The notes under the pieces are model-generated. The model was not told the origin of the DNA and did no database searches. It was given only the letters and a program-made list of their open reading frames with translations. DNA of 64,000 nucleotides from Siphonodentalium dalli (taxonomy: Eukaryota; Mollusca; Scaphopoda; Gadilida; Siphonodentaliidae). The DNA is taken from the NCBI GenBank assembly GCA_032622095.1, contig CP136061.1, positions 14,585,287 through 14,649,286 of the forward strand, in the 5' to 3' direction. Shown piece after piece: positions 1 to 64,000 of the stretch (position 1 is the first letter of the stretch; each line of letters begins with the position of its first letter). A program made the translations under genes and the position numbers.

Positions 1-337
1 ATTTGCGAGCTCGTCTCATCGCCCCCTTGATCACTATATACATGTACTAGATGATGAATTATTCTCAATCAGACATATTTCTTAAGTATATACATGAAAA
101 GGTTTAGCGTATTTTTGATTCTCACCGTTATGGGGCATATTCCTAGTTTCCCAAAAACGATGCCTTACATGGGCTACGTGTTAAACAAATATATTCGAAT
201 AATCCCCAAGTGAAGACATAAATATTTTAACAAAGTAAATGCCGAAGTACTTTATCCCTGGTGTGATAAGACTGTTGCCACAATAACACTGGCGAGCCAA
301 TCCGATATGATAACCAAGTTAACCCAATCGGGCAACG

Positions 338-611
338 GCATGTGGCAAGCCTTGAAATAGAGTGTCTGTCATTTGCAGAATGTGGTCCCCAGAGGGTGAA
401 TTTAGTGATGCTACCCCGCATAGCGGGCTAGCATCACCAAATTCATTCACCCTTTGGGGACCTCATTCTGCTTACACCTCGTCAAAATTAGGTTTCCAAA
501 GGGTGAATTTGGTGATGCTAGCCCGCTATGCGGGGTAGCATCACTAAATTCACCCTCTGGGGACCTCATTCTGGAAATGACAGACACCCTGTTTCAAGGC
601 TTGGCATGTGG
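338..611. mobile_element. hAT-like MITE (258 bp) with 8-bp target duplication
   Basis: The element spans 346-603. It begins caagccttgaaatag and ends with the inverted form, so the whole unit folds back on itself. Internal arms with a gggtgaatttagtgatgct-type motif flank a tagcggg/ccgcta stem and are repeated in inverted order. It is bounded by a perfect 8-bp direct repeat, gcatgtgg, at 338-345 and 604-611. Eight-base duplications are typical of hAT transposition. There is no transposase, so it would have been moved in trans. Relatives lie at 62078-62347 (also with an 8-bp duplication) and 46168-46357 (left end lost). Short reading frames here are fold-back artefacts. Confidence 0.85.
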
Positions 612-1379
612 ACACTCGCGGGATCACAACCCATATGATGATAAACACGTGCACAAGCTTCCGAGATAAATCAATCAGGTTGCCACTCTTCGCGAAATTT
701 ACTGGAATCTTATGATTTGCTTGTATGGGATCTCAGTGGCTGAGTCGGTGGGGATGCATCACACACGCCGACCGCACGCGATGCAAGAGTCGCGGTGGCA
801 ACAGTTTGTTGCGCCAGATAAAACTAGATTAATGGTGTTAGGTGTCGCGGCCAATCACTTAACTTAATCCAATCACGTGAATTTCGCATGGAAATTTCAG
901 CTCTGGTTTCCTTCAAATTTGATCAAGGCGGACATTTTGAAGATATGCCCATAGCCTGAGAATCAAAACTCACTTTTAGTTCATGGGATAACACGTTTAT
1001 GTAACTTAATAGTTTACATTCGGAAAGCCTTAATTTACTTAAAATATCTCGAGTGAAGTTTGAGATAATAAACTGCAGTTTGTGTTGTGAAATCTTTCAT
1101 CCTCGGTTCATAGCACTGCATGTATATGTTGCAAAACATGGATTATGGATTATTTTATCATGTCAATGTCGACACTATGTTGTCTGATGTGTCCTTCGTT
1201 GCTTCCACACATGACAAGTTGCAACACTGTGTTGTGGTTTACATAAATTCACCACCAATAAGTATGCACAGACACAGATGTTCAACCACATACCCATGAC
1301 ATGTTATGTCTTGACATTACAACCAAACTCTGACGTTGCTGTGTCGCCGTTTTCCACAACAGAGCCGTCGAATCCCAAA
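612..1379. other. No gene recognised
   Basis: Moderately AT-rich sequence with no long reading frame, no recognisable repeat end and no RNA gene that I can support. Confidence 0.5.
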
Positions 1380-1640
1380 CATCGTGTATCGGTCAGGAGT
1401 GGGATATTAAACACCGTGTACAGGACAGGACTGCGATATTAAAAATCGTGTATCGGACAGGAGTGGGGTATTATAATTCGTGTATCGGACAGGAGTGGGA
1501 TATTTAAAATCGTGTACCGGACATGAGTGGGATATTAGAAATCGTGTACCGGACAGGACTGGGATATTAAAATCGTGTATAGGATATAGGACTGGAATAT
1601 TATAAATCGTTTATCGGATATAGGATTGGGATATTATACA
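1380..1640 (+). repeat. Degenerate minisatellite, ~32-bp unit, about 8 copies
   Basis: About eight imperfect copies of a unit reading roughly atcgtgtatcggacaggag followed by tgggatatta. Units differ by substitutions and small indels, and the last two carry an extra gatata. The divergence suggests an old array no longer being homogenised. No coding potential is visible. Confidence 0.85.
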
Positions 1641-1989
1641 TTATAAATTAATATGGCCGGCTATTGTAAACACACCTATTATTTTATGAACAGTGTGTGC
1701 ACCTTTTATTGCGTGATCATTTGATTGGAATTCCATGTGACTGACATAATGTCACCCTGGAAGTGGGGAGAATGAGGACAAAATAGTGGTTACCACATGT
1801 GTAACTGCGGCGAGCCCGGCTACTTTAATATATTCGTCTTATAACATTGAGCTGTCTTTCTACATACATATGAAATACGTTTACTACACTTGACTCTAAA
1901 ATCCATGTCAACACTGAATAATTGCACGCATTCTTAATTTTTTAGTTGGAAAGTGAGGTTCCTCGCCTGTGATTCCCTATCAATAAGCG
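1641..1989. other. No gene recognised
   Basis: AT-rich non-coding sequence. A tagttggaaagt stretch near 1945 resembles one near 3302 but is too short to define a family. Confidence 0.4.
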
Positions 1990-2236
1990 AGATCACTAGG
2001 TCGTTGCCATATTGGATCCATCTAGCTCCATTCCGTGGTTTCAGTGATTCTCCTAGTCCCGGTTCCGTTGTTTTAATGCTACTGATCAAAGTTTTGGAGT
2101 AGCATTTCCATAAATGGAGCTTTTGATTTATTCACGACTTTCATGTATGGAATGCTACTCCAAAACTTTACCTGTTGCACTAAAACCACGGAACAGGACC
2201 TGGTGGATCCGATATGGCAGCGAGTAAGTGACATGG
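1990..2236. mobile_element. Foldback MITE
   Basis: Two arms of about 100 bp are in inverted orientation. The left arm has tcgttgccatattggatcc, ttccgtggttt and aaagttttggagtagcat. The right arm carries the same blocks reversed in the opposite order (atgctactccaaaacttt, aaaccacggaa, ggatccgatatggcagcga). The left arm has an extra ~40 bp insertion that includes a second gttttaatgctact. The outer ends are near cactaggtcg and the inverse of cacttactcg. I found no clear target duplication. Confidence 0.7.
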
Positions 2237-3300
2237 CGTATGTCAATTGCATGAAACATCAATCATGGTTTCTCTTCATTTCATTATCTTCGTGTCAAGA
2301 CCCGTGACCGACTCCCTCGTTCCAAGGTTTCTTGCATGCCATCAGATTTAACTTGTTACTTGCGTTTATGCAAGTAGTTTTAACCATATACAAAGCAGAA
2401 TAACCACGGTCGTATATATTTCTATGTCTGTTAAAATGTTATGTTGTTGATAATCAAAGGACATTGGGAATGAGATGCCATTTCAAACTGATGTTAGTTT
2501 CAATGACAAATCGTGATTATCCACTTTGCCATAACGCGTACATAGTCATACACAATGTTACAACGTTATTATCTTATTCAATGTGCCATTTTGATGATTT
2601 CGATTGCATTCTACCTGCTGTCCATTCAATCACAAGTTTACACCAATGAAATGACATCAGAATTGACAGTAAAGGTATTATACCATATTTGAAATAATGT
2701 ATATTATTTATTTATTTACCGCCAATACAGAACACTATGCATGCACATACAGCTGTATTATGGTATGGTCACACATAATTTATTATATAGCCTATACTGC
2801 GTGGAGTGTACATCGTTTCAAAATATATACATGTTTTTACAATTGAGGAACAGAAAATACACGTAGAGAGACTGTTGAGACGTCGAAGAACCGGCGATTA
2901 TCCCACATTGTTGATAAATCACATGATGCCACGAATGAAGCGCCACTCGCATCCATATGGGCTTGCAGCACCCATAAGTTATCTTGTGTGGATTAATTGT
3001 GTGCACGTGAAGAGGAATGATGCAGAAGCAAGGATGAAGTCAAAAGTCGCAGAATAATTTAGCGACCAAATGCTACAACGAGTAGGATCGCATGTAAATG
3101 GCCTTGCTACAGAGAGTCTACGAACGTATCCGTGCCGAACGGTCTATAATCATGCAACAGTAACAGAGCATGCATGGCTGGAGTGCAACTCAAAGTGGTG
3201 ATGTGTTCGATTTCATTGTCATAGACCCACATAGCGTCCATCTAAGTGGTTGGCGATTGTAATCGCGACACGATTCGTTAAAACTATGATTATACTTTTA
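2237..3300. other. No gene recognised
   Basis: Non-coding sequence with a short (ttta)n stretch near 2706. The short open frames have no recognisable domain and overlap on both strands. Confidence 0.4.
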
Positions 3301-3330
3301 GTAGTTGGAAAGTTGAAGTTCCATTTGACA

Positions 3331-3636
3331 CTATAGTCTTGGCAAAATTAATGTTGAGTAATTCGTCGATCCCAGACTTACTGAATTATATAGTGATATG
3401 ATACATATGTCGTCCGCCGTGATTGGTGATTCACAGTTAATCTCAAATATATTCAGGCCATATTTAGATTTGTGCAAAGTGAGTAACTCGTCCACAAATA
3501 CGAGGTACAGGAACGGGGAGCTGACGGCTCCTTGTGTGGTGCGTTGTCTTATTTTAAGTCCGCCTGACATGCTTCCGTCATACAAAACACAATCGAGCAG
3601 CATGGAAATTAGTATTAAATAAAATGTACGATGTAC
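3331..3636 (-). pseudogene. Reverse transcriptase fragment of a non-LTR retrotransposon (palm region)
   Basis: The minus-strand translation contains TTQGAVSSPFLYLVFVDEL followed by TADDICIIS. This corresponds to the RT block around the conserved QG..SP..F motif and the catalytic (Y/F)xDD motif, here ADD. It is the downstream half of the RT whose upstream half lies at 4386-4745 on the same strand. There is no intact frame linking them, no endonuclease and no 3' tail, so this is a decayed copy. The SPFLYLVF wording differs from both other LINEs in the window, so it belongs to a third LINE lineage that I cannot place further. Confidence 0.7.
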
Positions 3637-4385
3637 AGTTTCTTAGATCTAGTGAGATGGGGTACTATTCTGTTGAAGAGAAGAATGTTTCTTTACAGTA
3701 TAATCAGCACTACGACGTACGTGTATGGTTTATTGTCACGGAGAGTGTTGAAAATTCCGGAAATGTAACTAGTATTTACACAGCAAGGGTGTGCACTTCT
3801 GTTTCTTCGTTGCATTCAATAATGAATCATCATTCCAAATTAAACTACCACGCACTGTGTGACGAACTATTACTTCGTGTGTTGCATGCCCGAAATGACT
3901 TTTTTTAGCCGAGTGTCGGATGCATTCTAAGCAGAAAGGCGAACGTAAACCATTGGGTTAACGTGCGTTGCAGTGATCGAACAATATTTCAGATAGATCC
4001 GTTTGAATTATATGTGTACCTTTGAAGATATGTAACAACTTATATAACATAACTTTCGTCGTAGCATGGATTGGAGTTGCGGCCATTTTGACAGCCATTT
4101 CATCGCCGTGATTGCATTATTTTCTGTCCTTGTCACTCTATTCGCCCCTTATGCTCTAATTTCACACACTGGTATATATAGGATGAAGATTAATGCGTTT
4201 TGGTGTCGCCGATGAGGGATATTGTAGAAAAAACGTACTTCACAAGGTCGAAACGTGGGCATTTTTAAAATATCTGTAAACAAGGTTGCTCAAAGCGGAT
4301 TTTGATATGTTGTAGAGGATATATTTCTCTTCAAAATGGAATAAAAACCATCTTAGTCCAAATTTATTCTAGGTCAAACCTTTTA
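3637..4385. other. ~750 bp interruption between two RT fragments
   Basis: Only a couple of hundred bases would be expected between the flanking RT blocks, so this stretch is either an insertion or RT decayed beyond recognition. The 94-codon plus-strand frame here (3624-3908) resembles no family I know. Confidence 0.4.
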
Positions 4386-4745
4386 TCGACCAGACTATGA
4401 TGTCATGAATCATCCAACATTCTTTTGGAACCCGAAATGTAGTTCGTGTGTGAAGCGTTGAAGAATGGGTCTCTCATGAAATCTGGCCAGGAGGATGGAC
4501 CCGAACAACTTATAGATTGATGAAAGCAGTGATTGTACGATAGCTATCCTGTATGTCTCGCGGTTTCTTGTCACCTTTGAACAGTGGAATTATCATGCCG
4601 CATTTCAATCCATCGGGAATCCATTCGTGAGTGATCATGGTATTACAAAGAGTACACAAGCTTTTAAACAGACAGTTGGGACCAAACATTAAGTGTTCAT
4701 TAACTACATCGTCTGGGCCACCATATTTCGTGTTCGTCAATATTA
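4386..4745 (-). pseudogene. Reverse transcriptase fragment (finger region), frameshifted
   Basis: Minus-strand translation gives GGPDDVVNEHLMFG, then MIIPLFKGDKKPR and DSYRT, matching the first two RT blocks (xGPDGI..E; xPI(F/Y)KG...N(Y)RPI). The frame then shifts and continues as SSIYKLFGSILLARF and ELHFGFQKNVG, the third RT block. The shift plus truncation make it non-functional. It pairs with the ADD fragment at 3331-3636. Confidence 0.7.
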
Positions 4746-4849
4746 CTGATCGTTCGAAGCAGGAATCTCTTTGAACGCTGGGAGTGTATCAAATGTTAAA
4801 CCTATTGTCTCCAGCCAGACAGCACTGAATTGTGATAATAGTTTGGTGC

Positions 4850-5050
4850 ATTTCCGAAGTTAATAAGTTTATCTTGGTCGCCAAAAAAATAGTCTTCGAT
4901 GACTGGAGCTTCCTGAAATTTTGCGAAATTGTGAAAATTATTATCTTAAATATGTGAGTTTCCCATATAGACAGCCTCTCCTATATAAGAAAACATTCGC
5001 CTACACTGTGAAAAAAATATGCATTCCTACAGCACATTGCAATCAAATCT
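4850..5050 (+). repeat. Dispersed repeat shared with ~9470-9600 and ~16075-16205
   Basis: Contains ttttgcgaaattgtgaaaa, then attatcttaaatatgtgagt and ttcccata, followed by a cct..tata..aa..acattcg stretch. The same order occurs inside both copies of the large duplication. Boundaries are not clear. Confidence 0.6.
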
Positions 5051-5480
5051 GGTAGAATTCCCGCCTTGGAATTTAATATTATCGTGATTCAAACTTTACG
5101 ACTTGAAAATTCAATAGTATATTTATCTGCGACAACATTATATACGGCAATCACTCCATACAGTAGGACTGAATCTTACCCTGCTGATATTTATTATATA
5201 TTATTTATCCGGCATTCATTGTGTGTTATACGTATAGTACGAATTAGCGTGAGAACAAAACTTAACTCTATCGGGATTTAGTTACTCCATTTTGTATTTC
5301 ACGATTCGTATTTGATCGTAATATTTGGCGTAAAATGCCGTAAATTGTTGTTTTTGGGAACCTATTACCTATTCGATTGTGGACAGTTGTAAAGACGGTT
5401 TGAGTTCGGTTCCTTTGATAATCGGACAAGTTTAAATTCTTCGAAAATCGACTTAATCATTGACAATTTCCACTAAGAGA
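5051..5480. other. No gene recognised
   Basis: AT-rich sequence with no convincing reading frame or repeat end. Confidence 0.4.
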
Positions 5481-6980
5481 TTCATGCAAACATGGCATGA
5501 TCAGCTGATCTGCTGATGATCCAGGCCATAGTGACCAGTCTCACTTCATTCAGACTTCAGTGCTGTGTTGACTGACAGTTGTGACTTAGTTTAAAAACAG
5601 TAGCGTATATCCTGACACATGATGATACAGGTACAATTAACACGAGCTTCGATGTCAACCAATAGTGACAATAATAACAACAACAACAACTCAACGAGCA
5701 GCCATTTCTATTAAATGAAAATGCAGTTGACAGGTTGACAGCAGTGTTCGCGCTGGACCGAAAAAAACCTTAGCCAAAAGTTTAGCCAAATGAAAATTTT
5801 ATTAGCCAAATGAAAAAAACTTTAGCCAAATGTATTTTGGCCAAATTAGATCATCGTTTTCTGGTCGGTTCACAATTAATGACTAAAACGTAAAATCTAA
5901 CAGACACAGGTAAAATACACAATACTTTAAATAACTTTGATGAACTAGAAGTATTTTTATATACATCATTTATTAAAAATTTATTTAATCTTTATGTGAA
6001 AGAGTGATTGGGGGGGGGGGGGGGGTAACCCGGGATTGTCCTTAATTTTTGTTTTGTTTTATATCAGTATCTTTTTTTAAATCAATAAATATTTATCCTT
6101 GCGAAAATATCTAAGTGACATCTGGAAACTAATAACTTAATATTGTTACGCCATTATCAAATTACAATCTGTCATAAAAGCATGCATATTATTTTGACTG
6201 TATCGATATTGACAGCCAATAGCCACAAAATATCTGTCGTGATTCACATTTGGCTGATTAAGCTATTGTCTTACACATGGTGCTCATAAACCTCAACGGT
6301 CATAAATACAATGTCATCATAAACATGCATTGTGCAGAGGCCCCTGTGAGTGACCAGACAGACAATGGGGGATTAGGGGATTAAATGTAAAATAATGACA
6401 TTTTGCTGTTTCGTGACGTAATTTTTCTCCAGATTAAAACACTAAATGTGATTGCATATCACTTTGTGATCGCTTGGTTGATAGAGTTGTCGATCGGCTT
6501 TCCCTTTGTACTGTCCGCGATAGAGTTTCCCTTTGCACAGTCGGCGATATATTCCCACTTTCGTTGTGTTCGGACTAGATCGTTCACATCACTAAATGTT
6601 AGAGCTTACCTCTAAAATTGCTGCTAAGGAACGATATTTCATAAGTACGAAAATAATGAAATACTTTCGTCACCTAACTTCGTCTTGAATGTCGATCTAT
6701 TGAGCGCTTTTATTAATTAGCTTTCTGACTCCATGCTTTCGGTCTCCATTTGGGGTCAAAAAGGTTTAGCCAAAAGTTTAGCCAAATGAAATTTTTATTA
6801 GCCAAATTCGAAAAATATTAGCCAATGGCTAATTTGGCTACCGACAGCGCGAACACTGGTTGACAGTGTTCATAATCTAATTCAACAAGTGATTGTTTCA
6901 AAGCACATCATCCCACATCCATGTACATTTACAAGAGAGGATATACATGTACTGTGTGCAGCAGTGTAATTCACAAGAGA
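5481..6980 (+). repeat. Tandem duplication, copy 1 (split by a transposon)
   Basis: About 380 bp of duplicated sequence is split into 5481-5741 and 6859-6980 by the hAT-like element. It matches 6981-7330 block for block: gcaaacatggcatgatc, cacttcattcagac, caaccaatagtgacaata, ctcaacgagcag, then gtttcaaagcacatcatccc and acaagagaggatatacatg. Divergence of several percent, with indels, suggests an old duplication. Confidence 0.85.
5734..6866. mobile_element. Nonautonomous hAT-like transposon (1117 bp)
   Basis: The element spans 5742-6858. It has perfect 14-bp terminal inverted repeats, CAGTGTTCGCGCTG, and a perfect 8-bp target duplication, gttgacag, at 5734-5741 and 6859-6866. CAGTG at the tip and the 8-bp duplication fit the hAT superfamily. 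Both subterminal regions are rich in ttagccaaa motifs, which in hAT elements can serve as transposase binding sites (inference). A homopolymer of about 16 G lies near 6010-6026. No transposase is encoded. The second duplication copy at 7180-7215 holds a single gttgacag, giving a natural empty site. Confidence 0.9.
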
Positions 6981-7330
6981 TTCGTGGCAAACATGGCATG
7001 ATCCATGGCCTCACTTCATTCAGACGTCAGTGCTGTGTTGACTATTGACGTATTGTGACTTAGTATCAAAACACTGGCACATTTACGGACACTGGGGATA
7101 CAGGTACAATTAACACAGGTTTCGCTGTCAACCAATAGTGACAATAATAGCAACAACAACAACTCAACGAGCAGCTATTTCTATTATAATGTTGACAATG
7201 CAGTTGACAGTGTTCAGTATCTGATTCAAGTAATTGTTTCAAAGCACATCATCCCACATGCATGTAAATTTACAAGAGAGGATATACATGTATTGCACTA
7301 CTGTGTGCACAAGTGTAATTCACAAGAACT
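6981..7330 (+). repeat. Tandem duplication, copy 2 (uninterrupted)
   Basis: Uninterrupted counterpart of 5481-6980. It carries cagttgacagtgttcag where copy 1 has the transposon, so it preserves the pre-insertion state. Confidence 0.85.
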
Positions 7331-7480
7331 TCAAAGTCCATACTGTTTCAGACGTCTTGGCGATATCTCGGGCACCGATGGTAATTTATCTTTACGTTGA
7401 AACTTGATAATTAATGAGCGTGTGTATATGAGGCGCGTTTATATACTTGAGTGGAAATCAAATCGGGTTAAACTGGCGGA

Positions 7481-7829
7481 TTTTTACGGACGAAATTTGA
7501 TGCATAGGGTATCTCGGTATCCGCTGGGCCGATTTCCCGGTATCCGCTGGGCCGATTTCCACCATTTTTGGGGTGTTGGTGTTTGACCCCACCTGACCTT
7601 AACCTTCAAAATGGTCAATTCAAGGTCAAAGCCCGGACGAAGTCGGGAAAAATGGTCAATTCAATGTCAAATCGGGTAAAACCGGATGGATTTCGACGGG
7701 TACTTTTGTCGGGTACTTTTGTTCGGGCACTGTGTTTTGGGACGGGTCAAATCGTGACCCCACTTGACCTTGGCCTTCAAAATAGACAATTCAAGGTCAA
7801 AGCCCGGACGAAGTCGGGTCACCTTCTAG
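7481..7829 (+). mobile_element. Helitron-like element, B type, 5' truncated
   Basis: The 3' end is clear: a cccggac-gaa-gtcggg hairpin, then tcaccttCTAG at 7826-7829 followed by T. The interior repeats cgggtacttttgt and gaccttgaattg-type modules also found in the elements at 34929-36025 and 60074-60812. No TC 5' end is visible, so the left part is missing. No Rep/helicase is encoded. Confidence 0.65.
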
Positions 7830-7841
7830 TTGATATATATA

Positions 7842-8347
7842 TCTCATATATATTTTGAAGACCTATGTCTGTTTGTTTGTCTGTCTGTGTGTCTGCCATT
7901 AATACAAATGTACGATTCTCGACCGATCGGGACGAAACTTGGTACGTGTGTGTAGTTTGACCAGGCGGTCGTCGTTGTGGTATTGGCGAGCCCGTGCGGC
8001 GCCCGTGCGGCGCATGCGCAGACGAGATCTCAGAAACGGGTGGAGCTATCGACTTGAAATTTGCTATGTGAATGTATCTTGCCCCGAATACGAATTTTAT
8101 CGGGTCGCCGAGCCCGTGCGACGCCAGCTTCGCGCATGCGCAGACGAGATATCGGAAACGGGTGGAGCTATCGACTTGAAATTTGGTATGTGAATGTATC
8201 TTGCGCCGGATACGAATTTTTTCGGGTCGCCGAGCCCGTGCGACACCAGCTTCGCGCATGCGCAGACCAGATCTCGGAAACGGGTGGAGCTATCGACTTG
8301 AAATTTGGTTTTTGAATAGCCCGGACAACGTCGGGCTCATCGGCTAG
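7842..8347 (+). mobile_element. Helitron-like element, A type, with ~122-bp internal repeats
   Basis: The 5' end TCTCATATATATTTTGAAG is preceded by A. The 3' end has a cccggac-aac-gtcggg hairpin, then ctcatcggCTAG at 8344-8347. The interior has about three ~122-bp units, each with gagctatcgacttgaaattt, a cgggtcgccgagcccgtgcg block and a GCGCATGCGC palindrome. It joins the next element at 8348 with no spacer. The short frames across it, one of 146 codons on the minus strand, simply follow the 122-bp period. The minus-strand element at 36026-36539 has the same structure. Confidence 0.65.
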
Positions 8348-9063
8348 TCTATTATATATTTTGGAAGATCTGTTTGTGTGTGTGTCTGTCTGTGTGATCG
8401 CGATGAACTCGAAAACGGCCGACCCGATTTCGATGAAACTTGGTATGTGGGGTGTTTTCGGCCGGGGGGTGGCATGGTCCTATTGATTTTCAGATCCGAG
8501 GTCAACTTTTCACGTGCCGAGGTCAAATCTGTTTTTACGCCGTTTTGCGCTAATATATTTCAGTTCGGTGCTCACAAATCGATTCGATATAGCGCGAATA
8601 ATAAATTGCCAGTCATATAATTTGCACGGTTAGAATCTGTGGCGCTTCATCTGTCCAGTGATGTATCACACGCCTGTGTACGTTTAAAGTTTCTACCTTA
8701 ATTATCAAGAACGCAGGACCATGCTCCGCTCATCGAAAAACATTCCGTAAATATATTACGCCGTCAACAGATCGTGACGTGATCGCGTTTAACTCTTAAC
8801 CGGCCGATGTCGCGTTAACTCATCACCGACCGAGGTATCCGCAAATGACATTGGGCAATATATATATCTCGGAAACGGGTGGAGCTATCGACTTGAAATT
8901 TGGTATGTGAATGTATCTTGCCCCGGATACGAATTTTATCGGGTCGCCGAGCCCATGCGACGCCAGCTTCGCGCATGCGCAGACCAGATCTCGGAAACGG
9001 GTGGAGCTATCGACTTGAAATTTGGTTTTTGAATATCCCGGACGAAGTCGGGTCACCTTCTAG
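8348..9063 (+). mobile_element. Helitron-like element, B type 5' end
   Basis: The 5' end is TCTATTATATATTTTGGAAG. It continues with gatttcgatgaaacttggta and ends with a hairpin and ccttCTAG at 9060-9063, followed by T. The middle (8530-8860) is unrelated to other Helitrons here and may be captured DNA. The last ~190 bp resembles the end of the A type, including a GCGCATGCGC palindrome at 8970-8981. A (TA)n tract follows immediately. Confidence 0.6.

Positions 9064-9092
<29 letters not shown>
9064..9092. repeat. (TA)n microsatellite
   Basis: A dinucleotide tract directly after the Helitron 3' end. The duplicate at 15682-15715 is longer, so it has changed since the duplication. Confidence 0.9.
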
Positions 9093-9094
<2 letters not shown>

Positions 9095-10259
9095 GAAACT
9101 CGGTACCTAATATACTGGAGGACGTGGATCTTTCTTGCTTATTTTATTTCAACTTTCTGACTGATTCTGAAACTGCCTATACAGCAGGGTGCTCTGCCTA
9201 TCATTAGCTTTTGTCAGCTTCCGGTGGGCAAGACATGGTTCCTCTTATCGTGGAATCAAGTGCCATTGGGCATCCCCCCTTTACTCACATAATGTGGGTC
9301 ATACAAAGCACCATTGGTGAAGTTTCCTCTACCGGAGTCCAAGACAGGGGTGCCTCTACTGTGGGACCGGGATACGAGCATCCCCTGCTCATATATTATG
9401 GGTATCACAAAACTGATATGATATGGAACTCGGTAAACTGCTTTAGATGAGTATTTCGATCATTAGACGTTTGACAGTTAAATTTTGCGAAATTGTGAAA
9501 ATGTATTATCTTAAATATGTGAGTTTCCCATAGGGAGCCTCGCATAAATATAAGTGAACACATTCGTCTAACAATATTTGCATTGACCGTGTAAATCATT
9601 GTATGCTCTTATATGCTTTTATATGCTCCATGCGGAAGACTCTCATATAAAAGAGAATGCACTGGCACGGGATATTTAATGCTGCACCAGCACAACTCCC
9701 GCCATGAACCCACGTGAAAGGGTTAACGAAATGACACGTGCAATTAGAGTTATGTTTCCGTGTTGTTATTGTTAGCGCTGATTGCTGTGTGTGTTCTGCC
9801 CTCGCGGTTGTCGCTGCCGTCCACTCAGCAAGGCTGTTTGCTAGCCAAACACCGTTATTCTTGAAGCTATAATAGACAGGCCAATTCATTGGAATCCGTC
9901 ATGTTATATTGCAACACATATTGACGTGATTTGTGTTTTCCCGCATTGGAAAATCGTCCCAAGACAGTTTACGCATACGAACGGTGAAATTCTCCCCGAT
10001 GTCCCAATCGGGGCCTACAAATCACCGCCCCAACTTTCGGAGATGAATATTGGAGTCGCGATCACGAGAATAAATGTGAAGAATGGCGATACTTCGGTTG
10101 AGGACTCTCGTACTCAGAATGAGACGGAATTAATTCCCAGCAATAATTGGTGGCGTCGTATTTGGTAGATCTTATCTAATAAGATCGCTGAATGATGTCT
10201 GCTCCGAACATTATAGAATATATCTGGCGTGTATAGTTTAGTGATATCAATCGATTAAT
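9093..10259. other. Non-coding part of duplication copy 1
   Basis: No gene recognised. The segment holds the dispersed repeat shared with ~4850-5050 (about 9470-9600). The open frame at 9926-10168 opens with GTG, not ATG, and is unchanged in copy 2 at 16533-16775. Its lack of a normal start and of any family resemblance argue against a gene. Copy 2 lacks about 20 bp present here near 9720-9740. Confidence 0.5.
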
Positions 10260-11480
10260 CACACTGATCGTATATCGGGCCCTCTCGTGAAACATGTGTG
10301 TTGAGTCACGAGTGTTATCGACGTATATCGGCCCCTCTCGTGAAACATGTGTGTTGAGTCACGAGTGTTATCGACGTATATCGGCCCCTCTCGTGAAACA
10401 TGTGTGTTGAGTCACGAGTGTTATCGACTAAGATGTCTGTGCCATGTTGTACGTGAAAGGGGGTCTGATACTCAGCCGTAATGGGCATGGCTCATCCACA
10501 GCACACACATCGGTATATCGACTATTCTCGTGAAGAATGTGTGTTGAATGTGAGTAGTGTTATCGTCTAAGATGTATGTGTCATGTTGTACATGAAATTG
10601 GTCTGAGACTCAGCCGTAATGGGCATGGCTCATCCACAACACACACATCGGTATATCGACTATTCTCGTGAACTATGTGCGTTGAATGTGAGTAGTGTTA
10701 TTGACCACCACGATGCCTGTGCCGTGTTGTACGTGAAAGGGGGTCTGAGACTCAGCCGTAAGGGGCATAGCCCATCAACAGTACACACATCGGTATATCG
10801 ACTATTCTCGTGAAGAATGTGTGTTGCATGTGCATTAGTAGTGTTATCATCTAAGGTGTATGTGTCATGTTGTACATGGATGTGTGTTGAATGTGAGTAG
10901 TGTTATTGACCACCACGATGCCTGTGCCGTGTTGTACGTGAAATGACGGGGTCTGAGACTCAGTCGTAAAAGGCGCATAGTGCATCAACAGCACACTCAG
11001 CATAGTGCATCAACAGCACACTCATCGGCATATCGACTCTGCTCGTGACGTATGTTTGTTGTGAATCACGAGTGGTATCGACAGCAATATGTCTGTGTCT
11101 TGGTGAAAAGAATGAGGTGTGTGGCTCAGTCGTAGTGTGCATAGCTCACCAGGAGTACACACATCGGTATATGGACTGCTCGTGAAGTGTGTGTTTTGAG
11201 AATCACGAGTATTATCGACAAGCTGTATGTCTGCGCCCTGGTGTAGAGAAGGTATGTGACTCAGGCATAGTGTGCATAGGTCGTCAGGAGTACACTCATC
11301 GACATATGGACTCTGTGCGTGGAGTATTTGTGTTCATTGTCACGAGTGTGTCTCGACGACCAGGATGTCTGCGCGATTGTGTAAAGATTACAACCGTTGC
11401 AACAGGTAGGATTTCCGCGAACCAGTCAAAATATGGATACTGTGGCTCGAGGGGCAGGATTTTTACGTTATCAGATTGTA
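10260..11480 (+). repeat. Degenerate complex array in duplication copy 1
   Basis: It starts with three ~54-bp units (tatatcggcccctctcgtga ... gagtcacgagtgttatcgac). These pass into longer units of roughly 130-140 bp that add ctgtgccatgttgtacgtga and gtctgagactcagccgtaa blocks. Units become progressively more diverged to the right. Copy 2 of the duplication has one 54-bp unit fewer and a shorter long-unit section, so unequal exchange continued after the 6.5 kb duplication. Confidence 0.8.
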
Positions 11481-11681
11481 TAGTTGTGTACCAGTAACCA
11501 GTCTATACAACAAGAGACATTTGAGTACACGCGAACGAAAAAAAAACAGACATAAAAGTCGCAAAAACAATGAGAGAGACGACAGCTAGATATCAAGTTT
11601 CATTCACTGAGTAATTGTAGAGACCTTTCGCAAAATCACGAATACGATTACGGATATGGAAATATCCTGCCAGTATAGGCG

Positions 11682-11830
11682 CGTGCATTAACTGTTCATT
11701 GAATCGTAACGATCGCGCGTGCATTAATTGTTCATTGAATCGTAACGATCGCGCGTGCATTAATTGTTCATTGAATCGTAACGATCGCGCGTTCATTAAT
11801 TGTTAATTGAATCGTAACGATCACGCGAAA
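11682..11830 (+). repeat. 36-bp minisatellite, 4 copies
   Basis: The unit reads gcgcgtgcattaattgttca then ttgaatcgtaacgatc. Since 36 is a multiple of three, the minus strand stays open and reads as a 12-residue repeat (HARSLRFNEQLM). I regard that as a by-product of period length. The duplicate at 18107-18330 has 6 copies. Confidence 0.9.
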
Positions 11831-12082
11831 TACGCGGAATTAATGTCATTCACAATAGCGGTTTAAACGACATAGTATGCACTGAATATCAAATTGAATA
11901 TTATTTATGAACTAAATATTAATTTAATATTGTGATATATTGGTGCTTCGGCACGTGTATATCAAATCGTACCATCATCTTCAAAAGATCACACCAATGT
12001 TTGCCCCCGCGGATTTATTTTCTGAAATATCAAGACAATCAAGTTAATTGTGTTTACGAACTGCGTCATTAAATATGGACAA

Positions 12083-12760
12083 TATAATACACCGGATTAT
12101 ACACCGGATTATATACGAATCATTTGTATTATAGACGTGTCCATTTAGCTATAATACACCGGATTATATACGAATCATTTGTATTATAGACGTGTCCATT
12201 TAGCTATAATACACCGGATTATATACGAATCATTTGTATTATAGACGTGTCCATTTAGCTATAATACCCTGGAGTGTATACGAATCATTTGTATTATAGA
12301 CGTGTCCATTTAGCTATAATACACCGGATTATATACGAATCATTTGTATTATAGACGTGTCCATTTAGCTATAATACACCGGATTATAGACGAATCATTT
12401 GTATTATAGACGTGTCCATTTAGCTATAATACACCGGATTATATAAGAATCATTTGTATTATAGACGTGTCCATTTAGCTATAATACACCGGATTATATA
12501 CGAATCATTTGTATTATAGACGTGTCCATTTAGCTATAATACACCGGATTATAGACGAATCATTTGTAGTATAGACGTGTCCATTTAGCTATAATACACC
12601 GGATTATATAAGAATCATTTGTATTATAGACGTGTCCATTTAGCTATAATACACCGGATTATATACGAATCATTTGTATTATAGACGTGTCCATTTAGCT
12701 ATAATACGCCGGGTTATATACGAATCATTTATATTATAGACGTGTCCATTTAGCTATAAT
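12083..12760 (+). repeat. 55-bp minisatellite, 12 copies
   Basis: The unit runs tataatacaccggattata, then tacgaatcatttgtattata, then gacgtgtccatttagc. The first unit has a small internal duplication. Within each unit ataatac and gtattat are inverted and could form a hairpin. Unit variants (tataag, tatagacg, ctggagtg) are in the same order in copy 2 of the duplication, which has only 9 units (18585-19095). Confidence 0.95.
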
Positions 12761-13121
12761 AGAACATTATTCGTGTCTCTTTGAACATGTCTACGTGGAA
12801 CACTAATGAACATGCTATGTATTGTACCGACACTGTATTACAATAAAGACAACTCCTCTCAATTCGGTGTGGAGATTTGATAACTGCATACATTTATAAC
12901 GCGATGAGCGGGGTCAACCTCGCTCATGTCATACATCTCTACTCCGTGTATAGATCATATATATTCCTCCAGTACACAAAACCGGGGATATTTTTATGTT
13001 GTGACATGGAAGTTTATAGCATTGAACAAACAGTGCAGGTAATGTGGTTCGTAGTTAGTACCTGCTCCTGAGTAATGTAGTTCGCTATATAGGTAAAGGT
13101 TCCAACCCGAAGTTGCGCAGT
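12761..13121. other. No gene recognised
   Basis: Non-coding. An aataaag near 12843 could be a decayed polyadenylation-type signal, with nothing upstream to support a gene. Confidence 0.4.
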
Positions 13122-13567
13122 TTAAAGGTACTCAATCCGATTCGACGGTCCCCATAACATCATATTCCAACAACAACAATATTTGTTGAAATGCCGCTTC
13201 AGTTATCAGAATCGATTAATTGCCCAAAAATAATGCTAATCACAGTCAACTATAGTATAATATTGCCCAAAACCTGTTATTTATCAACGTTTTGTTCAAC
13301 GAAATATTGCCGGTTGTCAAATATCAGACACAACAAAAGCCACTGGATTTTAGAGTTATCGATCTTCATCCGCTATCTGGTCAGATAAGTTATTCTCGTC
13401 GACAGTTTACTGGGCCACCGAAAATTAAAATAATAGATTTCAAACGTCGATATCTGATCACTCCTAGCTTTGGTAGGTGGGTTCCTCGACTCGAATCAAA
13501 TATGTTTTACCCCCGAAGCCAAGGAAGTAGTAATTTGCGAGCGTTAATTCGGATTGAGTACCTTTAA
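13122..13567. mobile_element. TTAA-flanked MITE, AGGTACTCAATCCG family
   Basis: The ends are TTAA-AGGTACTCAATCCG and the exact inverse (cggattgagtacct-ttaa). The interior has ttccaacaacaacaa near the left end and cctcgactcgaatcaaat near the right. Related copies are at 19465-19906, 46888-47333, 59206-59651, a diverged one at 47748-48025, and fragments at 45888-46010 and 61047-61233. TTAA at both borders fits a piggyBac-like mechanism, though the tip AGG is not the usual CCC. Confidence 0.75.
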
Positions 13568-14540
13568 GTGACTCTATGAGCGATTTTGCTTTGTATCACA
13601 TACAATCGTGGAACATCTCCCGGGTAATTAATTCAATATTATTGCGACATCGGCTCAAAAAAATCACCGAAAGGCATGTTATCTCGAGCTGGACCAACCT
13701 TTACTGTGATGTATAGTATTGAGGAACCAATATTAACAAAGAAATCTGTTATCTGCAGTTATTGTTCAATGTTATAAAGTTCCATGTCAGACGGGGTCAG
13801 AACATAAAAAAGTTACCGAGTTTTGTACTGGTTGAATATGATCTCTACGGGCGTAGATACAGTAGAGATTCGTGACACGATCTACGGTCAACCTTGTCCG
13901 CCATGACATATTTTTATGGCCGGACTTGACGGATTGACGCTTGAAATATGCTTAGTTTGAGCATTGAAGATCGCAATATCTCTCCAATGAACATTGCACG
14001 CAAGATCGTTGTGATTCACCCGTAAGTATAAAAGGTATGCCTTATCTTCGGACAAAGGAACACCTCGCCACAGGAAGTACGCGGAATTAAATTTCGGTCA
14101 TTCATCAAAGCGTTACAAACGGTCTAATGGGTATCATAGTACCATAAATTGTCAATAAGGGATATTTGTTAATCCAATTTGGATTACCGATATAGCTTCG
14201 TCATTGTACCAAACGATATTTGTTCGTATAACATTGTAGCTTCTGGTTGCAATATATGGGAAATAAACAGCTGGTCGTCAGACGGATCTGTTCGTCTTGT
14301 CAGCTCTAGATGTTACTTATTGTTGATTCGCTGCACCGTGAGCGTGTTCGTGCATGGAGTTGGATTATATATAACATTTCGTTATTTCCATGATCTGGAT
14401 TACGTATATGAATACGGATAGTTTCACAAAATATGAACCAGGCACATGTAAGTACCCACCGAACGTGACGAGCGTGTGTATATTAATTCCATAACATGTG
14501 TATATAAGTGCAAACTATGTATATTGTATTCCCCGTGCCC
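13568..14540. other. Diverged dispersed-repeat sequence within duplication copy 1
   Basis: Two blocks are recognisable. The first, at 13568-13650 (gtgactctatgagcg ... cccgggtaatta), resembles the 67-bp array unit at 36.7 kb. The second, at 13770-13880 (ttataaagttcc ... gatctctacgggcgt), recurs at 29.04-29.15 kb. No gene recognised. The frame at 14179-14421 starts with TTG. Confidence 0.5.
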
Positions 14541-14848
14541 TTAACCCTTTACCCAACAGAACGGCCCTGTGCCAATGCATTCTCTTATATATGCGAGTCG
14601 ACCATAGGTCGCCTCGCATATATAAGAGAATGCATTGGCTTAACACATTAAAAATTATAAAATTGTTAAAGAATGTAAGAAAAAATGGTAACAAGTGTTA
14701 AAAAAAGATTTTGTTTAGGCCAATGCATTCTCTTATATATGCGAGGCGACCTATGGTCGACTCGCATATATAAGAGAATGCATTGGCACAGGGCATAACT
14801 GTAACCATCACAATGTGGTCAATGAACCGGTTCCAATAATATCCATAT
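14541..14848. mobile_element. piggyBac-like MITE with paired 69-bp palindromes, right end lost at duplication junction
   Basis: It begins TTAA-CCCTTTACCCAACA. It carries a 69-bp near-perfect palindrome at 14571-14639 (gccaatgcattctcttatat ... ataagagaatgcattggc) and a second in opposite orientation at 14719-14787. The full version at 20881-21281 ends tgttgggtaaaggg-ttaa. Here the element stops near 14848, exactly where copy 2 of the 6.5 kb duplication begins, so the breakpoint cut it. Confidence 0.85.
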
Positions 14849-14977
14849 TTTTCGGGTCGCCGAGCCCGTGCGACACCAGCTTCGCGCATGCGCAGACCAG
14901 ATCTCGGAAACGGGTGGAGCTATCGACTTGAAATTTGGTTTTTGAATAGCCCGGACAACGTCGGGCTCATCGGCTAG

Positions 14978-15680
14978 TCTATTATATATTTTGGAAGATC
15001 TGTTTGTGTGTGTGTCGGTCTGTGTGATCGCGATGAACTCGAAAACTGCCGACCCGATTTCGATGAAACTTGGTATGTGGGGTATTTTCGGTCGGGGGGT
15101 GGCATGGGCCTATTGATTTTCAGATCCGATGTCAACTTTTCACGTGCCGAGGTCAAATCTGTTTTTACGCCGTTTTGCGCTAATATATTTCAGTTCGGTG
15201 CTCACAAATCGATTCGATATAGCGCGAATAATAAATTGCCAGTCATATAATCTGTGGCGCTTCATCTTTCCAGTGATGTATCACACGCCTGTGTACGTTT
15301 AAAGTGTCTATCTTAATTATCGAGAAGAACGCAGGACAATGCTTCGCTCATCGAAAAACATTCCGTAAATATATTACGCCGTCAACAGATCGTGACGTGA
15401 TCGCGTTCAACTCTTAACCGGTCGATGTCGCGTTAACTCATCACCGGCCGAGGTATCCGCAAATGACATTGGGCAATATATATATCTCGGAAACGGGTGG
15501 AGCTATCGACTTGAAATTTGGTATGTGAATGTATCTTGCCTCGGATATGAATTTTATCGGGTCGCCGAGCCCATGCGACGCCAGCTTCGCGCATGCGCAG
15601 ACCAGATCTCGGAAACGGGTGGAGCTATCGACTTGAAATTTGGTTTTTGAATATCCCGGACGAAGTCGGGTCACCTTCTA

Positions 15681-15681
<1 letters not shown>
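14978..15681 (+). mobile_element. Helitron-like element, B type 5' end (duplicate)
   Basis: Duplicate of the element at 8348-9063, with the same TCTATTATATATTTTGG start, hairpin and CTAG end. The preceding A-type 3' end (CTAG at 14974-14977) was copied with it, so the head-to-tail junction is present, but most of the A element was left behind. Confidence 0.6.
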
Positions 15682-15718
<37 letters not shown>

Positions 15719-16867
15719 GAAACTCGGTACCTAATATACTGGAGGACGTGGATCTTTCTTGCTTATTTTATTTCAACTTTCTGACTGATTCTGAAACTGC
15801 CTATACAGCAGGGTGCTCTGCCTATCATTAGCTTATGTCAGCTTCCGGTGGGCAAGACATGGTACCTCTTATCGTGGAATCAAGTGTCATTTGGGCATCC
15901 CCCCTTTACTCACATAATGTGGGTCATACAAAGCACCATTAGTGAAGTTTCCTCTACCGGAGTCCAAGACAGGGGTGCCTCTACTGTGGGACCGGGATAC
16001 GAGCATCCCCTGCTCATATATTATGGGTATCACAAAACTGATATGATATGGAACTCGGTAAACTGCTTTAGATGAGTCTTTCGATCATTAGACGTTTGAC
16101 AATTAAATTTTGCGAAATTGTGCAAATGTATTATCTTAAATATGTGAGTTTCCCATAGGGAGCCTCGCATAAATATAAGTGAACACATTCGTCTAACAAT
16201 ATTTTCATTGACCGTGTAAGTCATTGTATGCTCTTATATGCCTTTATATGCTCCATGCGGAAGACTCTCATATAAAAGAGAATGCACTGGCACGGGATAT
16301 TTAATGCTGCACCAGCACAACTCCCGCCATGAACCCACATGAAAGGGCAATTAGAGTTATGTTTCCGTTTTGTTATTGTTAGCGCTGATTGCTGTGTGTA
16401 TTCTGCCCTCGCGGTTGTCGCTGCCGTCCACTCAGCAAGGCTGTTTGCTAGCCAAACACCGTTATTCTTGAAGCTATAATAGACAGGCCAATTCATTGGA
16501 ATCCGTCATGTTATATTGCAACACATATTGACGTGATTTGTGTTTTCCCGCATTGGAAAATCGTCCCAAGACAGTTTACGCATACGAACGGTGAAATTCT
16601 CCCCGATGTCCCAATCGGGGCCTACAAATCACCGCCCCAACTTTCGGAGATGAATATTGGAGTCGCGATCACGAGAATAAATGTGAAGAATGGCGATACT
16701 TCGGTTGAGGACTCTCGTACTCAGAATGAGACGGAATTAATTCCCAGCAATAATTGGTGGCGTCGTATTTGGTAGATCTTATCTAATAAGATCGCTGAAT
16801 GATGTCTGCTCCGAACATTATAGAATATATCTGGCGTGTATAGTTTAGTGATATGAATCGATTAATC

Positions 16868-17910
16868 ACACTGATCGTATATCGGCCCCTCTCGTGAAAC
16901 ATGTGTGTTGAGTCACGAGTGTTATCGACGTATATCGGCCCCTCTCGTGAAACATGTGTGTTGAGTCACGAGTGTTATCGACTAAGATGTCTGTGTCATG
17001 CTGTACATGAAAGGGGATCTGATACTCAGCCGTAAGGGGCATAGCTTATCAACAGAACACGCATGGTATATCGACTATTCTCGCGAAGAATGTGTGTTGA
17101 ATGTGAGTAGTGTTATCATCTAAGGTGTATGTGTCATGTTGTACGTGAAAGGGGGTCTGAGACTCAGTCGCAATGGGCATGGCTCATCCACAGCACACGC
17201 ATGGTGTATCAACTATTCTCGTGATGAATGTGTGTTGAATGTGAGTAGTGTTATCGACAAAGATGTCTGTGTCATGCTGTACATGAAATGGGGTCTGAGA
17301 CTCAGCCGTAAAGGGCATGGCTCATCCACAGCATACACATCGGCATATCGACTATTCTCGTGATGAATGTGTGTTGAATGTGAGTTGTGTTATTGACCAC
17401 CACGATGCCTGTGCCGTGTTGTACGTGAAATGACGGGGTCTGAGACTCAGCCGTAAAAGGTGCATAGTGCATCAACAGCACACTCATCGGCATATCGACT
17501 CTGTTGTCGACAGCAATATGTCTGTGTCTTGATGCAAAGAATGAGGTGTGTTGCTCAGTCGTAGTGTGCATAGCTCACCAGGAGTACACCCGTCTGTATA
17601 TGGACTGCTCGTGAAGTGTGTGTTTTGAGAATCACGAGTGGTATCGACAAGCTGTATGTCTGCGCCCTGGTGTAGAGAAGGTATGTGACTCAGGCATAGT
17701 GTGCATAGGTCGTCAGGAGTACACTCATCGACATATGGACTCTGTGCGTGGAGTATTTGTGTTCATTGTCACGAGTGTGTCTCGACGACCAGGATGTCTG
17801 CGCGATTGTGTAAAGATTACAACCGTTGCAACGGGTAGCGTTTCCGCGAACCAGTCAAAATATGGATACTGTGGCTCGAGGGGCAGGATTTTTACGTTAT
17901 CAGATTGTAT
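16868..17910 (+). repeat. Degenerate complex array in duplication copy 2
   Basis: Counterpart of 10260-11480, with two rather than three opening ~54-bp units and fewer long units. Individual long units are not in one-to-one order with copy 1, consistent with unequal exchange. Confidence 0.8.
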
Positions 17911-18106
17911 AGTTGTGTACCAGTAACCAGTCTATACAACAAGAGACATTTGAGTACACGCGAACGAAACAAAACAGACATAAAAGTCGCATAAAACAAT
18001 GAGAGAGACGACAGCTAGATATCAAGTTTCATTCACTGAGTAATTATAGAGACCTTTCGCAAAATCACGAATACGATTACGGATATGGAAATATCCTGCC
18101 AGTATA

Positions 18107-18330
18107 GGCGCGTGCGTTAACTGTTCATTGAATCGCAACGATCGCGCGTGCATTAATTGTTCATTGAATCGTAACGATCGCGCGTGCATTAATTGTTCAT
18201 TGAATCGTAACGATCGCGCGTGCATTAATTGATCATTGAATTGTAACGATCACGCATGTACTAATTGTTCATTGAATCGTAACGATCGCGCGTTCATTAA
18301 TTGTTCATTGAATCGTAACGATCACGCGAA
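18107..18330 (+). repeat. 36-bp minisatellite, 6 copies
   Basis: Counterpart of 11682-11830 with two extra units. The fourth and fifth units are more diverged (ttgatcattgaattg, acgcatgtactaatt). Confidence 0.9.
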
Positions 18331-18584
18331 ATACGCGGAATTAATGTCATTCACAATAGTGGTTTAAACGACATAGTATGCACTGAATATCAAATTGAAT
18401 ATTATTTATTAACTAAATATTAATTTAATATTGTGATATATTGGTGCTTCGGCACGTGTATATCAAATCGTACCATCATCTTCAAAAGATCACACCAATG
18501 TTTGCCCCCGCGGATTTATTTTCTGAAATATCAAGACAATCAAGTTAATTGTGTTTACGAACTGCGTCATTAAATATGGACAAT

Positions 18585-19095
18585 ATAATACACCGGATTA
18601 TACACTGGATTATATACGAATCATTTGTATTATAGACGTGTCCATTTAGCTATAATACACCGGATTATATACGAATCATTTGTATTATAGACGTGTCCAT
18701 TTAGCTATAATACACCGGATTGTATACGAATCATTTGTATTATAGACGTGTCCATTTAGCTATAATACACTGGAGTGTATACGAATCATTTGTATTATAG
18801 ACGTGTCCATTTAGCTACAATACACCGGATTATATACGAATCATTTGTATTATAGACGTGTCCATTTAGCTATAATACACCGGATTATATACGAATCATT
18901 TGTATTATAGACGTGTCCATTTAGCTATAATACACCGGATTATATAAGAATCATTTGTATTATAGACGTGTCCATTTAGCTATAATACACCGGATTATAT
19001 ACGAATCATTTGTATTATAGACGTGTCCATTTAGCTATAATACGCCGGGTTATATACGAATCATTTATATTATAGACGTGTCCATTTAGCTATAA
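18585..19095 (+). repeat. 55-bp minisatellite, 9 copies
   Basis: Counterpart of 12083-12760, three units shorter. First and last variant units are conserved between copies, so the loss was internal. Confidence 0.95.
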
Positions 19096-19464
19096 TAGAA
19101 CATTATTCGTGTCTCTTTGAACATGTCTACGTGAAACACTAATGAACATGCTATTTATTGTACCGATACTGTATTACAATAAAGACAACTCCTCTCTATT
19201 CGGTGTGGAGATTTGATAACTGCATACATTTATAACGCGATGAGCGGGGTCAACCTCGCTCATGTCATACATCTCTACTCCAGTTACGCCCACGGGTATA
19301 GATCATATTCCTCCAGTATAACAACCGGGGACATTTTTATGTTGTGACATGGAAGTTTATAGCATTGAACAAACAGTGCAGGTAATGTGGTTCGTAGTTA
19401 GTACCTGCTCCTGAGTAATGCAGTTCGCTATATAGGTAAAGGTTCCAACCCGAAGTTGCGCAGT

Positions 19465-19906
19465 TTAAAGGTACTCAATCCGATTCGACGGTCCCCATAA
19501 CATCATATTCCAACAACAACAATATTTTTTGAAATGCCGCTTCAGTTATCAGAATCGATTAATTGCCCAAAAATAATGCTAATCACTGTCAACTATAGTA
19601 TAAAATTGCCCAAAACCTGTTATTTATCAACGTTTTGTTCAACGAAATATTGCCGGTTGTCAAATATCAGACACAACAAAAGCCACTGGATTTTAGAGTT
19701 ATCGATCGATCTGGTCAGATAAGTTATTCTCGCTGACAGTTTACTGGGCCACCGAAAATTAAAATAATAGATTTCAAACGTCGATATCTGATCACTCCTA
19801 GCTTTGGTATATAGGTGGGTCCCTCGACTCGAATCAAATATTTTGTATCCCCCGAAGCCAAGGAAGTAGTAATTTGCGAGCGTTAATTCGGATTGAGTAC
19901 CTTTAA
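19465..19906. mobile_element. TTAA-flanked MITE, AGGTACTCAATCCG family (duplicate)
   Basis: Same element as 13122-13567, duplicated with the 6.5 kb segment. It has small deletions near 19705 (tcttcatccgcta missing). Confidence 0.75.
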
Positions 19907-20880
19907 GTGACTCTATGAGCGAGTTTGCTTTGTATCACATACAATCGTGGAACTTCTCCCGGGTAATTAATTCAATATTTATTGCGACATCGGCTCAAAA
20001 AAATCACCAAAAGGCATGTTATCTCGAGCTGGACCAACCTTTACTGTGATGTATAGTATTGAGGAACCAATATTAACAAAGAAATCTGTTATCTGCAGTT
20101 ATTGTTCAATGTTATACAGTTCCATGTCAGACGGGGTCAGAACATAAAAAAGTTACCGAGTTTTGTACTGGTGGAATATGATCTCTACGGGCGTAGATAC
20201 AGTAGAGATTCGTGACACGATCTACGGTCAACCTTGTCCGCCATGACATATTTTTATGGCCGGACTTGACGGATTGACACTTGAAATATGCTTAGTTTGA
20301 GCATTGAAGATCGCAATATCTCTCCAATGAACATTGCACGCAAGATCGTTGTGATTCACCCGTAAGTATAAAAGGTATGCCTTATCTTCGGACAAAGGAA
20401 CACCTCGCCACAGGAAGTACGCGGAATTAAATTTCGGTCATTCATCAAAGCGTTACAAACGGTCTAATGGGTATCATAGTACCATAAATTGTCAATAAGG
20501 GATATTTGTTAATCCAATTTGGATTACCGATATAGCTTCGTCATTGTACCAAACGATATTTGTTCGTATAACATTGTAGCTTCTGGTTGCAATATATGGG
20601 AAATAAACAGCTGGTCGTCAGACGGATCTGTTCGTCTTGTCAGCTCTAGATGTTACTTATTGTTGATTCGCTGCACCGTGAGCGTGTTCGTGCATGGAGT
20701 TGGATTATATATAACATTTCGTTATTTCCATGATCTGGATTACGTATATGAATACGGATAGTTTCACAAAATATGAACCAGGCACATGTAAGTACCCACC
20801 GAACGTGACGAGCGTGTGTATATTAATTCCATAACATGTGTATATAAGTGCAAACTATGTATATTGTATTCCCCGTGCCC

Positions 20881-21281
20881 TTAACCATTTACCCAACAGA
20901 ACGGCCCTGTGCCAATGCATTCTCTTATATATGCGAGTCGACCATAGGTCGCCTCGCATATATAAGAGAATGCATTGGCTTAACACATTAAAAATTATAA
21001 AATTGTTAAAGAATGTAAGAACAAATGGTAAAAAGTGTTAAAAAAAATATTTTGTTTAGGCCAATGCATTCTCTTATATATGCGAGGCGACCTATGGTCG
21101 ACTCGCATATATAAGAGAATGCATTGGCACAGGGCATAACTGTAACCATCACAATGTGGTCAATGAACCGGTTCCAATGATATCCATATTTGTATGGTTT
21201 TATTGAGACAGACCCAAGATAATTTAGGCTGTTGAAGCTTTATTTGGCCGGTTTTGGTCGTTTTGTTGGGTAAAGGGTTAA
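20881..21281. mobile_element. piggyBac-like MITE with paired palindromes, complete
   Basis: Flanked by TTAA at 20881-20884 and 21278-21281. The left end CCATTTACCCAACAGAAC and right end tttgttgggtaaaggg are inverted. Palindromes of 69 bp lie at 20911-20979 and 21060-21128. The right portion has gaaccggttccaatgatatc and ggctgttgaagctttatttg. It encodes no protein. TTAA target and CCC-type tips are characteristic of piggyBac elements. Confidence 0.85.
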
Positions 21282-21473
21282 GGGAGAGTCGCATGTTTTG
21301 CGTAAATCCAGATCAAAATGATAAGAGCTGTTCAACAAAGAAGTTCTCTGGATCTATCTGTCAAAATATATTGTGTTTCTAATCTCATCCTCTTAATTTG
21401 TAAAAATAATAAGAGCATTTATCGAGAAACAACAAAAACAATGGAGATAACAATTTCTTGTGCTGCTCCCACA

Positions 21474-21845
21474 ACCCTGTACCAATGCATTCTCTTATAT
21501 ATGCGAATCGACCATAGGTCGCCTCGCATATATAAGAGAATGCATTGGCCTAACAATTTTTTACAATTTTAATAATTTGTTCTTGTATTCTTTAACAATT
21601 TTATAATTTCACCCATACAGAGACCCAGACAAACATGAGCAGACGACACTCTTCTATATGCTTCTATATATGTGTGGGGCTCCCTGCAGGGTAATGGATT
21701 TTTTTTATTTTATGTGCTAAAAATTGTAAGAAACATTTATTTTAAAAACATGATAAAAAATTGTTAGGCCAATGCATTCTCTCATATATGCGAGGCGACC
21801 TGTGGTCGATTCGCATATATAAGAGAATGCATTGGCACAAGGTAA
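21474..21845. mobile_element. Palindrome MITE, second type
   Basis: 69-bp palindromes at both ends (21481-21549 and 21768-21836) in opposite orientation. The centre contains cacccatacagagacccaga, gagcagacgacactcttcta and ggctccctgcagggtaatgg. The outer tips read ccctgt and acaaggta. The palindromes match those of the TTAA type but the rest differs. The target duplication is not resolved. Confidence 0.8.
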
Positions 21846-23595
21846 AAAAATCCCGACTTCCGACTGGATTTGATAGCAAGAACTTCTAGAATAATTAATT
21901 ATTTCACACAAAACTCTAATCACCAAATTTACTGTCTTGGCTCTAAATGAGAGGAAAATTCATTTATATCATAATGTTGGGTTAGGTTTTTAAATCATTA
22001 TATAGCATCATGCCCCCATATATTAAAATGAACAATAAACAGTCACATATATGTCAGCCCAATGGAAACACATGTTCATATACGGTGTGGTCCACTCAAG
22101 TAGGGAGCAATCAACAATAATTAGGCCACAGTGTTAAGATACATGTATGGTGGTCAGGCAGGTCAGATTTAACTTGGTTATGAACACATGACCCACAACT
22201 CATCTCGGCCCAATTTTTCATTCATCCACAGACATGACAATAATATTGTTAAATGTAGAACACTATTATGTGTAGTTGCCTTTCTAAATGAAAATAATAA
22301 CCAACTTTCATGAATCAATAATAATTAAGTCTCCTTTCATTAAACTTGAGATATGATATCATGGCTATATGAAAATCACTTTTGAAAAAAAAATTATTTA
22401 CAGATATTCTTGGTACCTGAAAATATTGTTCATGCCGTAACTGTAAAGTACACGAGGCTATATTATACGATGGGTCGATGGTTCTTAAATAATGTACCGC
22501 AATAATCGCTCGTACCAAATTGTACAAAGAAATTATGAGCAAATTTTGAGAAAATCAATTTTGAAATAGGTGGCAAAACGTGCGTATGAACCTTAGCATG
22601 GCGCTGGCCAACTAGTCTGTCCGCATAAATCTGAAACTCAATACAACTGGAATTTAAACGATACATCATTTTCTGCTAACAAATATAAAACAAACACACA
22701 AACAAAAAATTCATTCAAGTATACCTGTTAATTAAAATATTCCCAAAACCTCACTCTCATTATTCCAACTCGGTTCCACTGACACATGTATATTCATAGT
22801 ATTCATTCATTATGTCAACCAAGTAGGTGCCTAACAAAGCCTATTAAAAACCAAGTCTGCACACGATGAACGAAACCCAAAAAAGCAATCATATAATCTG
22901 TCACCACATTCAGGAGGCGATAGGAAGAAAGTCAGTCATGACTATATCACCCCTAACAATATACACGTATAGTCTATTCATATTATATTTATTTGTAATT
23001 GTACTTTCAATGTGTGTATATTGTAAATAAAATTATCCTATCCTTCAAAAGATTTAATACAACAACAGTACATGCATAGTAATCTAGGTATAGTTTCTGA
23101 TTTGTTAGCCAGACATAGGTGACAGTTTTTTTCAGCAGGACAATATTAAAAATTAAAAATCTTTTGCAGACATACACAAAGTTTCAATGTGACATAAACT
23201 GAATGCATCACAGCTAGCCACATCACAGCTAACCACATGGGAAGTAAATACTATGTAGTTCCGCTTGCAGCGATCCTATCGCCATTTTCCTGAAAATGAC
23301 ATCCAATTATCTCGCGAGAATAAATCATAGAGCTATTTGAAGGCACATGTCAGTAGCACCGGTTGGAACTACAGAACTGTTCTTGTCATGTCGTTAGCTG
23401 TGGTAAATATGAATTTTATACGCATATTGGCTTTTATGTTATGTCATCTTATGATTTTAAATGACGAAATATCTGCGAAACAATACGTGCATGGCAAACT
23501 TGCCAGCATATAACATGGACGAGAGATCGCACGACTCATTGTGCAGTTAGACAGTTTGAATTATTTTGAATCAGACACATTGTCGTAGCTGATTA
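21846..23595. other. No gene recognised
   Basis: AT-rich non-coding sequence. A gtatattgtaaataaaatta followed by tcctatcctt at ~23015-23045 looks like a plus-strand LINE 3' end (AATAAA then a short tail), but no coding sequence remains upstream. The short frames show no domain. Confidence 0.4.
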
Positions 23596-23745
23596 AGTTA
23601 CATGTATGGCACTCTAAAATTGTAAAAAATTGTAAAAAATAATAGCAAATGATGAAAAATTGTTAGGCCAATGTATTCTCTTATATATGCGAGGCGACCT
23701 ATGGTCGACTCGCATTTATAAGAGAATGCATTGGCACAAGGTATA
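23596..23745. mobile_element. Palindrome MITE, solitary right end
   Basis: One 69-bp palindrome (23667-23735) flanked by aaattgtaaaaaa/gttaggcc on the left and acaaggta on the right, as in the right end of 21474-21845. The left half is absent. Confidence 0.75.
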
Positions 23746-23914
23746 TGGGTTGATACAAAAATCGGACCTGGCACTGAAAGGGTTAAATATCGCACCCACC
23801 CATTTCACATGCTCTTACACTTTCTCTCGGTGTTCTTAAGATTGAGATCGTTCTTCTGAGATCTGTTTTATAAAAATCATCATCCCTTCTAAACCAGTTC
23901 CATACAAATGCGTT

Positions 23915-23953
23915 TGTCGTCGTTGTTGTTGTTATTGTTGTTGTTGTTGTTGG
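23915..23953. repeat. (GTT)n microsatellite
   Basis: Interrupted trinucleotide tract of about 12 units. Confidence 0.9.
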
Positions 23954-24689
23954 GAATTGTGCCGAAAGCATATTTAACTGGCACCCCTATATGTTGACTG
24001 GTATATTCGGGTTTCATGTGGTGGGGTAAGACATCGATTTGTCCGAGATTTATAAGTACCCAAACACTTTCATGCCACCGCTTCAATGGTGTCAAAACGT
24101 CGCAGATCTAACTCAATCAGAATCCAGATTTAAATCCTTTATAAGACATTCAGCTTTGACATTCTTAATGCTCTATGACGATCAAATAGCGAGATATGTC
24201 CTGTTGATACTAACTCGTCTGATCTTGACAACCAATTCGACAAAATAGCTCTGGCAGAAAGTCGTATTTTGCCGTGATTTTTCGCAGCATATTATGTCAG
24301 CTCGGAATCACGTTATATGTGCTCAAAAGGTGTATTCTTCAGACGTTATTACAATTTATAAACAACAGCCAAATTAAAACAAATAAGTTTTTGTCTCTCC
24401 TGAAAAATGACCAAAATCGACTTACGTCCCTTTGACTTTGAGGCGACGATGTCACATCCCTAACCATAGATTACACTCGGTTTTCTGACAGTTTGCATCA
24501 GACGAACGATGTCGTCGAACAGAAACGCTATTTTTTAAATTTGATAATCAAACGGAATGAAGGTTCCGGCAAGAGGGTGCAAATCTGCTGCGATGCGCGC
24601 AAATAATAGAAAAAACAGCAACCACCAGATTAATGTTCAAGATACGGATGGAAATCCATTTGCAATTTGGCGTTTTCAATTTCCGTACT
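23954..24689. other. No gene recognised
   Basis: Non-coding sequence leading into the 53-bp satellite, with no identifiable element. Confidence 0.4.
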
Positions 24690-25752
24690 GATGAGTTACG
24701 GTGCTACATCGGAAGGTGTTCGTCACTATGGGCTCGCTCGTCGATGAGTTACGGTGCTATATCGGAAGGTGTTCGTCACTATGGACTCGCTCGTCGATGA
24801 GTTACGGTGCTATATCGGAAGGTGTTCGTCACTATGGGCTCGCTCGTCGATGAGTTACGGTGCTATATCGGAAGGTGTTCGTCACTATGGACTCGCTCGT
24901 CGATGAGTTACGGTGCTATATCGGAAGGTGTTCGTCACTATGGACTCGCTCGTCGATGAGTTACGGTGCTATATCGGCAGGTGTTCGTCACTATGCGCTC
25001 GCTCGTCGATGAGTTACGGTGCTATATCGGAAGGTGTTCGTCACTATGGGCTCGCTCGTCGATGAGTTACGGTGCTATATCGGAAGGTGTTCGTCACTAT
25101 GGACTCGCTCGTCGATGAGTTACGGTGCTATATCGGAAGGTGTTCGTCACTATGGACTCGCTCGTCGATGAGTTACGGTGCTATATCGGCAGGTGTTCGT
25201 CACTATGCGCTCGCTCGTCGATGAGTTACGGTGCTATATCGGAAGGTGTTCGTCACTATGGACTCGCTCGTCGATGAGTTACGGTGCTATATCGGAAGGT
25301 GTTCGTCACTATGGACTCGCTCGTCGATGAGTTACGGTGCTATATCGGAAGGTGTTCGTCACTATGGGCTCGCTCGTCGATGAGTTACGGTGCTATATCG
25401 GAAGGTGTTCGTCACTATGGACTCGCTCGTCGATGAGTTACGGTGCTATATCGGAAGGTGTTCGTCACTATGGACTCGCTCGTCGATGAGTTACGGTGCT
25501 ATATCGGCAGGTGTTCGTCACTATGCGCTCGCTCGTCGATGAGTTACGGTGCTATATCGGAAGGTGTTCGTCACTATGGGCTCGCTCGTCGATGAGTTAC
25601 GGTGCTATATCGGAAGGTGTTCGTCACTATGGACTCGCTCGTCGATGAGTTACGGTGCTATATCGGAAGGTGTTCGTCACTATGGGCTCGCTCGTCGATA
25701 GTCACGGTGCTATATCGGAAGGTGTTCGTCACTATGGGCTCGCTCGTCGATG
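24690..25752 (+). repeat. 53-bp satellite, 20 copies, with higher-order structure
   Basis: The unit runs gatgagttacggtgctatat, cggaaggtgttcgtcactat, gggctcgctcgtc. Units fall into three classes by the base pair after ctatg: gg (G), ga (A), cg (C). C units also have ggcaggtg in place of ggaaggtg. The order is G A G A A C G A A C A A G A A C G A G G. The last unit has gatagtcac for gatgagttac. Units of one class are essentially identical, so homogenisation is recent. No frame stays open across it. Confidence 0.95.
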
Positions 25753-25854
25753 ATCAACCATAACATATTGATCAAGAGAAGACGATAAGGCCCACAAATC
25801 AAACCATATGACATGTTTGACTTTCGATGTTCCCGTCATTCTGGGTGATTTTTT

Positions 25855-26227
25855 TACCCTGTGCCAATGCATTCTCGTATATATACGAGTCGACCATAGG
25901 TTGCCTCACATATATAAGAGAATGCATTGGCCTAACAATTTTTTATCATTTTTTTTAAATAAATGTTTCTTACAATTTTTAGGACATAAAATAAAAAAAC
26001 ATCCATTACCCTGCAGGGAGCCCCACACATATATAGAAGCATATAGAAGAGTGTCGTCTGCTCATGTTTTTCTGGGGCTCTGTATGGGTGAAATTATAAA
26101 ATTGTTAAAGAATACAAGAACAAATTATTAAAATTGTAAAAATTTGTTAGGCCAATGCATTCTCTTATATATGCGAGGCGACCTATGGTCGACTCGCATA
26201 TATAAGATAATGCATTGGCACAGGGTA
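25855..26227. mobile_element. Palindrome MITE, second type, complete
   Basis: Palindromes lie at 25863-25931 and 26151-26219. The tips are TTACCCTGTGCC and the inverse ggcacagggtaa. The centre is inverted relative to 21474-21845 (ctgcagggagccccacacat ... gctctgtatgggtg). TA at both borders could be a 2-bp target duplication, but this is not decisive. Confidence 0.8.
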
Positions 26228-26834
26228 AAAAAAAAACACAGATGCACGATTCGTCAGATCCATATTAAACTTATTTTTGACTCGAGGGTTCAAGGTCGAA
26301 ATTTAAATGCTCTCTTTGTTGATATGCGTAATTGTCATCCGTTGATATACGCCCGACATCCGCTTGGTTTAAAGTGATGTGAAACACTCCGGTTTAGGGT
26401 GATCAAATATAAATTGAGAATAATCTGTACATTTGGTATACCCACAAATAATTAGATTGGACACGAACCCATTAATTGGATATTTTTATTATCAGGATTT
26501 AATTTCAAAAGAGGAAGTGTTAATACGTTTCTAATTATTTTCAGCCTAAAAATTTAAATAGAAGAATTTCCGTCGATCGAAAGAATGCATTAGTTAATAA
26601 AGAGCGTTTTCATTTATGAACGTTTATGGTCGCTTTCGGCGTATTAATTATGGATTGTTTATTATATGGATTACCGCGATGGCGTGCCATACAAATGACG
26701 TTAATTTCAAATATTTTCCATTATCATTTTGCTCGGTAAGCTGAATATTGGCTTATGACATTTTGTCAACATTGATATATAAAATCTAAATGGGCATCTT
26801 TAATGTTAAATCATGCCATGAATCTCTATTCTGA
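26228..26834. other. No gene recognised
   Basis: AT-rich spacer between the MITE and the compound satellite, without identifiable features. Confidence 0.4.
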
Positions 26835-27926
26835 CTATCGCCCACTGTGTATGAACGGTTACCTATCGCCCACTGTGTATGAACGGTTACCTATCGCCCA
26901 CTGTGTATGAACGGTTACCTATCGCCCACTGTGTATGAACGGTTACATATCGCCCACTGTGTATGAACGGTTACCTATCGCCCACTGTGTATGAACGGTT
27001 ACCTATCGCCCACTGTGTATGAACGGTTACCTATCGCCCACTGTGTATGAACGGTTACCTATCGCCCACTGTGTATGAACGGTTACATATCGCCCACTGT
27101 GTATGAACGGTTACCTATCGCCCACTGTGTATGAACGGTTACCTATCGCCCACTGTGTATGAACGGTTACCTATCGCCCACTGTGTATGAACGGTTACAT
27201 ATCGCCCACTGTGTATGAACGGTTACATATCGCCCACTGTGTATGAACGGTTACATATCGCCCACTGTGTATGAACGGTTACATATCGCCCACTGTGTAT
27301 GAACGGTTACATATCGCCCACTGTGTATGAACGGTTACATATCGCCCACTGTGTATGAACGGTTACCTATCGCCCACTGTGTATGAACGGTTACATATCG
27401 CCCACTGTGTATGAACGGTTACATATCGCCCACTGTGTATGAACGGTTACCTATCGCCCACTGTGTATGAACGGTTACCTATCGCCCACTGTGTATGAAC
27501 GGTTACCTATCGCCCACTGTGTATGAACGGTTACCTATCGCCCACTGTGTATGAACGGTTACCTATCGCCCACTGTGTATGAACGGTTACCTATCGCCCA
27601 CTGTGTATGAACGGTTACCTATCGCCCACTGTGTATGAACGGTTACCTATCGCCCACTGTGTATGAACGGTTACCTATCGCCCACTGTGTATGAACGGTT
27701 ACCTATCGCCCACTGTGTATGAACGGTTACCTATCGCCCACTGTGTATGAACGGTTACCTATCGCCCACTGTGTATGAACGGTTACCTATCGCCCACTGT
27801 GTATGAACGGTTACCTATCGCCCACTGTGTATGAACGGTTACCTATCGCCCACTGTGTATGAACGGTTACCTATCGCCCACTGTGTATGAACGGTTACCT
27901 ATCGCCCACTGTGTGTGAACGGTTAC
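26835..27926 (+). repeat. 28-bp satellite, 39 copies
   Basis: The unit is ctatcgcccactgtgtat then gaacggttac. The array length of 1092 bp is exactly 39 units. Most units begin with c; a minority, clustered at about 27200-27430, begin with a (acatatcgcc instead of acctatcgcc). The last unit has gtgtgtg in place of gtgtatg, as does the first 41-bp unit that follows. Confidence 0.97.
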
Positions 27927-28746
27927 CTATCGCCCACTGTGTGTGAACGGTTACATCGGAAGTCGTTCTATCGCCCACTGTGTGTGAACGGTTACATCGG
28001 AAGTCGTTCTATCGCCCACTGTGTATGAACGGTTACATCGGAAGTCGTTCTATCGCCCACTGTGTATGAACGGTTACATCGGAAGTCGTTCTATCGCCCA
28101 CTGTGTATGAACGGTTACATCGGAAGTCGTTCTATCGCCCACTGTGTATGAACGGTTACATCGGAAGTCGTTCTATCGCCCACTGTGTATGAACGGTTAC
28201 ATCGGAAGTCGTTCTATCGCCCACTGTGTATGAACGGTTACATCGGAAGTCGTTCTATCGCCCACTGTGTATGAACGGTTACATCGGAAGTCGTTCTATC
28301 GCCCACTGTGTATGAACGGTTACATCGGAAGTCGTTCTATCGCCCACTGTGTATGAACGGTTACATCGGAAGTCGTTCTATCGCCCACTGTGTATGAACG
28401 GTTACATCGGAAGTCGTTCTATCGCCCACTGTGTATGAACGGTTACATCGGAAGTCGTTCTATCGCCCACTGTGTATGAACGGTTACATCGGAAGTCGTT
28501 CTATCGCCCACTGTGTATGAACGGTTACATCGGAAGTCGTTCTATCGCCCACTGTGTATGAACGGTTACATCGGAAGTCGTTCTATCGCCCACTGTGTAT
28601 GAACGGTTACATCGGAAGTCGTTCTATCGCCCACTGTGTATGAACGGTTACATCGGAAGTCGTTCTATCGCCCACTGTGTATGAACGGTTACATCGGAAG
28701 TCGTTCTATCGCCCACTGTGTGTGAACGGTTACATCGGAAGTCGTT
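27927..28746 (+). repeat. 41-bp satellite, 20 copies, derived from or ancestral to the 28-bp unit
   Basis: The 28-bp unit with an extra 13 bp, atcggaagtcgtt. The length of 820 bp is exactly 20 units. First, second and last units have gtgtgtg; the rest have gtgtatg. It ends in a truncated unit (ctatcgcc) at 28747. Confidence 0.97.
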
Positions 28747-28889
28747 CTATCGCCTGTATAAATCACACTCCACCAGTAAAAAACATGCTCTCACCTGTTC
28801 TGACGGGGAACTTTATTAATATTGCATATATTCATTTGTTAATACTTGTTATTCAATACTATATACTTCACATTAGAAGATGATCCCAG

Positions 28890-29150
28890 CTCTATTTTGC
28901 ATGCGTTTCTGTGACTTTTGTGAGCCGATATCGCAACACAAATTTACATAATTACCCAGGATCATTTAAATCGTGAAAGTTCGAGTTAGAACTTATTAAG
29001 GAGCAGATAATAACACAGAAATATATTCCGTTATTTTTCGACTTTATAATGTTCCCTGTCAAAACTTCAAAAGGTTCACAGGTTTTGTACTTGCGGAATA
29101 TGATCTCTACGGGCGTTCGCTAGAATAGAGATTATTGGCATGATCTACTT
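28890..29150 (+). repeat. Dispersed repeat family member with a single 67-bp-type module
   Basis: Block one (gtgagccgatatcgcaacac ... attacccagg) matches the 67-bp unit that is arrayed at 36.7 kb. Block two (tataatgttccctgtcaaaa ... aatatgatctctacgggcgt) matches 13770-13880. The order and spacing of the blocks are similar in the members here and near 13.6 kb. Confidence 0.6.
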
Positions 29151-29937
29151 TAATGTTACATTTCACACAGGCTAATAGGAATTTCACTTCGGCTCGTCCC
29201 ATGTTGGCGCTCTCGGTATGTCGGATTCCCGTGATATTATAACAGCGTTCTGATTCCACATTGATTTCACCAGATTGTATTCTGCTGATATATGGAGAAA
29301 GCATTTGCTGTCCAAATCAACCGTCCGAATTTTCACATTATCATAATGAAATATTTATGCAAAACTAGGTTTAAAGGGATACAATGCACTCACATTGCAT
29401 GGGTGGATGTGAAGAGTGGATGTATGTGCAATACATATGTATGTATATATGTAAAAACATCATCGCTGAGGAGAACGTGGATAAATAGTTAGCATGTGAT
29501 CATATATTCATTTCTGATCGTTCTCCAATAATTAAATCTCGTGTGTTGAAATCTGTGTTGACTTTTTCCAAAAGTTTACCTTAAAGTTTTGGTTAAACTT
29601 TGGCATCTTATTACACTAATTGGCAGTTGATTAGTGATATATCTATGACAGTAATGATTATGCATAGCAATGATGTCGATATGTGAACTTTTGTTATATA
29701 CGGGAGATTTATTAATGATGATAATAAAAACAATGTCGGTCCATTTTTACATGTACGCGTTGGTGATGGATGTTCATAACATCATGTTCTACATATAAGT
29801 CCCTTTAACCTGGGTCAGAGAATTATGGGGATGTACTATTCCGGGTAGCATAGAGATATGGAGATGTTCAGGTTCGAGAGTAAGTAGCAACTACGACAAT
29901 TTCGATGAAAGTATCTAATAATGTTCAACACTAAAAA
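29151..29937. other. No gene recognised
   Basis: AT-rich non-coding sequence. Confidence 0.4.
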
Positions 29938-30441
29938 TTAAAGGTACGGGAGGCCTTGGCGGTGGGTATCCTGTGAAAATATTTCCACCCGTCAAAAACA
30001 GCCACAAACAGAAAGAACATCAAAATGTAGACAGACTGTGTCCGTATACAAATAAGAAATATCGCAAAAACGGTATGTTATTGTCATATGTTTGACTATT
30101 GTTATGTAAACAAGAGCATAAACAGTTACTTTTCTGGTGTTTGTTTATATTATGATGGTAAACATAAAGAGCGTTCTTTGTTGGTGAATTCCTAATATGG
30201 AACTTATAAAGAGCGTTTATGCAATGTGTGTGTGTTGTTAGCCAGTAGCATTGTGCCGTCTTCTGTAACACAATCAGGCTCTTGCTTAGGTAAAATATAG
30301 TAGGTCTTTATGATAACATGCTGTTTACGTGATGGTCATGGTTTATATGAACGAAACTGTATGCGTTTTAATGTTTTTCTGTTTACGGTGTTTGGAACAA
30401 ATATGAATATTTTCGACAATCAAGGCCTCGCGTGCCTTTAA
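29938..30441. mobile_element. TTAA-flanked MITE, AGG(T/C)ACG family
   Basis: The left end TTAA-AGGTACGGGAGGCCTTG and the right end, read on the minus strand, TTAA-AGGCACGCGAGGCCTTG match at 15 of 17 positions after TTAA. The element is about 496 bp with no coding capacity. Its tip (TTAAAGGyAC) resembles the AGGTACTCAATCCG family, but the interiors are unrelated. Confidence 0.7.
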
Positions 30442-30586
30442 GACTAGTTTTCGTGTATCATGTATTCATGTTCCATGAAGCAAATTATGATTTCGACTAA
30501 TGCTCCAAACAAACATGCGAGACAAAACATTATGAAGTGATAGAACATTAAATATAATTCATTACCCAGAGCAATATACTTAATAA

Positions 30587-30650
30587 TCATCACAGTCAAT
30601 ACTTGCCATGTGGTAAATGACGCCATTTACCACACCACATGTAAAGACTG
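30587..30650. repeat. Perfect-core hairpin
   Basis: tcacagtcaatacttgccatg and gtggtaaatg are followed by the inverse, catttaccac and acatgtaaagactgtga. The centre is tgacgcca. It could form a cruciform or be a minimal foldback remnant. No function is assigned. Confidence 0.6.
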
Positions 30651-31708
30651 TGAGGATAATTACACTGGTGAAATATTGCCAGACAGTTAGACATTATCAT
30701 GCAAGAACACTACCAACATCGAGATACTCAGCGGCAACCTCTACCAGAGCGCACCAGTCATACTTCCTTTCTCATATCTCACTCTGTCACCGACTAGGTA
30801 GTGTCTGTGGTTTTTATATTTAGCGCGGGCTATTCCAGCAAAAATGGCGAAAACCGATCGCTCGAAAGTCAAATTTAATATGTGCTTTGAGAACAATTCC
30901 CGCACAAAAAATCTAATGACAAAACGGAGGATCAGAGCGGTAGTTTTGCTGACGATTTTCGCAAGCTACTCGTCAAAATTGCAGCAAATTAGAACTCTTG
31001 TGTTTGACTTGCCACGCAATCACACCGGTTCGTTTAGCTTCCAGTAAGACTTTCCAAACTAAAAGTACCAAATTACACACATTTTAATCGATAGTTTGTG
31101 TGTTTAACACGGGAAGCATGTTGCTCTGTTCGCTTAGTATATATCTTAATATCGTGGAAGTCCACCAAATGTGGGTGAAATGTCGCCGGTAACAGCGGTC
31201 TTACAAAATCATCAAGGGAGGTAAACCCTGCATGGAGTTTGGACTCAGCGGCAGTTATTGAGCACTGACTGTGGAGGACAATAGTATTAAGGGGAATTGA
31301 AAGAAACTCCCCCTCTATTTACAGTTGACCCCTGACGTGACGTGACCATCCAAAGGTCATGCGGGCGACCTTCAGTCAAATTATTTTTAAATTTCGAGAG
31401 ATTAGACGAAACATATCAAGGTAAATATATCAAGGTATTAAATATATTGCTCTGAGTAATGAATTAAAATTTATATTATGAATACAGAGCAAGGATTCAA
31501 CATTTCCTTTTGAAGTGATAGAAGTCGTCGACCGAAACGAATATACAAGTTGCCATGTTTCAAAATAGTATTACAACATAGCAGTTTTGTAGGAATGCTC
31601 CTATTTTCAACCTGTTTGATGGCCATATTGTGCTAAATCTACCAACACTTAGGTTTAATGTGAGGCTTGCAAATCATAAGCCACTTTAACATATACCACA
31701 CCAGACGT
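30651..31708. other. No firm gene; possible short 5' exon near 30844
   Basis: An ATG in aaaaatggcg context at 30844 opens 67 codons of basic protein (MAKTDRSKVKFNMCF...) with no recognised domain, ending at 31047. The aaaATGGCG context resembles a YY1-type site over a start codon, as seen at some animal promoters. There is no downstream splice donor or second exon I can support. Confidence 0.25.
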
Positions 31709-32035
31709 TTAACCCTTTACCCAACAGAAGGGACCTGTGCCAATGCATTCTCTTATATATGCGAGTCGACCATAGGTCGCCTCGCGTATATAAGATAATG
31801 CATTGGCTTAACACATTAAAAATTATAAAATTGTTAAAGAATGTAAGAAAAAATGGTATGGTCGACTCGCATATATAAGAGAATGCATTGGCACAGGGCA
31901 TAACTGTAACTATCACAATGTGATCAAGGAGCCGGTTCCAATGATATCCACATGTGTATGGTTCTATTGAGACAGACCGAAGATATTTTAGGCTGTTGAA
32001 GCTTTATTTGGCCGGTTTGTTGGGTAAAGGGTTAA
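31709..32035. mobile_element. piggyBac-like palindrome MITE with internal deletion
   Basis: TTAA at 31709-31712 and 32032-32035, with the same tips as 20881-21281. The first palindrome (31739-31807) is whole. Only the right half of the second remains (31857-31892, from atggtcgactcgc), so a deletion of about 70 bp removed its left arm. The rest of the right end matches the full element. Confidence 0.85.
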
Positions 32036-32431
32036 AGATGATCAAATACGTGAGGAACAGCAGTATGCAATTCTATCTGTTGTCACTTATAGACATGAAA
32101 TCCGTGGGGTGCTACCTCATTTTGAGTTTTAGTAAATTATGCTCTCGAAACAAGGTTTGCTTTTGGTATTTCGTATGTCCTTGCATACTACTTGAAAAAC
32201 ACGTTGTGCGCCTATTCGCCCGTCGATGAGAACTACATGTAAGATGGTTGCCTGCCCCTTGGTAATTCACACAAGCAAGAATGGCCCACTTCATTAGACG
32301 GAATATAATTATCCTAATCACAGTCCATCGGTTTATAACTGTAACATAACGATTCTGATAAACCAACAAAATTCAGGGTATCCACATTATACAAATTAGC
32401 CACAATAAAAATAAAATCCGGTATGTGCACC
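32036..32431. other. No gene recognised
   Basis: Non-coding, with no identifiable repeat ends. Confidence 0.4.
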
Positions 32432-32516
32432 TTCCACACCAACACCCCTTACACCTCCCACGCCAACGCCCCTTACACCTCCCACGCCAACGCCCCTTAC
32501 ACCTCCAACACCACCG
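32432..32516 (+). repeat. 24-bp minisatellite, ~3.5 copies
   Basis: The unit is ccccttacacctcccacgcc then aacg. The minus strand reads as Arg/Cys/Trp-rich repeats, an artefact of a period divisible by three. Confidence 0.85.
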
Positions 32517-32689
32517 TCTTCGTTGTATACCTGTTAAATTTGTATGATCTGTTGTATTTTCCGCCAGTTTGTTATGCAATGCAAACATTGTAAACTAGGA
32601 GAGGGGCTCAGTAATTTCTGTAACTTTTCCACAATTCCTTTTGTATGGTGCTTAAATAACACAAAATAGTGCGAGGGGTAAGGCAAAAT

Positions 32690-32765
32690 AATAATAATAA
32701 TAATATATAGCATTTATATAGCGCTTCATCCCTGCTGTAGTTCGAAGCGCAACCCCTGAATCCTT
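32690..32765 (-). mobile_element. Probable LINE 3' tail on the minus strand
   Basis: Read on the minus strand, aagcgctatataaatgctat runs into an (ATT)n tract. This is a frequent 3' end of CR1/L2-like retrotransposons in invertebrate genomes (from general knowledge). No RT remains attached. Confidence 0.45.
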
Positions 32766-34550
32766 GTAGATACGTCCTTACATATACACATACATATACA
32801 ATGACCCATTTTCACACTATATACAGGAAATATTGGCCATATAGCCTTACAAACGGTATGGCCCATAAAAAGTAACGGCGTCATATAAAACAGAGACAAT
32901 AAAGGTCACGCTGCCGAAGCACCCAAACCGGTATGAGATCGAAGCGTCGCGGTCATCCAACCCATTTATAGTGTAGAGGTTTACTACTAGTACATATATA
33001 TTCAATCCAATTCAATTCAATTTATATCTCTCATCATCAAATGAAGATATAACAGAGTGCATGGCATGGTACGTACAATTAAGGAGATGTTCAGTGCGAC
33101 ATTGGACAATGAGTCATTAGTGATTTTGAGCTTATATGGCACTACAATAGAGCGCTGATCTATGGGCATATATGGTGGTGTTGGGGTAATTCTTTATAAC
33201 GTTTTGGTACATGCTGATACATGTGTAAAAAACATGTGTATTATGTCGCTATATGTTTGAAGGGGGCTTACTTGTTACCGTCAGTTCTGTGTCAGACAAT
33301 TTGATGTTTCCGTTGATATTTGTGATTCTGAAGAATACTAAAAACACGTTATACCACCATCTTTGCTGAATAATAGGAGGAGCAGCTGCTTCATATACCT
33401 CATCTACACTCCTCCCTCATATACCTCCATTACATCCTCCCCATATACCTCCACTACATCCTCCCCATATACCTCCACTACATCCCTCCCCCATATACTT
33501 CCAATACAGCCATCCCCATATACCTCCACTACACCCCCATATACATCCACTATATCCCTCCCCATATACCTCACTACATCCCTCCCACATATAAAAATAT
33601 ATCTCCACTACATCCCTCCTTCATATACCTCCACTACATCCCTCCCACATATACCTCCACTACATCCCTCTCCCATTGTAACTACGTCCTTATCCGCACA
33701 TCTGTATATTCACAATGACCCATTGTCACACTATATACAGGGAATCTCGGCCATAAAGACAAACAAACCATGTCATATAACGCAGAGACAATAATAAAGG
33801 TCACTCGAGTGATGCACCAACACGCGATCGCCGCAAACCATTATTATTGTCGAGGATTACTGCTGTGAACACATGCCGTGAGTGCTGTGTCAGACAGTTT
33901 GATGTTTCTGTTGATTGTTATGGTTATTCAGGCACCTCAATATCACAATGTTATACACCCCTACCCATTTTCGGGGGATCTTAAGTTACTATTTACCTCG
34001 ATATGTCACTGTATTCATATATATTTGTGTGGCATAACAGGGAGAGCAGCCCACCGCGTCCTTGCTCAGTTACTCTTGGTAGATTTCCAATTTTTATCAA
34101 TTGTGTCAACTGCCTTTACCTATATACACAGCTATGTATTCGCAATGACACGTTGTCACAATATATACATGTACCAAGGAAATGTTGGTACATCCAAATA
34201 TATTATTCCCCGGTGCTAAATAAAAGAGAGGCTAAAAAGGTCACATGAGCGATGCATCCCAACTGGCACCACCCCTGGTCACTGGTTTTTTCAGATTGCT
34301 CGGATTAGCCAAACACCGCGAAAATGACAACTTAAAAAAAATAACGGTACTTTTTTACTCAAAGCACTATTTTGTGTTGGAAGCATCATAGCAATTCAGG
34401 AGGACCAACCAGGATCATAGCACATTAGCATGATCACTTGACCAGGGGTCGGTATGAGATCGGAGCGTCGCGATCATCGAAACCATTCATAATTTAGAGG
34501 CTTGCTGCTGTGAACATAAACGGTTAATGCTGTTCCTGGCATTTTAGTAA
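32766..34550 (+). repeat. Three diverged copies of a local duplication
   Basis: Blocks recur in order. tacaatgacccattttcac/actatatacagg is at ~32800, ~33712 and ~34140 (diverged). gagacaataaaggtcac is at ~32890 and ~33785, with aaaaaggtcac at ~34234. ggtatgagatcgaagcgtcg is at ~32931 and ~34450. tgtcagacaatttgatgttt is at ~33292 and ~33890. The copies are heavily diverged and interrupted by the 33.37-33.68 kb array. Confidence 0.6.
33370..33680 (+). repeat. Pyrimidine-rich minisatellite (catatacctccactacatcc)
   Basis: About 12 imperfect units of 20-27 bp. The strong C+T bias on one strand could favour unusual DNA structure. The Pro/Ser/Thr-rich plus-strand frame across it comes from the repeat and is not a gene. 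Confidence 0.85.
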
Positions 34551-34837
34551 GGCTATCATAGTATCGATGCGTACAGTCTAATATACACGGATAATGCCAG
34601 CGTGACCTCACTCGTACAATCAGATGTACGTCAGCCTCTATCAAGCAGACTGCCTTCTCTGTACTCTACTATATAAGTACATGTATGAACTAACCTAATT
34701 CATTTGGAGACATCGATCCCTCACAAGTAACTGATATACGTGCCTAAATACTAGAAGCGTGTTCCCCGTGCTTTGCGTTATACACGTTATCAGCATGTGA
34801 AGTTGGGACGGATCTGAATCATGACATGAATATCTAC

Positions 34838-34928
34838 TCTTACTACGCCCCATATATATATCATATTCCACTCTTACTACGCCCCTAAATATCATATTCC
34901 ACTCTTACTACGCCCCATATATATCATA
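34838..34928 (+). repeat. ~34-bp tandem array, host of a Helitron insertion
   Basis: Three units of ttccactcttactacgcccc plus atatatatcata-type spacers. A further partial unit (ttccactcttactacgtccc) continues at 36540, on the far side of the Helitron, so the array was split by the insertion. Confidence 0.9.
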
Positions 34929-36025
34929 TTAGTAGGTGGACCCGTCTTCGTCCGGGCTGTTTCCCCTCTGCTTTTCGGCGAATTGCGCGATTTGACCTTG
35001 AATTGTCCATTTTGAAGGTCAAGGTGAGGTGGGGTCACGATTTGACCCGTCCAAAACACTGCCTGGACAAAAGTACCCGACAAAAGTACCCGTCGAAATC
35101 CATCCGGTTTTACACGATTTGACCTCGAATTGATCATTTTGAAGGTCAAAGTCAGGTCGGGGTCACGATTTGACCCGTCCAAAACACTCAGTGGACAAAA
35201 GTAACCATATGTATCAAATTTCGTCGAAATCTCATCAAAATTCGCGATTTGACCTTGAATTGACCCGATTCCAATGTTAAGGTCACGTCGCACGGGCAAA
35301 TGAATATGCCTATGACACTCCCCATACGAAAGTATCCCTATACACTAATGTTCATCGAAATCCCGTGATACTCGGGCATTCGACATTGAAATGACCCAAT
35401 TTCAAGGTCAAGGTCACGTCGCATGGGCAAATGAATAGGCCCACGCGACTCCCCGGCCGAAAGTATCCTCACATACCAAGTTTCATCGAAATCGGCTAGG
35501 CCGTTTTCGAGTCCATCGCGAACAGACACACACTCGTCCGGGCTGTTTCCCCTCTGCTTTTCGGCGATTTGACCTTGAATTGTTCATTTTGAAGGTCAAG
35601 GTCAGGTGGGGTCACGATTTGACCCGTCCAAAACACTGTCCGGACAAAAGTACCCGACAAAAGTACCCGTCGAAATCCATCCGGTTTTGCCGATTTGACC
35701 TCGAATTGATCATTTTGAAGGTCAATGTCAGGTCGGGGTCACGACTGGACCAGTCCAAAAACACTCAGTAGACAAAAGTAACCCTACGTATCAAATTTCG
35801 TCGAAATCCCATCAAAATTCGCGATTTGACCTTGAAATGACCCGATTTCAAGGTCAAGGTCATGTCGCACGGGCAAATTAACAGGCCCATGCCACTCCCC
35901 GGCCCAAAGTACCCCCACATACCAAGTTTCATCGAAATCGGCTCGGCCGTTTTCGAGTCCATCGCCCTTTATCGAGTCCATACACACACACACAGACAGA
36001 CAGATTTCCCAAAATATATAATAGA
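34929..36025 (-). mobile_element. Helitron-like element, B type, 3' part of a composite
   Basis: On the minus strand it starts TCTATTATATATTTTGGG at 36025 and ends with a cccggac-gaa-gacggg hairpin and ctaCTAA at 34932-34929, followed by T. The interior is a set of ~120-bp modules (accaagtttcatcgaaatcg; caaggtcaaggtca; gggtcacgatttgacc), with two partly repeated blocks at 34940-35310 and 35540-35960. It encodes no Rep/helicase, so would depend on another element. Confidence 0.75.
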
Positions 36026-36539
36026 CTAGCCGATGAGCCCGACGTTGTCCGGGCTATTCAAAAACCAAATTTCAAGTCGATAGCTCCACCCGTTTCCGAG
36101 ATCTCGTCTGCGCATGCGCGAAGCTGGCGTCGCACGGGCTCGGCGACCCGATAAAATTCGTATCCGGGGCAAGATACATTCACATACCAAATTTCAAGTC
36201 GATAGCTCCACCCGTTTCCGAGATCTCGTCTGCGCATGCGCGAAGCTGGCGTCGCACGGGCTCGGCGACCCGATAAAATTCGTATCCGGGGCAAGATACA
36301 TTCACATAGCAAATTTCAAGTCGATAGCTCCACCCGTTTCCGAGATCTCGTCTGCGCATGCGCGAAGCGGGCGCCGCACGGGCTCGCCAATACGACAACG
36401 TTCACCGCCCGGTCAAACTACACACACGTACCAAGTTTCGTCCCGATCGGTCGAGAATCGTAGATTTGTATAAATGACAGACAGACAGACAAACAAACAA
36501 ACAAACAAACAAACAGAGGTCTTCAAAATATATATGAGA
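36026..36539 (-). mobile_element. Helitron-like element, A type, 5' part of a composite
   Basis: On the minus strand it starts TCTCATATATATTTTGAAG at 36539 (preceded by A) and ends with a hairpin and ctcatcggCTAG at 36029-36026, joined directly to the B element. It has three 122-bp units with GCGCATGCGC palindromes at 36109-36120, 36231-36242 and 36353-36364, exactly 122 bp apart. A (gttt)n tract lies near the 5' end. Confidence 0.75.
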
Positions 36540-36719
36540 TTCCACTCTTACTACGTCCCTATATATAATTTCACCCGTTCATAATCTTGACAGGTTCTGA
36601 TGTAGTGGCAGTGACCCCTTCTGACAGGGAACATTACAACATTGAACAAACGAGACCGGGGACATATTATTAATACGTATACGTATTCTACTTCACAGTT
36701 GAGGTGATTCCAGCTCAAG
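36540..36719. other. Array remnant and diverged repeat
   Basis: The split remainder of the 34-bp array (36540-36566), then a stretch related in inverse orientation to the dispersed family at 28890-29150 (ctgacagggaacattacaac). Confidence 0.5.
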
Positions 36720-37333
36720 CTTGCATGTTTTTGTGACTCTATAGAGCCGATATCGCAATACACATTTAATGATTTACCCGGGAGATATTACATGTTTTTG
36801 TGACTCTATAGAGCCGATATCGCAATACACATTTAATGATTTACCCGGGAGATATTACACGTTTTTGTGGCTCTATAGATCCGATATCGCAATACACATT
36901 TAATGATTTACCCGGGAGATATTACATGTTTTTGTGGCTCTATAGAGCCGATATCGCAATACACATTTAATGATTTACCCGGGAGATATTACATGTTTTT
37001 GTGACTCTATAGAGCCGATATCGCAATACACATTTAATGATTTACCCGGGAGATATTACATGTTTTTGTGGCTCTATAGAGCCGATATCGCAACACACAT
37101 TTAATGATTTACCCGGGAGATATTACATGTTTTTGTGGCTCTATAGAGCCGATATCGCAATACACATTTAATGATTTACCCGGGAGATATTACATGTTTT
37201 TTTGACTCTATAGAGTCGATATCGCAATACACATTTAATGATTTACCCGGGAGATATTACATGTTTTTGTGACTCTATAGAGTCGATATCGCAATACACA
37301 TTTAATTATTTACCCGGGAGATATTACATGATT
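36720..37333 (+). repeat. 67-bp minisatellite, ~9 copies
   Basis: The unit runs gagatattacatgtttttgt, gactctatagagccgatatc, gcaatacacatttaatgatt, tacccgg. Units differ at one or two positions (gactct/ggctct, gagcc/gagtc). The array sits where related dispersed elements (28.9 kb, 13.57 kb) have one diverged module. Confidence 0.95.
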
Positions 37334-38040
37334 TAAGTGACGCAAAGCCAATTCGCACGCACAGTCACTTAACTAATTATATATCGAGCTGGGACCTTTA
37401 GCTACAGTGAAATTATTTATACTTTATTAGGGAACAGGTCAAAGACTGTGTTACCTGCTCTGTTTTTACTGTTATAAACTTCCCTGTCACATCATCGACA
37501 AGTTCACAGGTTTTGAACATATAATTATATGATCGGGTGTAATTATAGTAATTCATGGCATGAGTTAGGGATGGATATGATGTTCGCCCTCACTGGGCTT
37601 ATGATTGTCCAGATCTTTATATGGCAAACTGTTTGGACCGTCTTAGATCATATTAATAGCTATTGTCATCATACTCGCCACTGTACAGTACAAATAAAAA
37701 GGGTCCATACTTATATATTCGATGAACTTTAGAAATATTTGAATAATATTCTAATAAACTCGGTTTCAACATTCGACAAACAAAAAACACTATATCGGTC
37801 ACTATCAAACACAACCTTAATGCATAGTTTAGCGGAGCCCAAGTCTGCTCGTACATAAATTAGCTGAGATATTGGGAAATTGAAATAATGTTTTACGTCA
37901 GAGACCGTCCCGATACCATTTCTATTGCATGCTTTGCTCGTTGGTGACCTGTTCACATAAAACCACCAGTAAATGTAATCAAATATCACAATTGTGACAA
38001 TAAACTGGTTTATTCGGTAGAAAACATGTTATTTGTTCTG
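37334..38040. other. Repeat remnant, no gene recognised
   Basis: At ~37470-37530, ttataaacttccctgtcaca and acaggttttgaaca continue the dispersed family that contains the 67-bp array. The rest is AT-rich without identifiable features. Confidence 0.45.
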
Positions 38041-38392
38041 AACTACACTCTTAAACGTTTTGGTTTTAAAAAAAACCAAATTTGGTTTTGAACTTTGTCC
38101 AATATATGTAACCAAATTAGGTTTTGATCAAAACCAAATACCAAGCGCCAACTGGTTTTGATAAAAACCCAAATTGGTTTTGATCAAAACCAAATTGTAT
38201 GAATATTTGGTTTTGATCAAAACCAAAATTGGTTTTAAAATTTTGTCCCACATATGTAACCAAAAGGTTTTGATCAAAACCAAATACCAAGCGCCAACTG
38301 GTTTTTATCAAAACCAAAACTGGTTTTATATATGAAACCAATTTTGGTTTTGATAAAAACCAATTTTGGTTTTGACCAAAAAGTTCCTTTTT
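38041..38392. repeat. Cluster of ggttttgatcaaaacc palindromes
   Basis: Four exact copies of the 16-bp palindrome ggttttgatcaaaacc plus at least four near copies. They sit in two ~150-bp halves that share gtccaatatatgtaacca/gtcccacatatgtaacca and aaataccaagcgccaactgg. It may be an internally duplicated foldback element beginning near acactcttaaacg. The minus-strand frame only follows the repeat. Confidence 0.8.
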
Positions 38393-39217
38393 TGCACAAT
38401 TTATTGATAAATGTGCCATACAACATATACTTATGCAACCTTTAAGGGGTACTGTACTCTAAATCCACCCATTTATTGTACCATATCCATACTCAGCAAA
38501 ATATACGCAACACATGAATGAATTTGGTTTTCCAAGTTCGACATGTAAAATTATAATGAAAATTAATTTATGACTAGAGTCATAAATTGATTTTAATTAT
38601 AATTACCAATCCTTTTATATATTAAAGGGCTAATTATAAAAAGGCTTTAGACTCAGGATGCTATACAGTCTGAAACAGATGCCACCAGATTCCATTTCCA
38701 GAACAAAAATTCAGCTGATCACTTGCATACTACAGGCTATCAAATTTCTCTATTATGGCTTTGATACCCTCCCACAAACATACATGTACATGTATATGGG
38801 TTCTTTTTGTCATTTGGTCAAATCTTGTATTATACGAAAACCCATTATATGTGGCGGTTTCTACCATAATAATTATGATTGCCAAGTAAACAGAAAATAA
38901 ATGGTGACCATGTAATTTTTTTTATGGTTATCACTTATTTACTGTTTACACAGTCCTGAAATTATTATGATAGAAACAGTTGGTCCTCAAACAGTCAAAT
39001 ATTGACTTTTCAAGAGCGCATGCTGGCATAGAACTAAATTCCACAAGATGTTGCAAGATGTGGCAAATTAGATTTAAAATTTCCTGAAATCACAAACTCC
39101 TGAGGACTATTCTACCATTTAATTGCTGTCCGTAACCTTAAATTGAGGCATGTAATTTTCCTGCACATGTGAGGGCCACCCCATTCGTGAATCATATCAG
39201 AAACGACCAAAATTAAG
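38393..39217. other. No gene recognised
   Basis: AT-rich non-coding sequence containing an inverted aattataatnaaaattaat-type stretch near 38550-38605. Confidence 0.4.
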
Positions 39218-42200
39218 AGTAGTAGTAGTAGTAGTAGTAGTATTTATTTGTACAATGTATAGATATTTGTAACAATACAATATACAAAAGTGAACATAGG
39301 TATATTGTACAGGAGCGGCATGGCCAAAATGGGCCGTCTTCCTGCCGCCCCTATATATAGCTGTAATTTAAGTCATAAAATGACAACGAGAAATGGAATG
39401 GTATTTTGAAATAACGGAATGGTGTATCCAAACTTATTGCACACATGACGGTTTACCATGGACTGGGCTTAGTATTACTTTATCATAGGTACAGAGTCTG
39501 GCTGAAGTATTATTCCTTTGGAATGGAACAGAGCAAGTGTCTTTCAATGTTTATTTTCATTTTGATCGTACTCATCTAGTTGTAAAGACTAATTTTGCGT
39601 TCTTCCAGCCAAAATGTAAGGTGAACATACCTGGCTTTTTCAATAGCAAGTTTAATGGTGGGGCTCATGTCGTGCAGTTTATGTATCTGTGCAATCTCGA
39701 CAAAATGAATTCTTACATTTAATTTGTGACGAGTATCGCGATATGTAACTTTTTGTCAGTACATTTTTAAATCTATTTCGAAAGATTATGTTCTTGTTAT
39801 TTGTATCCAATGAGTTCCATATGTTAGGGAATGTGTGCTTTGGTAACACAGAACTAAAAGCAGTTCTAGGAGTCGATGCTTTTAGACTGCCTGCTTGTCG
39901 GGTATTAGCAGTTGTATAATCAAATGATTCATTGAAAGATTTGGGAAGATTTCCTCTTTTCCAGTCAAAAATAAATGTCGCAGCTTGTAGTTGATATAAG
40001 TCGTGGAATTTCAAAATATGTTCATGCAGAAAAATGGGTTCTGTGTGACTTCTATATGATTTATTGGATATTATTCTGATTGCCCTTTTCTGTTGTTTAA
40101 AGATAGTGCCTCCTGTATCGGCATGACCCCAAATTGACAAACCATAGATGAGATGACTGTGGATCAAAGAGAAGTATAGTGTTTTCGGGCAGTTCTTGGG
40201 TAGCATTCGCTTTACCTTATTTATGGAATATAATGTATTGGATATTTTTTTACTTAGCATAGATATGTGATGTTTAAAGGTGAGATTCTCATCAATTATA
40301 ATACCAAGGAATTTTAGAGATTGTTCAGATCTTACATTGCCTACTCGCGTTAAGGGCTTGTCGTTCAATTTTATTTTAAGATTATTCCATTTGAAATCAT
40401 TACTAGTGGGATGTAATAACATGTATTTACTTTTTGATGCATTAATTGCTAATTTGTTGCTACAACACCAACGATGGATTTTGATCAATTCCGAATTAAC
40501 TTGCTTTTCAATTTTCCGATAGTTGTGGCCGGATATATGAAGAGTCGTGTCATCTGCAAAAGAGAGGAGATTTAAGCTTGTGCTATTGGGCATATCATTG
40601 ACATATATAAGAAATAGAATGGGTCCTAGTATTGATCCTTGAGGCACACCACATGTGATATTGAGTAAGTTTGATTTTTTATTTTCGATTTCAACATATT
40701 GTTGCCTCCCCATTAAATAGCTTTTGAACCAAGTTTTTGTAATTCCTCTAATGCCATAGTGGTCAAGTTTTTGGAGAAGTATCTCATGGCTAATCGTGTC
40801 AAATGCTTTGGATAAGTCGATAAAAATTGCTAAAGTCGAATCTCTTGTCTTTTTGTTGTTGTTTTCAGCAACATGATTTAACAGATGAATTAAGGGGTGT
40901 GTTGTCGAGTGATTTTCTCTGAAGCCAAATTGTTTGTTATGTAGTATATCAAATTTTGTTAAGAAAGAATTTAGACGTTTATGCATAAGTTTTTCAATTA
41001 TTTTCGAGAAAACTGGCAAGATGCTGATTGGTCTATAGTTTTCGATATTATCGCGCATATTATTTTTATATATTGGAACAACTCTAGAAATTTTCATTTT
41101 CGTCGGCACTGTTCCTTCTTTGAATGATAAGTTTATGATGTGTGTAAGTGCGTAGGCCGTTTCGTTTATAGTAAGTTTCATCAGCTTCATAGATATGTTT
41201 GAAAAATCGACGCATTGTTTATTGGAGAACTTAGAACATGTTGATACAATTTCAGCCGTTGATGTTTCGGAGAGAAAGAAGTTTTTTTGATTTTTTTCTA
41301 TCATATAATTAAGGGGATGTATGTTCTGAATTTGTTCAACTTTGGCAGCAGTATTCTGACCTATTGTGGCGAAGTATTCGTTGAATGATTGTGCAATTGC
41401 AGCCGGATCTGAATATGTTTTATTTTGATAATTTACATTTTTTGGAAGTTTGTGTGGAGAAGATGACATTTTAAGTGCGTCTTTTAAAATGGTCCATGTT
41501 CGCTTAATGTTGTTTTTGCTTTCGTTAAGTCTTGATTTGTAGTAATCATTTTTGCACTTTCTTTTCACTTGGTTGAATATTTTGCAAAAGGCTTTGTATT
41601 TGTCTATATTTTCTTTTGTTGGATAAGAAAGTTTTTTTGTGAATAGTTTATTTTTATTTAGAGAAGATTGCAATAAGCCGTTTGTCATCCATGATTCTCT
41701 TTTGATATATTTTCCCCTTTGGTCGGGGTATTTAATTGGGAATGCTTGTTCATATGCTGCAATATATTGATCAATAAAGTTATCGTAGGCTTGTTCTGCA
41801 GTCGAGCAACTAAAAACAGAGTCAAATGATAGGTGGCTCAAAATATATCTGAATTTTGACATGTTTTTCTCATTAATGACCCGAATTGGTGTTTGTGGCT
41901 CACTTTTAATATTATTTTGAGTAAGTTCATGTTCAATATAAAATGTTGCAAAATGGTCAGAAACATCTGATAATATGATTCCACAGTCATATTTCCGTTT
42001 TGAGTTTGTATGAATGTGGTCTATTATGGTAGCTGAGAAATCTGTTACTCGGTTTGGCTTTGTAATCACAGGGAGATAACCGCGTTCAAATACGTTGTCT
42101 ACAAATTCGTTGGTTTTTGAATGATTGTTGGAGTTCAGTAGATCTATATTAAAATCTCCAATTAAGTAAGATTTCGTGTGAGATTTATTGAGTTTTTCCA

Positions 42201-42990
42201 TTATGCCATCTATTTGAGATATGAATTCATCGATATTTGCCATAGGAGCTGTGTTGGGTCGGTATATTGATCCTATAACATATGCATTTCTTTGATTTGG
42301 GTTTATTTCAACAAACAACGTTTCAATTACGTGAGGAATAAATACCGATAAGTCAGGTCTGTGTTGGAATGTTAGGTCATTTTTTATGAATAGCCCAACC
42401 CCTCCCCTTCCATCGTCTTGATCTGGGCGCGTTGAATATTCAAACGGCTGATAACCGGGTAATGAATAGGTTTCTTTTATCCTGAAAATCTCGGATAGTG
42501 CGATTACGTCGAAAGAATTATTTTCATTTTGCATATCACATAACAAATTTCTTAAGTTATCCCAATTAGCGTTCATGCTTCTACAATTAAGGCCCATCAA
42601 TGAGGTGCTTTTATGAGATTTTTTTCGATATTCTGAGGGTGCGTAATAGTTACACGAATGATCAATAAGCTCGTATGGGTTGATGTCCGATTCACAGTCA
42701 TCTCTATCATTAATGTTTGTAAAGTCATATTTTGTATTTGCCTGGAGTTCACCGAGGTTTATTTCACCTGTCATAGTATTCACTATTTAGTTTTGTTGTG
42801 TCACATCTATAGCCCAAAGGTATAAAACGATGCCTTTTTTGTGCATGCCAGTTAATTGATTTGAACAAAATATAATATTGATAGTTTGGATACCCATTCA
42901 CGCCTCTTTCTAATATTTCTAATATATACATAACACAAAAATAAATAGCATAAATGTGAGTATTTGCTGGTGGGAAGCATTCCATTCATT
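39218..42990 (-). mobile_element. Non-LTR retrotransposon (CR1/L2/Jockey group), near full-length body
   Basis: Minus-strand LINE. Downstream of the ORF is a ~460 bp 3' UTR ending in aaataaata (AATAAA within it) and a (TAC)n tail at 39218-39241, the short-tandem tail expected of this group rather than poly(A). The 5' limit is uncertain: there is no convincing ORF1 above 42774, so the element is either 5' truncated or lacks a separate ORF1. A 73-codon frame at 42764-42985 overlaps the start but has no recognisable domain. Confidence 0.85.
39679..42774 (-). CDS. LINE endonuclease-reverse transcriptase (ORF2-like), intact
   Basis: One uninterrupted frame of 1031 codons. It nicks target DNA and reverse-transcribes the element RNA at the nick. 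An in-frame stop lies just upstream; the first ATG is at 42774. Residues ~58-275 are an APE-type endonuclease: LNCRSM with Asn63, ALSE with Glu95, GDFN with Asp207 and Asn209, and SDH at 272-274. Residues ~560-830 are reverse transcriptase: VVPIYK, NYRPIS, FGFR, IFIDLSKAFD (Asp653), GVPQGSILGP, and FADD at 739-742. A C-terminal ~200-residue domain follows, ending with closely spaced cysteines (KCKNSFCRDC). There is no RNase H domain. The CNYYAPSEY segment before the endonuclease recalls L2/Daphne-like elements, but I place it only within the CR1/L2/Jockey group. All catalytic residues are present, so it may be active. Confidence 0.93.
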   Translation of the reverse strand: MTGEINLGELQANTKYDFTNINDRDDCESDINPYELIDHSCNYYAPSEYRKKSHKSTSLMGLNCRSMNANWDNLRNLLCDMQNENNSFDVIALSEIFRIKETYSLPGYQPFEYSTRPDQDDGRGGVGLFIKNDLTFQHRPDLSVFIPHVIETLFVEINPNQRNAYVIGSIYRPNTAPMANIDEFISQIDGIMEKLNKSHTKSYLIGDFNIDLLNSNNHSKTNEFVDNVFERGYLPVITKPNRVTDFSATIIDHIHTNSKRKYDCGIILSDVSDHFATFYIEHELTQNNIKSEPQTPIRVINEKNMSKFRYILSHLSFDSVFSCSTAEQAYDNFIDQYIAAYEQAFPIKYPDQRGKYIKRESWMTNGLLQSSLNKNKLFTKKLSYPTKENIDKYKAFCKIFNQVKRKCKNDYYKSRLNESKNNIKRTWTILKDALKMSSSPHKLPKNVNYQNKTYSDPAAIAQSFNEYFATIGQNTAAKVEQIQNIHPLNYMIEKNQKNFFLSETSTAEIVSTCSKFSNKQCVDFSNISMKLMKLTINETAYALTHIINLSFKEGTVPTKMKISRVVPIYKNNMRDNIENYRPISILPVFSKIIEKLMHKRLNSFLTKFDILHNKQFGFRENHSTTHPLIHLLNHVAENNNKKTRDSTLAIFIDLSKAFDTISHEILLQKLDHYGIRGITKTWFKSYLMGRQQYVEIENKKSNLLNITCGVPQGSILGPILFLIYVNDMPNSTSLNLLSFADDTTLHISGHNYRKIEKQVNSELIKIHRWCCSNKLAINASKSKYMLLHPTSNDFKWNNLKIKLNDKPLTRVGNVRSEQSLKFLGIIIDENLTFKHHISMLSKKISNTLYSINKVKRMLPKNCPKTLYFSLIHSHLIYGLSIWGHADTGGTIFKQQKRAIRIISNKSYRSHTEPIFLHEHILKFHDLYQLQAATFIFDWKRGNLPKSFNESFDYTTANTRQAGSLKASTPRTAFSSVLPKHTFPNIWNSLDTNNKNIIFRNRFKNVLTKSYISRYSSQIKCKNSFCRDCTDT

Positions 42991-43430
42991 TGGTCCATTG
43001 TATTCAAACAAAATTCCATATCAAATCTGCAAGTGATTTTATACTAAGTATAGTATGTACGAATTTTGATTGACTGAGGACTACACTGTGGTTGAGATTA
43101 GAAGCAGGTCATTTGAAAACATGCGTTCTTGTTACTGGTCTTTGTGTATACTTATATACATGTGTGGAAATATATATATATATATATCTATTTTTCTATT
43201 CATTACGAAACTATAAGGAATATGCAATTCGAAACTAAAAGGAGTTCAGTAAATGGTCATACAAATGGCTAATTCTTCCCAGAATACAATGTAACATTAA
43301 ATATACAATACAAAAGCAATACAATACAATATTATGTAACAAAGAGAAGAATTATTGTATTATAATAACAACAAGGCACATACATTGTTCACGGCATATA
43401 AGCCACCCCGGTCAAGCTGTACGTCAGAAG
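42991..43430. other. No gene recognised
   Basis: AT-rich, with a short (TA)n near 43170-43188 and short caatacaat repeats near 43300. Confidence 0.4.
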
Positions 43431-44240
43431 CACCGCGACGCCAGAAGAAATGCGCCTCAATTCCATTTAACGGACGGACGGAAGGTCGGACGAATAAAGA
43501 CCATTGATTTTTAGATTAGAAAAATGTTAGTGATGGACGTACATGCATCTTATCACTACATGAGTAATTATGTAAATTGTTGTTCTGAAAACATCCTTAC
43601 TAGATACAAGTGTACATATGACTAGATAAAAGGCCGTCCTGACACAGTGTCCCCGAAAAAGTGGCTTCATTTGGGGCATCATCTTTTCTGAGAAAAAAAA
43701 TAACAAAGACCCTAAATCCGACACTAAATTTCAGAATAAAATGGGTGGATCTTACCCATATTCGAACTTTATGTGTATATAGAGCTGATGAAATAATATG
43801 CCAAATTTGATTCAGATAAAGTTATCATTCGTAAACAGAAATTAACAGCATTCTAAATCCTAAAAAGGCCATAACTCTTAAAGAAAACTGGGCAGAGCAA
43901 ACCCATATTCGACCCTGACCTGTAGATTGGGCTAATAAACTATCATACTAAATTTGATTCAGATATGATCACAACAAACTAATGTTATCATCCGGAAACC
44001 AGAAATTGACAAAATGCTAATTCGAATAAAAGGTCGGTAGACGTCATGTCCGCCTCTAAGCGTCCGCTTGATATGACCGTTGTTTGCGCATAAAAACCCG
44101 TCTTTAGTGCTAGTAAACATACATACCAAATTTAATTTGAGTCGAATATGAAGTAAATTGTCCTAGTGACATAATTGGTTGCATCTATGGTGAATGAAGT
44201 TTTAAGATAAACATCAATGAAGACAGTGATATTTTTGAAT
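43431..44240. repeat. Diverged module repeat resembling Helitron interiors
   Basis: Two copies ~147 bp apart share cccatattcga, then atgccaaatttgattcagat/actaaatttgattcagatat, then gttatcat and agaaattaac/agaaattgac. A third weaker module has acataccaaatttaatttga at ~44121. The acataccaa-tt core parallels the acataccaagtttcatcgaa modules of the Helitron-like elements, which suggests a related but older element. No ends were found. Confidence 0.45.
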
Positions 44241-45887
44241 TAAACTTGAATTCAAACTTATCCAACAGGAATAATTGTCGTCCTAGCCATTCTTCCACAG
44301 CAGTGTATATTCCTGATGTCTGTGCACACCTCACAATTGCAACAATTACAATGAATTAACACTTAATATATAGTTCATCACACCCTTCTTATATTGAACA
44401 TTCCCAAGAATGACAGCTCATCTGTTTTTACACCTGTCATGCAGTAGAAATTTAAGATCAGCAAACTCCTTTATACTGGCATCTGATGAATATAGCAGCA
44501 CTTGACAGCAGCATGTTACTAACTTCCCACAGGCTGCACCACACATGTATATTGTGGTACAATATTTTTTTATGAAAAGTTGACAAATATCTGCACAGAT
44601 AACACACATGCCTCATCTGTATGATGTGTACATTCTGGTACTAAAGTTTCCAATGCCAGTGAACAAACATACTCTGAACAGAAATGCATAAAATACTATG
44701 TTTAGGAAAAGTCAGATTTAAAGACATATATTGCAGACATATTTCATTGAATATTAAAAGCATTGTTAGGGCATGGCAAAATATGCCCATAGCAATTCCA
44801 ACAAAAGGCCTTTAAGTCTGGTGAAATTGACGTGCTGAACCAAAACTCAAACTTGACCTGTATTTTGTATAATTAAAACACACAAATTTCAAAGTTATCA
44901 TCTGACATCTGGAATCCAAAAGCGAACTAACAGACAGACATGCAGCATAATACATCCCCATTTTTAAACAGGCATATATGGTGCATATAAACAATCAGTT
45001 AGTATCCAAACACTATCCCCACTGGAATTATGTAAGAAAAACCTGAGATTAAGAACTTAAATTCCAACCATATCCTCTGTAGCATTTCAGAGAACACAAT
45101 GCACAAATGGGAACATTTACTACTTTATTCAGGACACCTTATTGAGTATAAACATTACTGAAATGACTGTCCCAATACTAGTCACTGAGTTTAATTTGTT
45201 TATAACAATGACGTAGTTTTCTGACTATTTGTATAACTTATTTTGGCATGATTATTTTAATTTATTTATTGTTCCATCAGCAGGTCTGGGAACACCTCAC
45301 TGGATTGGTTCACATCACTTTAATTTGTCTTTAAATGTACATCAGGTCATTTGATATTTATAAGGCCATTTGTAAGGCCATCCTGGCTAAGGTTAATATA
45401 GTGTCATCAGTATTATGTGAATCAAGTGCAAAATGCGGTGATTATTCACCCCCCCCCCCAATTGCCCCTGTTTTTTTTAACTCCAGTTACCCTTCACAGG
45501 TATTATTTTATTTAGTCTTATTCCATACCTTGACACTTAGAAGCACCCAATCTGCAAGATATTATTTGTTTAGACTCTATTCCATAGGTAGGGAATTTAG
45601 ACATAAATTCAACAAACATACAACATGAGGCTTTTTGTTAAAGATGCACAATCCTATCTGATTGTCTTCGGATCATCCAGTTACAACTTGAACAACAACG
45701 GAAATTTACACCAAAGGCCAATAGTCATCTAACATTACTTTTCATCATGTTATCTTCTGAAATTGATTTGCGATGACCTTGCGAGACCTCTCAATATATT
45801 GTATATCCTGGTATATCGGCATATTTCTAGAAGAAGTCAGTGGAATGTTTGGTAGGCTGACAAATAATCGAGGTGGATAAAATTAAC
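44241..45887. other. No gene recognised
   Basis: AT-rich non-coding sequence with a C10 tract near 45450. The short open frames show no recognisable domain. Confidence 0.4.
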
Positions 45888-46010
45888 AGATTTGATAACT
45901 CAGAGCTTTGAGGGATAGGTTCCTCAACTCAAATGAAATATTATTTAAACCCGAAGCTGAAGAAATATTAATTTTGGGGGCGTCAAATCAGATTATACAT
46001 CTTCTAAGTG
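45888..46010. mobile_element. Fragment of the AGGTACTCAATCCG MITE family
   Basis: tttgataactcagagctttg and ggttcctcaactcaaat match the right half of the family. The terminal repeat has decayed. Confidence 0.6.
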
Positions 46011-46167
46011 ATCAGTATCTATATACAAACTTACAGTTGAAAATTGAATACATCCAAGTTCCAACTTTGGTCCAGTGTATGTCTTCCAGTCAATTTACTT
46101 CCACAACAAGACTTCTAGCTGACCGTCTTCTATAAAATATAACATACAGGTCTTATAAAATGATACC

Positions 46168-46357
46168 CACATGCCACATAGTGGGCTAGCATCCCCAAAT
46201 TCACCCTATGTGATCCTCCTTCTGCTGAGGTGTAAACAGCATGAGCTCTCCAGAGGGTGAATTTGGTGATGCTAGCCCACTGTGTGGGGTAGCATCACTA
46301 AATTCACCTTCTGGGGACCTCATTCTGCAAATGACAGGCACACTATTTCAAGGCTTG
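46168..46357. mobile_element. hAT-like MITE, left end missing
   Basis: Same family as 338-611 and 62078-62347. The right end (cactatttcaaggcttg) is intact. The left terminal ~45 bp are absent and the first recognisable block is cacatagtgggctagcat. No target duplication is recoverable. Confidence 0.8.
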
Positions 46358-46887
46358 GACATGCACTAGTATATGAAATGACAAGTACTTCTATAGATTT
46401 ACTTGAAATATTACATATTGTTCTGGATATAAATCTCGTCAATGTACCGGCCACGGCATATAGGATTTCAAACAAAGAAAACATTATTGTAGGCATGTTA
46501 AATTGTTAATAGCATGGTTTGATGACGGGTGAAATACCCAGCATGGGTTGGGGTGTGAGTAATCACATTCTTCATGACTTCGGGGCGGGCGGACTTCATT
46601 TAGGTTATAGTTTAGAAATAACATTTTTCAAATTATGATAATTTCCTCAAGGAGATACTATTATATAGTATGGCATAATTATTATATGAATGTGATATTA
46701 TTCACAAAACACGCCTTGTGTCAGAGAAAATGCACGTCGAGCAAAAAGAGCAGTGAATGTTTATAAGCAGAGTCACGATAAAGTGTCGTTTCCTTATATT
46801 TAGATTTGCGTTTGGTGCATCTACAACTTACAACTCACAATACTATCATAGTAAATTCCTTATTTGGTATGTCTTACCATATTTTGG
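46358..46887. other. No gene recognised
   Basis: AT-rich non-coding sequence. Confidence 0.4.
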
Positions 46888-47333
46888 TTAAAGGTACTCA
46901 ATCCGAAAAGAGGGTCCCCATCTCAACAGATTCCAACAACAACAATCCGATCAGAGAGTCCTATATTACTATTTCTTTGGCTTTGGGGGTAAAACATATT
47001 TGATTCGAGTCGAGGAACCCATCAAACAAAGCTCAGAGTTATTAGATATTGATTTTTGAAATTTGTTATATTCTCGAGATGAGTACTTATAATTGCCGTC
47101 AATTTCCTATCCTGCTCGAGATGTGAACACCAAAACAAGACTCAAATAGACAAGGATGGATAACTCTAAAATCAAGTGGTAATAATAACGAAATTTTGAC
47201 TGCGTTCTGGGACAGAAAGTATTCCCGATAATGAAAAATAATATATTTCTAAAATCGATATCTAACAAATCTGAGCTTTGATGGGTGACTTCCTCGACTC
47301 GAATCAAATATTTATCGGATTGAGTACCTTTAA
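46888..47333. mobile_element. TTAA-flanked MITE, AGGTACTCAATCCG family
   Basis: TTAA at 46888-46891 and 47330-47333, with tips AGGTACTCAATCCGA and the inverse. Both subterminal regions contain gattcgagtcgaggaa in opposite orientations, so this copy has longer inverted arms than the copy at 13122-13567. Confidence 0.8.
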
Positions 47334-47747
47334 GAGAGAATCCTAACTGGATAGGGGGGGTCGGAAAATATTCAGGCACGTATGCTGATTTTTACTTTTC
47401 GACCCTAGTTGGGACTCACTCATCCCCGCATCTAAATTTTATTTCTGTTTTCGGCAGTTTTTTCCGACTCAATTTTTGGACACCCAACACCCCTTTTAAC
47501 ATTAAAACAGAGATTTGCGAGGGTGGGGGGGATTCACTGTAAACAGCTGTATATGAATTTCTGTGCATTCATGGATGTTAACATAACATGTAAATGGGAA
47601 TGTGTCATTTTGGGGTTATTCGGGCAAAAAAACATGGCTCCCAGTCGCCATCTTGGATTTCAAAATTTGCAACAAAATACAACACGATAACTGCCTGCAG
47701 CCAGTTTAGCAGTTAGAATTACATTATTTCCTTTATTCTAATGTGTT

Positions 47748-48025
47748 TTAAAGGTACTCAATCTCATCAGACCCACCTAAATTACTATTTCTTTGGCTCT
47801 CGGGTTAAAACATATTTGAACCTACCTGTCAAATCTCAGCGTGATCAGATATAGATTTTTTCAAGTTAGTTATTTAAATTGTTTCTGGGTCAGAAACTAC
47901 AGTTTAAACAGAAAAAAATTGAGTGGTAAATTATTACCACTCGAGTTTTCTGTTTAAACTACTTAATAACCCCGAAGCCAAAGAAATGGTAATTTAGGAA
48001 TGTCTGATCTGATTTTGTTCCCATC
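47748..48025. mobile_element. Diverged AGGTACTCAATCCG-family MITE
   Basis: Starts TTAAAGGTACTCAATC. The interior has actatttctttggctctcgg and a near-perfect central inverted repeat (cagtttaaacagaaaa ... gagttttctgtttaaact). The right tip is degraded. Confidence 0.65.
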
Positions 48026-48594
48026 GACAACACACCCACCCCGGCATACATGCCCTGAAAAAAATACCCCCCCCCCCCTCTTTGCAAGAACAATTACATT
48101 ATTTTTGTCTGATGATTTCCCAGTCATGAAGTAATGTGGATTAGCTGGATTATGAACTGACAGCGGGTAGAGTGGGTCGATTACAATATTACAATAAAAT
48201 TTGGTGTGATTTCAATGTCAACTCAACAGGCTCAGCTGCCCCAATTGAATTTCAACAATTGCGGCAGCCCTCTACTCCTTGCCTGATATGTGGTATAGGC
48301 CTGCACTCCCTGTCGCACCACATCTCCACCAATGTGATCTCGTTTTTGTAAGTGCAAGAAGTTTGTAAACTTTGCGCCATTTTTGAATGTTTTCTTTTCG
48401 TGGTATATTCAACATTACCAGTGCTACAGTGGTCATGTGACAGCTACGATCGCGCGCATTGCCAAGGTCACGCCACGATTTTCCTGGTAAAATCAAACAG
48501 CGCTTGATTGCTATGATTTGGCTACGATATTGTCATGGGCATGTTCATTGGATGCTTCCTCCTGCGATTTTCCCCACTTACGATTTTAATCGCA
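48026..48594. other. No gene recognised
   Basis: A C10 tract near 48070 is followed by a more balanced-GC stretch with a 74-codon minus-strand frame (48272-48496) that matches nothing I recognise. Confidence 0.35.
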
Positions 48595-49062
48595 GTGTGT
48601 GCGGTGGCACTTAGCGGGACAACCCGGTCTGCCGGGTGCCTCGGTCCTCTGTGCTTTGAACTCTTTCTCCCATTCTGCCTAACCGGGATAACTGGGTTAG
48701 CGGGATCAGCTTGTCTCGCGTAACAGCGAGTCATCCCAACTAGCTGGGATGAAAGTCTGGAACATAACACCATTCACTGTAACTTGATATGACGTTAGCC
48801 AATAAAATGCTCGCATCGTGTGAGTGACGTTTAATTACTATAGTATACCAAAGCCACTCAGTTATGGGCGTGCTGACATTATGCCATGACGAGTGATTCA
48901 AAGACAGCTAGATGATTAACTAGTTGCGTGAACGTCAACCGAGTTGTCCCAGCTAACCGAGTTGTTTCGGCTCACATAACAGCATGGTGATTTGTCCCGG
49001 CAGGGTTGTCTCGGGTAACCGAGTTGTCCCGGCTCATGTAACAAGGCGGCCCCTAAGTGACA
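48595..49062. mobile_element. Inverted-repeat element with GGGACAAC motifs
   Basis: The left side has cacttagcgggacaacccgg and tctgccggg. The right side, inverted, has cacttaggggccgcc, gagccgggacaactcgg and ccctgccggg. Several internal short copies of gttgtccc/gggacaac and ggtaaccgag occur. I read it as an unusual foldback or MITE. Exact ends and target duplication are not resolved. Confidence 0.45.
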
Positions 49063-49739
49063 TGACCGATTAGATGTTCGTACTCTAACATAAATTTTCA
49101 CGCAAGGAAATTCTTAATTTATTTCATAAGTCAACAAGACAGGTAAAACAATTGCTATTATATCTGATTATTATGACAATATATCTGGCCATCGTATCGG
49201 TTGACAGGCATGTCAGGCCGCACAAATATGTCTGGGCGTTCGAGATAATTTATTTCATCACTTTTTTTTAGAAAAATTATACCGGTATTGGCAGTAATCA
49301 GTTTGTATGCCGTAGTTTTCTGCCTATATGACCTTACCTGTTTGCGTCCGTGGGCATTACGTAGACACAAGTGAGCTCAGTGTGCTTGCAGCATGTGTGT
49401 GCTAATTTCATAATTTTCAATAATTCTAAAATTCGAATACATGTAATACTTTTTTGTTTTGCAATTCGTTGCATGATTAAAATAGGTCGTAAATATCGGG
49501 TCCATTCATTGAACGATGCAGTTATGTTGATATACATATTGCATCATACAGCTGATGTTACCATGAAGTTTTTATATGTAAAACAATAATTATTCAGTGG
49601 GTGGGGTGATATAAGTAACCCCTTAGCCTTAGTAAGCCCATCATTTTGGTATGCCTATGTTGTGACATAATTATCTTCATTTTTATTAAATGATTAATTA
49701 ATGAAATATTATAAAACAGGTCTGGCTGATCCATTTGTG
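49063..49739. other. No gene recognised
   Basis: AT-rich non-coding sequence. Confidence 0.4.
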
Positions 49740-50031
49740 CTTAAGAATAAATGATAATGATTTGTGCTCATTTGCAAATAATTTGTGCTCAAGCGTAAAT
49801 AATATTTTGTGCTTAAGAGTAAATAATTTGCACTTTTGCGCAAATAAGGAATAACTGTGAAAATGGTTTCCTCTGACACACCTACATTTGGGAGTTCCTT
49901 CTCTTACAATTTAGTTAGACCGGTGTCAGAGAAGGTACTGACAGGAAGAATTTAGACAGATTTATCTAGACTTTTTAGACGGATCGGTCTAATAAAGAAC
50001 ATTCGGTGGTTCACCCATATGGGATGCGATT
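49740..50031. repeat. Interspersed GCTTAAG/TAAAT motif region, left of the LINE
   Basis: Repeated tttgtgctcaagcgtaaata-like motifs, then ttagacggatcggtcta and ggttcacccatatgggat. The last blocks recur right of the LINE at ~52800-52860, so the LINE lies between two copies of one repeat. Confidence 0.6.
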
Positions 50032-52453
50032 TTAACAGTCTGTGGGGACTTTAATTGTCCGGATATAGAGTGGAACAGCTCAGTAGTAAACAGAGGAGCC
50101 CAAGACAAAGATATACAAACTCACCTACTAGAAATCATGTCAGAAAAAGGGCTAAAACAAATCCACGAACAACCAACGCGGGGAAAGAACTTGCTAGACC
50201 TGGTCTTCACCAACAATGCATCACTGGTAAAATCATCAACCAGCATACCAGGCATCTCTGACCACGCCATAGTCATTACTGACATCGACATGAAGCCCCG
50301 ATACCAACATTCAAAACCAAGGAAGTGCTATCTATATAAAAAAGCAGACTGGACACAACTTGGACTGGATCTGCAAATACTGGGAGAAGGCCTACGTACA
50401 CGAAATAGTGCAACCGTGGAGGATATGTGGAAACATCTGAAGGAGGGCATACATAGATCTATGGACCAACACATACCCTCTAAGCTGATATCACCAAAGC
50501 AGAACACTCCATGGGTAAACTATAAGATCAAGAAATTGCTACGAAAGAAACAGCGCCTATATACACAGGCAAAGAAGAACAACAACTGGACCAACTATCG
50601 AGCCATGCAGAAAGAATGTAAAAGGGAAATGAGGAAGGCTGAGTGGGATTACATCAACGCTAAGATTAAAGAAGGTTTAGAACAAAAGTCGACGAAACAA
50701 TTCTGGAGATACATCAAGAGCAGAAAACAAGATAACATCGGAGTGTCGCCGTTGAAATCGCAAGGCAAGCTGATTGACGACCCAAAATGCAAAGCAGAAA
50801 TTCTGGTAAAGCAGTTCCAGTCAGTATTCACCAAGAACCAACCACCACTTCCTGACCTTCCACCCAAATGCGAAAACATCGGGAAACTGACAGTGACAGT
50901 GAATGGCGTCGAAGCCCTGCTGAAGAGGTTAAACCCAACCAAAGCCTCTGGCTCAGACGGTATCCCAAACTCCATCCTAAAGAAGTACGCAAAACAACTG
51001 GCACCTGCCTTCAGGCTCATATTCCAACTATCATTAGACACAGGCACATTGCCAAGGGACTAGCGCAGCGCCAACATAGCCTCAGTCTACAAAAAAGGAG
51101 ACCGACATCAAGCGGAAAACTATCGTCCTGTGTCCCTAACATCAGTACCGTGCAAGCTACTAGAACACCTCATATGCCGCCATATCCATGAACATCTGGA
51201 GAAGCACAACATACTAACAAAGCTAAACCATGGCTTTCGAAGGGGATATTCCTGCGAAACACAACTAGCAGTGACAACACAAGACATCCTACAATCATTT
51301 GACAACAAGAAGCAGATCGACGTGGCCATCCTTGATTTCTCCAAAGCCTTCGACACTGTGCCACACGACAGCCTATTGACCAAACTAAATCACTACGGTA
51401 TCACAGGCCCGGTCAACAGATGGCTAGCATCCTTTCTGAAAGAAAGAAAGATGAGAGTTGCACTCGAGGGATACTACTCAGAAGAAGTTGACGTGTTATC
51501 AGGAGTACCACAGGGAACAGTATTGGGACCGCTGCTCTTTCTCTGTCACATAAATGACATACCGGACACAGTAACATCACAAGTCCGCCTATTCGCAGAT
51601 GACTGCCTCCCGTACCGCCAGATAAACACCTACAAAGACCACGAAATATTGCAACAAGACCTACGCAAACTGGAACAATGGGCCACCAAATGGGGGATGC
51701 GCTTTAATCCAACTAAGTGCTACATTATGAGCCTAAAGCAGAAGACACAAAGATTTTACCAACTGGCAGGGCAGATACTCCAAGAAGTCACAAACAACCC
51801 GTACCTTGGCGTCCAATTCTCCAATGACATGCAGTGGCATCACCACATCGAGTCCACCACGAAGAAGGCAAACTCCACCCTCGGCTTCCTTCGGCGTAAT
51901 CTCAGGTACTGCCAAACGGATCTTAGAAAAAACGGCATACATAGCATTAGTCCGCCCTCAGCTAGAGTATGCAGCAACAATCTGGGATCCTCACTATGAA
52001 AAGGACAAGACAAAGCTGGAGAAGGTGCAACGCAAGGGAGCAAGATTTATAAAACAGGACTACCGAACGAGAGAGAAAGGCCGTGTAACATCAATGCTAA
52101 GTGAACTTCAACTACCATCCCTAGAAGCAAGAAGAAAGGAACAGAGACTGACACTATTTTACAAAGTGGTAAAGGGATCAGCCCCGGGTATCAACTCCGA
52201 ACACTACCTAAGAAACTACCGCCCAAAGAGGAAAAAGAAACCGACAAAATTCAAGGACTTTGTTAGTGACAACATCGTGGAGAAACTAACCACAAATAAC
52301 GAAAGTGCCTACGAACCAATTCATACAAACACAGACCAATACAGATATTCCTTCTTCCCGAGGACTGTACTTGACTGGAACAAACTGGACAACAGCACAG
52401 TCAATGCCGCCGACCTAGAAACATTCAAGGCGGCTCTGGGAGAACAAAAATAG
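50032..52453 (+). pseudogene. LINE endonuclease-reverse transcriptase, one stop and one frameshift
   Basis: The translation begins within the APE endonuclease (VCGDFNCPDIEW, then NLLDLVFTNN and ISDHAIV). A linker follows, then RT: KASGSDGIPNSILK, ASVYKKGDRHQAENYRPVSL, HGFRRG, LDFSKAFDTVPH, GVPQGTVLGPLLF and RLFADDC. The C-terminal part holds RPQLEYAATIWDP and ends with TFKAALGEQK at 52453. There are two lesions. A TAG at 51061-51063 stands where relatives have Trp (TGG) after LPRD. A run of six A near 51925-51932 is one too long and shifts the frame before KTAYIALVRPQ. Everything else is open and conserved, so inactivation is recent. Of the CR1-like type common in marine invertebrates. Confidence 0.9.
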
Positions 52454-52530
52454 CGCTCCTCACACCGTCCTGTAAAAGCCAGCTTTGGTCACTAGGACGT
52501 AACAACTACAGATACAGATACAGAACATGT
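50032..52530 (+). mobile_element. Non-LTR retrotransposon, 5' truncated
   Basis: A second LINE, different from the one at 39-43 kb. It starts within the endonuclease domain. The 3' UTR is only ~70 bp and ends in a short acagatacagata tail at ~52508-52526. A truncated 5' end is normal for incomplete target-primed reverse transcription. The flanking DNA is GCTTAAGC-motif repeat. Confidence 0.85.
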
Positions 52531-52539
52531 GTACCTTAT

Positions 52540-53380
52540 TTGCGCTTGAGCATAAATATGATACATAATTTTTCGCTTCTAAAGTGTAAGTAATTTGTGG
52601 ATGGCCTCCCATACACCTATTCACCTATACCTGATAAATTGCCATGAATCATGATAATTTTCAAACGGAATGACAACTTTTTATCAAATGAACTGTCAAA
52701 TGTCTTTTTCAACTAATATGTTTTTTTTAATGAAAATGTTATGTCTTATATATTGGAAAATTGTCAACATTCAATCTTTTTAGACTGATTGACCAACAAA
52801 TTTAGACAGATCGGTCTGAATAAAGATTGATTTGAGGTTCACCCATATTGGTATGGGAGGCCAAATTCACATTTAATAGCTAATTATGCTTAAGCATATT
52901 CAGGGCTCAAAATAGATTTAATATAGAGAAAATCCAATTAGTCATAAAGCACTGAAAATTGAAAATTACACTTAAGCGCACTGCCATTACGCTTAAGAAT
53001 AATATATTTTCATAGCCTTATTACCTTACACATAATGATATCATCTAAGCAAGATATTTGTCAAAAGTTACTGGCATCAGGAATTGGCTGCATCCATTTC
53101 AGCTTCAGGGGAGTTTTCACATATGTATGGAATATGAATTACACTTAAGCGTAATGACATTGCACTTAAGCATAACGACATTACGCTTAAACGTAATGGC
53201 TTTACGATTAAGCGTAATAGATTATGCTTTGAAAAGCATAATGGAAATCTGAATTACGCTCAAGCATAATGGCTTAATGCATTAAGGCTATTAAATGTGA
53301 ATTTGAGCTCCCATACAATATGGGACATGGTTTTAATATTTACTTATTATTTACACTTAAGCATAAATATATTGTCAGTG
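52540..53380. repeat. Interspersed GCTTAAGCGTAA palindrome-like motifs
   Basis: At least ten variants of cacttaagcgtaatg and ttacgcttaagc, spaced irregularly, densest at 53140-53280. The core GCTTAAGC is palindromic. The ends are unresolved. It may be a subterminal-repeat region of one transposon that also includes 49740-50031, split by the LINE. Confidence 0.55.
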
Positions 53381-54372
53381 TACAGAACAGTTGCCAATGG
53401 AAAGCGGTAATTCAATGTTGAAAATACATTAGATCACAATATTTACAAAATTTTAGAAAGTACGAACGCATTTGACCACTCGAATTGAGCTCGGTTTTCG
53501 GTCGTATCACTCGTAAGGTAAACATAAGCAACAACACATGCAGTGTCGTATTTTGAATTAATTATATCACGTATACCCAATAATTTATAAATTGAACATT
53601 ACATATATATCGCGAGACGTTCCACGTAATAAATGTTTAACTGATAAGTAATGTAGGACCACATACAATAAAAAATAAACACATACTAGTGATTGGATGT
53701 TGGAATATATTATTATCACACGATTTCCTAAATATATCAAAGGTGCATTCGATTTGTATGTGTGAATTTGGGATCAGGGTGTACTCGATTGTTGGCTAAG
53801 AAACCGAACGTTGTCATTTACACTTCGGAACACTTCGGCTTTCAGCTTAAACCTAAACAAATATATATTAGTCCTAATTAAACGGAATATTCTATGATTA
53901 TTTAACACGAAAGTTAGATTATTATACATCATTATGACCATAAGATGCCATTGTTTTAGATAAAGATTCCATGATGTATTGATTTGTTGGGTAAAATCGA
54001 ATATAAGACGACATTTCTCGCCACCGAGTGGGTGTAAAGCATGTCAAAGAAATTATATCGGCCACATAACAACCCAAAATATCAAAAACATAAAAAAGTG
54101 TTACAGGAGCAATTAACAGTACCCCATTAAGTGTTAATGTACACTCAACTAATTACAAAATCGGAATGGTGCGTGCATTCGCAAGCTTAATTCGTATTAC
54201 ACTGGAACCAAACAGTGAGGAAATGCTAATCCGAATCAGTGATCTCGACATGTTGGAATCGTAATCAACGAACAATGTCAAGAAGGCGCAAACAAAATAT
54301 TCTAACAGCGACAGTTACAAAGATAGCTTCTTCTGTAGAACGGCTAACGACTGAAATAATGTGAGATTGTTT
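53381..54372. other. No gene recognised
   Basis: AT-rich non-coding sequence without identifiable repeat ends. Confidence 0.4.
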
Positions 54373-54598
54373 TACCCTGTGCCAATGCATTCTCTTATAT
54401 ATGCGAGTCGACCATAGGTCGCCTCGCACATATAAGAGAATGCATTGGCCTAACAATTTTTTACAATTTTAATAATTTTTTCTTGTATTCTTTAACAATT
54501 TTATAAGTTCACCCATACAGAGCCCCAGACAAACATGAGCAGACGACACTCTTCTATATGCTTCTACATATGTGTGGGGCTCCCTGCAGGGTAATGGA
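54373..54598. mobile_element. Palindrome MITE, second type, left half
   Basis: Tip TTACCCTGTGCC, one palindrome at 54381-54449, then the typical centre up to ctccctgcagggtaatgg. The right half with the second palindrome is missing. The copy stops at cagggtaa, itself a near inverse of the left tip, so this may be a shortened but complete derivative. Confidence 0.75.
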
Positions 54599-55849
54599 GA
54601 TGACTGATTATGATTCATTCAAGACAAATCTGCTAGATTACTTTAAATTGAGTGATTCAGTTGATGACATTATATTACTATAATTATCAATCCACACAAA
54701 CTCGATCGGCCTCAAGAGTTTTTCGTGTAAATTTTCTCAAATAGAAACCATGCGACTTTATCAGTGGAACCAATATCATCAGGACAAAATAGAAACCGTG
54801 CGACTTTATCAGTGGAACCAATAGTCGCATCGAGTATTGAGACGAAAATAATACTGACATTATAGTCACACACCATTAAGCTATGCTACTACAATTAGTA
54901 ATTTATGCTATAATTTTAATTAGTAATATATGCTAACTATTCACTGTCCCCGGGGACAGGGGGTACAGCCGTGAGAATACCAGGATACCATGTATCTAGC
55001 ATATTGACACGATATTTCACTCCGCATAATCAGGTAACCGTATAACGCATGGGTAGTGCAAAGCAGACACAATACGAGCGACCCTGCTCAATGGACACTG
55101 CTCAGCGCGATATTCAAACAGTGTACCCCATACAATTGCACATCCGCCAAATCGGCCAAGCCACTGTTTTGCGAAAACTCTCAATAGACCTCCGACCGGC
55201 TGCTAAAGAAAAGTTGAAAGCGCCAATGACTGGACCGCGGAGCTTCACAATACCGACAAAGAAAAGTCATAGTCAGAAATTGTAACGCCCTCAAGATTAT
55301 ATTATTAGGCTTATATAAAATATATAATATACTGGTTTCATGAATTCGTTAAAACAACTAGTCCTTCAAATTATACAACTATATACGGATTATCACTGAA
55401 GGTTTTTCGTTCACCACACCATGCAAAAAGTCTCAAACGAGGACAAAAAATATACTAATCGGATTAAAAACAGCCCCTATACTTCGCAATACGACCTTTG
55501 GTCTACATTCCAACTGAGACGTACTTCATCAGCAATGCTAGCTGTTATATTATACAGTATGTTCCCGCAATAAAATCTTCAAGAGTGGCCTAGCCATTAT
55601 CGAAAGCAAGAATTATTAACGCGGTCAAACAAGTTATATATACTGCAACAATGAGGCATCCGCAAAGATACATCCGCGAATACATACATCCTGCAAAAGT
55701 CTAACCGGGACGCAAATAGCTAGTACGTTTTTTAATCACAGTTCTCCATAGCACCTATGACACCATATCTTCCTCGCAGTATACTTCATATATAGGGCGT
55801 AATAGCCTTGACCTAATGATTAACGCGCGAACTACCGTTCCAATACCTC
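54599..55849. other. No gene recognised; small local repeats
   Basis: Two ~49-bp units near 54737-54830 (aaatagaaacc(a/g)tgcgact / ttatcagtggaaccaata) and a 16-bp perfect palindrome ctgtccccggggacag at 54944-54959. The 78-codon frame at 55049-55285 has no recognisable domain. Confidence 0.45.
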
Positions 55850-55980
55850 GGCGCTCACTAGTCCTGAGCATAAAACAAATTATTACGGATAACATGCCAT
55901 GGTTCAATAAAGCATGTCGGCAGGCACGCCGAGATAACAGCAAAGCGATACGTGAATATAAATGCAGACCCATATAGGTA
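55850..55980 (+). pseudogene. Short LINE fragment (region between endonuclease and RT)
   Basis: Plus-strand translation contains ITDNMPWFNKACRQARRDN then SKAIREYK, the kind of PWfn..c..ar...kr.y segment that follows the endonuclease in many LINEs. It is flanked by stops and has no other domain. Assignment is from motif resemblance only. Confidence 0.4.
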
Positions 55981-56079
55981 GCGAGTAAGAAAATACCCAA
56001 GTACCTTTTTAATCATATGGTTCGAGTACGATAATCACAGCCCAAAAGGGTTGTTTTACGGTATTGTGTAAGCGACGCA

Positions 56080-56514
56080 AGTATAGTTGTGACGTCACTA
56101 CTTTCTATACTCCGTCAACATGAAAAAAATGTTTTTACATCCGGGCGATTCAGACCTATGGGCCCCAATGGTGGCCGCCATGTTGGAATAGAATTGACAA
56201 ATTAATAAAACGAATTTATTTTCTTCTTCGAATGCTTAATGTGGATTTAGCTGATACGGGCGCATAGCATTCGGCAATCCTCGCCAGATTCCGTACAGTT
56301 ACAGTTTGAAAATTACGTCCCCTGGCAGGCCATAGCAACGTTGGAAATGATGACGTAATTTCGTTACAAAATGGTGGCGCCCTCTTATTTGCGAAATTTG
56401 AAATTGAATTGCTTGTTATTGTTATCGCTCGTATTTTAAATGTACAACGATATCACAGCACATAAGCGTTAAGAACACACGAGATAGCACAAGCGAAGAT
56501 AGCCCAACGAGCCC
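56080..56514 (+). promoter_or_regulatory. Candidate promoter / 5' UTR
   Basis: Has a perfect CRE palindrome TGACGTCA near 56091, a second atgacgtaa near 56350, and two YY1-like sites (gccgccatgttgg near 56172 and aaaatggtggcgcc near 56368). The region lacks transposon ends and precedes an ATG-initiated frame. These motifs occur together at many animal promoters. This is inference from motif content only. Confidence 0.3.
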
Positions 56515-56853
56515 ATGACTGGAATGACTTTAGAGTCAAAGCAGTCAAAAGAAGAAGAAGAAGAACAACAACAACAACTTGTTTTGAACTTGAAGTTTAC
56601 AAGTGAAAATCAGTCAGTCGGAAAGAAACTCAATGACGAATCTGTGACTGAAAAAAATATGAAAATGAAGGTCACTGGAGTGGAATGTGGACTGGTCTGT
56701 GCAGACTTATCACCACGGCGATTTGACTTGTTCTGTTATTGTTCAATTTTAAGTCTGTTTTCACCTGGACTGGTTAGACTTAGAGTTGCAACTGCAAGCG
56801 GCAAATTGTTCAGTCTACTAACTACTTCTCTAAATAGTAAATTTAATTGTTAA
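56515..56853 (+). CDS. Hypothetical short protein or first exon (112 codons)
   Basis: ATG-initiated frame beginning MTGMTLESKQSK with an EEEEEQQQQ tract, followed by a hydrophilic Lys/Glu/Ser-rich stretch to about residue 50. A more hydrophobic part with LFCYCSILSLFSPGLVRL at ~72-89 and a Ser/Leu-rich end follow. It matches no family I recognise. The first ~50 residues look like a real N-terminus, the rest less so. If genuine, a splice donor may lie inside the frame, but I see no strong GTAAGT-type site. It is one of very few frames here not explained by a repeat. Confidence 0.25.
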   Translation: MTGMTLESKQSKEEEEEQQQQLVLNLKFTSENQSVGKKLNDESVTEKNMKMKVTGVECGLVCADLSPRRFDLFCYCSILSLFSPGLVRLRVATASGKLFSLLTTSLNSKFNC

Positions 56854-57857
56854 TATCTAATACTGTCAGGTCAAGCCTCAACTTGGGTCAAGGAAATCAG
56901 AAAATGGACATTTTAGAGCTGACTGATTTAATCATTTACTATAGACAGTATAGTTCAGTCATGAACCGTTGAACGTAGCGCGTAGCTGGAACTTGTCTTG
57001 TGGAAGCAGTAATCGGTGAAAGAGGTCATGTGACCTACTAATCTAATAATATTAGGATTGTATTAGTCAATTTAGTGATTACAGATTAGTAAATTTAGTT
57101 ATCAACGACTTCAGGCTCAGCCTCACCCACTCACTGTGAATGTGACTCAGGTCAAAATACAATTCTAGCCATCTACAGAGCAGTCGACACACAAATGTAA
57201 CAAACATGTGAAGCCCAGTGACTAACAAAGCGAGTCATTTATCTTCTTGTTGAGTGAAGGAAAAGAAGAACATATCCCAATCCCACTTGGTCTCGGCACA
57301 CTGCAGAGTTCATGCAGTGACTGGTGAGATGATATGCTTCCGGGCCAATGTGAGAGGATATGCTTCCGGGCCAACTTTCCATCTGTGTGTATGCATTATG
57401 TTTCATGTGATGGACACATCAAGTTAAATATAATCATTATAATGCACGGTGATTAGTTTTAGCATTCTCACATATTAAATAATTCATGAGTTTAACACTG
57501 TCTTCTCAATTTAAACCTTAAGCATTAAGCGAGAGCCTGATCAGCATGGCTAGCATATATATTAACTAGTGGCTATAGTCGACTTGACACATTGGGATTG
57601 GAAAAATATGTATGCTAAACATAATAATTCCAGGCCAACTTAGTTGAACTGTCACGACCTTCTAGTTATACATGTACATGACTAATGAGGCAATCATATA
57701 AATGTTTAATCTAGTAGCATTTTCTCCGACCATGCCATGAATATATATGTATCTATGCCCGTCGGGAATGATATATTCCACCGGTACAAAGTTTTTGCAA
57801 TTAGCCCATTAGGATGATATTCTGACTGTCATACATCAAATTTCGAAACAGGATGTT
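56854..57857. other. No gene recognised
   Basis: A short direct repeat, gatatgcttccgggccaa, occurs twice at ~57331-57375. Otherwise non-coding without identifiable features. Confidence 0.4.
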
Positions 57858-58254
57858 TTAACCCTTTATCCAACAGAAGGGCCCTGTGCCAATGCATTCT
57901 CGTATATATGCGAGTCGACCATAGGTCGCCTCGCATATATAAGAGAATGCATTGGCTTAGCACATTAAAAATTATAAAATTGTTAAAGAATGTAAGAAAA
58001 AATGGTAAAAAGTGTTATATTTTTTTTTTTAGGCCAATGCATTCTCTTATATATGCGAGGCGACCTATGGTCGACTCGCATATATAAGAGAATGCATTGG
58101 CACAGGGCATAACTGTAACTATCACAATGTGGTCAAGGAGCCGGTTCCAATGATATCCATATTTGTATGGTTCTATTGAGACAAACCGAAGATATTTTAG
58201 GCTGTTGAAGCTTTATTTGGCCGGTTTTGGCCGGTTTGTTTGGTAAAGGGTTAA
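57858..58254. mobile_element. piggyBac-like MITE with paired palindromes, complete
   Basis: TTAA at 57858-57861 and 58251-58254. Palindromes lie at 57888-57956 and 58033-58101. The same layout as 20881-21281, with a few substitutions. Confidence 0.88.
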
Positions 58255-59205
58255 CGTATTTTAATTTTTTATTCAGCCTGCCAAAGTTCTAAATAATAAA
58301 AGCCATCGCTTTGGACATAGGCCTATGCCTAAATGATAATTTGTGTACCTTTGAATGTGTACATGAATTATAATAAATTAAAGGATTCTTTTCAGTTTTC
58401 AAAGTTTTTGCTGTTGCGATAGGGAAGTAACTAGTACAGTTAATAAATTATGAAATACCTTTTATAAATAATGTGTGTCATAGCATGTGAAGATCCAACT
58501 TTGAAATGGCAAGATTTAAGTGACTTTGTGGTGGATTTTGCTTTGCGTCCCTTATACTAATGTCATTCCTCCCGGGCAATTATTAAAATGTTTATATACT
58601 ATCAGATGCCTAACAATAGTGTCAGCATGTGCCGCATGATTAGTAATTCTCAACGTTCATTAAGTTGTTTGGCATAGAGACATAGATATAATTAAATTGA
58701 AATAGAATTAAATAGAATTCTGAGACATAGACATAAATAGACATCTGAGAGTACGATATAAGCTCACAAAGTCACGAACAGGCATGCAATCTCGAGCTGT
58801 GAACGCCCTTAATACTTGTTCCTCATCATCTACTTCACAGAAGGGGTCACCCTAAGTAGTAACCGTATGGGAAACGCCCCGAACATACCACTATTGCACA
58901 ATGACACCAGTTTGTTTGATCTAAATTATTTATCCACTCCAGCTCCAAAACAATAGTCATTTGGCAAATTATCTCATTCCTTTTCGAAGTGCCTATCATC
59001 TACTGAAGTTGGATCCTACCACAGGCTATAAATTGTGTCTCATTGAGGCATTGTGCCCCATCCATGTAACTCGCTGAAAGTCAAGCATACATAAACCTCT
59101 ATAAATAAATCAGATGTGGCTATGTGAAATATGCAATAAATCCCCGTGTTCATAAAAATGTATTCAGTATTATATGTAAATTTATCCAATAAAGATATTT
59201 TTCCC
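58255..59205. other. No gene recognised
   Basis: Non-coding. A gtgacttt ... cccgggcaatta block near 58520-58585, and an inverse relative near 58760-58800, recall the dispersed family with the 67-bp module, heavily diverged. Confidence 0.4.
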
Positions 59206-59651
59206 TTATAGGTCCTCAATCCGAATCAATAGTCCCCATATCATCAGATTCCAACAACAATATTTTTTTAAATGCCGCTTCAGTTGACAGAATCGATTAA
59301 TTGCTCGAAAATAATGCTAACCGCAGTCAATTATAGCATAAAATTGACAAAAACCTGTAATTTATCAACTTTTTGCTCAACGAATATTGCTGGTTTTTCA
59401 AACATCTGACACACACAAAAACCCACTTGATTTTAGAGTTATCCATCTTCATCTGCAATTTAGTCAGAGAAAGTATTCTCGTCTTCTGTTTGCTGGGTCA
59501 CTTAAAATTAAAATGATAGATTTTAAAAATCGGTATCTGATCACTCTGAGCTTTGATGTTGTGGGTTCCTCGACTTGAATCAAATATTGTTCACCTCCGA
59601 AGTCAAGGAAATAGTAATCTGCGAGGGTTAATTCGGATTGAGTCCCTTTAA
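59206..59651. mobile_element. AGGTACTCAATCCG-family MITE, left tip degraded
   Basis: The left end ttataggtcctcaatccga and the right end cggattgagtccctttaa each differ from the family tip by about one or two bases. The interior aligns with 13122-13567, including atgccgcttcagttgacaga. Confidence 0.75.
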
Positions 59652-60073
59652 AATTGCAAAAATTAAATAAAATAATTTTGCCTTGAAAATTGGTCGCTTG
59701 GCCAGATTCAACCTTCACCTGATGATTGCATTTTGAACAAATATAGTAACATGTGCTATATGGCTAATATCTCTTGACTGGCGCCATGGATATTGGTCTG
59801 GAAATTAGAGAAATGTTAGAGGCAATATCTCACTCTGACCCATGTCTAACTGTGGCCCACATTCCTCTATATCTGGTGCTGCAACATATTCTCGTGCAAA
59901 TAGGTTTATTTGTACCTAAATATTCACATATTTTCACATTTTTTTTATTCATTTAAATTTGTTTAAATCAAAATTTACAAAAACTAACGCCATTATACAC
60001 TCTGCCAGGAAACCATGAGTCACCACACCAAATTTCGTTGAAATCTTGGCACCAACTTTACTCCAGTCTTATA
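59652..60073. other. No gene recognised
   Basis: A short frame at 59774-59956 has no recognised domain. A caccaaatttcgttgaaatc module near 60028 recalls Helitron interior modules and may be an older fragment. Confidence 0.4.
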
Positions 60074-60812
60074 TCTATTATATATTTTGAAAGATCTGTG
60101 TGTGTGTCTGTGTGTCTGTCTGTAATCGATGGACTCAAAAACGGCAGAGCCGATTTCGATGAAACTAGGTATGTGTGGGTATTTTCGGCTGGGGAGTGAC
60201 ATGGGCCTATTAATTTACCCGTGCGACGTGACATTGACCTTGAAATCGGGTAATTTCAATGTCAAACGTCCGAATATCACGGGATTTCGATGAAACTTGA
60301 TATGTGGGGTACTTTCGTATGGGGAGTCTCATAAGCATATTAATTTGCCCGTGCGACGTGACCTTGGCCTTGAAATCGGGTCATTTCCAGGTCAAACGCC
60401 CGAATATCACGGGATTTCGATGAAACTTGGTATGTGGGGGTACTTTCGTATGGGGAGTCTCATAAGCATATTCATTTGCCTGTGCGACGTGACCTTGACC
60501 TTGAAATAGGGTCAATTCAAGGTCAAATCGCCAATTTTGATGGTATTTCGACGAAATTTTATACATAGGATTACTTTTGTCCACTTGGTGTTTTGGACGG
60601 GTCAAATCGTGACCCTGACCTGACCTTGACCTTCAAAATGATCAATTCAAGGTCAAATCGGGTGAAACCGGATGGATTTAGACGGGTACTTTTGTCGGGT
60701 ACTTTTGTTTAGGCAGTGTTTTGGACGGGTCAAATCGTGACCCCACTTGACCTTGGCCTTCAAAATAGACAATTCAAGGTCAAAGCCCGGACGAAGTCGG
60801 GTCACCTTCTGG
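60074..60812 (+). mobile_element. Helitron-like element, B type, complete (739 bp)
   Basis: The 5' end TCTATTATATATTTTGAAAG is preceded by A. The 3' end is a cccggac-gaa-gtcggg hairpin, then tcaccttCTGG (60809-60812) followed by T. CTGG fits the CTRR rule. The interior has ~130-bp modules starting at about 60151, 60287 and 60416 (gatttcgatgaaact) with TGACCTTGA motifs between. There is no target duplication and no Rep/helicase. Confidence 0.75.
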
Positions 60813-60899
60813 TATGTATATACATGTATAAACAGTCCCATGAAACATGTATACATTTATTGATGGACGTGTCATGGGCTCTTCTTACAGGATCGGGTT

Positions 60900-60988
60900 C
60901 CATATTCCGAAGGGTCGCTATTCCAAAGGTTCTTATTCAGAAGGTTCGCAATTCTGAAGGTTTGCTATTCTGGGCGTATTTAACCAGA
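60900..60988 (+). repeat. ~18-bp subterminal repeat, arm of an inverted pair
   Basis: Four imperfect units of gaaggttcgctattc type. The inverse form lies at 61320-61412 (gaaccttgggaatagcg). Together they bracket 61 kb sequence that contains a MITE fragment, like the arms of a foldback transposon. Confidence 0.6.
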
Positions 60989-61046
60989 AACGATGGACAA
61001 CTCTAATACCAAGTAGTTATTATTACCACGATTTTACAGTTATCCA

Positions 61047-61233
61047 TCTTTATCTTGAAGACCGCCCGTTTGACCTCGTCCTTCTGGCACGATCAGGCCC
61101 AGAAACAATAAAAATATCTAATTACTCTGAGCTTTGATGGGTGGGTTCCTCGACTCGAATCAAATATTGTTTTTCCCACCGAAGCCAACGAAAGAGTAAT
61201 TTAGGAGCATCTTATCGGATTGAGTACCTTTAA
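61047..61233. mobile_element. Right half of an AGGTACTCAATCCG-family MITE
   Basis: Contains gagctttgatgggtgggttc and cctcgactcgaatcaaat and ends cggattgagtacct-TTAA at 61230-61233. The left half is missing. Confidence 0.7.
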
Positions 61234-61319
61234 GTTATTTCCTTCATAAAAAGAGTCTTATGATAAAGAACCCTCTCATACTTTAGAATATAGAATGAAA
61301 CTTCAAAATAACAAGTTAT

Positions 61320-61412
61320 AAAAACCTTCTGAATATCGAGGAATATAGAGAACCTTGGGAATAGCGAAACTTCGGTATAATGAACCTTGGGAATAGCGAA
61401 CCTTTGGACATA
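61320..61412 (-). repeat. ~18-bp subterminal repeat, inverse arm
   Basis: Inverse of the units at 60900-60988. See that entry. Confidence 0.6.
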
Positions 61413-62077
61413 GAGTGACATGTCGCCGTCCTATGGTCCATGTGTACTGGCGTGATCGTATATCCCAAGTTGGCCAGATATACAGGCACTCCTATGAAAC
61501 ATACATTTATCATTTTATAGATGGACTTACGTGTTTTGGGTTGTCCATACGTACTGACGTAATCATATTACCCACTTATACGTTATAATCATAGTTTGCC
61601 CATAGCTCATATGCCAAGTCGAAAACGCCTTCACAGACATACACCCATATAGGGCGTAATGCTAGTCTTTATAACCGGTATTTTAGCCTACATAAGCGTC
61701 CGGCAGTTGGATTACCGTGGACGAATGCCAGTTTCACAAATATAGTGAATTAATGGCATGAACTATTCAGATGGAAAATCGTACCACCCCTGCGAAATAT
61801 TGTCCACTTGTCGGACATTATAGTTGAGGCCTGCATAGTGGCTAACACAGAACAAAAAACGGATAATTTTGAAACATCCCAATAAGTTTACACTGTTTAT
61901 ACATGAATACATCTCATTATTATACCAAACTAATTGGCGATTTCACGAATAGAAGAAGCTATGTGCACGTACACTTTATATTGTACGGTGTGCAAACAAA
62001 GGGGTGCGGAAATGATATTCCCAATATACGATCCCGACGTGTTGGAATCTTACGCAACGAACAATGAACTGATTTCC
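61413..62077. other. No gene recognised
   Basis: Non-coding sequence without identifiable features. Confidence 0.4.
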
Positions 62078-62347
62078 GCGACAGACAAGCCTTGAAATAG
62101 TGTGCCTGTCATTTGCAGAATGAGGTCCACATAGGGTGAATTTAGTGATGCTACCCCGCATAGCGGGCTAGAATCACCAAATTCACCCTCTGGGAACCCC
62201 ATTCTGCTGAGTTGTAAGCAGAATGAGGTCCACAGAGGGTGAATTTGGTGATGCTAGCCCGCTATGCGGGGTAGCATCACTAAATTCACCCTCTGGGGTC
62301 CTCATTCTGCAAATGACAGACACACTATTTCAAGGCTTGGCGACAGA
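62078..62347. mobile_element. hAT-like MITE (254 bp) with 8-bp target duplication
   Basis: The element spans 62086-62339, with caagccttgaaatag at the left and the inverse at the right. It is flanked by gcgacaga on both sides (62078-62085 and 62340-62347). Two halves are arranged tail to tail around a short centre (ctgagttgtaagcag). Confidence 0.88.
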
Positions 62348-62560
62348 ACTAAGGACCTCAATAGAAACCGACGGGACCCTTTTGAAGGCTCTCAATACGA
62401 TTCTTGTGCGTCTCTATAGAATCAATAGAACCAGGAACCACCAGTCGCCACCTCATATCACAGCATTATAATTGACTGAGTGGGTCGCGGGGACCGCCCG
62501 CCTCTACCGATATCGGCTCGATATGATTGTCATCATAGGGGAACTGTGAATCTCTCAGTG
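62348..62560. other. No gene recognised
   Basis: Short spacer between the MITE and the 43-bp array. Confidence 0.4.
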
Positions 62561-62735
62561 TCGAGTGAACTTATAGGAGTTCCGTCAGGTGAATCTGAGT
62601 GATCAGTGTGAACTTATTGGAGTCCCGACAGTTGAATCTGAGTGATCAGTGTGAACTTATTGGAGTTCCGACAGGTGAATCGCGGTGATCAGAGTGAACT
62701 TATAGGAGTCCCGACAGGTGAGTGATATGAACTTA
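62561..62735 (+). repeat. 43-bp minisatellite, ~4 copies
   Basis: The unit runs gtgaacttataggagttccg, tcaggtgaatctgagtgatc, agt. Units differ at several positions. Confidence 0.9.
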
Positions 62736-62959
62736 TCCATGAGGACAAACTTTGGAGATGTTATATCCGTTCCGGGACCATTTCTGTATTAATTGCAGGG
62801 TATATACAAACATAACTCTGTGTTACAGTCCAGTCGGCAAACGTTTCTGTCACTGCAGTTGCAGTTGGTGTATCCTTAATCCATTATCACACCTGGTCAA
62901 TTGTCCTACTGATATGCTATGGTGCTGGTGGTCCTGCTGAATTGGGTAGGGCAAAATGA

Positions 62960-63554
62960 TGCCGTTACGAAAAAAGTACCGTTATTTTTACGAAAGTTGT
63001 CATTTTCGCGGTGTCTGGCTAATTCTATAAGTTATTATACAATGTTGTGTACAGTATGTGTTTTTCTTGTACGAGTCCAGGTTGTGGTGAAAAGTCATAT
63101 TGGACGAGACACGCCAGTATCGAGTCCAATATGACTTTTCACCACAACCTGGACGAGTACAAGAAAAACTCATACTGTATACACCATTGTATAATGACAG
63201 TTGTATTATCCATCCGTGTGTTAATCCAAATGTTGGGATTAAAACTTTTGTGGTTATTTTTGGTATTTGTCGGCACTTAATTATCTAAAACAAATCCTGT
63301 ATTTGATCATCAGAAAGCATTATTTGGAACAGTAAACACGGAAATGATAAAAAAAACTCAATGCAGAAGTGAAATGTCTCCTAAATCAACCAGTTTTGCG
63401 CGCGCATCACAATTTCACCGATTCAATTCGCAATAGTTAATTCGTGACGCCACAGAGTCCCAATAAACAAGTCATAATGCACACTTGGGAGTCCAATATA
63501 ACTTCTTCCCGGATTATCACGTGGCAGCTTTTGCCCAATCAGAAATAGTGTTAG
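62960..63554 (+). repeat. Local duplication, copy 1, with long hairpin
   Basis: An imperfect hairpin of about 170 bp at 63030-63198 has arms with tcttgtacgagtccaggttg and the inverse, around gacacgccag. It is followed by ttttgtggttatttttggta, tcctgtatttgatcatcaga and taaacacgga blocks that recur in copy 2. The start near 62965 shares gtaccgttattttt and ttgtcattttcgcggtgt with the inverse of 34290-34350. Confidence 0.7.
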
Positions 63555-64000
63555 TTAAGGGATGGATAATAATAACAAGTTATTATACAATTTTGTGTAC
63601 ATTATGTGTTTTTTTTGTACGAGCAGTGTCTTGTCCAATATGGATTTTCACCACAAACTGGACGAGTACAAGCAAAACACATACTGTATACAACATTGTA
63701 TAATGACATTTTTAATATCTGTCTGGATTTTTGTCCAAATTTTTTACTACAACTTTTGTGGTTATTTTTGGTATTTATCGGCACTTGATTTTCTATACAA
63801 TCCTGTATTTGATCATCAGAAAACATGATTTGGAGCAGTAAACACGGAAGTGAAAAATTAAATCCACCAGAGGGCGCGCATAACAATTTCACCGATTCAT
63901 TTGGTAATAGAGTTACTTCGTGACGTCACGGAGTCCCGATACTTTTTAAAAAGTCATAATGGTCTCGATTGAGTGCAATGTGACTTTCGTGAGTCCAATA
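63555..64000 (+). repeat. Local duplication, copy 2, cut by the window end
   Basis: Has the same order of blocks as copy 1 but with a shorter hairpin (63577-63705, tccaatatgg centre) and more divergence. It carries a TGACGTCA palindrome near 63921 where copy 1 has tgacgcca. It continues beyond the window. Confidence 0.7.

Follow-up and report, generated by a model that had tools for sequence, protein, structure and literature searches.

Helitron-like elements A and B and their join

The window, by which we mean the whole 64,000-nucleotide stretch of Siphonodentalium dalli DNA analysed here, contains two types of small non-autonomous Helitron-like element, A and B, which have canonical TC/CTRR termini and insertion sites of the A|T type (Table 1). 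Helitrons are rolling-circle transposons, and the non-autonomous ones are moved in trans; A and B are too short to encode Rep/helicase. Eight stop-to-stop open reading frames of at least 130 aa occur in the window, and all three of those tested with Pfam were LINE proteins. A stop-to-stop frame of 1035 aa at 39679-42786 (minus strand) carries LINE endonuclease and reverse transcriptase domains, and a second LINE, interrupted, lies at 49996-52453. The style of the repeats and the LINE-type reverse transcriptases are suggestive of an animal.

Table 1. Positions and strands of the elements, of their joins and of the minisatellite target within the window.
Positions	Strand	Feature	Basis
7842-8347	+	A8, non-autonomous Helitron-like element, 506 bp, preceded by host A	
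8344-8358	+	Spacer-free join CTAG|TCTATTATATA at 8347/8348	Exact motif search
8348-9063	+	B8: B-type 5' end, unique body to 8865, A-like 3' module at 8866-9034, B-type hairpin and CTAG, followed by host T	
14848-15681	+	Duplicated join: A reduced to its 3' 130 bp (14848-14977, same sequence as in A8), then B15 (14978-15681)	
34836-34928	+	31-bp minisatellite holding the 36 kb target site; the joined flanks restore a repeat unit	
34929-35533	-	B36b, second B-type unit, lacking roughly the first 38 bp and fused to B36a; hairpin and CTAA, then host T	
35534-36025	-	B36a, B-type unit directly 3' of A36; stops within its own hairpin (CCCGGACGA)	
36015-36029	-	Spacer-free join CTAG|TCTATTATATA at 36026/36025	Exact motif search
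36026-36539	-	A36, second independent A, 514 bp, 4.5% diverged from A8, preceded by host A	
60074-60812	+	B60, solitary B with A|T flanks, ending in CTGG; control without an A neighbour	

The left end reads TC in all five cases (A8, A36, B8, B36a and B60), and the 3' ends conform to CTRR, being CTAG in A8, A36 and B8, CTAA in B36b and CTGG in B60. Folding of the last 45 nt with RNA energy parameters predicted a stem of 5-6 bp that ends 10-11 nt before the 3' terminus at six of the six ends folded. A generic scan for a perfect stem of at least 7 together with CTRR returned no site, but as the stems here are of 5-6 bp the scan was too strict and is uninformative on other families. The outer host bases are A...T at all three loci (the pairs at 8 kb and 36 kb, and B60 by itself), the elements lying between A and T with no duplicated target, and the T-rich (T|T) insertion sites of the Helentron/HINE type are thus not seen here. 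An Rfam search gave 0 matches at the gathering score, pattern scans of viral contigs gave 0 loci, and a literature search for three element sequence strings found no mention of them; the single hit among genome contigs, a match of 21 bases in an Ignavibacteriaceae MAG (L001), was taken as chance, its other matches to the window being of at most 25 bases.

Type A starts with TCTCATATATATTTTG, contains a GTTT/GTCT microsatellite and 122-bp internal repeats, and closes with a GCCCGG-loop-TCGGGC hairpin followed by TCATCGGCTAG; A8 and A36 are identical at 483 of 506 aligned columns. Type B starts with TCTATTATATATTTTG, contains a GT-rich microsatellite and closes with the CCCGGACGAAGTCGGG hairpin and CTRR, the hairpin of B36b carrying one change, in the loop-side stem. 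Over their first ~45 bp the two types are alike (84.8% over 46 columns), from which it follows that their left ends are related; the similarity is short and 5' only, and the pairs were thus rejected as a rolling-circle tandem array of one element. A B-type fragment at 7584-7829, whose recognisable left end is absent and whose similarity may by eye start near 7460, has hairpins at 7632 and at 7803 and carries a CTAG of its own (7826-7829), which stops 12 bp short of A8; within 1.3 kb, three Helitron 3' ends follow in succession.

The bodies of the B elements are heterogeneous. B8 and B36 are alike only in their first ~142-160 bp. Compared by blastn with B36 and B60, with E allowed up to 1, the B8 body at 8508-8865 gave nothing beyond 12 bp in length. 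The A-like 3' module of B8 is 97.0% identical to A36 over 169 columns and is followed by a B-type end. B36 is an imperfect head-to-tail B~B fusion, of the same family yet inexact, with its join near 35533/35534, and as it consists of two fused B-type units the 36 kb locus is to be read as A|B~B. Across this fusion (35520-35545), CCCGGACGA is joined to GTGTGTGTCTGTTCGCGATGG on the minus strand, the 3' half of the hairpin and the next left end being absent. Internal repeats of ~130 bp are present in B36 and B60, and the body common to these elements is 88.7% identical to B60 over 373 columns in B36a and 89.3% over 503 columns in B36b; both B36 units have an extra stretch, GCCGAAAAGCAGAGGGGAAACA, before the hairpin that is absent from B60.

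An earlier note on this DNA had held that the CTAG of A is joined straight to the start of B at three sites, and the join CTAG|TCTATTATATA is indeed exact at 8347/8348 (+), 14977/14978 (+) and 36025/36026 (-). The 15-mer CTAGTCTATTATATA has three exact matches in the window (8344-8358 and 14974-14988 on the plus strand, 36015-36029 on the minus strand) and a fourth, at 55321-55335 (minus strand), with 2 mismatches, near which A or B similarity was looked for and none found. In shuffled sequences the mean was 0.27 matches when up to 2 mismatches were allowed, and a count of four was reached in 0 of 100.

The join at 15 kb is, as the same note proposed, the product of duplication. A tandem duplication of ~6.6 kb copied 8218-14849 to 14848-21190 (+/- two bases); on the left the break falls within A8, so that the A at 15 kb is truncated and starts at 14848, and there is short T-run homology at the break. 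The duplicate copies differ by a mean of 1.5% substitutions over 29 windows of 130 columns, a mean that leaves out the tandem arrays at 10.2-12.76 kb. A palindromic, MITE-like repeat family sharing GGTCGCCTCGCATATATAAGAGAATGCATTGGC (14541-14850, 20881-21190, 57858-58164, 21474-21852, 25847-26233, 54365-54598 and 31708-32035) has one copy at the duplication breakpoint.

Since the 15 kb join belongs to the duplication, the independent loci are two, at 8 kb and 36 kb. At both, the sequences on either side of the join are whole elements; the two pairs lie in opposite orientation, and their 500-bp outer flanks show zero similarity on each side at E 1e-3. The alignment between the loci starts at the host A adjoining the first T of A. 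The claim that the 36 kb locus is independent is thereby borne out, and the long shared flanks that would have meant one ancient event are absent within 500 bp at this threshold. The window therefore holds, at two independent loci, non-autonomous Helitron-like elements of two types that are joined cleanly and with no spacer.

Target sites and the origin of the join

The A+B pair at 36 kb interrupts a unit of the 31-bp minisatellite between A and T. Joining the flanks produces a 28-mer that differs from each of two neighbouring units at 2 positions, none of them beside the join; it is from these neighbouring units that an empty site is available, and for the 36 kb locus only. The pair (34929-36539) thus sits in a single target site, as had been supposed. 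However, the same picture results when A inserts into the A|T formed at B's left edge, and a single target site is as such no proof of joint arrival. Two other abutting arrays, both of high copy number, are found at 26835-28754, one with 40 units of 28 bp and the other with 20 units of 41 bp, the longer unit being the 28-bp unit plus 13 bp.

A Helitron that occupies an AT site rebuilds A|T at its own 5' edge, and a second canonical insertion there yields exactly the join observed. Under the account that we favour, B would have inserted first, between a host A and T, and its first base, T, would together with the host A have re-formed an A|T target exactly at its left edge. A would have inserted there later, in the canonical manner, its 3' CTAG meeting the TC of B with no spacer and the outer A|T flanks being kept, and the same sequence of events would have taken place separately at the 8 kb and 36 kb loci. 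We regard it as somewhat probable that the join arose in this way, A having inserted canonically, and more than once, at the left edge of a B that was already there. That the body of B36 is also that of the solitary B60 speaks for this account. The ends, the flanks, the empty site at 36 kb, the unrelated outer flanks and the unrelated B bodies are observed; what we infer is that B preceded A, that the enzyme acted in trans, and that left ends already present are preferred as targets.

The join had previously been taken as what rolling-circle read-through would leave, a circle or concatemer ligating the end of one element to the start of another. Precise CTAG|TC circle junctions do form experimentally with Helraiser, as described in parts of PMC5876387 and PMC4778049 (in the former, of 2018, 49% of sequenced circles had precise junctions), and the imperfect B~B fusion in B36 is the kind of same-family join that such a process could make. 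However, one circle repeats one element, and its read-through gives A-A or B-B, so that an A-B join is not its product; the joined elements differ in body and hairpin, and among the ends found in the window there is no A-A join and no exact B-B join. Read-through is consequently very improbable as the source of the A-B join. Head-to-tail joins are cited as support for rolling-circle transposition in the relevant part of PMC5876387, which the present case need not be: because a Helitron rebuilds the AT target at its own left edge, only same-element joins speak for read-through. As such, the earlier interpretation stands in its description (Helitron-like elements, spacer-free head-to-tail arrangement, an independent 36 kb locus and one target site there), while its reading of the join as a sign of circular or concatenated intermediates is not supported, given that A and B are different elements and that canonical insertion of A gives the same sequence with the outer A|T flanks.

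Canonical insertion at a left edge does not by itself account for how often the two types meet. The A copies of both independent loci (2/2 in the window) abut a B left end, and two of the three independent B left ends carry an A, B60 being a B alone. If the AT sites of the window (n=6642, two orientations) were hit uniformly, the probability of both A copies falling at one of three B left ends would be ~5e-8, a post hoc figure that assumes uniform targeting. On this figure random insertion is insufficient and some preference has to be assumed as well; one for resident left ends would account for the 2/2 association with no need of a common dimer. It is conceivable, and we advance this tentatively, that the transposase prefers resident Helitron left ends as targets, perhaps because it nicks them at the start of transposition, the nick there yielding an intermediate that accepts another CTAG 3' end. 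Were this true, different Helitrons would inherently come to be stacked end to end, and such stacks would be a source of chimeric elements; should the 2/2 association hold genome-wide it would point to left-end targeting and to a route to composite Helitrons. No statement of such a preference was found in the Helitron literature searched, most subscription papers lying outside it.

Divergence between the loci and possible joint movement

The same 2/2 association is also the strongest point for a mobile composite, whereby A and B would have become neighbours once, the transposase would have passed the A terminator and run to that of B, and A+B would have moved as a unit, the B body at 8 kb being replaced later. 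Bypass of the 3' end is documented for Helraiser in the part of PMC4778049 concerned with it. A and the 5' end of B align between the 8 kb and 36 kb loci as a single block (91.3% over 666 columns), the rate-corrected divergence is compatible with such a history, and B8 and B36a are identical over their first 17 bp, where B60 differs at 1; over the first part of the core, B8 differs from B36a at only 2/49 but from B60 at 5/49. This closeness near the join gives a hint that may point to a shared dimer. Against it stands, above all, that the B bodies are unrelated past ~160 bp, which obliges the composite to undergo an extra body replacement. Across the whole core the three B elements are about equidistant (9/89, 11/89 and 9/90), and of the sites in the 90-column core, 0 unite B8 and B36a to the exclusion of B36b and B60, and 1 groups B36a with B36b. 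Of the earlier suggestion that the dimer moved as one unit, the single target site at 36 kb thus holds good, but the movement itself would need replacement of the B body at one locus and has 0/90 core sites uniting B8 with B36a; we consider it possible but rather unlikely.

Divergence might be expected to settle the order of arrival. The raw divergence is 23/506 between A8 and A36 vs 28/161 between the 5' ends of B8 and B36 (Fisher p 1e-6; 0.03 with microsatellites removed, and 0.002 for the A half adjoining the join); the A copies differ by 4.5%, and 5' ends of B from different loci are 16-19% apart, which is what a greater age of B would lead one to expect. However, the tandem duplication, which serves as a same-age control, has the same tilt, with 0/130 in A vs 6/161 in the B 5' end, and likelihood-ratio tests corrected by the duplication are null (p 0.47 and 0.86; 0.066 with the 130-bp A calibration only). 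As the B 5' end is more diverged even at the same age, the age argument fails, and divergence was rejected as a clock for B being older than A. Calibrated on the duplication, it does not decide for or against a travelling dimer either.

End-to-end Helitrons in other genomes

End-to-end arrangement of Helitrons is already known from maize and bats, and the pairs described here are a further instance. The nearest case is the maize pair of Du et al. 2008 (PMC2267711), in those parts of the paper that treat it: two dissimilar Helitrons with CTAG directly on TC, for which consecutive insertions are argued. The direct CTAG-TC contact, the G/T junction, the dissimilar bodies and the discussion of insertion at a host A plus element T are shared with our pairs; unlike them, the maize elements carry gene fragments, whereas the elements here are short and repeat-bearing, with the same A type at two B-type ends. 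Du et al. give two orders. In one, the second element enters to the right of the first, at a non-canonical G|T site. In the other, which is a precedent for the account that we favour, the insertion is canonical, its target being the AT that host A and element T make up between them, and some lines afterwards lost the right element cleanly. In their line survey the left element is alone in three lines (McC, W22 and W23) and the right alone in none, and the order is left open by the authors. Taken at face value, the survey would favour the non-canonical G|T insertion, the opposite order to that which we favour. Applied to our loci, it would mean that A was already in place and that B entered at the G|T of its right edge; the maize lines and the place of this order among the two readings kept by Du et al. 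speak for it, but A|T is the site of B60, which stands alone, and of both pairs at their outer ends, and A looks younger than B, a weak test. Such an origin is therefore improbable here.

In the passages of PMC2267711 that cite them, Pritham and Feschotte (2007) are credited with perfect head-to-tail junctions in Myotis bats, and with the expectation that a host A should lie between independently inserted elements. Where an element inserts at a left edge that expectation does not hold, as the host A remains outside the pair. The perfect junctions are a likeness to our loci; the bat examples are tandem repeats of Helitrons, whereas A and B are different elements. Copies of HelibatN inserted directly beside another Helitron are described in the portion of Grabundzija et al. 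2016 (PMC4778049) that surveys new 3' ends in bats, and distantly related Helitrons directly adjoining one another in bat and maize in the corresponding portion of Thomas et al. 2014 (PMC4067079). The same two alternatives as for maize are given, in the relevant section of a Fusarium paper (PMC5148889), for a triple tandem in Metarhizium acridum, which unlike our pairs consists of non-canonical fungal Helitrons of one type. In wheat (PMC13286980), the sections concerned confirm AT preference and circles and report no genomic tandem of the tested element.

With respect to internal structure, Cg_HINE of the Pacific oyster (PMC7492417, in its account of these elements) is similar to A and B in being modular, with a left flank, a GTCY-type microsatellite, satellite-like central repeats and a 3' palindrome, and in that modules are shared between families. 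It differs in being of the Helentron type, with subTIRs and oligo-T insertion sites, as opposed to the TC/CTRR ends and A|T sites found here.
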